Shown in pieces: positions 1-64,000 of a stretch of DNA of 64,000 nt. Made by a program: the position numbers and the translations under genes. This stretch comes from Rhizodiscina lignyota (taxonomy: Eukaryota; Ascomycota; Dothideomycetes; Aulographales; Rhizodiscinaceae). The notes under the pieces were generated by a model that was given only the letters and a program-made list of their open reading frames with translations, was not told where the DNA came from and did not search any database. The first letter of the stretch is position 1, and each line of letters begins with the position of its first letter. The stretch is taken from positions 744,001 to 808,000 of the forward strand of contig ML978126.1 of assembly GCA_010015805.1 (NCBI GenBank), given 5' to 3'.

Positions 1-606
1 CTACAGGATTCAATAATCCGTCTCGCCGTCCTCCTTCTCCTCTTCGACGTCTACCTAACCTGGGCACGCATCGAGAAATCCTCGCACCCCGCCCACACCG
101 ACAACCCGCTTCCCCCATCCCCGCTCTCATCCCAACCTCTCGTCCTGCAGTATCTCTTCTTTCTCGCGCTCTGCGCCATCTCCACACTCGCATTCCACCT
201 CCCCATCCGCCTCCTCTGCAAATACCCACCGCACTACCTCTCCACCGAGACTCAAGGCGGATTCGGAATCTTCCCGTACTATCCGCACCCGAACCCGTTG
301 TCGACGGCGCTGCTGGTGTCCAGCTGCACGAAGCTCTTCCCACTGCTGCTGATCGTGTGGGAGTACGATCTGCCGAGCTCGGCGAGCGCGGTCAGCTGGG
401 CGGTCATTGTGAACAATATCGCAGCGCTGGAGATCCTGATGGACTGTGGGTATGTGAGGGCAGCGCTGCTGGTGGCAATTGGGGCCGGGTGTAGGGCAAC
501 GCTGAGTTGGGCGGTTCTGAGGGCTGTGGGGATGGAGGGGAGGTTGGGGTGGAGTTGGCAAGATGTGCCAGGGAGCTCGTTGGTGGAGTGGGCTGTGGGT
601 TGGTGA
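1..606 (+). CDS. ARV1: ARV1-family lipid homeostasis protein, C-terminal part
   Basis: The reading frame is open from the first base of the window and stops with TGA at 604-606, giving 201 residues; the N-terminus lies outside the window. ARV1 is an ER membrane protein needed for sterol and sphingolipid distribution and GPI-anchor synthesis. Hydrophobic segments are visible near the start (LAVLLLLFDVYLTW), at LQYLFFLALCAISTLAF and at TKLFPLLLIVWEY. The family hallmark stretch SSCTKLFPLLLIVW followed by VNNIAALEILMDCGY is clear. The usual N-terminal zinc-ribbon would lie upstream. It ends 260 bp before the convergent V-ATPase subunit e gene. The family call is from remembered motifs. Confidence 0.85.
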   Translation, partial: LQDSIIRLAVLLLLFDVYLTWARIEKSSHPAHTDNPLPPSPLSSQPLVLQYLFFLALCAISTLAFHLPIRLLCKYPPHYLSTETQGGFGIFPYYPHPNPLSTALLVSSCTKLFPLLLIVWEYDLPSSASAVSWAVIVNNIAALEILMDCGYVRAALLVAIGAGCRATLSWAVLRAVGMEGRLGWSWQDVPGSSLVEWAVGW

Positions 607-866
607 TTACGATTCTGTATGATAGTAACTGGAGTTTATGTGATTCGTGCTGGCTCGTCGCGGGTACATAGTGACAGCCCGCAACTTTCAAAGAAGGAAG
701 TGAACTTGCTGGTATCCATTATGATTCGCGCGGAAATGTACAAAGATGATATCCACGTATTCAGCGCCGTGAAACTCCGTCCAGTGCTCAATATACAGGG
801 ACGCTTGAGATCCTCTCCGGCCTCGACTGTAGATGTGATCTCCTTCCTCCCAAATGCACGCTAATC

Positions 867-1238
867 TCATCCGGCATGTGCCCTCAAATCATTCCGTCTC
901 GGCTCGATGAGTGGATGCCATTGCGCAAGGAAGGTAATCGCCCACATGATGAAGCAGGACCACGCGGAGAGGATGAGGGAGGATCGCCAGACTCTGTTTC
1001 CGAGAAGCGCATCAGTAAGTCTCTTACTCACAGAATACCTCTAAACCCTAAGAGTACAATGTTGAAGGCAGGTTCGAGGCTAGACACATACGTTTGATTT
1101 TCGCCCTTTGGCGACACGAACCAGGCGACGGCGCTGAAGACGATGATGAAAACAAGGCCAATGATTAGGGACCAGCTGGGGACAATGTCAGCTCTCTGCA
1201 TACGAGGGTTAAGGGAGGAGAGCATACCCGTTCGCCAT
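867..1238 (-). CDS. VMA9: V-type proton ATPase subunit e (Vma9-like), three exons
   Basis: Exons are 1228-1238, 1092-1175 and 867-993, joined in phase (11+84+127 nt) to 73 residues. The protein starts MANGWSLIIG and has two hydrophobic helices separated by the conserved WFVSPKGENQTVWRSS stretch. It ends near HPLIEPRRND. This matches the tiny e subunit of the V0 membrane sector, which helps assemble the proton pump of vacuoles and Golgi. Exon 1 encodes only the first four residues, so gene finders tend to miss it or start inside intron 1. Donors are GTATGC and GTATGT; acceptors are CAG. The gene is divergent from URA5. Confidence 0.92.
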
Positions 1239-1721
1239 TTTGACTGCACGGTTGTTCAGGATGATATCGGTTGATCTGAAGAGCTCCAGAGCTGCCTGCT
1301 CTCTTTCGATGTGATGTTCGGAGGTCGGAGTTTGAGATCACGTGACTTTAGATGATGCCACGGCAGAGTCTTATCTCCAATGAGAGCGTGCGAATTGCTC
1401 CTTCTTTCTTTTCTTTCCTTCTTTCTCTTCTTTTAGAATATTTTCAAGATATCTTTTTAATGATTCTTTCCATCAGCTGTCACGATTGTCCATTCTCGCC
1501 GAGCAATTGGTTAGAGGGACGGTTGAGCAAACCGCTGTTGAAATAAAAATTTACACGCTGTGCGACGGGCAAGCTTTTCAACTTCACATCACGCGAGACG
1601 AGTTAAGACTTGGAATCTTCCGTGCTCTACTTTTGGGTTCTCTTCATAGGTCTAGACAGCTTCAGCAACTATTCACTTCGCCAGCTAACTAGGACACCCA
1701 TCTCATCTTGAGAATTCCACT
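1239..1721. promoter_or_regulatory. Divergent promoter region between VMA9 and URA5
   Basis: This 483-bp gap has no gene. At about 1398-1436 it carries a pyrimidine-rich CT tract on the + strand ending in TTTTAG, a common feature of fungal promoters near transcription starts. Promoter activity is inferred from position only. Confidence 0.35.
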
Positions 1722-2423
1722 ATGGCAAACGGAGAATCCCCTTCTCTCGCTTCATACAAATCAAAGTTTCTATCAGACTGCGTGTCTGCCGAAGCGCTGA
1801 AGTTCGGCACGTTCACACTCAAATCGAAACGTATATCGCCATACTTCTTCAATGCTGGTCTTTTCCATTCAGCAAAGCTCGCCAGGTCAATCTCGGCTGC
1901 ATATGCCTCTACTCTAGCATCCGCAAACATTGAGTTCGACGTACTGTTTGGGCCCGCATACAAAGGCATCCCGCTCGCCGCTCTCACTGTCGACAAGCTT
2001 GGCGGGATTGACCCGAAGTATGAGAACATCAGCTACAGCTTCAACCGCAAGGAGGCAAAAGATCACGGCGAGGGCGGGAACATCGTCGGCGCCAGCCTCA
2101 CGGGGAAACGAATTGTTATCATCGACGACGTGATTACGGCGGGCACGGCGATTCGTGAGGCCATTGAGATCATCAAGAGGGAAGGCGGCACGCTTGTTGG
2201 GATCCTTGTAGCTTTCGATCGGTTGGAAAAGACGCCGAGTGCCAACGATGATGACGGACAGCCGAGACCGAGCGCGATTGGGGAGGTCAGGAGACAGTAT
2301 GGGATCCCTGTGATGGCTATTCTGACGCTAGATGATGTCGTGGAGTACTTGCGAGGCATTGGTACCGAGGACGACATCAAGAGGCTTGAGGAGTATCGGA
2401 CGAAATATAAGGCGAGTGACTGA
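1722..2423 (+). CDS. URA5: Orotate phosphoribosyltransferase (pyrimidine biosynthesis)
   Basis: This is an uninterrupted 233-residue frame, the normal length for fungal OPRTases. The enzyme joins orotate and PRPP to make OMP, the fifth step of de novo pyrimidine synthesis, in the cytosol. The PRPP-binding signature [12 protein letters not shown] is complete around residues 130-141. The N-terminal [20 protein letters not shown] stretch and the [10 protein letters not shown] loop are typical of the family. The flexible-loop region [20 protein letters not shown] is also present. The start ATG at 1722 follows a short AC-rich leader. No intron is needed. Confidence 0.97.
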
Positions 2424-3309
2424 GAGGGAGTGAATAGCTGGCTGCCTTTGTTTGCTGGTACGCAAAGAAATAGAATGCAAATTTCGGAGCATCTGCCTGA
2501 CTCATTGAAAAAGATCCCGGACATTCTCTAACTGAGACTTATTCAATAGTCTCACTCGGGTGGCCAACTGACAGCAGCTGAGACAGTCATCCACGTGGCT
2601 TAGCTGCGGGAAGGGTTGACTTGTCCTTCTGCTAGCCCACACACATTATTGAGAACAGGTTCGAGCAGAGGAAGCATGTTTCTGTTCTAGCGATATGTAC
2701 ACTCAGTCTCTTGGACTGAGCCCATCAATCTCCGTTTCCCCTTTCGAACCTGTCCTTTGAATGGTTTAACTGACATGCGACCCGCCACCTGATGCAGCCC
2801 TAAGCTACGCTGAGCTCCTTAGCAGGCTTCCTCCGGTTTCCGGTTCCGCATATGAGGAAATCAAATGGCTGCTGACTGCCATCCAATAGGGGGACTCCGC
2901 GAAACCAACCATAGGGGTGGTAGCGAGGACCGCCGTGAAATCCTCCCTCCCACGCCTCACTCCTCGCAAAAGAAGTTGAAGCACGCGTTGCTTGTAGGAC
3001 GAAAAACTCCGCCGCTTTCCCGAATGCCCACACACGGAGCAAATGCGGTTGGCCTCCGAGAGACTAACTCGAGGTCCTCCCGTGGATCGTAGTATCCTCG
3101 AATCCTTAACAAAAAACGTCGAACATCAGCGTCGCTAAAAAGATGCTCACCGATTCCTGAAGGTGGATGCGTGTCGTACGACATTCTTATGAGATTCGAA
3201 CACTTTGCGGTCTTCGGAAGGTGTGAATCCTTTTTATTCATCGATTCATTGCAAGAAAACCGCATCCACCAAATGCAAAGCGAAACGAACAGTCACAAAT
3301 ACGTTCAGG
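2424..3309. other. Intergenic, no gene recognised
   Basis: This 886-bp gap contains only short overlapping frames on both strands around 2800-3265. They have no recognisable domain, splice pattern or codon preference. It separates URA5 from the 3' end of the ankyrin gene. Confidence 0.5.
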
Positions 3310-6300
3310 TCATCTGTACATCGCCATCACCATCCTGCCATTCATAGAACGCTGCAAGTAAAGCATCCGAGTCGGATAGGTCCGGATCGAGCTCCCTGAT
3401 AGACCCAAATTCGCGCTCAACAATTTGAGCAGCATTTCGCTCTGCTGTCCGTCCAAAGCCTGATTATCTGGTCGCGACGAGCTCGATTCAAGCGTTTCGA
3501 CAGATGGAGACTTGTCCTGAGTGACTTCGGCGTCACTCTCGTCCCATTCGTCGAAGCTCTTGTCCCATTCGTCGAATGCCTCAGAAGAGCTCAATTCGGA
3601 ATCTTCGACAGATTCAATCTCATCCTCGAAAATATGGCTTTCTGTGCTAGTGGCCATGGAAACGCCATTCGGCTGCCCAGAAAATGTAGCAGGTGAGCTC
3701 TGAGCCTTGTGCTCCTGGAGAAGTGAAGCGACGGCAAAGTGGCCATTTAGCCTTGCTCTTTTAAAAGCTCGATCATACTGACCAGCCCCACTCTTACCAA
3801 TGTCAGCACCACAATCCAGCAAAAACTTGACGATATCGATTCGGCCATGCTCTGCTGCACCTTCAAGGGCCGTTCTCCCGTCTGTTTCTGCCGGTGGAGC
3901 GTTCACGTCGGCGTCGCGCTCCACGAATAACACGACCAATCCGAGGTAGCCCTGCATTGCTGCATATTGAAGCGCTGTTGCCCCCTTATCTGGCGCTGCA
4001 GGTGCGTTTACGTCTGCTCCATTCTCCAGTAGAACATCGATTATTGGCTTCGAGCCCTCCTGGGTGGCCATTTGTAGAGGGGTGGAAGGCCATGACCATG
4101 AGGTAGTACTGTCTACTTTTGCGCCGTGGTGTAACAATAGTTTTACAGTGTCTCTATACCCAACATTCACTGCGAGCTGCAGAGGAGTCGGCAAATACTT
4201 CGAATCAAGCAATTTAAGATCGGGCCACTGCACACCACGGAGGAAGAACCACCAGCGTTCATAGGGTTCATCATTATTCTGCTTATCGGGATCCAGTCTC
4301 ACGATGTTCGCGGTGATGAGGATCGTGGCCATCTCTAATCGGTGCTCCAGTATAGCTGTCAACAATGCCCAGCTACCGATGTTATCACAGTCGAAACCTG
4401 CAGGATCTTGGGGGAGCGATTTGATGCGTTCAACGAGAATTCGCAGGATCCCTTCATTTCCTCCGATCACGGGCCTCGGCAATGCCCAGCGATCCATTGG
4501 ATTCGCACCTTCCTGCAAGAGCAGTTCAACGAAGTATGGGTCTCCACCCCAAGCAGCAACCTCCAGGGGAGATTCAACTGATTGTGATCTATTTGTGTTA
4601 GCCCCCAGCTGAAGGAGTTGGTGGACCAGATCTTGATTTCTGCACCATATCGCCATTGTGAGCGGAAATTGAACATTGTACAGCCTAGCATCCCGCCCTC
4701 GAGCGTTTATGTCAGCTGTCGATTCAAGAACTTTTTGAATCACGACTGGGTTGCCCCATTCGATGGCGTGAACAAGAGTATCTGTTCTGTTCCTGCATGC
4801 GTAAGAGTCGTTGCAGCATTGGCAACCTCCAGACTTAATGGAGCCTCGATTGACATCGGCTCCTGCATCGAGCAACTTCAGGACCATTTCCTCATTCCGA
4901 TGCGATATAGCGAGCATGAGAGCGGTCTCACCACGCAATGCCGATTTGCGATAAGAGGTTTCGGTTCCAGACACGTTAACATCAGCGCCTATTGAAATCA
5001 GATAATACACCATATCGAAGTGAGATTCCTTCAAGGCGTAACATATAGAACTTCCAAGCGAATTCAATATGGCAGTACGATGCAAGCCCCCGAGGATGAG
5101 AACCTGTTTTAGGGCGCTGCCACCTCGTTCGCAGCATGACTCAATTGCGTTCCGGAGACCCGGAGAGTCGACAATGGCCATGCTGGGTGTAATCCATTTC
5201 GTGCCAAAGAGGTCGTCGATGAGCGAGGACATATTATACCTAATTCCGGATAAGAGCAAGTTGTTTCGAGCTAGCGTACAACACTCTGAGAAATGAAGTA
5301 CTCTGACTTTGGTCTGCGCGCAAAATCTGCTCCAGAAAAGCGAGATAACGTTCGTTGCTTCCAATGGCAATGGAGAACCGATATTACACAGTGCATTGTC
5401 GAATGCATTGGCCAGAAGATATTCGACGATTTCGACATCAGAATTTTCGTCTACATCTGCCCAGACCTCCGTGGTTATAAGCGCTCCATATTCTAAGAGC
5501 AGTTCGACTGTATCTCTTCCACTAACAAGGGCAAATGCCAAGGGACGGCCGAAGGTCACTTTCGGGCAGCCACAGTTTGCGTTCACGTCCGCACCTGCAT
5601 CTAGTAGACTCCGGATGACACTAAACTCTTCCATTGATCCGTAATCAAAGCAGCAGGTACTGGCTGGATCTGAGGGCAAGTCATTAAAACGCTCGGGATG
5701 GAAGACTTCGTGCAGTGCCGTGGTTTTCTGTCTGGTCTTGTAATCAACCCTGGCTCCTTTGGCGAGAAAAAGGTCGACGAGTTGTTTATCCGTGTAATAC
5801 GCGGCGACTGTAAGAGGGGACTGGCTATAACGCAGTCTACTAAGACAACCGTCAAGGGGATTTGCCATAATCATATCGTACGACTTATCATGTATGGTTT
5901 CAGTTTCCGTTGGGTTAAGCTTGGCGCCTTTCGTCAAAAGGGCGTCGATTAGAGTCAAGAAATCGCTCCGAGTGTCATTGCCAGCAACAGGGTAGCGATG
6001 AAATCCAAAAATAGCAAGAACAAGAATGCTCATATCCCAACCTCTTTCACTTTCGTCAATATATGCCCCAAATTCCAGCAGATCCAGAGCCATATCTGGA
6101 CGTCTAGATAAACATGCATACTGCAAAGGTGTGCAGGTGCCGTAGCTGGCGATGTGTCTACACTGATTACCATTTGGATTCACACCTGCCCGCAGCAAAT
6201 GTCTCACAGTGTAGAGATCCCCAGCTTCGACTGTTAAACGAAACAGTTGCTCTCTGAGCGCTTGCGCCGTTGGTGTTCGCATATCGCAAAGAGCGTCAAG

Positions 6301-7348
6301 GTATCGTAAAACGCCGTGATTTTTCAGGCTTTTGAGCACCTCTTTACTCTGTGATCCGGCAGGAAAATTGTTTGACGCGAGAGAAATCGCTATGTTAAGA
6401 AAGTCACCAGAGTCAATGCAATTGTATCTTTCGATGGTAAGCCCCTGACCAAAGACTATGTTTGGAAGAATAGCATTCAGCTTTCGTGCAGTCAAACTGA
6501 TCTTCGAACATTCGGAAACCTTTGGAAGGAGAAATGAGAGTGCCTGAAGGTCTGGTTTGAGAGTGACGATAGTTTCTGGTGGTGATTTCATCAGCACTAA
6601 AGGTAGGGTAGTGGGTGGATACGCTCCAATTACATACGGAGAAAAGGTCCCGCCTCGGCTTGAAACTTTAGTATTGGCAGGCTTTGAAGAGCCTGAAAAA
6701 TATATTCGGTTGGATTCTGGTTTGGATAGGTCAGAGTACAATAATCGAAGCTGACAGGTGTTCGGGGCGTTGGACCTTTGTATTTCTCAGCTTTAACTTT
6801 AGATCAAGGGGAGAGCATACCCACCATCAACAGCGTAAATCCGATCCACACTAGTTGTATGAGTACTCTGGCGTCTACTCTCCGTTTCGACTTTCTTTTG
6901 AGACAGAAATTGGCCCTGGTAGTAAATGATGGTCTGTTTGCCCATCATTTTCCGTTTTGATATTATCACGTCGATTTCGGTCCAACTCTTGCAATTTGTG
7001 TTCTTGCGAAAGCCCCATTCTTTGATTTTTCGCTCGAACTGTTTTGGCCTAGATATACCAATGTCAATATTTCTCAGTGGAGTGCATCTTGGAACAGCAT
7101 TGGCTCATCAAGCTGCAGTCAACGCTATCGCTGATCGCTGGCTGACGGCAGTCTCAATACTAACGGGGCAGAAAAGTTGCTACATACGTTGCAATAAAGT
7201 CAAAACGATCTTTCATGATCTCGACCAACCCTCTCTCTCTTCCATGACCTTTACGTGCTCTGCTCGTTTGAAGTGGATGGGTTTGGTAGAGCCCTTGAAT
7301 AGTGTCCTTGAATTCCTCCCACTTTTCAGAGGGGATAGGCTTTGCCAT
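3310..7348 (-). CDS. Clr5-domain ankyrin-repeat protein, three exons
   Basis: Exons 7188-7348, 6821-7048 and 3310-6775 join in phase to 1284 residues. Exon 1 plus the start of exon 2 encode a Clr5 domain: WEEFKDTIQGLYQ, then GLVEIMKDRFDFIAT, then QFERKIKEWGFRKN. This small fungal DNA/chromatin-linked module was first named in fission yeast Clr5. The long last exon carries a predicted low-complexity linker and about 15 or more ankyrin repeats (for example TPLQYACLSRRPDMALDLL and TALQYAAMQGYLGLVVLFVE). An acidic, Ser-rich tail follows (DEIESVEDSELSSSEAFDEW). Intron 2 is only 45 bp. Function is unknown; such genes are expanded in accessory fungal regions. The frame is intact. Confidence 0.85.
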
Positions 7349-8164
7349 GATGGATGAAGAGAACTATGGGCATAATGGTAGAATAGAGCTTGCGGTGCAC
7401 TATGGCTATGCAGCGATCATTTCGGTCCGGGGGAGTGTTGGTTTATTGAGGGAATTCAAGAGCGTAGTTTGGCAAAGCCATATGTTCATGAGGCTGGCCG
7501 GTGAAGATGCGGAGCCTTGCCCTGGACTGGCTTTTTGATTGGCTCAGAACAAAATCCCTTCGACTCCCCCCTGCCTCTGACGCACAGTGAATGTGACAAG
7601 TTCAGTAAGGTGTGGGGCGAGGGCGTCCGCTCCACAGCTCGTGACGCGTTCTCGCCTGTTCCGATCCTAACGAAATTTCCACAGTCGATTGGCAGAGAGC
7701 AGAATCCGCTCCCCACGGGCCACGATCCTTGTTCCAACTTCTTGATGCGAAACTCTTTCGACTCGGAGCACAGAAAATAGCAACTCGCTACTTATTGGAC
7801 GGCATCAAAACCCGCATAGAGTGCCTCAAGGCAAACTCAATATCCACGGCTGTCGAGGTGGCTGCCCGGCATTCTCGTGGCCTTGGGCCCCTTCGTCATG
7901 TCCACAAAAGCATGCGACCAGTTTTCACTTCGGCTCGGATTGGCTGAAACCAAAATCCTCAGTTTTGATGGCCGAGACTGCCATATTCAGATTCTAGTGT
8001 GCCTATATTCATGATATGAGAACTGGTAGTATAAGTTTTAAATATCTCGCAATATTCGATGTGAAAGCGCAAGTTCTAAATACATATGAGAATAGCTCAA
8101 ACTTAGGCATCTAGGTCTTTTCCACTCGCATCTCCATATCCTTTTTATCGAAATATACTGCATA
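7349..8164. other. Intergenic, no gene recognised
   Basis: This 816-bp gap is upstream of the Clr5-ankyrin gene. Short frames around 7480-7950 overlap on both strands and show no domain or splice logic. It becomes AT-rich towards 8090. Confidence 0.4.
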
Positions 8165-8492
8165 ATGCAGCCACAGATTATCATTGCTCTCGTAACCCTT
8201 CTGGTTGTTTCACCGCCAACAATTCTTCTCCTCTGGACATTGCTTCGTCGTCACGTAAACTCGAACGGTGATTATTTCTCTGCTCTGTTAGGAAATAAAC
8301 TCTTGTTCTGAGAGTAACATGACTTAGGGAATGAGAATGGAACTCCAAGCATTGGCATCGACGATGAGCTTAACGAGACTCGTGGAGCATCCCACATCGA
8401 CCAACCCGGTAGGTAGAGAGCTTGCATATGACCTCGAATACGAGCGGGAAAATGCTGATGAGAGGGCCAGGAAACACTGGAACTGCTTCTAA
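8165..8492 (+). CDS. Hypothetical small single-pass membrane protein, two exons
   Basis: Exons 8165-8254 and 8328-8492 (intron of 73 bp, GTAAAC to CTTAG, with TAACATGAC before the acceptor) give 84 residues. The N-terminus is one hydrophobic helix (IIIALVTLLVVSPPTILLLW) followed by RR. The rest is a charged tail ending ELAYDLEYERENADERARKH. I do not recognise a family. The frame stops about 64 bp before the piggyBac terminal repeat, so it may be intact or the leftover 5' part of a gene truncated by the insertion. An alternative splice choice at 8267 gives a 63-residue form. The model rests on splice signals and a clean helix only. Confidence 0.35.
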
Positions 8493-8555
8493 GCCCCTAG
8501 GAACAAGTACAATTAGTGTCCTCACCGCAGACCCTCGTGCCGACAGCGAGTCCAA

Positions 8556-8597
8556 TATCCCCCTCACGGCCAGGAATGCTGCAGGCTGACTAAGCCC
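8556..8597 (+). repeat. Left terminal inverted repeat of piggyBac relic
   Basis: These 42 bp match the reverse complement of 10697-10738 with no more than one mismatch seen by eye. Confidence 0.85.
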
Positions 8598-8680
8598 TCC
8601 CAAGCAGGGGCTTAGCACCCATAAACAATATTGTAAACAAGCGAATTCTAGGTGCATCAAGCACCGATTCAAGCCAGAAA

Positions 8681-10627
8681 ATGCCTATTAGATCTCTAAT
8701 TGATGAGGACCAGGTCCCCCCAGAGCCTCCAGCTAAAAAGCCTCGAAAAACCCCTCCGAAACAGTGGCCAGCGCCTTAATTCACCCCTCTCGAAATCGGC
8801 ACACAAGCACCGAATATTGGGACTCCAGCACCTAAAGTACAGCACTTTCAGCACCCATATGAGGTCTTTAAAGCCTTCTTCAATGATCAGTGGATACAGT
8901 ACCTTCATATTGCGACAAACAGAAGGGCAGGCACCGAGAGAGAGGGTACACAAGCACCGAATGCAAGAGCCTGGAAGCCAACACAATCTGAAGAGATAGA
9001 GGCTTATCTAGGAGTGCTGCTCTGGGTGGGTTTGCACCCAGCTGGGCCTCTAGAAGACTACTGGAATACTAGCAGCCAGAAGCCGATCCACAGGCCGATT
9101 CAGGACTCGCTTTCAAGGCAGAGGTGGCAGCAAATCCACCGCTACTTTCAGTTGCCAGGCACCCAGGAAACAGGTGCTGCTGTGCCTAGTACTCCTTTCA
9201 AGGCTTATTCAAAGGTATGGGTACTTAGTACTCATCTACAGGAGCAATCAAAGCTGCTCTAGGTGCCTGGCAAGCACCTAGCTATTGATGAAACAATCAC
9301 CCGATTCCAAGGCCGTGCTAAGGAGACTGTGAATATCCCAAGCAAACCAGAGCCTGAGGGCTTCAAGATCTGGGTCCTAGGTGACTCTGGGTACGTGTTA
9401 CAGTGGCTATTCCACTCAAAAGGCACCCTAAAAGGCCAGGGGCCACAGGGGCTTGATGGCACCTAGAATGGTATTTCAAAAACAGAGCAGGTAGTACTCC
9501 AGCTAGTACATAACCTCCTAGTACCCCCAAACCAGCATGTAATCTGGCTTGACAATCTCTTTAGCTCTGAAGGCCTTTTCAGTACCTTAAGAGCCCAGGG
9601 CATCGGTGCTGCGGGTACTGTACGCACCTAGAACACAGAAAGAGAGCAACAGGAGGAGGATTCAAGCACCCAGCAGCCTCAAAGCACCTAGAACAGCACC
9701 CAGCTCAGTACCCAGCCGCCCTAGGGCACTCAAAACAGCACTCAGGCGCCTCAGGGCACCCAGAGCACCCAGGGCACCCAGGGCACCTGGAGCACCCGCG
9801 CGAGGGCCCAGAAGGCCGCCCCAAACAGAGGCCTTACCAAGCGAATTGCAGCAATCAAGCCGGCTGGCTTAGGCATCCCCTGGGGCACTGAGTACCTGGA
9901 CTGCAGCCAGGGGGGCCAGGTGCTGCAAATGGCTATCAAGGACCAAGTGCCAGTACTGTTTATGAGTACTGTGCACTCACTTGATATAGAAGGCCACCTG
10001 GAGCGAGTCCTGAGGCACCGGAAGCGGCCTATGAATGGCAACAGCTTAGCAAAGGCGCCCTTCGGGGGCTTACCAACCAAAACCCTCCCGTTTCCAGTAC
10101 CTTTAGATGACTACAATCATCATATGGGTGCAGTCGACCGAGCAGATCAACTATCTAGGTGCTTTGAGCCTCAGTTTCGGCTACAGAAGACCTGGATGCC
10201 TCTATTTAGGTGGCTACTCATGACAGCTGTCACTAACTCCTGGGTGCTCTGGAGCAGGCGAAGCACCCAGAACAGCACCTACCAGGCTTATTCACACAGG
10301 GACTTTATCAGGGAGGTAGCACTAAAGCTGCTTACACGGGTACAGAGGGCCCCAGAGTTTCGAAAGCATCTCCGGCTTCTGGGGGCTATTAGCAAGGCTA
10401 CAAGCACCCAGCACCACCTGGGAAGGCTCCTGAAAAGGGGCTATTGTATTATTTGTTCAAATATAAGGCAACAGAGCCGTCAGGTGCTTGCGCCTATTAT
10501 AAACAGTAGTTCTGGGAGGGTGAAAAGGCCTTCACAGTCCTCATTTGGGTGCCTCATATGCGATAAACCTATTTGTAAGGGGGGCAATTGCTTTAGTATA
10601 CACTTAGAAGTAGTACTATCTAATTAG
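8681..10627 (+). pseudogene. piggyBac transposase (DDE_Tnp_1_7), interrupted frame
   Basis: One reading frame runs from ATG 8681 to TAG 10625-10627 (649 codons). It is interrupted by in-frame stops at 8777, 9260, 9464, 9629, 9689 and 9722. Each is TAG or TAA where CAG or CAA (Gln) would fit, consistent with C-to-T change; downstream the frame is open for 300 codons. The catalytic core is recognisable: HLAIDETITRFQGRAKETV, then HVIWLDNLFSSEGLFSTLRA, then YNHHMGAVDRADQ, with all three Asp residues present. A C-terminal Cys-rich finger (CIIC, CLIC, CKGGNC, H) matches the piggyBac end-binding domain. A Ser-Thr-Gln-rich stretch lies between the second and third Asp. Confidence 0.85.
9640..9800 (+). 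repeat. CACCCAG-type short tandem repeats inside the transposase
   Basis: The words CACCCAG, CACCTAG and GGCACCCAG recur many times and encode an STQ/GTQ-rich linker. Four of the six in-frame stops lie within or near this kind of word (ACCTAG in place of ACCCAG). Confidence 0.6.
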
Positions 10628-10696
10628 AATTAAGTTTGAACCGAAAGTTGTTGTATAAATCTAATTTCTAGGTGCTTGATGCACCTGTTTTCCAGG

Positions 10697-10738
10697 GGGC
10701 TTAGTCAGCCTGCAGCATTCCTGGCCGTGAGGGGGATA
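10697..10738 (-). repeat. Right terminal inverted repeat of piggyBac relic
   Basis: This is the reverse complement of 8556-8597. It ends GGCCGTGAGGGGGATA, and the next bases (GGGCC) do not match the left flank. Confidence 0.85.
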
Positions 10739-11197
10739 GGGCCAAGCGAGATAGCTCCATTGAGCGATGCTACTCACGAGACGTATCCGACCTGCAGCAT
10801 TGCAATAGATAGCCCAGAGGCTGCCGTAAACAATCGAGAAACTATTCGAAAGGGTCCCACTTGGCCAGGAGGGCACCAAGACAAGAAATAACAGAGGGCT
10901 GGCTAGACACCAAGTCCATTTAGACTAGTCAGAGAGACGGAAAGGCTTAGAAAATAGGAATCAAAAGATTAACGAAGAGACACTACATGTGGGAAATGTC
11001 TGTACAGGGACGGCAAGGCTTTTCGGAGACGTGACATATCAACGTCGTAACAAGAAGCTCTCGGACATGCCAGCTACGCAGTTCAACTATTCCAGAAGAT
11101 GTTAAAATACGGGTGATTATTATGTGCGCCGAATCGTGCATTTTGCACAGACCATACCGCCCATTTGTTGCTCCCATCAGGGCCAAGCCTCTTTCCC
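10739..11197. other. Intergenic between transposon relic and alpha-oxoamine synthase
   Basis: This 459-bp gap downstream of the convergently read AOS gene holds no gene I can support. Confidence 0.4.
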
Positions 11198-12789
11198 TTA
11201 AGACATAACAACCTGTGGCTCTTGTGGCACCAGTACTTCATTAACCTCAACCATGGCCATCTTCGTGTGGTGCATCTCGACCTTCCGCAGAATATCCGCC
11301 AGCGCCTTCTGCAGTTCCTTGGGTCCTGCCGACGCTGCGGTAACCAGCCCCTCGACGTCAACAGGCTCATTGCACTCGACGGCCATCAACTGCACCTTCA
11401 TCCACTGATCCAGTATCTCGATCAGGCCATCGACTTGCGCCTCGGTGTTGTGGGCGTGGAATCGCAGGCGGACGCGCTGCTTGCCGCGCGGCACGACGGG
11501 GTACTGGTGCGGCCACGCGACGTAGTCCATGAAGTGCATAAGGGCAACAAGGGACATGGTGTCCGGCGCGATCAAGGGTACAATTTGAGAGAGGTAGGTT
11601 TGGGACTCGAAGTCTTCGCCCGTGGGGACTGAGAGGATGCCGGCGGCTTTGGAGGCCGGCCAAGACGGAAGAGCGTGAAGCTTGCTGTAGAAGCGACGGA
11701 CCAGCGCTTCAATCTTTGCTTGGAGCTTTGTGAAGAATTAGCAGGGGAGCTACTAGCATGGGGGAAGAATACTCACAGGTGCTGTAGACCCATCCTCGAG
11801 GAGATCGTACGCACATTTGATTGCTGCTAGGAACGGAAACGAGGGGGATGTGGTGTAGATAATTCCAGGAGCATAGTTGATCAGGTAGTCCCTCACAGTA
11901 TCGGGACAGAGGACGGCGGCTACGGCTAATTAGAACACAAACTTTCGAGGCTTCTATGGCAAAACCTACCCCCATTTGAACTTAATCCTTTCCCATATGT
12001 GTGGAGCCGGATGGCCATCTTGCTCTCGAGCCCTGTCGCAGAGATGTATCCAGCTCCCTTTTCTCCGATCACGCCAGTGGCTTGGGCCTCGTCGACAACA
12101 AATATAGCATTTCCGCGCGGGAAGATCTCCGTGGCAATATCTGAGAGCTCTCGAAGCGGAGCAATATCACCGTCCATGGAATACACAGTCTCGACAGCGA
12201 TCAAGACAGTACGCAGGCCGAGCTTGAAGACGGGGTCGGATTCCCTGACGCGGGTAAGAACCCTGCGGAAATCATCGAGGTTGTTGTGAAGGAAGGACAT
12301 TTTTGTCGCTGCCCGTGTGACTTTCATGCCAACATGGACGCTCGCATGAATGAATTCATCGTAGATAATGACATCGGTTGGCGAAGGAAGAGATCCAAAG
12401 ATTGCAATGTTTGCTTCGTAGCCAGAATTGAAGATCAGCGCCGACTCCGCCTTGTGGAAAGCAGCAATCCTCTTTTCCAGCTGGTTGATGTATGGGTTGC
12501 TTCCATCAAGCAGGCGGGAGCCTCCACTGCCAAGGGTGAATCCCTTGTTATTCTCCAGCTCTTGCAGAAACCGCTCCCGGAGAATTCCATCCATAGAGAG
12601 ACCAAGGAAGTCGTTGGAAGCAAAGTCCACCGTGCCTGCTGGCCGCTCTCGGAGGGAGACCATGGCCTTCTTTCTTCTACGGCCATCGAGTGTGGCTTCG
12701 AGCATTTGATAGAAATGCGGCTGCCCCTCCATCTGATCGGCCTTCAGTTTCTGGCCGGCGTACCAGCTCTGAAGCATATCGACGACCAT
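11198..12789 (-). CDS. Alpha-oxoamine synthase (SPT/BioF-like PLP enzyme), three exons
   Basis: Exons 11970-12789, 11777-11925 and 11198-11725 join to 498 residues. Family members condense an amino acid with an acyl-CoA using PLP, releasing CO2 (serine palmitoyltransferase, KAPA synthase, FUM8-type). Visible motifs are TVDFASNDFLGLS, GSGGSRLLDGS, the PLP-ring Asp in FVVDEAQATG and the Schiff-base Lys267 in HTYGKGLSSNG. From memory the fold is closest to soluble BioF-like enzymes, so the substrate is open. Against a biotin role, the C-terminus ends VVMS, not a peroxisomal PTS1, with an extra tail of about 55 residues, and no other biotin gene is near. Neighbouring ceramidase, hydroxylases and a KDSR-like reductase favour a sphingoid-base product. 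The start is the ATG at 12789. Confidence 0.85.
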
Positions 12790-13554
12790 TTTGAAAAGAA
12801 TGAATTTCCGTTCTGTTTTCGGATTTGATAGAGAAACTTCAGAGCTGACACCAAGAAGGAAACTCGGCGTTCTCCACACTGAGCTCCAGACATACACCTA
12901 AAAGTACTCTAATATACATTTGGGTCACTGGGTGTAGGGCGCCGGCAAGGCTCCGGTTCCGCGCACGGGCATTCGGCACCCGGTGTGCGAAGTCCATTCC
13001 TGTAAGACCGGCGAAGCCGGACTCTGAAGTCTGTACACGGCTCTGGGCGGAGAGCTCGCTGTTGAAGGACGAGTTGTGGGTGGTGAAGATGGACCGGAGG
13101 TTCGGCGTTCATTGAGGCGGGTATCATATCACGAGATCTCCATCAACTACACAATAGTGTATATGATAGAGTCAAATTCGTACGAAACAGTCAACTAGGG
13201 AGTTCGAAAGGAGTTTTTATATTTCTTTTATCATCGGTAAGCGAAAGCAATTTTTTACTGCATTTTAACCATTATTTGTTTTGAGGTTGGCATAAAGTAC
13301 GCGCAATGGCAATTAAACGAATCAACGATGCTTCACGAGAACCTCTGTCACGGAATGCAAAGAAACACTTTTGCTCTAGCCACGATCATCGGAAGTTCCT
13401 GGTTGAATACTTTGGTCTATCTTGAGCTATCCATGCTGTACAGGAGTTTCGAATAATGCAATGTCCCAGAGCACCTATCGCCAACCCAGTTGAGCATTTC
13501 GGACAGTCCAACCTCTAGGATAGCGCCTCGACAAGAGCACCACAACACATGCTC
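12790..13554. other. Intergenic upstream of AOS, with CCGG-palindrome
   Basis: The 765-bp gap contains the AOS promoter and the 3' side of the regulator gene. At 13008-13020 it holds an inverted CCGG-CGAAG-CCGG element, a possible Zn2Cys6 site. A GC-rich patch at 12940-13035 gives a small open frame with no recognisable content. Confidence 0.4.
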
Positions 13555-16093
13555 TCAATGTAAATCCAAACCATCGCCCGTGAACGCCAAAGCTCTCCCC
13601 AGGTCCTGGTCGGAGTCGAAAAGTGTGAATTGGTCCTTGTCCAACATGTCTTGTCTCGACCGTTTCTTTGGTCTTGAGATTTCATCCCCGCCTAGCCAAT
13701 CCGACAGCAAAGTGTCGCTAAAGTTAGGTGTGCGGGGACGAATGGCTGAATTGCCGGTAGATACAGAGCCAGAAGGCATGTAATGGCTGAGTAGATCTGG
13801 AGGTGTGGAGCCATCTGAGGTCGTCCAGAGAGCGGTGCTGTCCATTCTAGTTCCTTGCGCATGGTTAGGAGATGAAGGTACGGATTTCTGACGGTCTTTG
13901 GCGAGATATTGGACGATCTGTGTAAGAGAGCGTAGGAGATCGGACAAGTGAGATTGATAAGTGCCTGTCTGTGATTCGAAAACATGATTGCGCTCGAGCA
14001 GGGCGGATGCAAACTCCAAGAGATGCGAGTCGTCGATATCGTATCCACGTGCGACATTATTGAGAGTGTGATGAAAGAGCATTGCGAAATTCAGAGGCGG
14101 ACAACTGAGAAGGATTCTGGGAGGCGAGATTAGCAAAGAAAGGCAAAATCATCCGGGTAAAGAATTATCAGAAGGCAAACCTTAATATTGTTCCGATAGG
14201 AACCAGGCTAAAATCAGCATCTGCTTCCTCCTTCAAGATCTGTATACTCGTTCTTGCGCAAGATAATGCTTCAATGCATGGCTGGACTGGAGCCGGAATG
14301 TTACAGACTAAACTCAGGCGTGCCATACATGCGAGATATTTGAGCTCAAGAAGATATGTTGCTACTTCAGCGGAGGCTGGCTGACGACTGATGACGGACG
14401 TGAGAGACCTCTCCCATTCGCCGAGTTCAAGACTGAGGTCCTTCGTCGCTTTTATTAGATTGCGATTAGCACGATCCCTAGGACGTCTGATATGAACGCC
14501 ACGATATATGCGCTCTTCAATTATGGATAATCGAATTCGGAGTGGAAAGCATGCTGAAAAAGGGTCATCTGACTTTTCCGTCGGAACAGGCAGCCAACAG
14601 TCATCTATGGAAATACAGCAAGATTTGCCGAAAAGTTGGCTATGAGTTTTGTCGAGCTGGTATAAAGTCCAGAACAATTGGGTGCGTTCTTCGGAGCTAT
14701 TGAGCAATTCTTCGTTTGGCTGTTGGCTTTGGCTTTGGCTTTGTCGATGCAGTCCGATACTTTTGGCAAGACTGCAGGAATGATATAAGATCAGTTCTGC
14801 TGTGCTGGGGTCAAAGTGATCTATTGCTGTCATATACTAGATTTTGAAGAGTGAGCAGAGCCACGTGAAGAGCATAAGTTGATGATGTGCTATGCACTCG
14901 CTTACCAGCAATATCAGAGCCTGGACGTTGAGGAGTCGTGGCTGAAAAACAAGGTCCGAATTGTCAAGGCCGGACCGTGCATGCTCAAGAAACTCTTTAA
15001 CAAACTCGACATCCATACCGAGACCATTGGAATGTCCGGAGTCACCGCTTGTCAGAAGACTATCCTCAATGCGGATGGTCAGAGATCGGACGACAATGCA
15101 ATTACAGATGACGGCCATCGCATTCCGGCTTGGATCGGACGGGTTGTCGTAAATGAGGTCCACGCGTTCCCTCAACTTGTTCTCGTCAAAAATTGGCGCT
15201 CGCCAATGATATCTCGAGAAGTAAAGAGCCAGAGATGCTTTGAGAAGCCCCTTCGGAGGAATTTGCATATAGGCATCGTTTGATTGCTTGGTTGGCCTTC
15301 CAAAACAACTCTTCTCGACCAGATTGGCCTTCAATTTGGCGAATATGTCGAGGCAGTGTTGTAGCTGGTCGTCGGCAATGCTGTCTGACTTCTGCAATTC
15401 CAGGAGACTCTTCTCAGCTTTACATTGGATGGAAAAGAGACTCAGTGGACCATAGTACAGCTCTTTATTGGCCCCTGAAGACAGCACGTGGTGAGATGTT
15501 TCCAGTTGGCTGTCACCGCAGAACCGTGCCTCGGTCTCCACATCTTGCGAAGAGAGAACCTCAGCATCGTTAATTTTGCTGGCGCCGAAATAGTCCATTG
15601 CTGCGGGGTTCAGGGAGCCTAGAGCCGGGCTGGAGTTCGGCGGGAGATTGTGCTGCATCATATCCATTAATTTAACTAGCGAATTATCGATGCTTTCTAG
15701 TCTTTCGTGCAATCCACCGAGGTTCTCAATGCTGCGGGAAACGTCATCTAAGCTACATGAAATACTATCGTGGCTTGTTGCACGTACACCTTCTGGTTCT
15801 GATTCGGGCGCTTCCCTCTATCGGAAAATGTGCATTGCAACCTGTTGCGCTTACAATTCAAGCATAGCGGGCGCTCTCGTCCGCAGCGGATCTTCTTTAC
15901 TCGGCATGAATCACACGCTGGATTATGCGTTGAGAAAATGGTAGCCTGTCACGAGAACCAGTCAATTGTAGAAGAGACAGGGTAAAGTGATTTGCCGTAC
16001 ACTTGATTCCTTTGTCCCTTCGGATGCTCCCGTGGCATCCCCATCTTCATGCTGCTGTCGATCGACGTCGCTACTTGAACATGAACGACGCAT
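13555..16093 (-). CDS. Zn2Cys6 fungal transcription factor, five exons (cluster regulator candidate)
   Basis: Exons 16003-16093, 15788-15917, 14906-15731, 14181-14836 and 13555-14116 join exactly in phase to 754 residues. The binuclear zinc cluster CDSCRVKKIRCGRERPLCLN-CKRNRLQC has cysteines at 32, 35, 42, 49, 52 and 59. It is followed by a coiled-coil-like LGGLHERLESIDNSLVKLMD linker. The Fungal_trans middle-homology region follows, including LILYHSCSLAKSIGLHRQ and the ELNNSSEERTQLFWTLYQLDK-type segment. Such proteins bind CGG-containing DNA in the nucleus. The gene sits between the alpha-oxoamine synthase and the desaturase, as pathway-specific regulators often do. The zinc exon is short and lies between two introns, so simple frame searches miss it. 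Confidence 0.88.
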
Positions 16094-17084
16094 TCTCACG
16101 AAAACAGATGTGGAAGAAGTGGCTAAAAAAGGGTTTCGTTCCCTTTGGGTGGAGCGAATTCGAAGTGGAAGTGCTCTCTGGAAGCTGCGGATCTTCAATG
16201 CTCATAGAAATCGGCCCGCGCCGCTTGGCTAACCACCAATGCGGACCTGTCAGATCAACTGCGAAAGCAAGGGCGTGCACGATTGCGGTCGGCCAGCGGC
16301 AAAGGCTTATAGCCGGCGAACGGAGGCCGTTGAGGTGTACATGTAGCTTGATATAGAATCAATGGATCGTACCGCTTCCTAAATAAGTCTCGGGCGTTAA
16401 ATATCAGAACTCCCCACATTCAGACCCACAATCGGGCTGACGGTGAAGGGTACACCGCAGAAATCCGATGACCAGGCACACTGGCACAGCGCCCTACAAA
16501 TTTAGTTAGTATCCGTAGGCTTACGCCGTAGCGCCGCTTAGATCCTCGACTTTCCTGTCCACCCTCCCCCTTTCTAAGCTAACAGCGGTTAGGCTGTCAT
16601 AAATACTAACTAAATTGAATAGAGCGCTGACATCGTGAGCGCCACGGCGGTTCTCAGCGCAGTGCCTGCTCATCCGTTTTCCACGGTTTGCGGCGTTGCG
16701 CGAAAATGGAAAGCCAGGTGCTGCGGTATCTTTTGGCTTAGTCGCTCACAACGAGGCAAGAATCAGAGGCTTTGCCAATTGAAATTAGCATATACATACT
16801 CACTTACCTATCTCCTCTCGTCAACATGCTCTCGTTCTAGAGCTATAAGGGAGTAGCTTAAATAGGCTCCCCTCTTTATTATTTTAGGCTCTTTAATAGA
16901 GACTAGGGATTTCCGTCTGTTCCCGCTTCGTAAAATGTTGGCTACGTGGCTGTTTAGGATCTACGCAGGATTTTCGATTCTTATGCGTACTAGGCATATT
17001 AAGGAGAAAAATAGCAAAAAAAGGCGTGATAGTTGATGAAGAAGACGCATGGTAACTAATAAAGGTGAGATGACAGGGGCTACT
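16094..17084. other. Intergenic with MITE-like element and AT-rich stretch
   Basis: This 991-bp gap has no gene I can support. It contains an inverted-repeat element at 16488-16628 and an AT-rich, TA-rich stretch at about 16790-17050 that may be decayed transposon sequence. Confidence 0.4.
16488..16628. mobile_element. MITE-like 141-bp inverted-repeat element
   Basis: The two ends read AGCGCCCTACAAATTTAGTT and, on the opposite strand, AGCGCTCTATTCAATTTAGT, both continuing into TTAGTTAGTAT. This gives imperfect terminal inverted repeats of about 26 bp with one indel. The inside is non-coding. Size and structure fit a MITE; the parent transposon family is not recognisable and no clear target duplication was seen. 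Confidence 0.55.
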
Positions 17085-18504
17085 CTATCTGCCTGCGATC
17101 CTGCTAATTTTCAGCGTCTCCACCTCGCATCCTCCTCGCAAAACCGCGATCCGCTTTGTAGCCAGAAGGTTCCTAGCGGCGTTGGAGTGCTGATAAACAC
17201 CGCCATTGAACGACGCTGTCCCATCCATGCCGATCTGTGATACGATCATAGGTAAGCCACCAGGGTGCTCTTGAACAAAATCCGAGACATCGTGGATGAC
17301 GCCTTCGATAGCAATCAGCTTGGTGCCACTCTTCACCCTCGCTTGGTACTCGTCCCATTCCATCACAGGAAGATCACAGATCGCTGGGCCCCAATCGAGC
17401 TTCTCACCCTCTCTGTCAAGTCGTTTGCGCGATTGCTGGTTGCGCCCCTTCTCAATCTCATTCCATCGGAAAGTCTTCAAGTCGCTTGCAAGACCTACCC
17501 ACTTCCATGCCCAAATCATCCACTTGGTGGTGTCATACTGGTACCATTCAATGCCATTGCGGTAATCCGACGGGAACTCGTGGTGGAAGTTGTGGTATCC
17601 TTCTCCCATTGTCAGCAGAGCCGTGAGAAGGTGGTCTCGCGCGGTCCGCCGATCATCGAAAGGCTGATCCCCCAAGTAGTGGGCCAGCGAGTTGACGCAG
17701 AAGGTGGCCTGATTCACGACAAAGGTGCGTAGAACTGCGGCGTACACGAAGCCTCCGTACCAATCGTTCCACCCAAAACCACACACCAGCGTCGGCAATA
17801 CCCACCCCATGAAGAGAGCGATCGGGATGTAGTGTTCGTGCTGAAATGCAACGACAGAATCGTTTGTCAAATCCTGGATCTCAACTCGGCATTTTCGTCT
17901 CGGCTGTTTCAGTATCAACCAGAGGATGTGCGCGTGGAAAATCCCCTTGTGCACGCCGTAGGGGTCATTGTCGGTATCGGTCCAGCGATGGTGGCAGCGA
18001 TGATCTGTTGCGAAATACTTGATCGAGCCTTGAATTGCTCCAGCGCCAAAGGCCGCCAGATATACTTTGAGCGGGAAAGTGGCTCTGAAGGCTCGATGTG
18101 ACCATAGACGATGATATCCTGTATTCTTTCAGCCTCGCCGACTTACAACTGGGAGCAGCACAAGTACCGGAGGTTATGGCTGATCCTGTTATGTAGTAGT
18201 AAACTGCTGAGAATATTGCCGTGTTCCTTTGGAGAGGTACGCGAAAGGCAAATATGAATGCTGCTAAAGGAATAAACACTAATTGTATCATGTAAGGCCA
18301 GTGGAAATGTTGATGCCAGTTAGTCCAGGTGAATGGCTGCTCGGAAATGTGCTTTGGCTTGGGAGCCTTCTCACTATTTTCTTGAGCTTCCCCGGTCAAT
18401 TCAATGATTTGAATTCTGGGCATCCGTTTCTCCTGGCCCTTTTCAGTCACTTCTGCCGCTATAACAATCGACATGTTCTCCTCTTGATTTTGATTAGCGG
18501 CCAT
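17085..18504 (-). CDS. Acyl-CoA (delta-9 type) desaturase with C-terminal cytochrome b5 domain, two exons
   Basis: Exons 18168-18504 and 17085-18118 (50-bp intron, GTACTT to ACAG) give 456 residues. It is an Ole1-type ER desaturase that introduces a cis double bond into fatty acyl-CoA. The three histidine boxes are present: [15 protein letters not shown] and the third, GYHNFHH. Membrane helices surround them. A cytochrome b5 domain at the C-terminus supplies electrons ([19 protein letters not shown], second haem His in GVYQHSN). Being inside the lipid gene group, it may be a dedicated copy rather than the housekeeping OLE1, but this cannot be decided here. Its promoter carries a perfect 14-bp palindrome at 18739-18752. 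Confidence 0.93.
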
Positions 18505-19017
18505 TATTGTCTCTATCGCGAATGGGAAAATAAATTAAACGAAGCGACTATCCAACCATGAATGGAAGCTCTCCGGAGTCAGCTATGCCATACCATCTGC
18601 TGTGGGCCTTCAGTATGGATAGACCTACAACCGGCAGATCTGCAACCGGCATACGCAGGGACACAAACCGGAGAGGAATACCATCCTGGCCACCGGACTC
18701 GGCCTTCGGCTGCCGCAGATTGCTCGTGTGTTCAGCGGGCGGACCGGTCCGCATCGGGATAGTAATCACGAGAGTCATGGCCAGGGGAGACGGGCTTCGC
18801 TGCTTCGCTGCTTCGGCTTCCGAGCACGTTCAGATCTTATTTTAGAATTGAAGCTTTGAGATGGTTGGTTCTGACTTGATGCTCCGGGACTATACCCCCT
18901 GACCTCCTCAAACCTGGAGTTTTTCATGTGATGGCTACGAGTCAGAATGGCTTCTCCGTACACTGCGGGAATTAAACTGGAGATGGCTTCTAACTAATCC
19001 ATCGCGTGGTGCATTCA
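18505..19017. other. Intergenic, desaturase promoter
   Basis: The 513-bp gap between desaturase start and ABC transporter stop is GC-rich at 18690-18760. It holds a 14-bp palindrome (18739-18752) and the word GGCCTTCGGCTGCCG (18701-18715), which recurs almost exactly upstream of the ceramidase gene. Confidence 0.4.
18739..18752. promoter_or_regulatory. Perfect palindrome GCGGACCGGTCCGC
   Basis: This is a CGG-N6-CCG arrangement about 235 bp upstream of the desaturase start. The spacing of inverted CGG triplets is what dimeric Zn2Cys6 proteins recognise. Binding is inferred, not shown. Confidence 0.4.
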
Positions 19018-22000
19018 TCAGCTATCTATTCCGGCCATAACTACTTGATGATACATTCCCCGCTTGGCAGAGAGCTCTTTGGGGGTCCCAGATTCGACAA
19101 TTACGCCTCGATCTAGCACATAGACGACGTCGCATTTCTCGATTGTTGAACGCCGGTGGGCCACAATCAGAACTGTTCCCTCTACCCCATTGTCCAGCGC
19201 CTCTGAAATAATCTTCTCGGACTCAAAATCCAACGCTGAGGTAGATTCGTCCAGGAGGAGCAGTGCCGGAGCTCTGATTAGGGCCTTAGCAATTGCAATT
19301 CGCTGCCTCTGTCCACCTGAGAATGTTGTGCCTTGCTGTCCACATTCAGTTTCAAACCCTGAATGTCGGCATTAGTAGATTCAATCCATGGGGGTTACTC
19401 TGCCTAACCTTCTGGGAGTGACATGATGAAGTCATAAATGAAGGCATCTTTGCAAGCCTTAACCAGTCGTTCTTCTTCTACTGGACCGTCGAGGCCGAGA
19501 CATATATTCTCTCGTATAGTACCTACTACTTGTCAATGTCATAGATACTGTAGGTGCTGAAGTGCAGAAAATGTTACCTTCGTAGAGTGTCGGGTCTTGT
19601 GGAACAAGGGCCATGTTCTTCCGATGCTTCGTTACGTCCAGGCTCCGCAAGGGAGTGCCTCCAACGAAGATGGTCCCCTCATCCGGATCATAGAACCTTT
19701 GTAAAAGAGACAGGATCGTTGTCTATGAACGCCAAGTCAGATTCATACATCTGATCGGATGAGTTTCCAATGACATACCTTTCCACATCCAGAGGTTCCA
19801 ACAAAAGCTACACGGTGGCCCTTTTGCACCTGCAGAGGTTTAGCAAAATGAATGGCTCGTAGGAAAATTCCCATACATTGCATGTAACCCCTTTCAGAAC
19901 TGGCTTGTCAGATCGAGACGGGTAAGAAAAATATACATTTTCGTATCTAACAGCAGGTTCGACCGCAACATCTCCCGGGACAGCAAGCGATCCTTTTGAG
20001 TTATTGATAGGAACAGCCTTTTCGTGCATATTGATAATCTCGGCGGCCGCATCCCAGGATTGAGTGAAATCTATGAGGGTTAGCGACAATCACAAACAGA
20101 GGGCAAACTTACTTGATGAGAAACTAAGCAGGCTTGAAGTGGCCTGGCCGCCGAAGACCACGGCAGCAAATATTGTGAAAAATTGGGTCAGGGTATAATC
20201 GCCGTTTGCCAGGAGATGCGATCCGTACCTGTTCCAATTAGTCAGATTAAAAAGGCAGGTTGAATGCGAAAATTGCTTAGCTTACCAAAATGCAAGAGCC
20301 ATGCCACATATTTCTAGAGACTCCGCAAGCGCTCCTACGATCATCGAGAACGCAGCGTGTCGCCAAATTCGCAAGAGGGCCTTGTCAAGTTGAACTTGAT
20401 ATCCTTCGTAGATCGTGCGTTCAATAGTCAATGCCTTGACTGTCCTCATGGCTAGGACTGCTTCTTGCGAGAATTGAGCGCTCTGTGCGTAAATTCGTGC
20501 TATCGCCTTCTCGAATCTGGACTGCAGTCTCAAACGTATGCCACCGGCAATACAGATTGGAGGAAGCACGACAAATACACCTACGAGGCCTAACCTCCAC
20601 CCTCTGACAAGCGCAAGTACTGAACAGCTCGCGATGTTCACGATCATGATAAGAATCAGCCCCAAACCTGTACTCAAAAGACCTTGTAGCTGTGTCGGAT
20701 GTGCAGACAGCCGGGATACAAGTGAAGCCGACGTATTCGTGGAGTCGTCAAAAAAAGCTATGTCTTGACGAACTAGATCCCGGAAATATTGAGCTCGATA
20801 AGTTTTGTTGAGATGCTAAAGCGCGAGAGGAGTATTAGTAGACTTGTGCAGCAGCAACATGAGAAGGCCATACCTGAGCAAGCACGGTGCCATTAAATCC
20901 CATAAGCGAGTATATTATCAACGTTACTACTCCGAGGACGAAGAGCCAGATAGATAAGAAGTCCGCTCGCGACTGGCCATTGTCTATTGGTCGCAAGAAA
21001 GCACCGACTAATTGACCGAAGAGAATGGCTTTAGCAGCTTGCACAAACCCTTATCTCGTTCGTCAGTATTCTTTCGTACATATTGGTTAGAGTACGAACC
21101 TCCCACAATACAAGGGAAGAAAGCTACCAGCATCCACGGCCATTCCGCCTTTTGCTCCTTGAAGAGCGCGTAATAGGCCGTTAGTGACGAAGATGACGAA
21201 GTCGGTTCGAAATGCTCTTGAAAGCGTTCCGTGACATTGCCTTCTACATTGCCCTGGCTTCGAATGTGCGAGGTTGCTTTTGATTTCGTATCGATGGTCT
21301 CCATCTCCAAAACATCTCCATTGGTCCCAATGGGAGCCTTTTGACTTGAATTCCGACTTGAATAGTCAAGATCGGTGGTGCGAATACTCTTGATGCTCGA
21401 CCGTGTCTCTCTTAATGAAGTGTCGTACTCGATTGCCGAATTGTTCTCAACAGTCCGCTGAGAAATTCTCGACAAAGTAGAATACCATCCATCGGAGTTG
21501 ATGAGTTGCTCAGGATTTCCACTCTCGACCACACGGCCGTTCGAAATCACCACAATTTGATCTGCGTCTAGTGTATCGGTGAAGTCATGAGTAATTGAGA
21601 TTGTTGTCCTGTGTTGGCACACGTCTGACAAGGCGTGTCGAACAGACTGTTTGCTTTCCGAATCCAGGGCTGCGGTCGCCTCATCAAGAATGAGGATATC
21701 CGGATTAGATATAATCGCTCGTCTAGAGTTTGGGTCAGTTTATTCATCAATCTAAACGCTGGGGTCGCATTTTGACTAACGCAATTGCGAGGCGCTGTTT
21801 TTGGCCGCCGGAAATAGTCTTCGCACTTTCTCCTAGTTCTGTATCGTACCCCTTTCAGGCTTCAGCTTGGGAGCATATTTCCGGCATTCGTGAGACATAC
21901 ATGTGGTAGGTCCATAATGAATGCATGGGCATGACTGGCTTTGCATGCTTCAATGACAAGACGTCGTTGCTCACTTTGTGAGACGTTCTCTTGTGGCGTT

Positions 22001-23591
22001 CCTACGAGACCGTGTGCAACATTCGTATGTATGGAGGCGTTAAATAACCGAACGTCCTTTGGCGATATTATTAGTGCTTGATTTGGCTAAATATTGGTCA
22101 AATCGTCTGCATACTTGCTGAACTAAACCAATTTTCTTTCTCAGATATTGGACCTCGAACTCTTCGATACTACGACCACCGATCGAGACAACACCTTGAT
22201 CAATTGGATACCATCGCTGCATGATTCCAACAATAGTACCTGAAACACTGGTTAGCCCTGTTTTCTTTGCGTCAATAGAGTGCTGATGACCACACTTTTT
22301 CCGGAGCCCGATGGACCAACAATCACAGTCTTCTTTCCCCTAGGTATCCACAGCCTTGGCAGTTCAAGTACTACGGTTGAAGGTCTGGTAGGATAACAGA
22401 ACTTGATGTTTCTGAGCTCTATATCACCCTTGAAGACCAGCTCGTTCGAATCCCCGGCATTCACTCGCTCAGGCATAGAATTAATCTCATCAACATGCAG
22501 TAAGACTGCCGCCGATGCTGCCTTGCCAATGATCGGGAGCTGTAAGGAGAGTGAGGTCATAGAATTCCCCGAAATTAACACACAAAAGAAGACCCTGCGA
22601 CCATGTCAGTACTATGGAAACTTTTCCTTTGAAGTTGAAGATCTGACGTGATAATTTCTCCGGGACCAGGAATCTCGCCCTTGCGATACAATATGAACCC
22701 ATACCAGAAGGCAAGCGCATACCCACAAAATGGGAAAAACGAGTCGAAGGCATACTGTGCTCCAATGGCGGGCGCTTTCTTGATCCCTAAGGCGTAGGCT
22801 TCACGGAGATACGTGTCGTATTTACCGGCTATTTTAGACTGTGTGCCATACGCAACTGTATCTCGGATCGAAGAAAAGACTTCCGCCGCGAGCGAGTTTG
22901 CTGATGCGTAAATTTTCATGATCTTCGAGTCCAGATCAGCCTCAGCGAAGACCGCCAGGCCGACCACAACACCTGTCAGGGGAATGATCACTCCAGTGAC
23001 AAGAGTGAGCCTCCAACTCCTGTCAAAAGATATTATAATTGCCGTAACCGTGGTGGAAGCAAATTGCAAGGTTAGCCCAAGCTTCTCTCCACAACCTTGC
23101 TCAATCGCATTGATTTGATCCATGGAAGCGGCAATACTGCCCTTGTTCGCCTTTGTCGATGGATCTACTGCGTCGAAGTATGATATGGGTTTCTGTAACA
23201 GTGTTGAGACTTGGGCGAGTCGAATTCTTTGCGCGATGCGTGATGAGGTAATTGTTAAGAGCACCATATAGATGTACGTTGCGGCGAATTTTGCGATGAA
23301 GTAATAGACCATCCGAAGCGCTTTGTCGTTTGTTTCCCTCGTCAAATCCTTTCCGGCAACCTCATGCCGCGCAAATGCCAGAAAAGCATTTGCTAATTGG
23401 CCCCAGTTCAAGACAACCAAAGGAAAGATGGTTCCCGCCCCGATTGCCGCCAAAATTCCAATGACCAGAAGAACTTTGTCAAGGATCGAACACCCTCTGA
23501 AAAGTCCGAGGAAGGCAGAGAGGAGGCCTGGACGCTGATTCAACTCTTTTTTCAAAGGAATTGGTAATGACTCCTCGCTATTAGGCTCCAT
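19018..23591 (-). CDS. Full-size ABC-B (MDR-type) transporter, 14 exons
   Basis: Exons are 22648-23591, 22296-22594, 22115-22239, 21901-22056, 21781-21851, 21100-21722, 20874-21049, 20286-20815, 20113-20228, 19877-20070, 19779-19829, 19578-19722, 19409-19522 and 19018-19358. They sum to 3885 nt and 1294 residues without a break. The order is TM domain, nucleotide-binding domain, TM domain, nucleotide-binding domain. NBD1 has GPSGSGKS, ISGGQKQR and ILILDEA. NBD2 has GTSGCGKT, FSGGQRQR and LLLLDES. This is the P-glycoprotein/Ste6 layout of plasma-membrane lipid and drug exporters. It could export the cluster product or give self-protection, or act as a flippase for sphingoid lipids; the substrate is not readable from sequence. 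Confidence 0.93.
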
Positions 23592-23981
23592 GTCGACGGC
23601 TGATCAAAATTGAGGCGTGGATGAAAGAGGTGAGGTTGGTTGTTGTTGTTGGCGGAAGACGGAGACCGAACCCGGCGCGCGCGTGTGAAGGAACGTGCGT
23701 ACTGAACGAGCGAGCGAACTTTTTCGTGAGATAATTATACATTATTTTCGATACTTTTCAATGAAGAGGAGAACATCAAATGCTCCGAGTATCAATGTAA
23801 ATGTCACGGGCACATAAACTAAGGTGATGCACATGACCCCCGGGACTCCACATTGCGTCGGGTGTAACCATTTCACACGCCCAAACAAGAGCAGGTTTAA
23901 TATTTCGTTGTCGTAAAGTGATTTAAAGGGCTATACAGAGTAGTCTTTAAATTAAATCTCTACAGGTGCTGAATCTATGTA
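23592..23981. other. Intergenic, ABC transporter promoter and ceramidase 3' end
   Basis: The 390-bp gap has no gene. A GC-run with alternating CG (GGCGCGCGCGTG) lies at about 23675. Confidence 0.35.
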
Positions 23982-25090
23982 TTATTTCTGAGAATCACCA
24001 CCCTGCGAAATAGTGACGACTGGCGTCTGGAGGATTGATGACCAGGTGATCTGGAGTGACTCCTTGTCGGAACTGCTCGCCAAATGCAGATACTCCACCA
24101 ACACCATGTACAGATAAACTCCAATGCCAGTGAGGACGTGCCACCTAGCTTAGTCAGTAAATAAAGCAGGAATTCTAACGGGTAGACAAACCAGCCATGA
24201 AACTCCAGCACAAATTCCAGCGGTACGCCAATGGTATGTCTCATGGCCCTTAAATGGGAGCAACAATATACATCTACCAGCCAAAAACCATAACCAGAGA
24301 CGAAGGACACTGTCGGTGTTAGTATTCTTGAGATATATTCTGCGTTGAGCATTTTTACCAAAGCCCAGGTTTCCAAGCTTGGCCAACAGGTTTTTCTCGC
24401 TGGCAGACTTCACGGTGGTCTTGATTAGGCGTGATACCCTCCTCCAGATGACAAAAAGCATAAGCGCGAAAGTCGTCCAATGTATCACCGGCTGAGAGAG
24501 CGCGTACTGGACGTAGAATATGAGCGACAAGCCCACAATGAGGAAGAGGCCTAAAGGCCACTTCATGCGCTCGTTTTCAAAGGCTACGACACGGTGGAGA
24601 ACGATTGCGGCCCCGAAGAACATGGAAAGCTGGTCGGCTATTGCTGTGAGTAAGTTGCCTGGTATGCGTAGGTAAATATCTAACTCACCTGATTGCAAAG
24701 ATCTTTTTAGAGTCATGTGGAACATGGCGGAGCCGATCCCAACCCCGACCAGCGCAAGGTATTGAAGATTGAAATCAAGGAACGGACGTCGACGCCAGTT
24801 GCAGAAGAGGCCGCAAAGCCCGAAGTAGACTGAAACGAATCAAGGTCAGCAGAAGCATCTCTCAGATGCGGGCCACGCTGAAGAGGACTCTTACCATAGC
24901 CCACATTGGAAATCGTGTTGATGAATTCAGCAGCATATGATGTAACGTGATAATCTTCTTCGCAGAAACTCAATGGCCACACGTTAGTTACGCAATGTCA
25001 ACCACGAACTAAGGCGTCTTACTTTGTGGTTGCCGTTGGAGGCCCCCATGCAGGTGGCTTGCCACCCTCACTAGGGAGATACACGACCAT
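23982..25090 (-). CDS. Alkaline ceramidase (Ypc1/Ydc1 family), six exons
   Basis: Exons 25023-25090, 24895-24968, 24689-24829, 24359-24643, 24192-24309 and 23982-24144 join in phase to 282 residues. Alkaline ceramidases are seven-helix ER/Golgi enzymes that split ceramide into sphingoid base and fatty acid, and yeast members also run the reverse reaction. Conserved parts are the N-terminal NFCEEDYHVTSYAAEFINT metal-site region, VGIGSAMFHMTLK with the metal His, and the final HGWWHVLTGIGVYLYMVLVE block with two His. The 49-bp intron 4 has a perfect ACTAAC branch site. All metal-binding motifs look intact, so the protein should be active. It is a direct sphingolipid marker for this cluster. Confidence 0.93.
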
Positions 25091-25431
25091 CTTGCAGTTT
25101 TCGGCAGAAATCGACAAGTGTGTGAGTGAAGCCGGAAAGTCGTCGCGAAATTGAACACGAGGAAGGATTCGAAGGAATGAGTCGGAGTTTCGGGCCTTCG
25201 GCCGCCGAGGCCCGCAACTTGTGCAACCCCTGATATCACGTGCGTTGGAAATACTGTTGGAGATCCAAGATTGAGTGTCTTTGAGCAGGCTAACTAATTG
25301 TAAGACTCTCAATGCCATCTAGCGCTCAGTGAGATGGCGCTCTTCAGCTTGCAGCGCATTTGTTTGGTTTGCCAGTACATGCGAACTCTCGCGACGACTG
25401 ATCCATCTGATGGCCTTCCCGACCGGGTTGC
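25091..25431. other. Intergenic, ceramidase promoter
   Basis: The 341-bp gap has no gene. It contains a GC-rich imperfect hairpin at 25191-25211 that includes GGCCTTCGGCCGCCG, shared with the desaturase promoter. Confidence 0.35.
25191..25211. promoter_or_regulatory. GC-rich hairpin and shared promoter word
   Basis: The sequence CGGGCCTTCGGC, then C, then GCCGAGGCCCG forms an imperfect inverted repeat about 100 bp upstream of the ceramidase ATG. Fifteen bases match the desaturase upstream region (18701-18715) at 14 positions. A shared regulator site is possible but unproven. Confidence 0.3.
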
Positions 25432-26452
25432 TCATAGCTCCTTCATCACCTCCTCTGCCATGCGTTTCGGCATATGTTTTGCCATGCGCTTCTCATCCTC
25501 CAGCCTCAGCTTCCGTGGCCCGACATACCCGCAGCCAAGAATGGTCTCCCAGAAGTTGAAGAACAAAGCGTAGTTATACTGCTCCGCATCAGTGTCTGGC
25601 GTTTCACGATGGAAAGAATCAGCCTCACCTTCATTCCCCAGGCTTGATGGTGGACGTTGTGGTGAACGATATCCACCCCAGCAATTCGACCCCATGCGCT
25701 TATTGGATTCCATGGAATATCGTATCCGGAATGGTCATCGCAGCCTTTCAGAGTGCTGAATGTGAAGAAGAAAAGTGTTTCCTTGGGAGTGAGGCCTACA
25801 ACCCGAGATCCTAAGATCGCTCCCACCGTTTCGAAAATGAAGGTCTCTGCCAGAGTATTGAATGAGGCGCCATAGGCTTTGGGGCGGTATAGCTGATGGT
25901 GATGCGCGTGTAATCTCTCTGACGGACGTTAGAATGTACGAAGGCATGCCGGAAACAATGAGCCATACTGTATATCCAATGATTGGCATGTGCCGAGTAA
26001 TGCGCCCAAAAATACCAAAAGTCCATCACTAACATGGCACCAAGGATACGAGCCCCGTGCCACGCCAGTGCAACGATCCATGGCAGGGCGATCACGAGAG
26101 GACTTGAAGACGACATTGCTTCATTCTCCGCCCATGACTTCAAGGTGAGGTAGAATTGCGGATAACTCGGTTGATTAGGCTTTTCGAAGGGTGCGGTTAG
26201 CAGACTGGCTGCAAGCTGACAGAACTGTTGCTCCAAGACATTCCAGATCACCTCTGATCCGGATACCGCGTTGGGTCTGGCGTTTGGCAAGAAGATCTGG
26301 TATTGTGGAAGAAGATTGTATTTATCGATGACGTAAAAGAGCGACGAATAAAGCCAATAAATCGTTGGCGGAACAACAGCTTGCAAGTACAGATCGTCCC
26401 ACGTTGTTTCAGCAAGCTTGGATAAGGCGTTTGCCCAAACTTCGGAGAACAT
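25432..26452 (-). CDS. Fatty acid hydroxylase superfamily protein A (Sur2-like), three exons
   Basis: Exons 25969-26452, 25629-25918 and 25432-25578 give 306 residues. The superfamily comprises di-iron membrane oxygenases (sphingolipid C4-hydroxylase, C5-sterol desaturase and relatives) using cytochrome b5 electrons in the ER. The histidine clusters are HYSAHANHWIY (HxxxH), LHAHHHQLY and VDIVHHNVHHQAWGMK, with several hydrophobic helices before them. The overall pattern is closest to Sur2-type C4-hydroxylases, which make phytosphingosine, but no sequence search backs a finer call. Intron phases (1 and 0) and exon 2 length (290 nt) equal those of the divergent neighbour, so the pair arose by duplication. 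Confidence 0.88.
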
Positions 26453-26813
26453 GGTTGCAGCGTGAAGGTTTCAACGAGTAATGCCTTAGATCAGACGCGA
26501 GCGTCCTGCTGTGCAAGATTCTCAGTTCTTGAGGGTTCAACATCAAAGTAGAAAATGGCTCAAATACCTGATTGGGGCCACGTGAAACGACTTCTGGAGT
26601 ACGGCAGCCGTAACTCCTTTTTATGCGAACGCTCATCGGATCGCAACCCGAGACTCGGGACGAACGATACCGAAGACTATACCGGTGCATTCTGATCAAT
26701 CCAGGAATAGATAATAATTTTTTGGGTGATTTGAATGTGTGTTTCAATGCTCTGCTGTATCTGCTGAACAATCACTCTCAGTTCTCAAGCAATTGTTCCT
26801 TTATTTTTACACC
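26453..26813. promoter_or_regulatory. Shared divergent promoter of the two hydroxylases
   Basis: The 361-bp gap separates the two start codons. It contains the perfect 13-bp palindrome CCCGAGACTCGGG at 26647-26659, an everted CCG-N5-CGG arrangement suited to a dimeric Zn2Cys6 regulator. Co-regulation is inferred. Confidence 0.45.
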
Positions 26814-27751
26814 ATGACGGTCTACGATCTCGCGAGCGACCCAAAGGTGTCTCCAATTGCACCAGTCATCGGATATTGGGTGATGAGCGTATGCTTTATG
26901 AGTCTCGAAAAGCTCAATGCCTTCCCGCAATATCGCACACAACCTCCTCAAGACGTCGACAAGAAGAATCTAGTCACAAAATCGCAGGTCTTCGTTGGAG
27001 TGATAGGCATGCAAGCGGTACAAATAATCGGTGGAATATTTCTGGCCCAGTTCGAGGAGCCCCCCGGCAGATACGTACAGCCAAGTACACTGTCCGCACT
27101 GGACGAAGGCATTGTTTCGTTTGTCCCAACGATACCACGAACATTATCCGTATGGTTGGCATTCGTTCTCTTCTATGGAAGCCGGCAATTTATTGCATTT
27201 GCGATCAGCGACTGCTGGCACTACTTCGTTCACAGATTTGAGCATGTGAACAAATGGGTCTATAGTTTGCGCTGTCCTCCCGTTGAAGAAGGCGTACTAG
27301 CTAATGCAATGCAGAGAACGTCCACTCGCAACACCATCGTCTGTATGTTCCATACGCATTCGGAGCACTCTATAATCACCCTGCAGAGAGCGTGTTCAAC
27401 GACATACTCGGGGGCTTATTAACAGCGTGGTTGGTCGGCCTTACAAATGCGGAGAAGACGGTCTTCTTCACGCTGGCTACATTGAAGACTGTGGATGATC
27501 ATTGCGGCTACCAGCTGCCATGGGATATTATTAGCTGGATTGGGCGCGCAACGGGTAATGATGCATACTACCATGCTGTTCATCATGAACCCAAAGGAAT
27601 CAAGGCAGGAAAATCCTTTTTAACCCTTTGGAGCTCAGCTAATGATGTATGGCACCTTCAGTCAAATTACGCGGCAGTCTTTACTGTCTGGGATGACTTA
27701 ATGGGCACGAGAAAGCGCCACCAGGACTTAAAACACGAGCACGCGGAATAG
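26814..27751 (+). CDS. Fatty acid hydroxylase superfamily protein B (Sur2-like), three exons
   Basis: Exons 26814-27264, 27315-27604 and 27662-27751 give 276 residues. It is a paralogue of the neighbouring hydroxylase A in head-to-head arrangement. Motifs are DCWHYFVHRFEHVNKWVYK, VHSQHHRLY and DAYYHAVHHEPKGIK, followed by SNYAAVFTVWDDLMGT. Intron 1 is GTTTGC to ATGCAG. The second intron, 27605-27661, begins GC instead of GT. It is 57 bp, divisible by three and free of stops, so an unsp spliced reading would add 19 residues after the last His box. Position homology with the GT-AG intron of paralogue A makes splicing likelier. The enzyme probably acts on an ER sphingoid or acyl substrate. Confidence 0.86.
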
Positions 27752-28193
27752 TACGGCGACACAAAAGGACATTGCCAGAAACAGTGCATATTAAAATGGA
27801 CAATGGAGTCTGATTCATGCCATCACAGTCTGAAATGAAGTTATTGCATGAAGAACAGGCCGAGTTCATTTAGTGAGCTCCGATGCACGATGAATCTATC
27901 TCTTGTGTAAACGCTACTATGATTGTTGTATGCAACATGTAATTCTATTCCATGGAAATATAATCTTTGGTCCAGTTCAATTCCCTAAAAATAAACCCTC
28001 GCCTTTTCGTTTGAGATGCAGATCTGATCGCTGCTCGGCTCCCGAAGCCCAGGCCCTGTTCGAGGTGAGAATCGGTGTTCGGAATACCTGTGGCAAAATT
28101 AGCCACATCTACAACTCCATCCTTCAGTGTTTTGAAATCAAACATTGATGATCTATTTTTCTCCTTGCGAAAGGTGCCCTACGAATACCCAAG
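27752..28193. other. Intergenic between hydroxylase B and KDSR-like gene
   Basis: The 442-bp gap has short frames only. No gene is supported. Confidence 0.35.
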
Positions 28194-29246
28194 ATGCTCG
28201 GCTTTTGGAACAAGCACATGAATTTTAACGGAATGGTATGATTTCGCGTACTCATAAAGAAGGGCTTAACGCTAAGATGCTATGTAGAACGTCCTGATCA
28301 CGGGAGGTGCCAGTGGACTGGGTAAAGAACTCGCCACTCTCTTCGTGCTCAGAGGAGCAAGCGTCACGATACTTGCCCGAACGAAATCAAAGCTCGAGTC
28401 CGCAACATCAGAACTGCAGGCAAAATGCAAGACACAGGGCCAACGAATAGATTATATTGCGATTGATCTTACAGATCACGAAGCAGTGAGCCCCACATAG
28501 TCCAGATGCACGACACTCCTTAACACGCACGTCTGTGAGCGTAGGTGGAGAAGGCGTTGAACGAGCGTTCCTGCGTCCCAGACATTGTCATCTGCAGCGC
28601 CGGCGGCGCGCGGCATGAAAATGGCTACTTCGTCGACCTTACGCCTAAGCAAGTCAATGACTGCATGGCAAACAATTACGTTACCGCATTCTCAACGAGC
28701 CAAATCTGCCTTCGTCTATGGCTCAAGAGTAAACGTCCTTCTCACCCCCGTCACATCGTTTTTGTGTCTTCAACCGCTGCTTTCGTCGGTGTACCCGGAT
28801 ACGCTGCTTACACGGCGTCGAAAGTGGCTGTGAGAGTGCTCGCCGACACGCTGAGGCAAGAGCTGCTTATGTACGGCGGCAAAGACGCCTTTCAAGTGCA
28901 CTGTGCATTCCCGGGGACATTTGTGTCGGATGCGCTTCTCGACGGCTTAGGGGATAAGCCAGAACTCACCAAGCAGATGGAAGGTCTTCAAGATTCAGCT
29001 GAGGTAGCTAAGAAATTCTTGTCTTGTGAAGAAGTAGCGAAGAGGATCTTGAGAGGACTGGAAAATGGCGAATTCATGATTACAGTGGACTTGGAGGGTA
29101 GGGCCTTGTTGAATAATATGAGGGGTCCGAGTCCAAGAGACTACGGTTTCGTAGATTCGGTTTTAGGAATCGTGACCCCAATTATATGGTCCGTTTATAG
29201 ACGTGCATTTGATCGCATGGCGGGAGAGTATGGAGCACGTTCTTAA
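28194..29246 (+). CDS. 3-ketodihydrosphingosine reductase-like SDR (Tsc10/KDSR), three exons
   Basis: Exons 28194-28235, 28288-28485 and 28545-29246 give 313 residues. KDSR uses NADPH to reduce the 3-keto group made by serine palmitoyltransferase, on the cytosolic ER face. The Rossmann signature TGGASGLG lies at residues 19-26, with CSAGGARHENGYFVDLT after it. The catalytic Ser lies in VFVSSTAAF and Tyr169/Lys173 lie in YAAYTASK. The stretch QVHCAFPGTFVSDALLDGLG, then KPELTKQMEG, is characteristic of Tsc10 homologues. A C-terminal hydrophobic stretch (SVLGIVTPIIWSVY) may anchor it to the membrane. Together with the alpha-oxoamine synthase this gives the first two steps of a sphingoid-base pathway. 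Confidence 0.88.
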
Positions 29247-30370
29247 AACAAAAGCGACACAGCAGCTTGGTAGCTCAAAATGGGAGTAGGAATATCGGGG
29301 TTGAGCAATATCTAAGTTTCTAGTAAATCGATAGAATACCGGAGGCGTGACTGGCAGCTTCGTCCACGATTCGAACTCAAGATGAAGTACACAGTGACTA
29401 AAGAGCATCTAGATTACTGTCATGTCTGCAAATATGAATGTTCGACTCGTAGATGGACTTCAAACATTGTGACGAGCTGCGGCGTGTCAGTAAAGTCATC
29501 ATTGTACAGAAGACATATGTAGAGAACTTAGGAGATAGTGTATGTAATCTTACATAATTTACAGGTCAACAGCATGGGTAAATATAGACTCCAGCTCTGT
29601 GGCTTGTTTACCTGTATCGTCTTCCAGCAATCGCCGCATCCGGTGTGGGGGAGGGCCTCTCACAGCCTCAGTGTCATGTTCCCATCAAGAACGTTGACCG
29701 CAAAGCCAGTGGTTCATCCACGGCGATTGAAGTCGGCAACAGTGAGTCGAATTGGGGACCTTCCATTCCCTCATCTAATTTAACGCCCAGCTAGCACCGC
29801 AGTTGCTCGATGTCGTTTTGCACTTTGTCTTCGATGTCGTATTCTGACGTGCAAGGCCAGTGGCTGTGCGGATTTTGGTAGGAAGCATGGATAATGGTGT
29901 GCTGGAAGAGGCCATGCGCGCGCCACAGCGCAAGATAAATGCGATCAAGAAGTTCACGCAGCAGGCGTGTGAGCAAGGCAGACTGTAACTGGGAACAGAG
30001 GGAATTTTCACTGCGAGTTGTCTTGCGTTTCTCAAAGGACTCGAGGACCTTTTGAATAGCCTGCGAGAGACATTGACAATTCAAACCTGTGGCCTCTTCA
30101 AAATCCAGAAGTCACAGAGTCCATACCAACGCCAATGAATCTCGTTGGGAGTAATACCATTTGCATAGCACTATGGCTAAGTACAAACGCGGCAGTTCTC
30201 ATGCCAATCTTCGTGTCGGTTCAAAAACTCCTCAGACTACAATGCCGTCCCAAGATAGCAGCATACAAAGCCATCACCATGCCCAGTCAAGGTGGTTTCG
30301 AACTCCGGTTTTTCCAGTCCCATTCGCACCGCAGTCCAGTCTAGACGCGTGGGCAATGACACAGTCGCGA
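29247..30370. other. Intergenic with unassigned minus-strand frame
   Basis: This 1.1-kb gap has no firm gene. On the minus strand at 29791-30110 an open stretch (for example QAIQKVLESFEKRKTTRSEN, then LLTRLLRELLDRIYLALWRA) looks protein-like and helical. It lacks an ATG and splice partner I can defend, so it may be an exon or a relic. Confidence 0.3.
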
Positions 30371-31018
30371 TCAGACCGCTCGCCTCCTTCCTCGCAATGC
30401 CTCGAACGCCAGGATCATCTGGAGTTTCTTCGTCCAGCGATACTCTGTACGATCCATCCACAGATTTTGAGGATCGTGTCTAGCTAGTAGCAGGTATGAG
30501 GTACGGTCCCATATCTCTATCTGGCGCACGCGAAACGAGCAGACCCACCCCATATCGTGTCGCCATGAGCTGCATACAGAGGCGAGAGAGCGCAGTGTAT
30601 TCTCGCCGTTGGTGAGCTTAGCCGCTTCCCACTGCTTCTTCAGGAAAGCATTCCGCTCGTCGGTGTAGTACGCCTTCCTGTCTAGGATTCTGTCGTGCGG
30701 CCGCGGAGTAGACGCGTCGATCGCTAGTGCAAATATGTATTGCCGGATATCCTGTGGGAGGTCTTCGAATCTCGCCGTCACGTCAGGCATTGGCCTCAAG
30801 GGGCGATCTCGTACCCTCTTCCTGCTCGTGTATTCCGTGACATAGGAGCTTGATCTGCCGGGGTCTGGCGTCGCATCAGTTCCTTCTGGTTCAGTTTGCA
30901 TCTGGTCGGCGGAGCGCTTTAGTCGGCTCATAACTCGGCTCGCCATCGTTGGTGTAATTTGACCATCGCCGCCTTCGCGTGCCGGATCAGCGATCGGAGC
31001 TCCAGTAGTTACCGACAT
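30371..31018 (-). CDS. F-box-like domain hypothetical protein
   Basis: This is a single frame of 215 residues from a true ATG. After a disordered, basic N-terminus (SRLKRSADQM, then SRKRVRDRPL), residues about 85-150 read RFEDLPQDIRQYIFALAID and, later, SLASVCSSWRHDMGWV. That is the usual LP...I...IF then L..VCk.Wr pattern of F-box domains, which bind Skp1 in SCF ubiquitin ligases. The C-terminal half has no recognised repeats, and the protein is short for the family. The call is moderate. It lies beyond the KDSR gene and may mark the right edge of the lipid cluster. Confidence 0.6.
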   Translation of the reverse strand: MSVTTGAPIADPAREGGDGQITPTMASRVMSRLKRSADQMQTEPEGTDATPDPGRSSSYVTEYTSRKRVRDRPLRPMPDVTARFEDLPQDIRQYIFALAIDASTPRPHDRILDRKAYYTDERNAFLKKQWEAAKLTNGENTLRSLASVCSSWRHDMGWVCSFRVRQIEIWDRTSYLLLARHDPQNLWMDRTEYRWTKKLQMILAFEALRGRRRAV

Positions 31019-32982
31019 TCCTGCCTAGTAGTCGCTGCTTAGCTTGGACTTGCTCCGTAGTGTGGCTCGCGGTATAAGCGGAGTCTGTAGAAGCCTCCGC
31101 GGAGAATCCACACAGGGGCTTGGTGAAGTTTTGCACCAATGCCGGGGTTGATTGTTAGTTGGTCAAGTTGTGCAAAGTAGGTCAGGTTCGTTAAATAGAT
31201 ATAATTGCCAAGGCGCGTGCGGCCGTTGAGTGCAAGGGTTCTTGTGGAGAGGGTAGCAGAGTGTATTGTAAGATTCTTGGTTTAAAGTACGTGAGAGAAC
31301 TAGTTTTAAAGCTACTAGCGCGCCAAGACCAACACCGTTCGCTGGAAAATACCCTTCGAATTTGGATTTCGTAGGTAGATACTAAACGAAATAAACGAAA
31401 TAATTATTGAGATTAAATTTAGAGACTTCCCTGCATCACCTGAAAGGCCTATCGATTTACGAATTCATTTGAGAGGATTAGGTGGATTCAATTCCGTTGC
31501 CAAACAGCGGCTTGGAGGATTTTGGACGTCGCAGTGCCACCCTGTTACGCAGCATGTCATGAGGGAGGCGCAGACTGCTCCGAACTCGAATGGCCATGCT
31601 TCTGACGCCTTTGGTCCCTCTGATCCACTCGTTCTGCAAGTCGAGAAGGAGCCTTACCCGTCCTTAAAAGCATCAATCCTTTGAATTGACACACCAAGAA
31701 CATCACTCTTCGTCTCCGGAGAGCTGGGGCCGCTCGGCAGAAAACCGCGCAGCTCGGGACGAAACTCCTACTTCTACGTGTTCAACGTTGACTGATTGCT
31801 TTGCTCGTTACCAAAAAGGCAGTTGAGTCAAGACACTTACAAGTTCTTCCTCCAGTACGTACACCAGCCGGGTTCTTGGTAAGGTACCAAGTAATAAAGC
31901 AATTCATGATGTGCAGCCTTGTGGGTACGTACTCCTCCGGCCAAGAGAACGCAACGTGCAGCTTTCAGGCTACTACATAGCACAGCCTTCAGCCTTCAGC
32001 CTTCTTCTCAAACTTGAGTCTTCATCACTAATTCCTTCCTAACTTCACAACGAATATTTTCAACTCCATTAATCTTTATCACGTATTACCGTGAACTATC
32101 TTCTAAACTGTTATTTATGCCGTATATTTTACATTATAGCGGATAATAAGGGTAGCGACGAGAATAAGCGCCCTATAGGAAAAAAAAGGTAGAGTAAGGT
32201 CTAACTGCATAGAAACTTGAATCTAAAATTCTAAGCGGAAAATCGTCTCCTTCCATTCCTTCGTCTATTTTAATCAATTAAATGTCTTTTACTCTGTATT
32301 AGGCCATAGTCCTATTGAGATCTTCACACCTAGCTTAATTGATTGTTCTCGCATAAGTGTTGCACTGCTTCTCAGCCTCCAAAACCCCGCATGTTATGAC
32401 GCGACAAAGCCATCCTGTAGAGATCGATCAGGACAGAAAATCCTCTGATACTTAATTTTAGCACCAGCTCAAAGATCTCCAGCTATTAGCTGTCCTACAT
32501 GGCAATTTTCAATACCTTGGAGCCGTCGACTTACCGGCGTCTCGAGCATCCTCCTGATCCTTCAATACGATTCCTTCGTTGAATCCGCCTTGCGTCGTAA
32601 GTAAATGCAGATTTTTAAGGCAGAAAATCCTCTAATACTTAATTTTAGTAGTAGGTCAAGGATCTCCTACTATTCACTGTCCTACGTGGCAATTTTTAAT
32701 ACTTTGGAGCCGTCGACTTACCGGCATCTCGATCATCCTTTGCTCCTTCAATGCGATTCCTTCATTGAATCCGCTTTACGCCGTAAGTAAATGTAGACTT
32801 TTAGGATTAACTTGCATTTTGCTGTTTAACGAAATACTCCTTCTGCCAATATTTATAGAGCGCGTCCTGCTCCCTCTTTTTGCTCAGACCCCCAAGAATC
32901 AATTCACATATCTCATCCCTTTACAATCAACTGCACGCCGCCTCTTTTACACCAAGAACGAAACATACCCGAAAAGCTCAGC
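31019..32982. other. Long AT-rich intergenic region with a tandem duplication
   Basis: About 2 kb without a supported gene. It includes the 187-bp tandem duplication at 32434-32807 and AT-rich, TA-rich sequence at 32080-32340 typical of RIP-affected DNA. Confidence 0.45.
32434..32807. repeat. 187-bp tandem duplication, two copies
   Basis: Copy 1 begins CAGAAAATCCTCTGATACTT at 32434 and copy 2 begins CAGAAAATCCTCTAATACTT at 32621. The copies share GGAGCCGTCGACTTACCGGC and end in GTAAGTAAATG. Differences seen by eye are mostly C/T or G/A transitions plus a one-base indel. Each copy contains a plausible donor (GTAAGT) and acceptor (TTTTAG) spanning the copy junction. Confidence 0.75.
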
Positions 32983-33284
32983 ATGCGTTTCACTGGCTCA
33001 GCCCTCCTCGCTATGAGCGCTCTTGCCTCTCTATTCTTCCCCGTCGTGCTGGCAGATTGCCACAACATCGGCGACGTTTGCAACAAGCGCAGCAACGATA
33101 ACAGAGTTGTCTGCCAATGTTCCGATCATACTTTCAGGGTGCGTGAGACTATGTCCGCTTTGGCCCTTAACAAGATGCTAGACTGTTGACTGCCTTGCAG
33201 GTTATTTGCGATCCTTCGACTGGGACATGGAGGAGACACGACAGTTGCTCGCCTGGAAAATGCAACAACAGTGTATGCCAGTAA
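32983..33284 (+). CDS. Small secreted cysteine-rich protein (effector candidate), two exons
   Basis: Exons 32983-33138 and 33201-33284 give 79 residues. The N-terminus MRFTGSALLAMSALASLFFP ending VVLA is a clear signal peptide with cleavage before DCHN. The mature part of about 55 residues has eight cysteines (DC, DVC, VVC, QC, IC, SC, KC, VC), enough for four disulfides. Such proteins act outside the cell as effectors, toxins or antimicrobials; no named family is recognised. An alternative donor at 33271 would swap the last residues for a tail ending ASCGVTGNITRD and keep eight cysteines. It lies alone in a repeat-bearing, gene-poor stretch. Confidence 0.7.
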
Positions 33285-34220
33285 GGCAGTAAAGTTAGGG
33301 TGAGGGTATCGTTCGCAGGACACGACGTTCACGCCTCTTGCGGTGTTACTGGAAACATCACGCGCGATTGAGACTGCCCAGGAGTGTGCTTTAGTCGATC
33401 GCTGGCTTTTTTAACGAACATGTGTATGCTGTCGTTTTGAAATATTGTGCTTTCGCCAAGTCTCTCCTTTTGAACGCTAGTGCTTAAAATCTATTATATA
33501 GTTAGTTATGCTTAAAGCTCGTCTATTTGCCGCGCCACAACCACAAGCTAGTACTACAAGCAGATTAAATACTAGGACAGTCGTTACAGAGTATAAAAGC
33601 TGACAAAGTACAAACGCTGCATGTGACAGAGTGTCGTATTAGTTTTCATGAATTAAATTGTCAAAAAGCGAACTCTAAGTTGACGCAACTTAGCAATATA
33701 ATAACCGATGATGATTCGAGAGCGCTGGTTAGATTACCCGAGAGTTATGGGCAAAATTGACCAGCGGATTCGCGATGTGAAAACTAAGAGCAAGTCTGCT
33801 TTGACGTAATATAGACATGTGAGAGTCCTTCGAGAAATAAGGACGGGAGAGCCACTCAGCTTTAAAGATCAAGCTTAACTAGACGTGTCCTTAATTCTTT
33901 ACTCGTTCAACTTTTGTCTTAATCTTTGTTCCATCGAGTTACAGTACACTCTAATTACAATCCTGATCATGCGATGAGGCTGAAGTCAGGCCCCTTCTGA
34001 GTAGTGGCTGGGCCGCCTGCGAGACAGCCCTGCCATTGAACATTATATAAAAAGGTAAAAGCCAAATTCAAAATCAAATGCAAAAACCAAAACAGGAACG
34101 CCAATGCAAAGTCCTACTCCTTGCTCCATCTCTCTGTCCTGCTCAACCAACGCCTGCTTCAGTTAATTTCATTATGCCGCTTCGCCAATAGTATAGTTGA
34201 GTTCATCGAACTTGGAGAGT
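33285..34220. other. Intergenic, no gene recognised
   Basis: The 936-bp gap is AT-rich and contains only short frames. Confidence 0.45.
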
Positions 34221-54960: not shown

Positions 54961-56267
54961 ATGCCTCGCGACCTCATCCTCGAGTCGGAGCACGAAACAA
55001 TCGACAACCTGGCCCCGTTGTCGCGAAAGGCGCATATGAGCCCCAGCAACAGTGATCAGGCCGACACCGAGCTCCCGGTGTCACTCAACATCCCACTACA
55101 GCATTCCCCCGCCCAAATCGAGATGGGCGATCCTGAGAGCCCGCAGGACCGGTTGAGGCAAGACATGCTCAGCGAGGACCGCCGCAATGAGCTGCATCCG
55201 TTCGTGCAGACTCTCAGCGTGAGCCATGTCGAGCAATGTGTCGTCGTCGAGGACCAGGCCTTCCCGGCGAATGAGAGGTGCTCGAAGGAGAAGGTGAGAG
55301 CAATCCTGCCACGCTCAGTCATAACCTACTGTTGTGACTCTGCTAAAGGGTCACCAGGGCCCGATTCCGAGCAGCAGTCCATCTCTAGCGTTTCAAACTG
55401 CTTTTTGCAAGGTTCTCTTATGACCACGTCATTCTTTTCCACGGCCTTGCTCTTCCTCTCTCATATTCCTGTGCAATGGCTCGCGTTAAATTGCTGTATT
55501 CATCTTCACATTGCACATGCTACAGTCTAGCTTTGAACGGATACCTGATCGGCACACAGTTTCAATACCGTCTAACAGTATGCGGCGAGCTCTCCCTTGG
55601 CGTCTTCACCTGCGCAACAACCCAGCCGCTTACTTCATCCGTTGAGGGTGAAGGCCCCACTACAAATCCTCTCCTCGAAAATACGCCTACCGCTAGTGTT
55701 GTAAAGGAAACCCGTTCCTCTGGTCCACCGCGAAAGGAGCTCCTAATCGGCCACATTGTGTCAACAATGAGCGCCAACCTCACTATCAAAGACTCGGACA
55801 TGGAGATACCAGAGTCGTGGTGCACGAGCCCGAGCAATCCAAACAGCTTCCTCATGCTGTCCTCTTCGGATCCGAACTCGTCGTCCAACACACAATCCTC
55901 TCAGTCCAACCCGCCAGCATCCCAATCGTCCGATTCCGGCATCATGAAGGGGCACAACCAAGACGGCCGAACGGTCTGCATTCACTCGCTCGCCATCCTC
56001 CCTCAGCATCAAGGCCGTGGTCTCGGAAAGGTGCTCATGAAGAGTTTCATGGGCCGCATCGAGAGCTCTGGTATCGCAGACCGCATTGCGTTGCTCGCGC
56101 ACGACGCCTTAGTGCCGTTCTACGAGAGCCTGGGATTCACAAACCTCGGCACCAGCGAGGCGACGTTTGGAGACGGTGGCTGGGTGGACATGGTGTACCG
56201 GTTCCCAAAACCTGTGGAACCACCTATCGTCAGCTTCGTGAATAGGCCTCCACCACGGGCAGCATGA
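54961..56267 (+). CDS. GNAT N-acetyltransferase (serotonin/polyamine acetyltransferase-like), two exons
   Basis: Exons 54961-55293 and 55560-56267 give 346 residues; the intron is long for this genome (266 bp). The segment VEQCVVVEDQAFPANERCSKEKFQYRLTVCGELSLGVF corresponds to the start of arylalkylamine N-acetyltransferase-like GNAT domains (broken here at residue 20 for length: VEQCVVVEDQAFPANERCSK). The acetyl-CoA loop is VCIHSLAILPQHQGRGLGKV, with the P-loop QGRGLGK. Motif B contains ALVPFYESLGFTNLG. The enzyme transfers acetyl to an amine such as a polyamine or serotonin-like substrate. The N-terminal 95 residues are disordered. A Ser-rich insert (SSSNTQSSQSNPPASQSSDS) interrupts the domain. 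Confidence 0.85.
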
Positions 56268-56651
56268 TGTGGAACCTGGTGCGGAAATCGATCACGTGAT
56301 ATGGCTACGATTTGGAGTCAGGTCGACACAGGGGAAAGAAACATAAGACGTTTCTCTCGTATGCGTTCTGCTGGTATGGAGCATGGTTCAGCTTCGCGCT
56401 GACGGTGGCATGGGCCGGTAGCTTTTGCAGGTCCCGTTGGGAAATTGGTGGCATTGGAACCGGTATGCATAGCGCATGTGCCACTATTGATGTGTAACAT
56501 ACTCATGGACGCAATTCTATTTTCCACGACAAGAGCACAGAAATATGTCAAGCACTCTTATCTGTTGTGATGGCTTGAGACTTATTTGCGTAGTCTCTGA
56601 CACTTTTTGATTCCCATAAAACGCCGCATCAACATACCTTTTCAGCCCCTC
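56268..56651. other. Intergenic between convergent genes
   Basis: The 384-bp gap has no gene. Confidence 0.4.
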
Positions 56652-58877
56652 TTAATCCGGTGCCTTCTTATCCGCCCAACTAGCCTCAATCCCCCTACAA
56701 ACAGCCACATAATCCTTCCACCTCTCCTCCCTCCACTCCTTCGCCCTTACCACACCTCCCCCTCCAGCTTCACCACTCCGCCTCTCCGCGCCCCACAGCT
56801 CCTCCCCCGTCCAAAACATCGTCCACCCACTCTCCGGAATCTTCCACGTCCCATCCGCCCGCTCAAAATACCACTTATTCACCGGGTTCTCCTTCCTGCT
56901 GCGCCACACCACGCCGCTTGGCAGACAGTCCCTCACCATTGCGTTGAAGACTATATCCGCGACACCGCCGGCGCCTTGGCTGCGCTTTAGGACGGCGAAT
57001 TTGTCGAGGTAGGGGATTGGTGGTCTTGAACCGCTGCTTCTCCCTGCTGCTGAGGATGGGTTGGAGTGGGAGCGTGGTGGAGACTCCCATGTGAGGATCG
57101 CGCCGCCCTCGTATTCCCCTGCGATGATGACGCCTGCGAGGTGGTTCTGTATGCGCGAGAGGTAGTGCTGCACGTCGAGCTTCCGCCCGAACGAATCTTC
57201 GATCAGGTGGAGCAGGCGCGGGAAGTCAATGCGCGGGTCGCTCAGGCTGAGGGATGTCCCGTTCGGGCCCGGGGGGTGCCAGGGGTGCGTGCGCGGGTCG
57301 GGGATGATGGTTACGGGCATGCCGCGCTTTACGAAAGTTGCGTGGGGGGAGGGCGCAGAAGTGACGCTCGAAGTCGATGCTGAGAATGTGGATGTGGATG
57401 AGGATGCGAGACGTCCGGAGGGGAGGGACGAGGAGATGATGGGCTTGTCGGTTAGGAGGTTGTGGATTAGGGGGTTACGCTGCTGTCTGGTGCGCACGCC
57501 GGCGGCGGAGGTGTGGCTGAGTGCGGCAGTTGCAACGTCCTGGGGCCGGATTATTAGGGCGGATGAGGATGGGGGGAGCAGAGCGAGTGATTTCTGTAGT
57601 AGCTCTAGATTTTGTACATGCTGCTGGGCAACCTCTGAAGTCAAGGCCCCGGCCGGTTTGGAGAGCTCTGCTTTCGGTCGTTGTAGAACATTAGACGCAA
57701 CTGTTTCGTCTTCCGCGAATGCCGAAAATGGGTTGCTTGCTCCGAGGATAGAATGCTTGCTTGGGGTTGGTTCGGGATTCTGTTCGAAAACTTCGCTCTC
57801 ATCAGAGGCACGAAGCAGCTCCTCCCGAATGGTTCGATATTCTTGCTCCATGTTGATAAAAATGTGTGACTGTTCATGTCTGTCCGATGCCGGTATACCG
57901 CCTAATGGGTCAAGAAGAATCACACGGTCCAGTGTCACATTATCCCCTGTGGCTCCCTGGACCTGTGGTGCGCTGCCATCGATTCCTCGAAAATCTTTCT
58001 CCTGTAGGGTACTGACATTCAGTCCTGCGAATTGCCGGGTCAGAGCCAGCATTACATCATTTGAAGAAACTCTCTCTGCCTGTTGATGTTCGTTGTACGC
58101 TACCGGGGTTATGATCGGTATGACGCCGTTCCGTAGCGCTGAGAGCAGTAATTGATAGTAGCTGATCTGGACACCGCCACGTAATTGGACATTGGACGGA
58201 ATGGCTCCAGCCTGGTCCGAGACTCCAAGGATCTGGTCGAGCAGCTGTGCTCGTGTCTTGCCGACTCTCTGAATGGCTACGGCCAAGCGGTGCGATTGCT
58301 CTGTTATTAGATCTCTCCATCTTTGAAAATCCTCCGGTGTCGAAACTTTCAAACCCCCGCACCCGACCACAACTGTGCTCATCATGCCAAGACGAGCCAG
58401 TTGTGCAATGGTGAGCGCCACGCCATCCAGGGTGACATCAGACAAAGTCTGCGGATCTCGCAGCTTGACAATCGCAACGTGCAAATCGAGCGGGGCGTGG
58501 ACACTACGCTGGATATTCTTTTGCTGGGTAAAGACGGGACTCTGCTCAATCGCCTTGGCCGGGCTGTACAAATTGCCAAGATTGATACCTCTTGCGTATG
58601 GCACCGGGCGCGCGTTTACGCTCGGAGAGTCTTGATTCTTCCCGTGTGCTTTATCTTTGGGCGCCTTCGGCGGAAAGAAGCGTGACAAGTAGCCTTTTGC
58701 ATCACGCTTTGTAGCACTTGCGCTTAGTACAGAGAGGAAGAAGTTCTTATCAAAGACCCGACTCCTCTTTGCCGGATGCTGATCCGGAGACGGATCTTTC
58801 GCATCATCCTGCGGCCTTTGCGACCCTGAATACCAAGCTCTTGCTACCTGGTGACGATTTGAGTAGACGTTGAATTT
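56652..58877 (-). CDS. ARG2: Acetylglutamate synthase, mitochondrial (arginine pathway), N-terminal exon unresolved
   Basis: The frame from an ATCCAG|AAA acceptor at 58877 to the stop at 56652 gives 741 residues. NAGS makes N-acetylglutamate from glutamate and acetyl-CoA, the first step of arginine synthesis in mitochondria. The amino-acid-kinase-like part contains SDVTLDGVALTIAQLARLGM and ISYYQLLLSALRNGVIPIIT. The C-terminal GNAT-like NAGS domain contains PYLDKFAVLKRSQGAGGVAD and the family block RSRKENPVNKWYFERADGTW. The 58877 border is preceded by an ACTAAC branch site, so an upstream exon with the start codon and targeting peptide exists. I could not place it with confidence (a candidate ATG is at about 59018). 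It is divergent from the PrpD-family gene. Confidence 0.9.
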   Translation of the reverse strand, partial: KFNVYSNRHQVARAWYSGSQRPQDDAKDPSPDQHPAKRSRVFDKNFFLSVLSASATKRDAKGYLSRFFPPKAPKDKAHGKNQDSPSVNARPVPYARGINLGNLYSPAKAIEQSPVFTQQKNIQRSVHAPLDLHVAIVKLRDPQTLSDVTLDGVALTIAQLARLGMMSTVVVGCGGLKVSTPEDFQRWRDLITEQSHRLAVAIQRVGKTRAQLLDQILGVSDQAGAIPSNVQLRGGVQISYYQLLLSALRNGVIPIITPVAYNEHQQAERVSSNDVMLALTRQFAGLNVSTLQEKDFRGIDGSAPQVQGATGDNVTLDRVILLDPLGGIPASDRHEQSHIFINMEQEYRTIREELLRASDESEVFEQNPEPTPSKHSILGASNPFSAFAEDETVASNVLQRPKAELSKPAGALTSEVAQQHVQNLELLQKSLALLPPSSSALIIRPQDVATAALSHTSAAGVRTRQQRNPLIHNLLTDKPIISSSLPSGRLASSSTSTFSASTSSVTSAPSPHATFVKRGMPVTIIPDPRTHPWHPPGPNGTSLSLSDPRIDFPRLLHLIEDSFGRKLDVQHYLSRIQNHLAGVIIAGEYEGGAILTWESPPRSHSNPSSAAGRSSGSRPPIPYLDKFAVLKRSQGAGGVADIVFNAMVRDCLPSGVVWRSRKENPVNKWYFERADGTWKIPESGWTMFWTGEELWGAERRSGEAGGGGVVRAKEWREERWKDYVAVCRGIEASWADKKAPD

Positions 58878-59551
58878 CTGGATTCTCTCGTTAGTTCCAT
58901 TTCAGTCATAGATTAGTGGCGGTGAAGCAGACATTTGCTGGAAACGCCCTCGAGGGTCCAATTGAAGCCTGCTTCAACCTCCCAGGCTTCATCTCGATGG
59001 TTACGGAGCAATTGACCCATTCTCACAGAGATTCAAAACATGATGATATCTGAGTCACGAGCGAGGGAGAAGAAAGGTGCTGTGGCGTCATACGCAAGGG
59101 TCGAAAATTTCGTCTGTGCCCTTATCGAGGCGGCGTCGGTTCCTGCACCAGCCTCTCTCAGCCACATAAAACCCTAACTCTACACTTGGCCTTGCCAATT
59201 CTTCGTCTTAACATAGCTTTGTATCGCTCATAAAAACTACACCAGTTTAGCTTCAGTCAAACTCCTAAAGTTGAATCAGCTCGATGTACACCATCCAATT
59301 GAAGTGATACGCAAGGTAGCGGATCCTTTGTAGCCGCAAGCTAGTCGATACGGGTGTTCTTCTCCCATCATGGAATTCCGCTGAAGCCGGCCACAACGCT
59401 TTATGGATATAAGATACAAGAGTCATACATTGACCGAAGCTACCTGAGCCTCCACGCACATCGAAAGAGCTTGGTTGGAGGGTAGCCAGTCGTGTCGCTT
59501 TCATTCATACATCATAGCTATTGCACTATCGAGCACAAGCGAACGAACAGG
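58878..59551. promoter_or_regulatory. Divergent region between ARG2 and the MmgE/PrpD gene
   Basis: This 674-bp region must contain the first exon of ARG2 and both promoters. Confidence 0.4.
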
Positions 59552-60964
59552 ATGGCCCCCGCAGCGCCTGAATTGGATGCGCCAGACCTTCTCCCTGGTG
59601 CCACTCATGACTTGGCTGCGTTTGCCTCGTCACTTACGTTCGACAAGATACCACCAGATGTGGTAGCCTACGTCAAGGAACTCATCCTGGACAACCTCGG
59701 TGTTGTGCTGTTTGGCGTGCAGACAGCATGGACTCAAAAGGTAGTTCAAATGGCGGTTGCAGAAGATGCCAAACCTAGATCGACCATTTTTGGCACAGGC
59801 ATAAGGACGTCCCCAGCACTTGCCGCCCTTGCTAACGCCACCGGTGGCCATGCCTTTGAATTCGACGAAATCCACCGCGACAGCATCGTTCATCCGGGGT
59901 CCATGATAGTGCCGGTCATTCTAGCTCTGGTCGAGGCAGAAGGAAAGGGAAACGGACGTGACTTTATCACTGCTGCTGTGGCTGCCTATGAAGTATGTGG
60001 GCGTGTGGGAATGAGTGCTACGTCGGCCCTCTTCTTCCGCGGTTTCCATCCTCAAGGCACGACTGGCGTGTTTGCTGCAGGTACGGCTGCGGCACGCATT
60101 CTCGGACTCGATACGGAAGCAACACAAAATGCTTTAGGAATTGCCGGCAGTCAAGGAGCTGGTTTGATGGCTGCTCAGGAAGGTGCCATGGTGAAGCGAT
60201 TCCATGCTGGTCGGGCTGCTCAAAGTGGCATATATGCTGCCCTTCTGGCCCGCCAAGGCTTCACTGGTATCCACAACGTGCTTGAGGCGTCGTTCGGTGG
60301 GTTTCTATCAAGCCACAGCGGTCAGCTCAACATCAGCGCGCTGACAGCCGATCTGGGGCATCAATGGGAGACTCTCAATGTGGCTTACAAGCCATACGCG
60401 ATGGCGGCAAGCATACACACCTCTCTCGACGGCTTAAAGGCCATCATGGTGGATAACAAGCTTACCGCCGATGACCTGGAAAGCGTCGATGTGGGCATGG
60501 GACCTATGACTTATCAACACTGCGCCTGGGAATACCAGCCCAAAGGGGTTACGGCTGCGCAGATGAATATGTTCTACGGTTTGGCTGTTATCGCGGCGGA
60601 CGGCGATGCTGGAGCTGGGCAGTTCAGCGAAGACCGCCTCACGGAGCCCAGGTTGATGGAGCTAATCAAACGAATGCATGCTCATGTCTCTCCAGAGCTG
60701 CAGGCTATGGGCCCTAAATTCCGGCATGCCGCCATTGTGACAGTAAAGACAAAGGCTGGTCAGACATATGAGAGCCGTCAGTTGTACTATCGCGGTACAA
60801 AAGAAAATCCACCCAAGCCAGGTCAAGTTGAGGACAAATTCCGCGCCTTGGCTGGACGAGTTTTGTCGTCGCAACAGCTTGACCGAATTGTGGAACTAGT
60901 GCGAGATCTAGAGAACCAGCCGTCGCTAGATGAGTTGAGTGGGCTCCTTCTTGAAAGGTCCTGA
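59552..60964 (+). CDS. MmgE/PrpD family protein (2-methylcitrate dehydratase / aconitate decarboxylase-like)
   Basis: This is a single exon of 470 residues; the first ATG in frame is 59552. Family members dehydrate 2-methylcitrate or decarboxylate cis-aconitate. Hallmarks are GGHAFEFDEIHRDSIVHPGS near the N-terminus, FRGFHPQGTTGVFAAGTAAA, then GSQGAGLMAAQEGAMVKRFH with the AGRAAQSG stretch. The C-terminal lid is recognisable (KFRALAGRVLSSQQLDRIVE). There is no mitochondrial targeting peptide, unlike the housekeeping methylcitrate enzyme, so it may be a cytosolic member of unknown substrate. Exact activity cannot be told without comparison. Confidence 0.9.
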   Translation: MAPAAPELDAPDLLPGATHDLAAFASSLTFDKIPPDVVAYVKELILDNLGVVLFGVQTAWTQKVVQMAVAEDAKPRSTIFGTGIRTSPALAALANATGGHAFEFDEIHRDSIVHPGSMIVPVILALVEAEGKGNGRDFITAAVAAYEVCGRVGMSATSALFFRGFHPQGTTGVFAAGTAAARILGLDTEATQNALGIAGSQGAGLMAAQEGAMVKRFHAGRAAQSGIYAALLARQGFTGIHNVLEASFGGFLSSHSGQLNISALTADLGHQWETLNVAYKPYAMAASIHTSLDGLKAIMVDNKLTADDLESVDVGMGPMTYQHCAWEYQPKGVTAAQMNMFYGLAVIAADGDAGAGQFSEDRLTEPRLMELIKRMHAHVSPELQAMGPKFRHAAIVTVKTKAGQTYESRQLYYRGTKENPPKPGQVEDKFRALAGRVLSSQQLDRIVELVRDLENQPSLDELSGLLLERS

Positions 60965-61519
60965 GGATCTGTCGAGCACTTCATATTGTTATGCTCGAGG
61001 ATCCCATGAAGCTGTATCATACCGTATACGGCTATTTCTCATCGATCAAAGCAATGCTCAGGGGAACTTGCTGCGAAAAATTGACGCTCAATCCTGACTT
61101 CGGAGATGTTGGTGATGGCTTGGCACGCTAGTGGCTTTTAAATAGAGTACGGTTCAACCGTCCGTCTCATGCGTAACAACATACAATACACAAGCATCCC
61201 ACGGACACCCTCTCCTAAAGAACCTCTTATCATCGGCTTCCAAGCAGCATCAACATGTGCAGATCACGCATAGTTTAGCTGCAATCACATACAGATTTGC
61301 GGAACACCGCAGGGATGTTTTCCTCAAACTCCGCAGTCATATAACTCAGTTCAACACCTTGGATGATTCGAATATGAGTTGATTGAAAGTATTATGAACT
61401 GATCATAGGATCACCAGGTTCTCCTGCATGTAACCGAGCACTTCTCACAGAGAGCTTCCTTCCTCAATCAGCTACGTTTCAACATTCGTGCTCTGTCAGA
61501 AAGCCCCAAGTCATCTACT
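60965..61519. other. Intergenic, no gene recognised
   Basis: The 555-bp gap lies between two convergent 3' ends. Confidence 0.45.
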
Positions 61520-62617
61520 CTATTCCATCATTGCTTCGCGATTTTCGATGTACCAATCGACAAAAGCCTGGACGCCTTCACGCAGCGGCGTTCGCGGCTT
61601 GAAACCGGTGAGGGCGACGAGGAGATCGGAGCTAGCATGGGTCCGTGGTACATCACCTTGTTGCATTGGTAGCATGTTGCGGACTGCCCTCTGTCCCAGT
61701 GCATCCTCAACCATCTCTACAAAGCTCATCAGGTTGATGGGTTGACCACCACCGATGTTGACGATACGAAAAGGAGCCTGACGGGAGAGCGTGTCGAACC
61801 CGCCATTCACGATGCAGTCCTCCGCGCCCGGCGGTACGCCCACGAGGCGGACGATGCCTTCTATGAGGTCATCGATGTATGTAAAGTCGCGGCTCATTTT
61901 TCCTTCACCATAGATGTCGATCGCGCGTCCAGACAGCATGCTCTCGACGAATTTAAAGAGGGCCATGTCGGGACGGCCCCAGGGACCGTAGACGGTGAAG
62001 AAGCGGAACGACGTCGTGGGCACCCCGTACAAGTGCGCATAGCTGTGAGCCATCAGCTCCACTGATTTCTTCGTGGCTGCGTAGATGGTGAGCGGCTGGT
62101 CTGCGCAGTCCGTCTCGCGAAACGGCACGGATTCGTTGGCGCCATAGATGGATGATGTGGACGCGAGCAGCAGGTGCCGGACGTCGAGCTCTTTGGCAAT
62201 GTCGAGGACGTTCCACGACCCTTCGACGTTGGAGCTGAGGTAGGAACGAGGATTCTCAAGACTGAAGCGCACCCCCGCCTGCGCAGCCAAGTGCACAACG
62301 ATATCGGGTTTGGCCTCTCGCATCGCAGTCTCAAGTTTCTCGCGGTTTTCCAGCAGCGCGATGATTGATTGGAAACGTGGATATCCCGACAGTACGGCAT
62401 GTCGCATCTCCTTTAGTTTAACATTGTAGTAAGGTGTCATGCCATCGAAGCCTACAACATCGTGACCTTCCTCCAACAGGCGTCGCGCAAGATGGAATCC
62501 AATGAAACCAGCAGTGCCAGTAATGAAATATCGCAATTTTACTATTGATCTGTCTTGCTTGTTCTCGGATAACGAATCTCGACGACTGCGCGGCTGCGCC
62601 GATCCAGCTTCTTCCAT
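61520..62617 (-). CDS. UDP-glucuronate 4-epimerase-like NAD-dependent epimerase, bacterial type
   Basis: This intronless frame has 365 residues from ATG 62617. Extended SDRs of this group interconvert UDP-glucuronate and UDP-galacturonate (bacterial CapI/GAE) or related sugars. The NAD motif GTAGFIG lies at 34-40, the active-site Ser/Thr in [11 protein letters not shown], and Tyr179/Lys183 in IYAATKK. The stretches [20 protein letters not shown] and [20 protein letters not shown] are of a kind I associate with proteobacterial enzymes. Lack of introns in an intron-rich region and higher GC than its flanks support horizontal origin. The first about 30 residues ([20 protein letters not shown]) are non-conserved and may be a fungal addition. 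Confidence 0.9.
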
Positions 62618-64000
62618 GCTAGGGCGAGTCAATAACAGGCGTGCGAAGCTTCGACAACGAAGGAGAAATGATGTTGATGAAGGTTTAGCTTCCTCTATTG
62701 TTGAGAATATCTAAAACGGAGAGGTATGGTCATTTTCATGATTGACACTCACAGAAAATCGCCTTCGATCTTTCACTCACTCAACCTCCTTCCTTTTGCA
62801 CGAGACGCTTAACCAGACAGATTGCGACTTAGCTGATTCGAGCGTGGAATTTTACTCTGTCCAAAGTACCGGATGTATAGGGCGAACCACAGCCCATGAA
62901 GTTTCATGTTCACGACGGCCACCCCATGATCTCGCGGGAACGACTGTAATGGGACTCAGCAGCCATCCCAACATCCCTAATTCCGTGCCACAACAGACCA
63001 AGAGATCCTGACCTGTACTGATCTAATCCGATTCCCGCAGACATTTGGTTTTGTGGTGAACGGTGGTGCAGGGAGATTGTCTCCGCCTCAACACAACCAA
63101 ACCACCAACCAACGCTCGTCGAATATAATTGAATAAGCAGCCGTTAAAGAAGGGTTCGAGTCCGACCAGATCGAATCAGGTCAGTTCTCCTCAGGTTACT
63201 ATTGTAGATTAACTAGTGGCGACCTCTGATTTGCGGCGATACGAACTGACTTTAATCATTAGTACACTTAGGTTTCTGCGTCTCTCCTTGGAAACCGACA
63301 AAGACGCGGCTTGCATCACTCAAATCGACGTACACGATGAAATCGAGACCATCCTTTCCATCAGGAGGCCGTACGACTGTAAAGTCCAATCCTTGGAGGG
63401 TTGCAGTACGACATCGCCAGCCTTCCCAGCTAGAGATTGTACAACTTCTCGACATTCCAAGATTATTATTAAAGAAGGCCGGGATGATATTCTGCTTTGC
63501 ACGCATTTTTGCTACGGCTCAGACCTAGCAATAATTCACCGTTACGATCCAAAGCAGAGCTGTGCTTGAACTAGTGTGGTTTGACTTCCAAGTGATTAGT
63601 TAGTTTGACTGTTAATTAGACAGCCCATTCGTTTGATTCCAATCCATTGATCAATCGAATCCGACCATACGATCTTTAAAATACTATAATTAGTTGTATC
63701 TCGAAGATTTGGCATAACGGGCACGGACGTTAATGCGCGATGTAATAAATAGCGCGTAGGTACCCTGGCATATGTCGATCTCTATTATCCTTTAATCCTC
63801 TATATTTAAATAATTAGGGCTAATAAATCCAATCAGCTTGATCCGGTAATAATCAAAGCAATCAATCAGACGCGTCGATCACTGAACAAAATCAACCAAA
63901 CGGTGCAAGCCGATTGGACTAAGCACAGCTTTAGAGTGAAAAAACCATGCGAATTACTTGACGGAAAAGTCTGTCTCATCTACTAGCTATACAATATTTC
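62618..64000. other. Right-end region, no firm gene
   Basis: This stretch of 1.38 kb contains the epimerase promoter. A minus-strand frame at 63252-63506 (84 residues, true ATG, containing LQGLDFTVVRPPDGKDGLDF) looks protein-like but has no recognised family. Sequence beyond 63600 is AT-rich. Confidence 0.4.
63252..63506 (-). CDS. Hypothetical 84-residue frame
   Basis: A true ATG opens an 84-residue frame with two neighbouring segments that look folded (CTISSWEGWRCRTATLQG, then DFIVYVDLSDASRVFVGF). There is no signal peptide and no family recognised, and it could be an exon of a longer gene. The opposite strand is also open, so coding is doubtful. Confidence 0.25.
   Translation of the reverse strand: MRAKQNIIPAFFNNNLGMSRSCTISSWEGWRCRTATLQGLDFTVVRPPDGKDGLDFIVYVDLSDASRVFVGFQGETQKPKCTND

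Follow-up and report, generated by a model that had tools for sequence, protein, structure and literature searches.

What could a fungus make with a cluster of sphingolipid-type genes that contains no polyketide synthase (PKS)? The question is raised by positions 11198-29246 of a 64,000-nucleotide stretch of the Rhizodiscina lignyota genome (Dothideomycetes; the whole stretch is called the window here). An earlier note, made from the letters alone, had placed eight neighbouring intact genes of named families at this locus (genes A to H), and this was borne out: the spliced models of all eight were open throughout and carried Pfam domains of those families. Model H was identical at 313/313 residues to the deposited R. 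lignyota protein P0134, a check that applies to H alone among the eight models. A piggyBac remnant was considered as carrier of the cluster and found unsupported, as there was only one full copy.

Gene A (11198..12789, minus strand, 3 exons, 498 aa) encodes an alpha-oxoamine synthase (AOS; Aminotran_1_2) that is predicted to be a SphA-type enzyme rather than a subunit of serine palmitoyltransferase (SPT). Its best PDB matches were 9dos (E 4e-112) and SphA 9pep (E 9e-109), while the best SPT reached 9e-29. In a phylogenetic tree it was sister to a clade with SphA 9pep (joint clade support 98/99). The LCB2-like protein of the same genome (contig C1; 26% identity to A) lay outside, and an LCB1-like gene is found on C9, both names being presumptive and resting on similarity. 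The PDB matches and the tree rule out that A is LCB1 or LCB2. BioF (KAPA synthase) was ruled out by the tree position, A lying outside the BioF rows (whose own group support was only 82/59), and by a missing PTS1: A ends in VVMS, the genome's own BioF (C3) in SKL. The motif HTYGKGL contains what we take to be the PLP lysine. DEAH is replaced by DEAQ, a clade-specific change at a presumed PLP-contact position, which could mean altered activity. Of the earlier call the family stood, and the tree and PDB matches refined the placement to the SphA type.

Genes B, C and D are also on the minus strand. B (13555..16093, 764 aa, 5 exons, introns set by eye) is a Zn2Cys6 regulator with Zn_clus and Fungal_trans domains; for its intron 2 a 35-base alternative is possible and the 56-base version was adopted. 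C (17085..18504, 456 aa) combines an OLE1-type acyl-CoA desaturase with a C-terminal cytochrome b5 (FA_desaturase and Cyt-b5), possesses the His boxes and HPGG, and is 54% identical to the other copy in the genome. D (19018..23591, 1294 aa, 14 exons) is a full-length ABC-B-type transporter, with two ABC_membrane and two ABC_tran stretches (two TMD and two NBD).

The alkaline ceramidase E (23982..25090, minus strand, 280 aa, 6 exons) showed the Pfam Ceramidase domain (PF05875, E 1e-70) together with the presumed metal and catalytic residues of ACER3, its sole match in a PDB search. Aligned with ACER3 (6g7o), it matched at E, S, H, D and HxxxH, and one change was seen, DE to DQ. A frameshift suspected at first in this gene was removed by a 49-base intron with TACTAAC. 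F (25432..26452, minus strand, 306 aa, 3 exons) and G (26814..27751, plus strand, 276 aa) are predicted SUR2-like hydroxylases: both matched FA_hydroxylase (PF04116), had the His boxes, and were 36% (F) and 44% (G) identical to the genome's own SUR2 as against about 31% to an ERG25-like protein. An in-frame stretch of 57 bases in G (27605-27661) was modelled as a GC-AG intron, since an ordinary intron occupies the corresponding position in F; possibly it is a coding insert instead, and without the intron G would have 295 aa. H (28194..29246, plus strand, 313 aa, adh_short) is a putative KDSR/TSC10-type short-chain reductase whose nearest PDB structure was TSC10 8jat (E 4e-23). It contains TGGASGLG, presumably the SDR nucleotide motif, and S..YTASK, which we take to hold the Ser-Tyr-Lys residues. 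In a quick tree H grouped with SDRs of Helicocarpus and Rasamsonia and not with the genome's own TSC10 (SH-aLRT 93), the support for the ceramidase and reductase groupings being under the starred level.

If these were simply the housekeeping genes, no further copies would be expected. The earlier note had proposed looking for extra paralogues, and genome searches with A, C, E, G and H as queries found other, housekeeping-like copies at scattered loci, which rules out that the cluster is the housekeeping pathway itself; F aligned with the same SUR2 as G. Identity between cluster copies and the housekeeping-like copies tested was 26-54%. The description as PKS-free also holds on this contig. Inside the window no ketosynthase was matched, and the only ketosynthase matches on the contig (C6) are at 1060701-1061593, 287 kb from the end of the cluster at C6:773246. 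Two features of the sphinganine-analogue metabolite (SAM) clusters, as far as the available parts of PMC7376913 define them, are present in the single-protein class II aminotransferase (A) and the short-chain ketoreductase (H), while the third, an in-cluster PKS, is missing.

An observation new to this analysis is a palindrome, CGG-N3-CCG, shared by all seven intergenic promoters of the cluster. Its eight sites, given without strand, lie in the promoters of A (12974..12982), B (16321..16329), C (18707..18715 and 18814..18822), D (23660..23668), E (25199..25207) and H (28036..28044), and in the divergent promoter common to F and G (26602..26610). Sites are 12 times as dense here as in the genome overall (5712 in 33.4 Mb; Poisson P for at least 8 sites, 4e-7). 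Presence in 7/7 regions occurred in 0/1000 shuffles, and in 5000 random sets of real segments the palindrome never exceeded 4/7. The test covered a class of 39 CGG/CCG patterns and was made after CGG-N3-CCG had surfaced in a general word search; one or another of the 39 reached 7/7 once in the 5000 draws of real segments. That general search is not convincing by itself: it returned five gapped words in 7/7 promoters, CGG-N3-CCG among them, and 40 shuffles gave a mean of 2.25 and a largest value of 6. Beyond the cluster no site was found up to 37.9 kb rightward or down to 2.8 kb leftward, and the window as a whole showed no enrichment. The shared palindrome supports a predicted co-regulation of the eight genes.

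Is the arrangement found in other fungi? Protein searches outside the genome were made with A, E and H only, and co-location, a check proposed in the earlier note, was recovered. Helicocarpus griseus has close homologues of 3/3 within five gene numbers (AJ79_01571, AJ79_01573 and AJ79_01575) on one contig, and Rasamsonia of 2/3 (VTN77DRAFT_5991 and VTN77DRAFT_5993); in both cases the same-contig reading is from equal contig sizes (284844 and 241121, respectively). In the trees of A, E and H the window copy grouped with Helicocarpus in 3/3 and with Rasamsonia in 2/3. The clusters of these relatives may differ from the present one, since no row named Rasamsonia appeared among the AOS matches listed (120 of 1673). 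Gene order is not conserved, because the Helicocarpus reductase proved to be AJ79_01573 and not AJ79_01568 as we had forecast. The intervening genes 01572 or 01574 could be a PKS.

The computed support consists of the intact genes, other copies in the genome, no PKS nearby on the contig, an AOS on the SphA side, co-location and the promoter site. On this basis we consider it probable that the locus is a co-regulated specialised-lipid cluster in which a SphA-type synthase is fed by acyl-CoA without a PKS. What we infer is the product and its export, each enzymatic step with its place in the sequence, and the amino donor. CGG-N3-CCG in all cluster promoters would be the binding site of B or of a related Zn2Cys6 factor. 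A would catalyse the condensation of a small amino donor, which could be serine, alanine or aminomalonate, with an acyl-CoA from the cell into which desaturase C has probably introduced a double bond. H would reduce the 3-keto group, F and G would hydroxylate the chain (at C4, by analogy with SUR2, and at a second position), E would remove or add an N-acyl group and D would export the product. No PKS would be needed because the chain would come from fatty acid metabolism. A precedent for doing without a PKS chain lies in the available parts of PMC10936153: SphA, an enzyme of sphingofungin biosynthesis, converted palmitoyl-CoA and serine to 3-ketodihydrosphingosine in vitro, at a level below the control SPT, and sphF rescued yeast tsc10-1. 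The interpretation offered in the earlier note has thus gained other copies, co-location of A, E and H and, for co-regulation, the shared palindrome; its acyl-CoA-derived, secreted metabolite stays a proposal.

It might be argued that the cluster serves self-protection, as an inhibitor-insensitive spare route to sphingoid bases. A would then replace SPT, H would replace TSC10, F and G would replace SUR2 and E, running as a reverse ceramidase, would replace ceramide synthase, while D expelled an inhibitor produced either by a competitor or by another cluster of the same genome. The parallel between the cluster enzymes and the long-chain-base pathway fits this explanation, as do the lowered toxicity of myriocin upon over-expression of sphA and sphF (PMC10936153) and the five-gene self-protection subcluster FUM15-19 (PMC11796371), as far as the parts available of these sources go. 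However, it is not evident why a bypass should include an OLE1-type desaturase or two hydroxylases so diverged from SUR2. The separate toxin cluster should have a second SphA-type AOS, and there was none among the 7 matches of the genome search with A. Nor does the cluster contain a ceramide synthase as FUM15-19 does: matches to PF03798 were absent from C6, all 8 being on C1, C2 and C5. We therefore regard this explanation as rather unlikely.

The chain might also be supplied in trans by a PKS encoded elsewhere, in an otherwise ordinary sphinganine-analogue cluster. The genome has 29 ketosynthase matches (exon pieces counted apart), and in the trees the AOS joined SphA-type enzymes and the SDR joined cluster-type SDRs, not their own housekeeping copies. 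Yet in the named clusters of the Fusarium survey, going by the parts of PMC7376913 available, PKS and aminotransferase adjoin, mostly with the SDR; here the contig has no ketosynthase match closer than 287 kb and the cluster has its own acyl-CoA-type desaturase, so that this arrangement seems improbable. That unrelated lipid-gene paralogues lie side by side by chance could draw on the fact that co-location in another species rests on three genes of eight, the ones searched. This reading is already disfavoured, and we give it hardly any credence: the enzymes form a coherent pathway, the promoter site is in 7/7 regions, and the trees of A, E and H join the window copy to the same relatives.

The best reading, then, is a variant of the sphinganine-analogue cluster not described before in the literature searched. 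No earlier description of such a PKS-free cluster was found in that literature, which mostly excludes subscription papers, the available parts of PMC13161914 and PMC9603476 contain no such cluster, and a paper on Cryphonectria proved to be unrelated. A PKS-less cluster would be missed by the Fusarium survey, since its signature for sphinganine-analogue clusters, in the part of PMC7376913 available, demands a PKS with an aminotransferase and a reductase. In its fullest form, which we advance tentatively and at somewhat less than an even chance, the proposal is that a secreted sphingoid base or ceramide is made from acyl-CoA by a homodimeric SphA-type synthase, dispensing with the PKS and recruiting a duplicate long-chain-base pathway that possibly also serves as an inhibitor-proof spare route, the whole being partly common to fungi of two classes. 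If true, ordinary acyl-CoA suffices to feed a dedicated and co-regulated sphingoid pathway, and the purpose of clustered sphingolipid paralogues (product, self-protection or both) becomes testable. Because serine palmitoyltransferase and ceramide synthase inhibitors are found among the known sphinganine analogues, a new branch would interest both lipid biology and natural-product work.

Among known systems, compared here through the available parts of the papers cited, the sphingofungin cluster of Aspergillus fumigatus (PMC10936153) shares a single-chain SphA-type AOS, a KDSR-type reductase (SphF), a regulator (SphG), a transporter and chain hydroxylation. Unlike it, the eight genes include no PKS (SphB), acyl transferase (SphE) or P450 (SphH). 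What they have instead is a ceramidase, a desaturase of the acyl-CoA type and a pair of SUR2-like hydroxylases, and the transporter is ABC-B rather than MFS. With clusters SAM1-SAM5 of Fusarium and other fungi, which were sought as PKS, aminotransferase and SDR (PMC7376913), the single-protein class II aminotransferase and the SDR are shared, whereas the PKS is missing here and sphingolipid-type tailoring genes are added. The fumonisin cluster likewise has an AOS, a ketoreductase, an ABC transporter and clustered lipid-pathway genes, but its chain is a polyketide and it relies for self-protection on ceramide synthases together with an acyl-CoA ligase (PMC11796371), enzymes that the eight genes do not include; moreover, Fum8 resembles an Lcb1-Lcb2 fusion (PMC7376913).

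The housekeeping long-chain-base pathway (LCB1/LCB2, TSC10, SUR2, YPC1/YDC1, OLE1) has the same chemistry family by family. Its genes are at scattered loci in this genome, whereas those described here are clustered and the AOS is from another subfamily. Wickerhamomyces ciferrii secretes acetylated phytosphingosine, a sphingoid base made from acyl-CoA, and does so on its housekeeping pathway, no dedicated cluster being known. In the proposed scheme the R. lignyota cluster would resemble this yeast in deriving a fungal sphingoid base from acyl-CoA and secreting it.

The eight cluster genes span window positions 11198-29246, which correspond to 755198-773246 of contig C6, on which the window lies. 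The earlier note had described them as adjacent and intact, and this description held: open spliced models were obtained for all eight, each with Pfam support. Six genes lie on the minus strand and encode an alpha-oxoamine synthase (AOS; A, 11198-12789), a Zn2Cys6 regulator (B), a desaturase-cytochrome b5 (C), an ABC-B transporter (D), an alkaline ceramidase (E, 23982-25090) and a SUR2-like hydroxylase (F). On the plus strand are another SUR2-like hydroxylase (G) and a KDSR-type reductase (H). The introns of A to G were set by reading the sequence; the H model is identical in all 313 residues to a deposited Rhizodiscina lignyota protein. F and G have two intron positions in common, which suggests a common origin. 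One of the two is GC-AG in G, a 57-base in-frame intron (or insert) at 27605-27661, and F has an ordinary GT-AG intron at the matching position. The R. lignyota proteins for A and E were absent among the matches listed and that for H was present; public gene models at A and E may be missing or different.

Genes A, C, E, G and H are not the sole genomic copies of their families. This possibility, which would have spoken against the earlier proposal, was examined by using these five genes as queries against the genome, and further family members were detected for every query. Spliced models were made for ten of these loci, with names that we assigned by similarity and characteristic features: BioF with the C-terminus SKL (C3), a HEM1-like (C12), an LCB2-like (C1) and an LCB1-like protein (C9), two ceramidases (C9 and C14), SUR2 (C1), an ERG25-like protein (C8), a TSC10-like reductase (C13) and OLE1 (C6, at 945 kb). 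Identity to these copies was 42% (BioF), 29% (HEM1) and 26% (LCB2) for A, 54% for C and OLE1, 30 and 31% for E and the two ceramidases, and 30% for H and TSC10. SUR2 was 44% identical to G and 36% to F.

The solved structures nearest to A were 9dos (E 4e-112) and 9pep, named aminoacyl transferase SphA (E 9e-109), while the best serine palmitoyltransferase (SPT) structure reached only E 9e-29. A tree of 40 rows combined A and three copies from the same genome with 34 homologues out of the 120 matches listed (1673 in total) and with two PDB stretches. In it A formed a single clade with Helicocarpus griseus AJ79_01575 (64% identity) and a partial metagenome protein (support 100/99). Its sister group had 15 rows, the two PDB chains plus 13 homologues, and the clade that joins them was supported at 98/99. 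The R. lignyota BioF fell in a separate group of 20 rows, whose support was just 82/59. As judged by eye, PTS1-like C-terminal tripeptides occur on most BioF-side proteins and not on SphA-side ones. The DEAH motif, whose final residue we take to be a PLP contact, is replaced by DEAQ in A and, among the 120 homologues listed (of 1673), in two, both of them the tree partners of A; 117 have H and one gave no motif match. At the presumed donor-steering position (ALAS 83; GSGGSR, aligned by eye) A has serine, as reported in a Fusarium survey for KAPA synthase and for the enzymes of the sphinganine-analogue metabolite (SAM) clusters SAM1 and SAM2 (PMC7376913). The donor taken by SphA is described as aminomalonate for one acyl-CoA and as serine for palmitoyl-CoA (PMC10936153), so the donor of A cannot be read from its sequence.

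Relatives of the set were found in other genomes. Searching with E gave 13 matches, headed by Rasamsonia byssochlamydoides VTN77DRAFT_5993 (61%), Penicilliopsis zonata ASPZODRAFT_28499 (57%) and H. griseus AJ79_01571 (55%); matches to H included AJ79_01573 (47%) and VTN77DRAFT_5991 (48%). The three Helicocarpus homologues are on contigs of equal size (284844), as are the two from Rasamsonia (241121). Hence, provided that gene numbers run along the contig, the homologues very probably lie close together in each species. The co-location looked for in relatives was thus supported for the A, E and H families in Helicocarpus and for E and H in Rasamsonia, and gene order was not conserved: the Helicocarpus reductase had been forecast as AJ79_01568, wrongly, and its position at AJ79_01573 means that the order differs. 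Since both genera are Eurotiomycetes and R. lignyota is a Dothideomycete, the set is common, patchily, to two fungal classes. In the ceramidase tree (16 rows, including all 13 matches) E grouped with the Helicocarpus and Rasamsonia proteins, away from the other R. lignyota ceramidases (support 93/95, not starred). H grouped with reductases of the same species, away from TSC10, in a quick tree of 58 rows including 56 of the 120 matches listed (SH-aLRT 93, not starred). Both trees carried a long-branch warning, TSC10 being among the long branches. Among those of the 120 AOS matches listed (of 1673) that carry an organism name, none was from Rasamsonia or Penicilliopsis. The P. zonata ceramidase homologue (P0122) is a candidate for marking another cluster.

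The promoters share a palindromic word. Each of the seven intergenic promoter regions contains CGG-N3-CCG (8 sites in 3803 bases), 73-314 bases upstream of the start codon, with one site common to F and G. The remainder of the cluster has three sites in 14.2 kb, in D and F coding parts, and the window outside it has five in 46 kb. Genome-wide the count is 5712 in 33.4 Mb, a rate at which the promoters would be expected to contain 0.65 sites, against the 8 found (P for 8 or more, 4e-7). A class of 39 CGG/CCG patterns was examined after the word had surfaced in a general word search. None reached 7/7 regions in 1000 dinucleotide shuffles (best 5). When seven real segments were drawn 5000 times from 93 kb of sequence outside the cluster, CGG-N3-CCG was never present in more than 4/7, and on one occasion one or other of the 39 patterns was present in 7/7. 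The word is not enriched across the whole window (16 against 12.2 expected; 16/100 shuffles had as many), so its enrichment is in the promoters. No site was seen from 2842 to 12974 or from 28044 to 37982, and the sites therefore bracket the eight genes. Nine of the ten other loci had none in the upstream kilobase (some starts are approximate); the ERG25-like locus had two. The desaturase promoter also contains a perfect 14-base palindrome, GCGGACCGGTCCGC, at 18739-18752, besides two CGG-N3-CCG sites. R. lignyota CBS 133067 has a homologue, NA57DRAFT_81988, that we take to be gliP. It appears in the table of a gliotoxin-cluster paper (PMC9030297). The proposed, as yet unproven GliZ site TCGGN3CCGA (PMC4006717) is similar in form, its core being CGG-N3-CCG. 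B is a candidate for binding the promoter word.

The cluster had been called free of a polyketide synthase (PKS), and on C6 this was confirmed, ketosynthase matches there being confined to 1060701-1061593. No ceramide synthase was found near the cluster; the eight matches of that type are on C1, C2 and C5. Another 20 open frames, chosen from the window, were scanned against Pfam. They gave, among others, ankyrin, phosphoribosyltransferase, transposase, methyltransferase, N-acetyltransferase, MmgE/PrpD and epimerase domains, and the rest had nothing above cut-off. Two of the frames, right of the cluster at 36734-38362 and 44844-46040, encode a second Fungal_trans regulator and a sugar transporter. 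Left of the cluster, the region 8780-10624 has two open frames that correspond to the two ends (2-117 and 263-349 of 349) of the DDE_Tnp_1_7 (piggyBac-type) transposase. This decayed-looking element adjoins the 3' end of the AOS gene, and the genome holds one full copy plus a 98-base match on C5.

In the most likely working of the cluster, A would condense an acyl-CoA, perhaps desaturated beforehand by C. H would reduce the product, F and G would then hydroxylate it, and E would take an N-acyl group off or put one on. D would export the product, the whole under the control of B. A precedent for such a route is the reported SPT activity of SphA with palmitoyl-CoA and serine, together with the restoration of yeast tsc10-1 by sphF (PMC10936153). 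The same enzymes lend weight to a different, less likely explanation, that the cluster is a spare, inhibitor-insensitive sphingoid-base route for self-protection. It keeps that weight because myriocin was reported to be less toxic when sphA and sphF were over-expressed together (PMC10936153); FUM15-19 are described as a further self-protection precedent (PMC11796371).

In the papers that came up in our literature search we met no earlier description of such a PKS-free cluster. For hypoculoside, a sphingoid-base-like antifungal lipid of Acremonium, the authors state that the pathway is undetermined and name fatty acid synthase and PKS as possible sources of the chain (PMC6345779). As to the biosynthetic reading of the R. 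lignyota cluster, its AOS and reductase stand with SAM-type enzymes, whereas the PKS that defines SAM clusters is absent, and for this reason we do not file it among them. It may nevertheless work like a SAM cluster, with the chain drawn from acyl-CoA.
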